A stretch of DNA of 13,658 nt from Burkholderiales bacterium (GTDB lineage: Bacteria; Pseudomonadota; Gammaproteobacteria; Burkholderiales; SG8-39): assembly GCA_029266935.1 (NCBI GenBank), contig JAQSVY010000009.1, forward strand, positions 1 to 13,658. The letters run 5' to 3'. Position numbers and translations under genes: made by a program. The stretch's first letter is position 1; each line of letters begins with the position of its first letter. Under the pieces are notes generated by a model. The model was not told the origin of the DNA and did no database searches. It saw only the letters and a list, made by a program, of their open reading frames with translations. Of the stretch, positions 1-13,658 are shown in pieces.

Positions 1-81
1 CCTGACGAGCCGACCCCGAGACGGCACCGGCCGCGCTCCTGCACAACCTCAAGCTGCGCGCTCGTAGGTGAAGGACCTCAT
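1..81 (-). pseudogene. Start of a molybdenum-hydroxylase FAD subunit (CoxM/YagS-like), interrupted
   Basis: An ATG at 81-79 overlaps the stop of the preceding [2Fe-2S] fragment as ATGA, the usual coupling in small-subunit/FAD-subunit gene pairs. It encodes MRSFTYERA, a typical beginning for CoxM/YagS FAD-binding subunits. The frame hits TGA at 51-49 after ten codons. Reading on in a shifted frame gives a plausible family-like continuation (RSLRLCRSAAGAVSGSAR), so a frameshift is the simplest explanation. The rest lies beyond the left edge. The FAD subunit would normally pass electrons between the Mo and Fe-S centres of a xanthine-dehydrogenase-type enzyme. The start is recognised from sequence; that the gene is broken is inferred and depends on the unseen left side. 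Confidence 0.5.
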
Positions 82-203
82 GTCGGGGCTCTCCCTGCGT
101 CACGTATAGCCGCAACGATGTTTGGGTAGGCCGCGCAGCGGCAGATATTGCCGCTCATGCGCTCGCGGATCTCGAGGTCTGTGAGCTGGGGATTTCCCAT
201 TCC
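78..203 (-). pseudogene. C-terminal fragment of a xanthine-dehydrogenase-type [2Fe-2S] subunit (CoxS/YagT-like)
   Basis: Translated on the minus strand this stretch reads GNPQLTDLEIRERMSGNICR and then CAAYPNIVAAIRDAGRAPT, ending at a TGA at 80-78. LTD-EIRE-MSGNICRC-AYPNIVAAI is the hallmark C-terminus of the small [2Fe-2S] subunits of molybdenum hydroxylases, and the C-x-C holds two ligands of the second cluster. The upstream (5') part of the gene is absent: homology stops near 200-206, where a LysR fragment begins on the other strand. The gene has therefore lost about three quarters of its length. It is a remnant and probably not expressed as a functional protein. Identification of the fragment is firm; the cause of the truncation is not visible. 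Confidence 0.75.
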
Positions 204-472
204 GAGACGCCGTTCGCATGGGAGTCGGCGCCGGACGCCTGCCGGTGTCGCTCGTCGGGCACGATCTGGTGACCGGCAGGCTGGTTCACTGGGGTGACGT
301 TGAGGGACCTGAAATCTCGCTTTGGGCTCTCTATCCGACGCGCCGTCTACTGAGTGCTCGCGTGAGGGCTTTCCTGGATTTTCTGAAGGAGGCCTTTCCG
401 CGGGGCACGCCTGATGAGCTCGCCGCTTATGTCGGGCGTGAGAGCGCGGTCGTCAGTGGCGAGAATACATAG
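203..472 (+). pseudogene. C-terminal fragment of a LysR-family transcriptional regulator
   Basis: The plus-strand reading (…RDAVRMGVGAGRLP, GRLVHWGDVEGPEISLWALY, PTRRLLSARVRAFLDFL) matches the end of the LysR effector-binding domain. It contains the 'G-G-a-LP' turn, the 'L-G-LV' strand, and the 'YP-RR-LSarVRaFvDFL' last helix. No helix-turn-helix or first effector subdomain is present. An in-frame TGA at 182-184 closes the frame upstream, and the bases before ~200 belong to the opposite-strand [2Fe-2S] fragment. An ATG at 218 could start an 84-residue peptide, but it would be only the last helix and strand of the fold. This is a 5'-truncated relic. LysR genes often flank molybdenum-hydroxylase genes, so both fragments may come from one lost cluster. 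Confidence 0.7.
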
Positions 473-747
473 CATGTGCTTGCGCAATATCATCTCCCAA
501 TGTCCCGACGCCGTTCAGAAGCGATAGCCGTCCATATGGGGCGAACGGCCGGTTTCGGGGACGGACGGTCTGGGGCGGAACGGCTTAGATGGGCGCGAAG
601 CGGAATGGGCGCTCATGGCCGAGAGCAGACCGTCTGCTGTCGGGGACGCAGAGCGGCGAAGCGGACGTCCTTTTGCTCCGAAGTTGCTCGTTTCCTCCGC
701 CAGTGCGGGGCGACCTTTTCTTTTGAACGTGCAACGATCGCGACCGC
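473..747. other. Intergenic stretch without a supportable gene
   Basis: Several short open frames exist on both strands, but none shows a recognisable domain, a good ribosome binding site or consistent codon bias. The stretch lies between the LysR relic and the 3' end of the GntR gene. It contains the short repeat at 603-675 and otherwise looks like decayed DNA. Confidence 0.6.
603..675 (+). repeat. Short interspersed repeat, copy A
   Basis: This ~73-bp stretch begins GAATGGGCGC, continues with GGCC and CCGTC-TGCT, and ends near CGGACGTC followed by a T-rich run. The same blocks in the same order and almost the same spacing (59 versus 60 bp between GAATGGGCGC and CGGACGTC) recur at 13466-13539 in the same orientation. 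Comparable degenerate intergenic elements are, from memory, common in Methylobacterium-like genomes. No coding or protein function is evident. Confidence 0.5.
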
Positions 748-767
748 GCCGCCGTAACCACGGCGGC
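748..767 (-). terminator. GC-rich hairpin touching the GntR stop codon
   Basis: A perfect 7-bp inverted repeat (GCCGCCG / CGGCGGC) with a 6-base loop begins at the last base of the GntR stop codon region. Its position suggests transcription termination or protection of the 3' end of the GntR message. No T-run follows on the minus strand, so it is not a classic intrinsic terminator. Confidence 0.35.
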
Positions 768-1474
768 TATGCGTGCCACCGCTCCTCACGTGAGTCGCGT
801 GCGCTGCCAGCCAGAGAAGATAGAGCATTCAGGCGCGCGTTCCTTATGTGGCGCCGCATGCAGCCCTCCGCTGCGTCGGGGTTGCGTGTGACGAGAGCGG
901 CAAGGATCTCGCGGTGTTCGGCGAACGCCGCTTGGGCGCGGCCGGGCTGAGCGCTTGCCCGGAGGCGGTGCAGGCGGAGATGGTAGTAGACTTGGTCGAG
1001 CAGCAGCTTCTCCAAGTGTTCGCAGCGGGCGCCCTTGATGGTGGCGAAGTGGAAATCGTCGTCCCCGACCCCTTGATGATAGGCTTGGCCGGCAGAGATG
1101 TCTGGTTGCCGCCCGTGTTCCTCGAGGAGCGCACGCAAGTGCTCGATTTCGCCTGTGGTCATGTTCTCCGAAGCTAGCCGCGCCGCCATGCCTTCCAGCG
1201 CCTCGCGTACGAGGAAGAGCTGCGACACCTCTTCAGGCCGAAAGTCGATCACTCTGATCCCGATCCGGGGAGTTCGGGTGACGAGCCGCCCCTCAAGCCG
1301 TCCCAACGCTTCGCGAAGGGGACCTCGGCTGATCCCGAGCTGTCGCGCAAGTTCCGACTCCGACAGGCGCTGGCCAGGCGAGTAGGCGCCAGACGTGATC
1401 AGCTGGACAAGCTTCGAGAATGCCTCCTCTGCGAGGGAGGTGATTGCGATCGGCTCAATGGCTTGTGACGTCAT
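767..1474 (-). CDS. GntR-family transcriptional regulator, FadR/FCD subfamily
   Basis: A 235-residue DNA-binding regulator, probably repressing the divergent catabolic operon until a pathway ligand binds. Residues ~15-75 form the winged helix-turn-helix (RLSESELARQLGISRGPLRE…). Residues ~80-225 form the all-helical FCD effector domain. Its probable metal/ligand residues are D138 and H142 (in DDDFHFA), H187 (AEHREIL) and H209 (MRRHI), the D/H/H/H pattern of metal-binding FCD proteins. I chose the ATG at 1474 because an AGGA Shine-Dalgarno lies just upstream and homology begins soon after. A longer frame starts with a TTG at 1546, but that codon lies inside the operator/-35 element. The wing segment reads RLEGRLV where relatives usually have one more residue. 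The family is certain; the ligand is unknown. Confidence 0.9.
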   Translation of the reverse strand: MTSQAIEPIAITSLAEEAFSKLVQLITSGAYSPGQRLSESELARQLGISRGPLREALGRLEGRLVTRTPRIGIRVIDFRPEEVSQLFLVREALEGMAARLASENMTTGEIEHLRALLEEHGRQPDISAGQAYHQGVGDDDFHFATIKGARCEHLEKLLLDQVYYHLRLHRLRASAQPGRAQAAFAEHREILAALVTRNPDAAEGCMRRHIRNARLNALSSLAGSARDSREERWHA

Positions 1475-1537
1475 GCGCGTCCTGAATTCGCTGTGGTCCG
1501 GCTCAGATAGCTCGCTAAGCTGTCTCGCACCCGCACA

Positions 1538-1551
1538 AACTGTCAACAGTT
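1538..1551. promoter_or_regulatory. Operator palindrome 1 (GntR side) with embedded minus-strand -35
   Basis: AACTGTCAACAGTT is a perfect 6-bp inverted repeat (AACTGT/ACAGTT) around a 2-bp centre. It contains the TGT-N2-ACA core typical of FadR-subfamily operators. Read on the minus strand it includes TTGACA (1546-1541), a consensus -35 pointing at the GntR gene, 64 bp upstream of its start. I see no convincing -10 at the expected distance. The regulator most likely represses its own gene here. Confidence 0.7.
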
Positions 1552-1631
1552 AGGCGCCTGATTGTGCACTTTCTCTATCCTGCGGTGGCCCTAGGCTACC
1601 TTTCGGCTCTGAATCGAATCTAAGCAAGGAA

Positions 1632-1645
1632 AACTGTTGACAGTT
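1632..1645. promoter_or_regulatory. Operator palindrome 2 (operon side) with embedded plus-strand -35
   Basis: AACTGTTGACAGTT is the exact reverse complement of operator 1. It contains TTGACA at 1637-1642, a consensus -35 directed at the lyase gene whose ATG is 49 bp downstream. The sequence 16-18 bp further on (TGTTTTGA) is a poor -10 match. The centres of the two operators are 94 bp apart, close to nine helical turns, so one regulator assembly could bridge them. Confidence 0.7.
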
Positions 1646-1693
1646 GCAAGCCCCGCGGTGTTTTGAGGTGGACCGAGTGGTGGCGAGAGGGCG

Positions 1694-2560
1694 ATGCGCG
1701 CGACGCGGGTTTTGAAGGATCTGGTCGGTCGGAGGGAGGCCGTGACGGTGCCCGGCGCGGCGAATGCGATGTTCGCCCGGGTGATCGAGGATCTCGGCTT
1801 CGAGGCCGTCTACGTCACGGGCGCGGGCGTCGCCAACATGGCGCTCGGCGTGCCGGATATTGGTTTGACCACCGTGACGGAGCTTGCGGCCGCCGCGTCG
1901 TCCATCGCCGATGCCGTGTCGCTGCCCATAATCGTCGATGCGGACACGGGCTTCGGCAATGCCGTCAACATGGTGCGCACTGTCCGTCTGCTCGAAAGAG
2001 CTGGGGCGGCCGGCATTCAGATCGAGGACCAAGTTTTCCCGAAGAAGTGCGGCCACTTCAACGGAAAGGAGGTCATTTCGGCCGACGAGATGATCCAGAA
2101 AATCAAGGCAGCGGTCGATGCGCGCGCCGACGGTGACCTGCAGATCATCGCCCGCACCGACGCGCGCGCCATCGAGGGTCTCAATCGCGCGATCGAGCGG
2201 GCGCAGGCCTTTGTAGAAGCAGGCGCGGACGTCACTTTCGTCGAGGCGCCGATCTCGCCCGTCGAACTCGCCCGGATTGCGCAGGAGATCGCCGTCCCGC
2301 AGGTCGCCAACGTCGTGTTCGGCGGCAAGACGCCGGATCCCGGCCGCGAGCGGCTCGCTGAGATGGGCTTCTCTATCGTGCTCTACGCCAATGCGGCCCT
2401 GCAGGCGGCCCTCAAAGCGTCATACGACGTGCTCGGCGCGCTGAAGAAGGAGGGCTCGCTAGCCTCCGTCGCCGAGCGGCTTGCCTCCTTTGACGAGCGA
2501 CAGCGCGCCGTTGCTAAGCATGAATGGGACGCGCTCGAGAGCCGTTACCGGGCGGCCTAA
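1694..2560 (+). CDS. Isocitrate lyase/PEP mutase-superfamily C-C lyase (methylisocitrate/dimethylmalate lyase-like)
   Basis: A 288-residue cytosolic (beta/alpha)8-barrel enzyme of the usual length for this superfamily. Visible residues are the Mg2+/substrate acids D82 and D84 (VDADTG), E111-D112 (IEDQVFPKKCGH), R154/D156 (ARTDA), E184 (VEAP) and N206. The KKCGH loop with C119 is the catalytic-cysteine loop of true lyases. Phosphonopyruvate/PEP mutases lack it, so cleavage of a 2-hydroxydicarboxylate into a 2-oxoacid plus a short acid is expected. EDQVFPKKCGH-GK closely resembles 2,3-dimethylmalate lyase, but methylisocitrate or another alkylmalate is possible. It is the first gene of the operon, with GAGAGGG a few bases before the ATG, and the next gene starts 11 bp after its stop. 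Family is certain; substrate is inferred. Confidence 0.88.
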   Translation: MRATRVLKDLVGRREAVTVPGAANAMFARVIEDLGFEAVYVTGAGVANMALGVPDIGLTTVTELAAAASSIADAVSLPIIVDADTGFGNAVNMVRTVRLLERAGAAGIQIEDQVFPKKCGHFNGKEVISADEMIQKIKAAVDARADGDLQIIARTDARAIEGLNRAIERAQAFVEAGADVTFVEAPISPVELARIAQEIAVPQVANVVFGGKTPDPGRERLAEMGFSIVLYANAALQAALKASYDVLGALKKEGSLASVAERLASFDERQRAVAKHEWDALESRYRAA

Positions 2561-2571
2561 GGGGATTTGCC

Positions 2572-3273
2572 ATGACTGCTCTGGGGCAAGCCGATGCCAA
2601 GCCGTGGGACGGAGTCATCTCCGAAGAGGAGCAGCGCGCTTACAACGCGGCCGGCTTCGGCCGGCGGACCGGGCTCGGCAAGCGGCCGGCGCTCCTCATC
2701 ATCGACGTGCAGTACCGGACCACCGGAACGGAGCCGATGCCGTTCTGGGAGGCCATCGAGGAGTATCCAACTTCGTGCGGCGACGTCGCCTGGGCCGCGG
2801 TCGAGCGCATCCAGGCGCTTCTCGAACTCTTTCGGGAGCGCGACTGGCCGGTGCTCTATCCGCTGGTCGCGCCCAAGCAGTCCTTCGACCGCGGCCGGCT
2901 CTCAGACAAGGTGCCGGCGATCATGGATGTCGCCGCGAAAGGCTATGAATTCCCGCCCGCGATCGCGCCGCGCGAGACCGACATCCTTCTGCCTAAGAAA
3001 CATCCGAGCGCCTTCTTCGGCACGCCGCTCGCGAGCTACCTGATCAATGCCGGGGCGGACAGCCTCGTCGTCACCGGCTGCTCCACGAGCGGCTGCGTGC
3101 GCGGCAGCGTTGTGGATGCGTTCGCTTACAACTTTCGGGTCCTCGTGCCCCATGACGCCGTCTACGACCGGAGCGTCACCTCGCACGCGGTGAACCTCTT
3201 CGACATGGCATCCAAATACGCGGATGTGGCGTCTACGGACGAAGCGATCACCGCTCTGCGCAAGATCGCCTGA
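2572..3273 (+). CDS. Isochorismatase-family cysteine amidohydrolase (N-carbamoylsarcosine amidase-like)
   Basis: A 233-residue cysteine hydrolase. The catalytic triad of the family is visible: D45 (LLIIDVQ), K142 (PKKHPSAFFGT) and C175 (GCSTSGCVRGS). GC-TSGCVR-S is the signature of N-carbamoylsarcosine amidase, maleamate amidohydrolase and related C-N hydrolases rather than of isochorismatase proper. It probably hydrolyses a linear amide or N-carbamoyl group, releasing ammonia (and CO2 if carbamoyl). I chose the ATG at 2572 because GGGG lies 7 bp before it; an upstream in-frame ATG lies inside the lyase gene and adds residues without homology. Enzymes of this type often act directly after a hydantoinase-like ring-opening enzyme, and one is encoded at the end of this operon. 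The substrate is unknown. Confidence 0.88.
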   Translation: MTALGQADAKPWDGVISEEEQRAYNAAGFGRRTGLGKRPALLIIDVQYRTTGTEPMPFWEAIEEYPTSCGDVAWAAVERIQALLELFRERDWPVLYPLVAPKQSFDRGRLSDKVPAIMDVAAKGYEFPPAIAPRETDILLPKKHPSAFFGTPLASYLINAGADSLVVTGCSTSGCVRGSVVDAFAYNFRVLVPHDAVYDRSVTSHAVNLFDMASKYADVASTDEAITALRKIA

Positions 3274-3308
3274 ACGACAATCGACAGGCTGGCAACAGGA
3301 GAGGGACA

Positions 3309-4469
3309 ATGAAGCAAGCGAGCTCGATTACGAGAAGGATGGCGTTTTTGGCCGGCACGGCCGCGATCACACTCTCCGGCGCTTCGCTCGCCGTTGCCCA
3401 GGAGGCGCTCCGTTTCGGCATGGCCATGCCGCTCTCAGGAGGTCAGGCGACCTACGGGCAGGACCAGGTCAAGGCCGCCGAATGGGGCGTCGCGGCTATC
3501 AACGAGAAGGGCGGCGTGAACGGCAAGAAGCTTGAGATGCTGGTCCTCGACACGCGCGCTGACCCGCAGGCTGGCATTCAGGCGGCGAACCGTCTGGTTT
3601 CGGTCGAGAAGGTACCCGCCTTCGTGAGCGCCTGGTCGTCGGTCGTGAAGGCGATTGCGCCCATCAGCAACGACAACAAGGTCGTACAGCTCTCCGTAGG
3701 CGCGAATTCGGCGGATATCGCTAAGCTGGGCGAGTACACCTACACAACCTTCCCGCTGGCCGACATCGATATCACCGCCGTCGCAAAGTATGCGGCTACG
3801 CAGATGGGCAAGAAGAAGGCGGCAGTCATCTACATCAACAATGAAACCGGTACGGTCGCCGCGCAGATCTACCGCGACGTTTTCACCAAGGCAGGCGGCC
3901 AGGTCGTTGCCTATGAGGCGTATGACCCGAAGGCCTCGGACTGGACCGGCCCGCTCCTCAAGATTCGGGCGGCCCAGCCCGACATGATCCACATCCAGGG
4001 GCTCGTCGCCGACACGCCCCAGGTCATCGCGCAGATGCGGCAGCTCGGGCTTTCTCAGCCGGTTTCCTCCTACTCCGCGGTTTACAACCCAAAGCTGATT
4101 GAGCAGCTCGGAAAGGCGGCCGAGGGCGTAATCGCGACCTCGCTCGCGCCCGGCGTGACGGACAGCCCGGCGGTCGCCGCGTACGTCGAGCGCTGGAAGA
4201 AGGAGGTCGGCCGCGAGCCGAACGGCCTGCCCTACACGCAGTATCTCTACGACGCGCCCTTTATCGTCGCGGCGGTCTACAAGTCGCTCGACGAGAAGAA
4301 GCTCCCGCTCACCGGCGAGAACTTTCGCAAGGAGATGCTCGCGATCCGTAGCTTCGACCTGCCGCTCACGGGCAAGCTCACCATCAACGACGACCACACG
4401 GTCAACAAGCCCGTCTTCCTCATGGAGGTGAAGGACGGGAAGTGGACTCAGAAGGCCGTCGTCAACTGA
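3309..4469 (+). CDS. ABC transporter substrate-binding protein, branched-chain amino acid/HAAT type
   Basis: A 386-residue periplasmic type-I binding protein (LivJ/Peripla_BP_6 fold) that captures the transported compound. The N-terminus has a signal peptide with a twin arginine (R9-R10 in SITRRMAFLAG), a hydrophobic segment, and a likely cut after AVA (residue 30). This suggests Tat or Sec export. The mature protein starts ALRFGMAMPLSGGQA-YG, the standard first strand and ligand loop. Two Rossmann-like lobes follow. A strong AGGAGAGG lies just before the ATG. Proteins of this family bind amino acids, amides, urea, aromatic acids and other small molecules, so the ligand cannot be read from sequence. 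The catabolic neighbours point to a cyclic amide or a dicarboxylate derivative. A stable hairpin follows the stop codon. Confidence 0.9.
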   Translation: MKQASSITRRMAFLAGTAAITLSGASLAVAQEALRFGMAMPLSGGQATYGQDQVKAAEWGVAAINEKGGVNGKKLEMLVLDTRADPQAGIQAANRLVSVEKVPAFVSAWSSVVKAIAPISNDNKVVQLSVGANSADIAKLGEYTYTTFPLADIDITAVAKYAATQMGKKKAAVIYINNETGTVAAQIYRDVFTKAGGQVVAYEAYDPKASDWTGPLLKIRAAQPDMIHIQGLVADTPQVIAQMRQLGLSQPVSSYSAVYNPKLIEQLGKAAEGVIATSLAPGVTDSPAVAAYVERWKKEVGREPNGLPYTQYLYDAPFIVAAVYKSLDEKKLPLTGENFRKEMLAIRSFDLPLTGKLTINDDHTVNKPVFLMEVKDGKWTQKAVVN

Positions 4470-4486
4470 GCCGTCCAGCCCGTCCC

Positions 4487-4511
4487 GAGGCGGCGCGTCC
4501 GGCGCCGCCTC
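4487..4511 (+). promoter_or_regulatory. Intra-operon GC hairpin between binding protein and permease genes
   Basis: GAGGCGGCGC and GCGCCGCCTC form a perfect 10-bp stem with a 5-base loop (GTCCG), 17 bp after the binding-protein stop and 19 bp before the permease start. No T-run follows. Such hairpins after periplasmic binding-protein genes commonly block 3' exonucleases or partly stop transcription, giving more binding protein than membrane components. The structure is seen; the role is inferred. Confidence 0.7.
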
Positions 4512-4530
4512 CCCATGCTCAAGGCGAGCG

Positions 4531-5499
4531 ATGCTGACCTTCGATACCATCGCGCAGGTGCTGTGGACGTCCTTCGCGACGTCCAGCTACCTCGTGCTCT
4601 TTGCCGTCGGCTTCGCGCTCGTCCTAAAGGTGAACCAGATCTTCAACTTCGCCCAGGCCGCGGTCATGACGATCGCGTTCTACTCGGCACATGCGGTCGT
4701 CTCGATGGCGGGGCTCTCGGGCGTGCTCGGCTTCATCGCCTCACTCGCCTCCGCCACGATCGCGGCGGCATTCCTCGAGGTGTTCGGCTTCCGGTCGCTC
4801 CGGCGGCGGCGCGCCTCGCAGATGTTCGTCTTCATCTTCACGCTTATCGTGTCCGAGCTCGTCGCCTACATGGCGATGCTGATCTTCGGCACCTGGCCGA
4901 CCACGGTCTTCCCGTCGCTCTTCTGGCCGGTCTCGCTCGTGGGCAACATGGCGGTGAGCGCGTGGGACGTGCCGGCCATCGGTGCGATGCTGGGCTCGCT
5001 CGCACTTCTGTTCCTCTTCCTGCGCTACTCGCAGTCGGGGCGTTTCATGATCGCGGTCGCGGACAATCCCGACCTCGCGGAGCTCTACGGCATCGAGAAG
5101 AACCGCATCTACCTCATCGCCATGGTCATCTCTGGGCTTCTGATCGGAGTGGGCATGTTTCTCTACGGTTCGCGGGCTCAGGTTCAGGCGACGACTTCGA
5201 TCGAACTGATGCTCTTCGCGATCGCGGCCACGATCATCGGCGGCATCGGGAACGTCTGGGGCGCGGCGATCACGGCGATCGTCCTGGGCGTCGTGCAGAA
5301 CGGCAGCGTCCTGTTCATCCCGTCGGAATGGCAGGGGTTCTTGCTCTACGCCTTCCTGTTCCTGGCCATCGTCTTTTTCCCGAAGGGCGTGAAGCTGCCG
5401 GAACGTAAGCGGGGCCTCGCCCGCAAGATCGCCAGCGTCGATCTCAATGCGAGCGCGTCGCGGGCGGGCACCAAGGCCGCTGCGGCTGGAGAGGGCTGA
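4531..5499 (+). CDS. ABC transporter permease, LivH type
   Basis: A 322-residue inner-membrane permease of the HAAT family that pairs with the next gene's product to form the channel. It has about eight hydrophobic segments, from residue ~8 to ~285. Family landmarks include N-QIFNFAQAAVM near the N-terminus, the ATPase-contact loop GRFMIAVADNPDLAELYGI (~165-190), and the conserved IGGIGNVWGAAI turn near the C-terminal side. The last ~40 residues form a charged, Ala-rich cytoplasmic tail, longer than usual. The ATG at 4531 is preceded by AAGGCGAG. Only 3 bp separate its stop from the following GTG, so the two permeases are translationally coupled. Confidence 0.9.
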   Translation: MLTFDTIAQVLWTSFATSSYLVLFAVGFALVLKVNQIFNFAQAAVMTIAFYSAHAVVSMAGLSGVLGFIASLASATIAAAFLEVFGFRSLRRRRASQMFVFIFTLIVSELVAYMAMLIFGTWPTTVFPSLFWPVSLVGNMAVSAWDVPAIGAMLGSLALLFLFLRYSQSGRFMIAVADNPDLAELYGIEKNRIYLIAMVISGLLIGVGMFLYGSRAQVQATTSIELMLFAIAATIIGGIGNVWGAAITAIVLGVVQNGSVLFIPSEWQGFLLYAFLFLAIVFFPKGVKLPERKRGLARKIASVDLNASASRAGTKAAAAGEG

Positions 5500-5502
5500 G
5501 CC

Positions 5503-6396
5503 GTGGACTACATCTACACGCTCGTCATCCTGATCGCGCTCGGCGTCATCCTGGCGTCGAGCTTCAACCTGATCATCGGCTACGCGGGCCTCATCTCCAT
5601 CGCGCATCCGGTCTTCTATGCGATCGGGGCCTATGCCTCGGCAATCCTGGCGCGCGATCACGGCGTGCCGGTGCCCGTCGCGATGATCTTAGGTGCGCTG
5701 GCCGCGATGATCGCGTCGGTCGCGGTGGCGCTGCCGTCACTAAGGGTCTCAGGCGATTACCTCCTGATCGCGAGCATCGGCTTCCAGCTCGGCCTGCTTG
5801 AGGCGATCAAGAACGTGTCGTTCACGGGCGGCGCGGGCGGCCTGACGAACATACCGTCCTTCCTCATCCAGACCGCTGGGCGCGAGGCCTATGTCGCCCT
5901 CGTGGTCGCGGTCGCGGTGCTCACCATCCTGCTCACGCGCAGCATTGCGCACGGCCCCTATGGGCGGGCACTCAGCGCCATGCGAGACGACGAACTCGCT
6001 TTTGGCGCACTGGGGCGCAATGCGGTGGCCATGAAGGTCGCGGTCTTCGCCCTCGGCTCGGGGCTCGCCGGCCTCGCGGGTGCGCTCTACGCCCACTATT
6101 TCCGGTTCGTTACGCCGGAGCAGTTCGAGCTGCTCCAGTCCGCCGCCATCCTCACGATGGTCGTGGTGGGCGGCATCCGGACCACCTGGGGTCCCGTCGT
6201 CGGAGCGGTGCTCCTCCAGGCGCTGCCGCAGGCGATCACCTTCCTGGACCTGCCGACGGCGCTTCTCGGCCCGCTTCAGGGGCTGCTCTTCACCGGGCTC
6301 GTTTTGGTTTTCATGTTCTGGCGGCCGCAGGGCCTCATCGCCGCCGGGGATTTCTGGCGTCCGTCGAAGGAGGCCTCCGATGTCGGCCGTGCTTGA
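5503..6396 (+). CDS. ABC transporter permease, LivM type
   Basis: A 297-residue inner-membrane permease, partner of the LivH-type protein. It opens DYIYTLVILIALGVILASSF and then shows the family's NLIIGYAGLISIAHPVFYAIGAY-type segment. It has the cytoplasmic loop GRALSAMRDDELAFGALG that docks onto the ATPases, and the conserved GGIRTTWGPVVGAVL turn. About eight to nine membrane segments are visible. It starts with GTG, preceded by GGAGAGGG at the end of the livH-type gene. Its last 17 bases overlap the start of the LivG-type gene. Confidence 0.9.
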   Translation: MDYIYTLVILIALGVILASSFNLIIGYAGLISIAHPVFYAIGAYASAILARDHGVPVPVAMILGALAAMIASVAVALPSLRVSGDYLLIASIGFQLGLLEAIKNVSFTGGAGGLTNIPSFLIQTAGREAYVALVVAVAVLTILLTRSIAHGPYGRALSAMRDDELAFGALGRNAVAMKVAVFALGSGLAGLAGALYAHYFRFVTPEQFELLQSAAILTMVVVGGIRTTWGPVVGAVLLQALPQAITFLDLPTALLGPLQGLLFTGLVLVFMFWRPQGLIAAGDFWRPSKEASDVGRA

Positions 6397-7138
6397 GGTT
6401 CGAGGGCTGGACAAGCGCTTCGGCGGGATCGTCGTCGCGGACGCGATCGACCTGACGCTGTCGGCCGGGCGAGTCGTCGGGCTCATCGGCCCGAACGGCG
6501 CCGGCAAGACGTCGCTCTTCAACCTCGTGAGCGGCATCTTCCCGGCCGATGCGGGCACGATCACGCTCCAAGGCGAGCGCATCGACCGGCTCAAGACGCA
6601 CAGGCGCGCCGCGCGCGGCCTGTCCCGCACCTGGCAGAACCTGCGCCTGTTTCCCTCTCTGTCGGTGCTCGACAACCTCATGGTCGGGCCTCGCCGCTAT
6701 CCGGGGGAGAAGATGTGGCGCCTCGCTCTCGGCCAGGCCGGTATCCGGCGGGAGGAGGCGCAGACGCGCGGCAGGGCGCTCGAGATCTTGGAACGGACAG
6801 GCCTCGCGGGCGTCGCCCGCACGCGCGCCGCCGACCTCACCTTCGGGCAGCAGAAGCTCGTCGGGGTCGCGAGGGCCTTGATGAACGAGGCTCGCTGCCT
6901 GCTCCTCGACGAGCCGATGGCCGGCGTCGAGGGCCAAGCCTACGACACGATGCAGCGCGTCGTCCGGGATGTCGCGGCGAGCGGGGTCGCCGTCTGCGTC
7001 GTCGAGCACAACGTCGCCTTCATCCGCGACCTCTGCGACGAGGGAGTGTTCATGTTCGCGGGCAAGGTGCTTGCGCGCGGGCCCGTGGCCGACCTCATCG
7101 CCGATCCTCGCCTCACAGAGCTGTACTTCGGAACCTGA
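6380..7138 (+). CDS. ABC transporter ATP-binding protein, LivG type
   Basis: A 252-residue ATPase that energises the importer. Walker A is GPNGAGKT (37-44), the Q-loop Q86 lies in RTWQNLRLFP, the signature is LTFGQQ (153-158), Walker B is LLLDEP (174-179), and the switch His is H210 in VEHN. FGQQ in place of SGGQ is normal for LivG proteins. The ATG at 6380 follows a perfect AAGGAGG (6367-6373) lying inside the permease gene, so the start is well fixed although it overlaps the permease by 17 bp. The LivF-type ATPase follows after 3 bp; the two form the nucleotide-binding heterodimer. Confidence 0.92.
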   Translation: MSAVLEVRGLDKRFGGIVVADAIDLTLSAGRVVGLIGPNGAGKTSLFNLVSGIFPADAGTITLQGERIDRLKTHRRAARGLSRTWQNLRLFPSLSVLDNLMVGPRRYPGEKMWRLALGQAGIRREEAQTRGRALEILERTGLAGVARTRAADLTFGQQKLVGVARALMNEARCLLLDEPMAGVEGQAYDTMQRVVRDVAASGVAVCVVEHNVAFIRDLCDEGVFMFAGKVLARGPVADLIADPRLTELYFGT

Positions 7139-7141
7139 CCC

Positions 7142-7825
7142 ATGCTCGAGATCGACTCCGTCTCGGCAGGCTACGGCTCCCTGACGGCGCTGGAGAACAT
7201 TTCTGCCCGCCTGCCCGACGGAGGGCGCCTCGGCATCTTCGGCCATAACGGGGCCGGCAAGACGACCCTGCTCCGCTGCATCATCGGCGCGCATGCGCCC
7301 TCCGCTGGCACGGTCAGGTTCAACGGCGAACCGGTCATACCCGGCCAAGTGCCGGCGACCGTTCGGCGCGGGATCGCCTTCGTGCCCCAGGGGCACAACG
7401 TCTTCCCGAACCTTTCGGTTGAGGAGAACCTGACGATCTCGGGCCTCTTGTTCGACCCGTCTTTCGTCAAGGAGGTTCTGCGTCTCTTTCCGGTTCTGGA
7501 CGAGCGGCGCAGCCAGCGCGCGGGTTCCATGTCGGGTGGCGAGCAGCAGATGCTGGCGCTTGGCATGGCCATGATGACCCAGCCGAAATGGCTGCTGCTC
7601 GACGAGCCGTCGACAGGCCTCGCACCAGTCATCGTGCGTAACGTGATGGGTCAGCTCACGGCTGTGAGCAAGACCTTCGGGACCGGTCTGGTCATCGTCG
7701 AGCAGAACGTACCCGCGACACTAAAGGTGGTCGAGCACTGCCTCATCCTCAAATCCGGGCGGGCTGTCTACGATGGCGACGCCGCGACGCTCGCCGCCAA
7801 GCCCGACCTCTGGGAGTGGTTCTGA
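7142..7825 (+). CDS. ABC transporter ATP-binding protein, LivF type
   Basis: A 227-residue second ATPase of the importer. Walker A is GHNGAGKT (34-41), the Q-loop lies in FVPQGHNVFPNLSVEENL, the signature is SGGEQQ (131-136), and Walker B is WLLLDEPSTGL (150-160). The switch position is Gln (VEQN, Q188) instead of His, as is usual in LivF proteins. It begins 3 bp after the LivG-type gene. Its TGA ends one base before the next ATG, which ties transport and catabolic genes into one transcript. Confidence 0.92.
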   Translation: MLEIDSVSAGYGSLTALENISARLPDGGRLGIFGHNGAGKTTLLRCIIGAHAPSAGTVRFNGEPVIPGQVPATVRRGIAFVPQGHNVFPNLSVEENLTISGLLFDPSFVKEVLRLFPVLDERRSQRAGSMSGGEQQMLALGMAMMTQPKWLLLDEPSTGLAPVIVRNVMGQLTAVSKTFGTGLVIVEQNVPATLKVVEHCLILKSGRAVYDGDAATLAAKPDLWEWF

Positions 7826-7826
7826 C

Positions 7827-9227
7827 ATGAAGCCGAGACGCGACGAGGCTGTCCGGGCTGTGAGCGCCGCGGCGGCCGAAGACCTCATGCGGTGGGCCGC
7901 GGAAGCCGCCCATATGCCGCTTCCGCCCGAGATCCGCGATCGCGCGGCCCTGGTGCTTTCAGACAATATCGGCGCGATGGTCGCCGCAGCGTCGGAGCCG
8001 GGCGTGGCTCGCAGTCGCGAGGTTTTCGCGCGCGGCTCCTGCGCGGCCGAGGCGAGTGTCTTTGCGCCCGGCACCCCGCGTCTCGACCGAGTATCGGCCG
8101 CTTCCGCCAACGGCATGGCGGCAGCTTGGTGCGAGCTCGACGAGGGTTTCCGCGGCGCGCCCTGCCATGCGGGCGCCTATGTCATACCGGCGCTCGTGGC
8201 TGAGGCGGAGGCACACGAGGCGAGTCTTGGGGCGGTCCTCTCCTGCCTGGCCGTCGCGTACGAGGTCACGGCTCGCATGGCTCGCGCCTTTCCGTTCCCG
8301 GCCATGACGGTCCATCCGCACGCAGCCTTCGCGACGATCGGGGCCGCCGCAGGCGTCTCGCTTATTCGCGGGCACGATGCCGGGCTGCTGCTCGATGCCG
8401 TGTCGGGCGCCGCTAGTATGAGCTTCGCGGGCCCCTACGGGCACGCGATCGAGGGTGCGCTGGTGCGCAACGCCTGGACGTCGGCCGGCGCCTCGGTCGG
8501 GATGCGGTCCGCCGACTTCGCGGAGGTCGGGATCGCCGGCCTTCCGGAGACGTTCTACGATGTCTTCGCGACCGCCTTCGGCACAAACGCGCAGCCGGAC
8601 GCCTTGAGCGCGGGCTTGGGGACCGAGTGGTCGATCGCCGGCGGCTACCATAAGATGTTCGCCTGCTGCCAGTACGCCCATGGGGCGATCGAGGCGACGC
8701 TCGCCATGCGCGAGCGGCTCGGGACCGGCCGTCGGGTCGAGGACATCGAGGAGATCCTGGTTGAGACGCATCCGCGCGGCCTGACGCTCACGGCGGTGGA
8801 GCCGCGGACCGTGCTCTCCGCCAAGTTCTCGATGCCCCATGCGATGGCAGCAACTGCCGTTGCGGGCACCGGCGGCCAGCCCGCATTCAGCGAAGAGGCG
8901 CTTCACGAACCGAGGATCGCCGAGCTCCGCCGCAAGGTCCGGCTCGAGCCAATCGGCGAGGTCGGGCCGCCACCAAACGACCGTCCGTCGCGGGTGACCT
9001 GGCGGTTCCGGGACGGCGAGAGTTGGTCTGAGCTCCGGGAAAGCGCGCGCGGCGGGGCCGACCAGCCCTTCGACGAGGCGACGCTGGTCGAGAAGCTCTC
9101 TGACAACACGGCTGCGGCCTTTCCGGCAATGGCCGGGGTGCTGACGGCGATCGTTCGCGGCGAGACGGATCTGAGCGCGCGGTGGCGCGACACGGTCGAT
9201 GACATGATGCGGGACGCGGGACACTGA
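7827..9227 (+). CDS. MmgE/PrpD family protein 1
   Basis: A 466-residue member of the family that includes 2-methylcitrate dehydratase, cis-aconitate decarboxylase and iminodisuccinate epimerase. The N-terminal helical domain carries CELDEGFRGAPCHAGAYVIPA; E103/D105/E106 and H114 match the family's 'E-DD…H' active-site segment. HPHAAFATIGAAAG (H163/H165) matches the second His region. KMFACCQYAHGAIEA (~276-290) is the conserved C-terminal-domain segment. At the position of the conserved Lys ('G…K…') this protein has R214 (GALVRNAW), so its reaction may differ from the classic dehydratase. It starts one base after the LivF-type gene and its TGA overlaps the next ATG by one base (TGATG). A substrate cannot be assigned; (de)hydration, isomerisation or decarboxylation of a dicarboxylate is likely. 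Confidence 0.85.
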   Translation: MKPRRDEAVRAVSAAAAEDLMRWAAEAAHMPLPPEIRDRAALVLSDNIGAMVAAASEPGVARSREVFARGSCAAEASVFAPGTPRLDRVSAASANGMAAAWCELDEGFRGAPCHAGAYVIPALVAEAEAHEASLGAVLSCLAVAYEVTARMARAFPFPAMTVHPHAAFATIGAAAGVSLIRGHDAGLLLDAVSGAASMSFAGPYGHAIEGALVRNAWTSAGASVGMRSADFAEVGIAGLPETFYDVFATAFGTNAQPDALSAGLGTEWSIAGGYHKMFACCQYAHGAIEATLAMRERLGTGRRVEDIEEILVETHPRGLTLTAVEPRTVLSAKFSMPHAMAATAVAGTGGQPAFSEEALHEPRIAELRRKVRLEPIGEVGPPPNDRPSRVTWRFRDGESWSELRESARGGADQPFDEATLVEKLSDNTAAAFPAMAGVLTAIVRGETDLSARWRDTVDDMMRDAGH

Positions 9228-10591
9228 TGGGTAGCGATGTCGACATCCTGGTGATCGGGGCAGGGGGGTGCGGGCTCGCGGCCGCGATCGCGGGGCATGA
9301 TGCCGGCGCGAGCGTGGCCGTGCTCGAAAAGCAGGAGCGGCCGGGCGGCAATACCTCCCTGTCCACCGGATCGGTTCCGGCGGCCGGCAGTCGCTTCCAG
9401 CGCGAGGCGGGGATCGACGACGATCCGGAGCGCATGGTCCGCGATCTGATGGGCATCGCGAAGGAGACCGACGACCTCGATCTCGTCCACAGGCTGGCCG
9501 GCGTCTCGGCCAAGACGGTCGAATGGCTAGTCGACGAGGTGGGAGCGCGGATCGCGCTCGTCACCGCCTACAAGCACATCGGCCACTCGGTGCCGCGGCT
9601 GCACGCGCCCGTGTCGCGGCGCGGCCAGGATCTCGTGGACGACCTCGTCTCCGCCGTCGAAAGGCGAGACATCCCGATTGCGGTCGGCAACAACGCTGTC
9701 GGCCTCATCGTCGAGGATGGGGCGGCCCAGGGTGCGATCGTCGAAACCGGCGGCACGCGGAGCGAGATCCGTGCCGGCAAGACCATCCTATCGGTGAATG
9801 GGTTCGCCGGGAATCCGGACCTCGTACGGCGGTTCTGCCCGGAGATCGCAGGCGCCGAGTATTTCGGTGCGCGCGGCTCGACCGGCGAGGCGATCCTGTG
9901 GGGGGAGGCGATCGGGGCCGATTTCGCGAATATGGCAGCCTACCAGGGCTATGCCGCAGTCGCTTATCCGCAGGGAAGCCTGCTGTCCTGGACGACGATC
10001 GAGAAGGGCGGCTTCATGATCGGCGACGATGCACGACGCTTCGGCGACGAGAGCCTCGGATATTCCGGCTATGCCCGCATTGTGCTGGGCCGGCGGGGCG
10101 ACACCTATGCGGTCTTCGACCAAAAGATTTTCGACGTCGCCGCAGGCGAGGAGGAGTTCCTCGAGCTGTGGAAGCACGCCGGCCTGAAGCGCGGCGAGAC
10201 CCCGGACGAGATCGGGCAGATCGTGGGGCTGGACGGGGCGGCGCTCGCCGACGAGGTCGCGGCATATAACCGGGCGGCCGGGGGCGAGGCGGACCGTTTC
10301 GGCCGGCGCGACTTCGGCCTCGGCCCGCTGAAAGGGCCGTTCTACATCTGCCGCGTCGTTCCGGGGCTCTTCCACACGCAGGGCGGCCTGAAGGTGGACG
10401 GCGACGGCCGGGTGCTGCGGCCGGCCGGCAAGCCCGTGCCGAACCTGTTCGCCGGGGGTGGCGCTGCGGCCGGCATCAGCGGCCGGAGCGGGGCGCTGGG
10501 CTACGCCTCGGGTAACGGCCTTCTGTCCGCGATTGCGCTCGGGCGGCTGGCGGCGCTCGCCGCCGCGCGCGAGCTCCGGCACCCAGCATGA
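9227..10591 (+). CDS. FAD-dependent oxidoreductase, fumarate reductase/3-ketosteroid dehydrogenase-like
   Basis: A 454-residue soluble flavoprotein of the FAD_binding_2 family. The N-terminal Rossmann fold has VIGAGGCGLAAA (G11-G16), E34 for the FAD ribose and GGNTSLSTG. RFGDES (~271) matches the 'RF-NE' region. FHTQGGL (H383) matches the substrate His of fumarate reductases, and the C-terminal FAD loop is NLFAGGGAAAGISG…GYASGNGL. The fumarate-reductase NRLGGN motif is replaced, so it is not a standard fumarate reductase. No signal peptide, heme site or membrane segment is seen. It probably moves a hydride across a C-C bond alpha,beta to a carboxyl or carbonyl group, as a dehydrogenase or reductase; the direction is unknown. 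It lies between the two MmgE/PrpD genes and overlaps both, which argues for a shared substrate. Confidence 0.85.
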   Translation: MGSDVDILVIGAGGCGLAAAIAGHDAGASVAVLEKQERPGGNTSLSTGSVPAAGSRFQREAGIDDDPERMVRDLMGIAKETDDLDLVHRLAGVSAKTVEWLVDEVGARIALVTAYKHIGHSVPRLHAPVSRRGQDLVDDLVSAVERRDIPIAVGNNAVGLIVEDGAAQGAIVETGGTRSEIRAGKTILSVNGFAGNPDLVRRFCPEIAGAEYFGARGSTGEAILWGEAIGADFANMAAYQGYAAVAYPQGSLLSWTTIEKGGFMIGDDARRFGDESLGYSGYARIVLGRRGDTYAVFDQKIFDVAAGEEEFLELWKHAGLKRGETPDEIGQIVGLDGAALADEVAAYNRAAGGEADRFGRRDFGLGPLKGPFYICRVVPGLFHTQGGLKVDGDGRVLRPAGKPVPNLFAGGGAAAGISGRSGALGYASGNGLLSAIALGRLAALAAARELRHPA

Positions 10592-11994
10592 GCACGGTCC
10601 CGGTTGCGAGACGGCTCGTCCGGCAGTTCCGGGCCCTCGCTCGCCAGCCGCTTCCCGCCGAGGTCGACGAGGCGGCGCGGCTCCATCTCCTGGACGCGCT
10701 TGGCGTGGGCCTCGCGTCGCGGGGCTCCGCCGTCGGCCAGCCCTATGTGCGCTACGCCGCCGGGATCGCGCCAGACGGTCCCGCCACCGTGCTCGGTGCC
10801 GCCACCGGCGCCCCGCCGTCTGAGGCGGCGCTCGTCAATGGCGGCCTAATCCACAGCCTGGAATACGACGACACCCACACGGGCTCGATCGCGCACGGCT
10901 CGGCCGTCCTGGCCCCGGCGGCGCTCGCGGCGGGCGAAGCGGCGGGCGCGTCGGGTGCGACGGTGCTGCGGGTCTTCGCGCTAGGTTGGGAGACGCTCAT
11001 CCGGATGGGCCTCGCCTCTGCGGCCGGGTTCCAAGCCGTCGGGTTTCAGGTCACGTCCGTCGGGGGAGCGCTCGTAACCGCCCTTATTGCGGCGGAGCTC
11101 TCGGGGGCCGGCGAGGACGAAGCCGTGGCGGCGGTCGGGATTGCGCTGAGCGGCTCGTCCGGCGGGTTCGAATTCCTCACCAACGGCTCGTCCGTGAAGT
11201 CGATGCATCCCGGCTGGGCCGCGCATGCCGGACTCACGGCGGCTGCCATGGCGCGCGCCGGGCTCACCGGTCCGGAGACCGCGATCGAGGGCCGCAACGG
11301 GCTCTTCCGGTCCTTCGCCGGGGACGAGGCTGGCGGGGCGGCCTTCGCGGCGCTCCTCGACGATTTCGGCAGCGTCTGGCACCTACCCAAGGCCGCCTTC
11401 AAGTTCTATCCCTGCTGCCACTATCTCCACCCGTTCATCGAAGCGACGGGGCGGCTCGCGGCCGACGGGCTCACGGCCGAGGACGTGGTTGAGATCGTCT
11501 GTTATGCGCCCGCCGGGAGCGCGCCGATCGTCTGCGAGCCATGGGCGCTCAAACAGAACCCGTCCTCCGGCCACGCCGCCCGCTGGAGCCTCCCCATCGT
11601 TGTCGCGGCGCGCCTCGTCGAGCGACGCGTGGGGCTCGCGACCTTCGAGTCGCCCGCCAGCCCGGCCGTGCTGGCGCTCGCCGCGCGCATCCAATGGGAG
11701 CCGCTCGCTAACGACCGGTTCCCGGCCGCCTTCGAGGCCGAGATCCGGTGTCGGACCCGCGACGGCGGCACCCGCGAGGTTCGGATCGACGACGTGTTCG
11801 GCAACGCCTCCAGGCCCGCGAGCCCGGACAACGTGCGCCGGAAGTTTCAGGCGAACGCCGCCCGCACCCTCGGCGGCCCGGCAGTCGCGGCGCTCGAGGC
11901 CGCCGTGGACGCGCTCGCTGGCGCGCCCTCGCTCGGCGCCCTTCAGGCGGCACTCCGGACCGAGCGGACGAGCGACGAAAGGAGCGCCGCATGA
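10588..11994 (+). CDS. MmgE/PrpD family protein 2
   Basis: A 468-residue MmgE/PrpD protein, clearly diverged from the first copy. It is closer to the family consensus: HLLDALGVGLAS, ALVNGGLIHSLEYDDTH (E92, D94, D95, H97), H103, GSSVKSMHPGWAAHAG (K204), EGRNGLF, and KFYPCCHYLHPFIEA near the C-terminal domain. The usual GFHPT His is replaced by Gln (GFQVTS, Q154). It keeps the conserved Lys that copy 1 has lost and lacks the His that copy 1 keeps nearby. The start overlaps the flavoprotein stop as ATGA and its own stop overlaps the next ATG the same way. Probable role is (de)hydration or isomerisation of a 2-alkyl dicarboxylate. Substrate unknown. Confidence 0.87.
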   Translation: MSTVPVARRLVRQFRALARQPLPAEVDEAARLHLLDALGVGLASRGSAVGQPYVRYAAGIAPDGPATVLGAATGAPPSEAALVNGGLIHSLEYDDTHTGSIAHGSAVLAPAALAAGEAAGASGATVLRVFALGWETLIRMGLASAAGFQAVGFQVTSVGGALVTALIAAELSGAGEDEAVAAVGIALSGSSGGFEFLTNGSSVKSMHPGWAAHAGLTAAAMARAGLTGPETAIEGRNGLFRSFAGDEAGGAAFAALLDDFGSVWHLPKAAFKFYPCCHYLHPFIEATGRLAADGLTAEDVVEIVCYAPAGSAPIVCEPWALKQNPSSGHAARWSLPIVVAARLVERRVGLATFESPASPAVLALAARIQWEPLANDRFPAAFEAEIRCRTRDGGTREVRIDDVFGNASRPASPDNVRRKFQANAARTLGGPAVAALEAAVDALAGAPSLGALQAALRTERTSDERSAA

Positions 11995-13394
11995 GCGCCT
12001 ACGATCTTCTCATCCGCGGCGGTGAGGCCGTCCTGCCGGGCATCGGCCATGCCCCTTGCGATATCGCAATCCGTGAGGGCCGCATCGCCGCCATCCTCGA
12101 GCCCGCAGCTCCGGCCGAGGCGACGGCGAGTTTCGACGCGTCCGGCCTCGTCGTGATGCCGGGCGCGATCGACGCGCATATCCATCTCGGACACGGCAAG
12201 GACATCTCTCGCCCACGCGTGCCGGACGACGCGACCCAGGAGAGCGCCGCGGCCGCGAAGGGCGGGGTGACGACCTTCATCTCCTACCTGTTGGCGAGCG
12301 AGCCCTTCGAGGATATCCTCCCCGACGTGATCACCGTGACAGAAGCGGGCTCGCGGGTCGATTTCGGCTACCATCCGATCATCTCGACGGAGGCGCAGCT
12401 CAAGGGCGTGCCGGCCTATGTGCGGGAGTTCGGCGCGCCGACCTTCAAGATCTTCATGAACAACCGGGGCGGGGAAGGCGCGCGCCTCGGGCTGCCCGAC
12501 ATCGACGACGGGTTCCTGCTTCGCCTCTGCGAGGCGGCGGCGGAGAATGGCGGCATGGTTTGCCCGCACCCGGAGACGATCGAACTCGCCTGGGTCATGC
12601 GCGACCGGGCCAAGGCGGGCGATCCTGACGGCCGCGGCGGCCTCGCAACCTGGAACGCGAGCCGCCCGCCCTTCGTCGAGGCGGATGCCGTGCAGCGCGC
12701 CGCCTATGTCGCGAAAGTGGCGGGGTGCCCGCTCTACGTCGTCCACACGTCGTCGTCGGAAGCGCTCGAGGCGGGGCTGCGCCAGCGCGCGGCCGGCGCG
12801 ACGGTGCATCTCGAGACCTGCCCGCACTACCTGACCCACGACATCGGCTGGGACGGCGGGGACCGCGGTAAGATCAACCCGCCGCTGCGGGAAGCTGTTG
12901 ATCGAGAAGCCTTGTGGGCGGCCGTGTTCTCCGGCGCGATCGACACAGTCGCCACGGACCACGTCCACCGCGACATCACGTCGAAGACAGGCGGGATTTG
13001 GGCTGCCTCCCCGGGCTGCCCGGGCCTCGAGACGCTCGTGCCCGTCCTCGTCAGTGAGGGGCACCACAAGCGCGGGCTGCCGCTGGAGCGTATCGCCGAG
13101 CTCGTCGCCACGAACCCGGCACGCCTCATGGGTCTGGCGCATCGGAAGGGCACCATCGCGCCGGGCTTCGACGCCGATCTCGCCTTTCTCGACCTGAACC
13201 AGACCTGGACGCTAACAGCGGACGGCATCGCCTCCAGCGCTGGCTATTCGATCTACGAGGGTTGGGAGTTCAAAGGCTCCATCGTTCACACGACCGTCCG
13301 CGGCGAGTTCGTCCTACGCGACGGCGAGCTCCACGAGCCTGCCATCGGCCGAGGCCGCTACCTTCATCGACGGCTGCGGATCGGGAATGCTTGA
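11991..13394 (+). CDS. Hydantoinase/dihydropyrimidinase-like cyclic amidohydrolase
   Basis: A 467-residue metal-dependent amidohydrolase, about the length of D-hydantoinase, dihydropyrimidinase and allantoinase. Ligands of a binuclear centre are visible: H63 and H65 (DAHIHLG), K153 (TFKIFMN, the probable carboxylated lysine), H193 (CPHPE), H252 (VVHTSSSEALE) and D323 (VATDHVHRD). ETCPHYL, KINPPLR and NPARLMGLAHRKGTIAPG-DADLAFLD are further family markers. It should open a cyclic amide, imide or ureide ring. ATDHVHRD replaces the usual sequence after the metal Asp, and WNASRPP-E follows hydantoinase style, so the substrate may not be a simple hydantoin. AAAGGAG lies 6 bp before the ATG, which overlaps the previous stop as ATGA. 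It is the last operon gene. Confidence 0.88.
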   Translation: MSAYDLLIRGGEAVLPGIGHAPCDIAIREGRIAAILEPAAPAEATASFDASGLVVMPGAIDAHIHLGHGKDISRPRVPDDATQESAAAAKGGVTTFISYLLASEPFEDILPDVITVTEAGSRVDFGYHPIISTEAQLKGVPAYVREFGAPTFKIFMNNRGGEGARLGLPDIDDGFLLRLCEAAAENGGMVCPHPETIELAWVMRDRAKAGDPDGRGGLATWNASRPPFVEADAVQRAAYVAKVAGCPLYVVHTSSSEALEAGLRQRAAGATVHLETCPHYLTHDIGWDGGDRGKINPPLREAVDREALWAAVFSGAIDTVATDHVHRDITSKTGGIWAASPGCPGLETLVPVLVSEGHHKRGLPLERIAELVATNPARLMGLAHRKGTIAPGFDADLAFLDLNQTWTLTADGIASSAGYSIYEGWEFKGSIVHTTVRGEFVLRDGELHEPAIGRGRYLHRRLRIGNA

Positions 13395-13465
13395 GCCTCC
13401 GGTATTATCGTCAGCGGAAGCGGATGTCCCCTTCGGAGAAGGTATCGAGGTGCCCTGAACGACTT

Positions 13466-13539
13466 GAATGGGCGCAATCTGGCCGGTACTGGCCGTTCTG
13501 CTTGCAGGTGCGAGATGCGGGCAAACGGACGTCTCTTTT
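13466..13539 (+). repeat. Short interspersed repeat, copy B
   Basis: This stretch repeats the blocks of the element at 603-675 (GAATGGGCGC … GGCC … CCGT..TGCT … CGGACGTC + T-rich) in the same order, orientation and spacing. It lies in the 150-bp gap between the end of the operon and the convergent glutathione S-transferase-like gene. A related partial block (AAGCGGATGTCCCCTTCGG) begins near 13417. No clear intrinsic terminator is seen in this gap. Confidence 0.5.
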
Positions 13540-13544
13540 CGACC

Positions 13545-13658
13545 TCAGTCACGGTCGGGAGCGTCAAGCGGGAAGAGGGGTCGATACGCCCGGGCTTCGT
13601 CGACCACCCGGGCGACCACCGGGTGGGCGAGTAATCGGGCATGATAGGCTTTCAGCTG
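13545..13658 (-). CDS. C-terminus of a glutathione S-transferase-like protein (partial)
   Basis: On the minus strand the window edge opens in frame into QLKAYHARLLAHPVVARVVD, then EARAYRPLFPLDAPDRD and a TGA at 13547-13545. The pattern 'L-aY-aRl-arPaVaRv-dEAr-YR-lFP' is characteristic of the last helix and tail of bacterial glutathione S-transferases. Only 37 codons are inside the window; the catalytic thioredoxin-like domain lies to the right. It converges on the catabolic operon and is probably an independent gene. It could also be a relic, since the N-terminal part cannot be seen. Confidence 0.6.
   Translation of the reverse strand, partial: QLKAYHARLLAHPVVARVVDEARAYRPLFPLDAPDRD

Follow-up and report, generated by a model that had tools for sequence, protein, structure and literature searches.

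When Eubacterium barkeri ferments nicotinate, the dimethylmaleate branch employs a hydantoinase-like enamidase early and a LeuCD-like hydratase and dimethylmalate lyase late in the pathway. In the tail of the methylcitrate cycle, PrpD, or AcnD with PrpF, is followed by PrpB, so that a hydratase of the MmgE/PrpD or aconitase type precedes a lyase of the isocitrate lyase (ICL) family, which releases pyruvate. These two hydratase types also replace each other, according to the part of PMC5690661 drawn on here. In the nicotinate catabolism of Aspergillus, the cyclic imidase HxnM acts before the amide hydrolase HxnN, yielding a dicarboxylate, and HxnM is related to PuuE (PMC9304392, in part). Itaconate/methylsuccinate clusters use an MmgE/PrpD protein on a substituted succinate, followed by desaturation, hydration and a lyase step to pyruvate (PMC12290011, in part).

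The 11-gene operon described here resembles each of these systems. With the E. barkeri branch it shares a hydantoinase-like enzyme, proposed to act early, and a late hydratase and lyase, but it lacks the nicotinate hydroxylase, mutase and dehydrogenase of that branch and contains a cysteine hydrolase, a flavoprotein and MmgE/PrpD proteins. The proposed order of hydratase and ICL-family lyase is that of the methylcitrate tail; however, ring opening, amidase and flavoprotein are added ahead of it, PrpC and PrpE are missing, the PrpB score stays under the cut-off and the PrpD score is negligible. An imidase followed by an amidase, as proposed for the operon, matches HxnM/HxnN, and PuuE is the ring-opener type of some variant clusters, but the fungal route, in the portion of PMC9304392 used here, stops at 2-hydroxyglutarate, without the flavoprotein, hydratase and lyase tail. 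The itaconate/methylsuccinate cluster follows the proposed order of steps, but works with CoA esters and an acyl-CoA dehydrogenase and has no ring opening or amidase in the sections of PMC12290011 considered. The first-pass annotation had recognised no pathway match, and no description of this gene set was found in searches of an open-access library.

Gene Content and Conservation

The window, i.e., the whole stretch of 13,658 nucleotides analysed here, is the entire contig C188 of a 2.19 Mb genome with 56.5% completeness. ORF and family calls place 11 genes, all on the plus strand, between 1694 and 13394 (Table 1). Because the intergenic gaps measure 11, 35, 61, 3, -17, 3, 1, -1, -4 and -4 bp (-17 to 61 bp), the earlier claim of an 11-gene operon with gaps of at most 61 bp and many overlaps is exact.

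Table 1. Features of the operon and its upstream region.
Feature	Position	Strand	Basis or remark
GntR/FCD regulator, divergent, probable repressor	about 767-1474	-	Pfam GntR and FCD
Operator candidate AACTGTCAACAGTT	1538..1551		reverse complement of second copy (1632..1645)
Operator candidate AACTGTTGACAGTT	1632..1645		upstream of first gene (ICL/PEP-mutase family)
ICL/PEP-mutase superfamily lyase, proposed alkylmalate lyase	1694..2560	+	PrpB catalytic residues; PDB match
Isochorismatase-like cysteine hydrolase, proposed half-amide amidase	2572..3273	+	family call, triad
Periplasmic binding protein, HAAT/Liv type	3309..4469	+	family calls
Permease, LivH-like	4531..5499	+	family call
Permease, LivM-like	5503..6396	+	family call; GTG start
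ATPase, LivG-like	6380..7138	+	family call
ATPase, LivF-like	7142..7825	+	family call
MmgE/PrpD protein 1 (PrpD1), proposed alkylsuccinate isomerase or hydratase	7827..9227	+	family call, residues
FAD flavoprotein, proposed alkylsuccinate dehydrogenase	9227..10591	+	fumarate-reductase/urocanate-reductase fold
MmgE/PrpD protein 2 (PrpD2), proposed hydratase	10588..11994	+	family call, residues
Cyclic amidohydrolase (hydantoinase/allantoinase-like), proposed ring-opening imidase	11991..13394	+	domain calls, profile scores
PrpD1, flavoprotein, PrpD2 and amidohydrolase together	7827-13394	+	consecutive overlaps -1, -4, -4 bp

It is well supported that the 11 genes serve one pathway. Co-occurrence and gene order in relatives had been suggested as a check: the full order recurs in six other loci (Enterovirga, Alsobacter, two Methylobacterium plasmids and two uncultured Hyphomicrobiales), and a seventh contains all 11 genes, rearranged. 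Far from being rare neighbours, as the same annotation had considered, the enzyme genes form a recurring order, and 20 control regions lack such clustering.

The relatives retain the chemical steps and exchange unrelated enzymes of like chemistry. Four partner jobs were defined around flavoprotein homologues: ring opening, amidase, hydration and lyase. At least three are filled in 18 of 27 neighbourhoods and all four in 12, while two are found in none of the 20 control regions. The ring opener can be a metal amidohydrolase, HyuAB or a PuuE-like protein (PDB matches: PuuE allantoinase and 3qbu), all non-homologous; the amidase is the cysteine hydrolase; the hydratase is a window-type PrpD2 or LeuCD, which occur together in none of 69 loci; and the lyase is of the ICL/PEPM type or, in haloarchaea, a CoA transferase with HMG-CoA lyase. 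A quick tree built from 69 flavoproteins shows at least seven changes of type for the ring opener, at least five for LeuCD/PrpD and at least two for the lyase.

Based on these sequences, the operon probably serves the uptake of a small nitrogen-containing ring compound and its degradation to ammonia and short acids. Our preferred reading, with a probability of about 0.5, is that this compound would be a substituted cyclic imide of the succinimide or maleimide type. An alkyl-succinimide or maleimide would be converted via the half-amide to an alkylsuccinate, an alkylmaleate or -fumarate and an alkylmalate, and finally to a 2-oxo acid and a short acid; every reaction is predicted, set against observed gene content, conservation, clustering and enzyme interchange. 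The chain first suggested, i.e., ring opening, amide or carbamoyl removal, redox at an alkyl-succinate, hydration and lyase cleavage, is favoured, except for carbamoyl removal, by the enzyme replacement in relatives and by the C2/C3-substituted C4 dicarboxylates that characterised MmgE/PrpD substrates have in common (PMC12290011, in part). Two or fewer partner jobs are filled in nine of the 27 neighbourhoods, which counts against the imide reading. Also counted against it are the absence of a recognised cysteine hydrolase from 10 and of a recognised lyase from 12 of the 27, three loci (L085, L086, L089) in which amidohydrolase, LeuCD and flavoprotein stand without a recognised amidase, Halomarina BND7 (L062) with neither LeuCD nor PrpD nearby, and L029, where no ICL match lies within 21 kb.

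Proposed Ring Opening and Amide Removal

The metal-dependent amidohydrolase would open the imported ring to a half-amide. Its binuclear metal site (HxH, bridging Lys, His, His, Asp) is present as His63, His65, Lys153, His193, His252 and Asp323, with at least 95% conservation among 36 sequences. The cysteine hydrolase would then free ammonia and yield an alkylsuccinate or, from a maleimide, an alkylmaleate directly; its triad of Asp45, Lys142 and Cys175 is at least 95% conserved among 32 sequences. These conserved catalytic residues are taken to favour an imide. The cysteine hydrolase scores almost equally against 3ot4 (107.7 bits), 26st (104.1 bits) and 4l07 (103.7 bits), of which 3ot4 and 4l07 are presumably maleamate amidases, and two of its five best PDB matches are N-carbamoylsarcosine amidohydrolases; this similarity to both enzyme types counts against the imide reading.

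The same matches are compatible with a cyclic ureide, such as a hydantoin or dihydropyrimidine, whose N-carbamoyl acid would lose the carbamoyl group to give an aspartate-like amino acid, which the flavoprotein would oxidise to an oxaloacetate-like product for cleavage. The amidohydrolase is closest to the allantoinase and hydantoinase models, although it stays below every curated cut-off (best allantoinase, 267.5 of 357.85 bits; D-hydantoinase, 247.4 of 393.25 bits), HyuAB and PuuE types act on ureides too (PuuE model), and the families of the operon enzymes also include L-aspartate oxidase and enzymes that cleave oxaloacetate. However, the hydratase job, filled by PrpD or LeuCD in 21 of 27 neighbourhoods, would be left without use, and an imide is favoured because no deaminating family was recognised among the families recurring in the neighbourhoods. 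A ureide is therefore unlikely, and of the amide or carbamoyl removal annotated initially, the amide part is kept. A lactam is also possible, since relatives of HyuAB have lactams as substrates (caprolactamase model), which counts against the imide reading.

Proposed Oxidation, Hydration and Cleavage

For the imide route, the flavoprotein is proposed to introduce the C=C bond into the alkylsuccinate, and PrpD1 may set the right stereoisomer beforehand. PrpD2, or LeuCD in relatives, would then hydrate the alkylmaleate or -fumarate to an alkylmalate. Both MmgE/PrpD proteins contain PF03972 (N-terminal) and PF19305 (C-terminal). The family uses a catalytic His, and a second His and two Lys bind the substrate carboxylates (PMC12290011 and PMC12259180, both in part). 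Matched through iminodisuccinate epimerase, PrpD1 keeps both His and one Lys, the other substrate Lys being Arg, and PrpD2 keeps the catalytic His and both Lys, the second His being Gln. The PrpD1 subtype is also found beside LeuCD. Microvirga contains PrpD1 only, which is at odds with a strict division of roles and counts against the imide reading, as does the lack of an evident need for the flavoprotein with a maleimide substrate.

The flavoprotein was annotated as fumarate-reductase-like, and the FAD domain does have the fold of flavocytochrome c type fumarate reductase. The catalytic Arg402 of that enzyme is, however, replaced by Tyr279, which is kept in at least 95% of 72 flavoprotein sequences, and His365, Thr377 and Glu378 align to Tyr242, Ser254 and Trp255. 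With an E threshold of 1e-60 and 8000 candidates scored, the family numbers at least 3477 clustered relatives. Databases often label the flavoprotein 'fumarate reductase', although the catalytic Arg is absent.

The ICL-type lyase would finally cleave the alkylmalate, releasing a short carboxylate and a 2-oxo acid, which could be pyruvate, 2-oxobutyrate or glyoxylate. The KKCGH motif described in the initial annotation is present, and the lyase has retained every catalytic residue of PrpB (Asp58, Asp85, Asp87, Glu115, Lys121-x-Cys-Gly-His125, Arg158, Glu188, Asn210), of which Glu188 alone is variable in 34 aligned rows including E. coli, being Asp in L042 and L061. Arg270 of PrpB (TRNEL) probably serves the extra carboxylate of methylisocitrate. 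At this position the window lyase has Phe, as does the petal death protein, its best PDB match, whose substrates include 2-ethyl-3-methylmalate, and this pattern of residues is counted in favour of the imide reading. Lyases of the petal death protein or 2,3-dimethylmalate lyase type cleave dialkylmalates. Of the 33 rows other than E. coli, 30 show Phe, L042 Ile, L061 Trp and L049 a gap; none has Arg. The lyase differs from 2-methylisocitrate lyase in lacking Arg270, and its score against TIGR02317 (300.5 of 354.4 bits) is under the curated cut-off.

The loss of Arg270 also argues against a six-membered imide or lactam of the glutarimide type, derived from pyridine or isonicotinate breakdown, which would pass via glutaramate or tricarballylate monoamide to a tricarballylate-dehydrogenase-like flavoprotein, hydratase and lyase. 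Nicotinate fermentation does end with dimethylmaleate hydratase and dimethylmalate lyase, and the flavoprotein resembles tricarballylate dehydrogenase models, far under the cut-off (128.6 of 369 bits). In fungi, the imide opened by HxnM is six-membered (PMC9304392, in part). However, the clusters are not accompanied by a recurring pyridine hydroxylase, and isocitrate is within reach of ordinary aconitase and isocitrate lyase, so that tricarballylate would not require a hydratase and lyase of its own; this route is slightly less likely than a ureide. That the core is a methylsuccinate- or itaconate-like dicarboxylate catabolism, with both hydrolases as accessories feeding from minor amides, is highly improbable: methylsuccinate clusters that include an MmgE/PrpD isomerase occur widely among Pseudomonadota (PMC12290011, in part) and four of 27 neighbourhoods have no recognised ring opener, but 23 keep one, its type is repeatedly replaced, and in the window the amidohydrolase gene shares 4 bp with the gene before it.

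Candidate Substrates and Significance

Natural substrates could be dialkyl imides from chlorophyll or heme oxidation (methyl ethyl or methyl vinyl maleimide, hematinic acid or dihydro forms), although this origin is distinctly doubtful. Their diacids resemble 2-methyl-cis-aconitate and the 2-ethyl-3-methylmalate precursor, so that PrpD- and PrpB-like enzymes would act on them, giving pyruvate or 2-oxobutyrate with propionate, butyrate or glutarate. Because of the Phe at the Arg270 position, purely alkyl imides are favoured over hematinic acid. Such an origin would provide a bacterial route for the last tetrapyrrole fragments. Imides from pigment breakdown are reported from senescent leaves and lake sediments (PMC7318184, in part), and the operon, if the imide reading is right, offers a concrete test of whether bacteria mineralise such imides.

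If the imide reading is right, the operon represents a catabolic module of Alpha- and Betaproteobacteria, with a variant form in haloarchaea and partly on plasmids, in which enzymes give way to unrelated ones with similar chemistry. It also suggests testable functions for the flavoprotein family, two MmgE/PrpD subfamilies and an ICL-family lyase.

Probable Uptake and Regulation

The ring compound would be taken up by the ABC importer, whose binding protein, two permeases and two ATPases form a full Liv set. In LivJ, the Glu of the GPEGV motif binds the amino group of the amino acid. This Glu is replaced in the binding protein: the motif reads SYSAV both in the window and in two close homologues, while Bradyrhizobium has SYSAA and Variovorax TYSAG. 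The loss of the Glu may speak for an imide.

The GntR regulator is proposed to keep the operon repressed until its ligand is present. Its orthologue is likewise divergent in L014, L015, L050, L057 and L058. The palindromic operator candidate, present in two copies in the window, is found exactly upstream of the ICL gene in the same five loci and with one mismatch in L016 and L018. The divergent GntR/FCD gene and the two operator candidates belong to the operon, beyond the 11 genes annotated before.

Organization of the Operon and Its Regulator

The first-pass annotation had described eleven genes as one tightly packed transport and catabolism operon, and this is borne out: all eleven are on the plus strand, with intergenic gaps of −17 to 61 bp. 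The window is the entire contig C188 of a genome of 2.19 Mb and 56.5% completeness, and the nearest organism-labelled flavoprotein among the matches listed belongs to a Beijerinckiaceae metagenome assembly (98% identity). A GntR/FCD regulator gene is divergent from the operon. Exact copies of the candidate operator motif precede the gene of the ICL/PEP-mutase superfamily lyase (ICL) in five loci, namely Enterovirga (L014), the MAG L015, Alsobacter (L050) and the two plasmids of Methylobacterium (L057, L058). Two Microvirga loci have it with a single mismatch, and in Bradyrhizobium (L039) the motif lies 5' of the gene for the binding protein. An operator-like motif with one mismatch is also present in one control region (L106).

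Features of the operon and its flanks
Feature	Position	Strand	Content
Gene remnants	1-766		none intact (by eye)
CoxS-type [2Fe-2S] subunit C-terminus	1-766	-	MSGNICRCAAYPNIVAAI (by eye)
LysR-like C-terminal fragment	1-766	+	(by eye)
Operator candidate	1538		AACTGTCAACAGTT, between GntR/FCD gene and operon
Operator candidate	1632		reverse complement of AACTGTCAACAGTT, between GntR/FCD gene and operon
Putative GntR operator			candidate motif AACTGTTGACAGTT
Operon	1694-13394	+	11 genes
Importer and front genes		+	Pfam in order: PEP_mutase/ICL, Isochorismatase, Peripla_BP_6, BPD_transp_2 x2, ABC_tran x2
Rear genes		+	Pfam in order: MmgE_PrpD, FAD_binding_2, MmgE_PrpD, Amidohydro_1
Glutathione S-transferase-like C-terminus (apparent)	13400-13658	-	runs off contig (by eye)

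Conservation of the Gene Set

The enzyme genes, which the first-pass annotation had combined into one possible chain, also stay together in relatives. The complete 11-gene order recurs in Enterovirga aerilata (L014), Alsobacter soli (L050) and two uncultured Hyphomicrobiales (L030, L036), and the same order continues up to the contig ends in L015, L033, L035 and L054. In Methylobacterium nodulans and M. aquaticum the 11-gene set is plasmid-borne, and Bradyrhizobium sp. LHD-71 (L039) contains all 11 genes in a changed order. Other loci have partial sets: two Microvirga loci (L016, L018) are without PrpD2 and their nearby same-type importer is only distantly related (24–39% identity), the importer is absent from a Salinarimonadaceae MAG (L034), ICL was not found in L024 and L029, and Variovorax PBL-E5 has the gene set without ICL, plus a CobW-type GTPase. 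In a diverged Comamonadaceae version (L042), all six enzyme families are present, with TctC-type binding proteins replacing the ABC importer.

Scanning genome contigs with PrpD1 as query yielded 43 loci, several of them on short contigs and their PrpD content given by construction. Four partner jobs around the flavoprotein were scored (ring opening, amide cleavage by the cysteine hydrolase, hydration by PrpD or LeuCD, and lyase cleavage). By the rule also used for the sampled neighbourhoods, and with PrpD counted, at least three jobs are present in 19 of these loci, two in 7 and one in 17.

Three further kinds of protein are encoded next to the operon in the grouped loci L016, L018 and L034: a nitroreductase–methyltransferase fusion, an asparaginase and PuuE-like proteins, the neighbours in L016 and L034 being assigned by Pfam. 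Several versions, betaproteobacterial ones among them (L040, L042, L052, L053, L059, L078), have CobW-type GTPase genes close to that of the amidohydrolase, and these GTPases perhaps deliver metal to the enzyme.

Neighbourhoods of Flavoprotein Homologues

Sampling was extended to two sets of genomes at least 80% complete, 399 from the order and 397 from the phylum. A flavoprotein homologue (E ≤ 1e-70) is present in 15 genomes per sample, own genome included, and in 26 other genomes in total, two genomes being common to both samples. Together with the second copy in the own genome, this gave 27 neighbourhoods of up to 19.5 kb (L080, L082, L083 and L088 span 8.8–13.5 kb, L082 and L083 lying on short contigs). 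Jobs were called by tblastn (E ≤ 1e-8, at least 35% coverage) with 12 proteins of the window and 44 taken from other loci as queries; some matches are remote, as in L102 and L103, and jobs outside the query set would escape. All four jobs were recognised in 12 neighbourhoods, three in 6, two in 3, one in 4 and none in 2. Ring opening was the most frequent (23/27), followed by PrpD or LeuCD (21/27), the cysteine hydrolase (17/27) and the lyase (15/27). None of the 20 control regions contained two jobs and two contained one; the controls, each 19.5 kb, were placed at hand-picked round positions in 9 of the genomes that supplied the neighbourhoods. Importer genes were found in 23 of the 27 neighbourhoods, but they carry little weight because they also occur in 6 of the 20 controls.

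The second flavoprotein homologue of the own genome (L083, G000:C361:6549-7820; 42% identity) is adjoined on its short contig by an SDR gene and an amidohydrolase-like fragment.

Interchange of Enzymes

Plasmid-borne flavoprotein homologues with about 40% identity belong to clusters of like logic, assembled from different parts. Haloferax and Halorubrum combine an amidohydrolase, an isochorismatase-like hydrolase, a LeuCD-like pair, a CoA transferase and an HMG-CoA lyase with an importer and two PrpD proteins, and Natrinema has the same enzyme set plus ICL and one PrpD. Halomarina BND7 encodes amidohydrolases, isochorismatase-like hydrolases, a CoA transferase and a CoA ester lyase, with neither LeuCD nor PrpD nearby. 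HyuA and HyuB replace the amidohydrolase in Roseomonas, Azospirillum and Sulfitobacter, accompanied by a PrpD in Roseomonas and by LeuCD in the other two. Paired PuuE-like proteins constitute a third ring-opening type (L066, L081, L088, L097, L098, L103); PDB matches of one L097 protein include 3qbu and the allantoinase PuuE.

A quick tree built from 69 flavoproteins shows at least seven switches of ring-opening type, eight of the importer, five between LeuCD and PrpD and two of the lyase. The sister rows L089 and L090 have an amidohydrolase and HyuAB, respectively, next to LeuCD and ICL in both. Within 10.5 kb of the flavoprotein, window-type PrpD2 occurs in 29 loci, LeuC plus LeuD in 21, neither in 19 and both in none, these loci being related and not independent; a Fisher value that disregards this relatedness is given no weight. 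Because window-type PrpD2 is never found together with LeuC and LeuD, we propose the hydratase job for it. The PrpD1 subtype does accompany LeuCD (e.g., L060, L067, L092) and might be an isomerase, by analogy with methylsuccinate isomerase (PMC12290011). The Microvirga loci with PrpD1 alone argue against a strict division of roles.

The haloarchaeal clusters L060, L061, L062 and L067 also contain an LLM-class flavin oxidoreductase, perhaps for an earlier oxidative step, and a small NTF2-like protein. A tautomerase whose C-terminal part looks SnoaL/NTF2-like by eye recurs in HyuAB- or PuuE-type clusters (L065, L093, L096, L097). An aconitase-like gene adjoining Bordetella-type loci (one group in three loci, L053 copy scanned), initially a candidate cluster member, falls near AcnA and was therefore left out of account.

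Active Sites and Enzyme Identities

The ICL-family protein retains all checked metal and substrate residues of E. coli PrpB, and Arg270 is replaced by Phe, as in petal death protein. The latter is the best PDB match of both the window ICL and the ICL of the Azospirillum cluster; it acts on 2-alkyl- and 2,3-dialkylmalates and on oxaloacetate. In the amidohydrolase the metal site is complete; the residues following its metal-bridging Lys vary between subclades and gave no substrate signal. The Asp-Lys-Cys residues of the cysteine hydrolase are present, and its scores against maleamate amidase and N-carbamoylsarcosine amidohydrolase are tied.

The flavoprotein model (pLDDT 89.8) is nearest to urocanate reductase and the fumarate reductase flavocytochrome c3 (Fcc3), with ketosteroid and cyclohexanone dehydrogenases among lower-ranked matches. 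Tricarballylate dehydrogenase is absent among the matches listed, which excludes nothing. Fcc3 residues Arg402, His365, Thr377 and Glu378 align with Tyr, Tyr, Ser and Trp, the Tyr at position 402 being conserved to 95% or more across an alignment of 72 sequences. The changes at Arg402 and further active-site residues speak against a true fumarate reductase, and the common name 'fumarate reductase flavoprotein subunit' is therefore doubtful. Likewise, the binding protein is without the LivJ glutamate, which speaks against a canonical branched-chain amino acid importer.

Proposed Pathway and Relation to Known Systems

That the operon genes serve one catabolic pathway is hardly in doubt. For the whole chain, acting on an alkyl-succinimide or maleimide, we estimate a probability of roughly 0.5. 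Ring opening by an amidohydrolase followed by a cysteine hydrolase step points to the cutting of two C–N bonds, as in an imide or a ureide. The product of the imide route would be a C4 dicarboxylate, and compounds of this class are substrates of MmgE/PrpD, LeuCD- and ICL-type enzymes. Hydration would require a C=C bond, which the flavoprotein could provide from a saturated succinate, and the lyase step would split the product into a short acid and a 2-oxo acid. In Haloferax and Halorubrum, the CoA transferase and HMG-CoA lyase would achieve the equivalent cleavage on a CoA ester.

Against this chain stand the 10 of 27 neighbourhoods with no recognised cysteine hydrolase. Three of them (L085, L086, L089) contain the flavoprotein, LeuCD and an amidohydrolase of 32–34% identity, plus ICL in L085 and L089, and are otherwise pathway-like, so a related pathway may begin from a ring that needs only one C–N bond cut. 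A ureide would equally offer two C–N bonds but would leave an amine, and no further deaminating enzyme was recognised among the families recurrent around the flavoprotein (groups in at least three loci, plus inspection by eye).

Returning to the imide route, its pairing of hydratase and lyase is likewise found in the methylcitrate cycle and in the dimethylmaleate branch of nicotinate fermentation. The operon itself is no methylcitrate cluster, being without PrpC or PrpE and scoring under the cut-offs. Imidase and amidase are likewise paired in HxnM and HxnN (PMC9304392). The enzyme combination and its job-by-job replacement appear to be new; no description of this gene set was recognised in searches covering mainly open-access papers, which is weak negative evidence. 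The first-pass annotation had also speculated on imides derived from tetrapyrroles. According to PMC7318184, hematinic acid and maleimides have been reported from senescent leaves and lake sediments, its own data including hematinic acid and not maleimides; because of these reported occurrences, tetrapyrrole-derived imides are an ecologically possible substrate.
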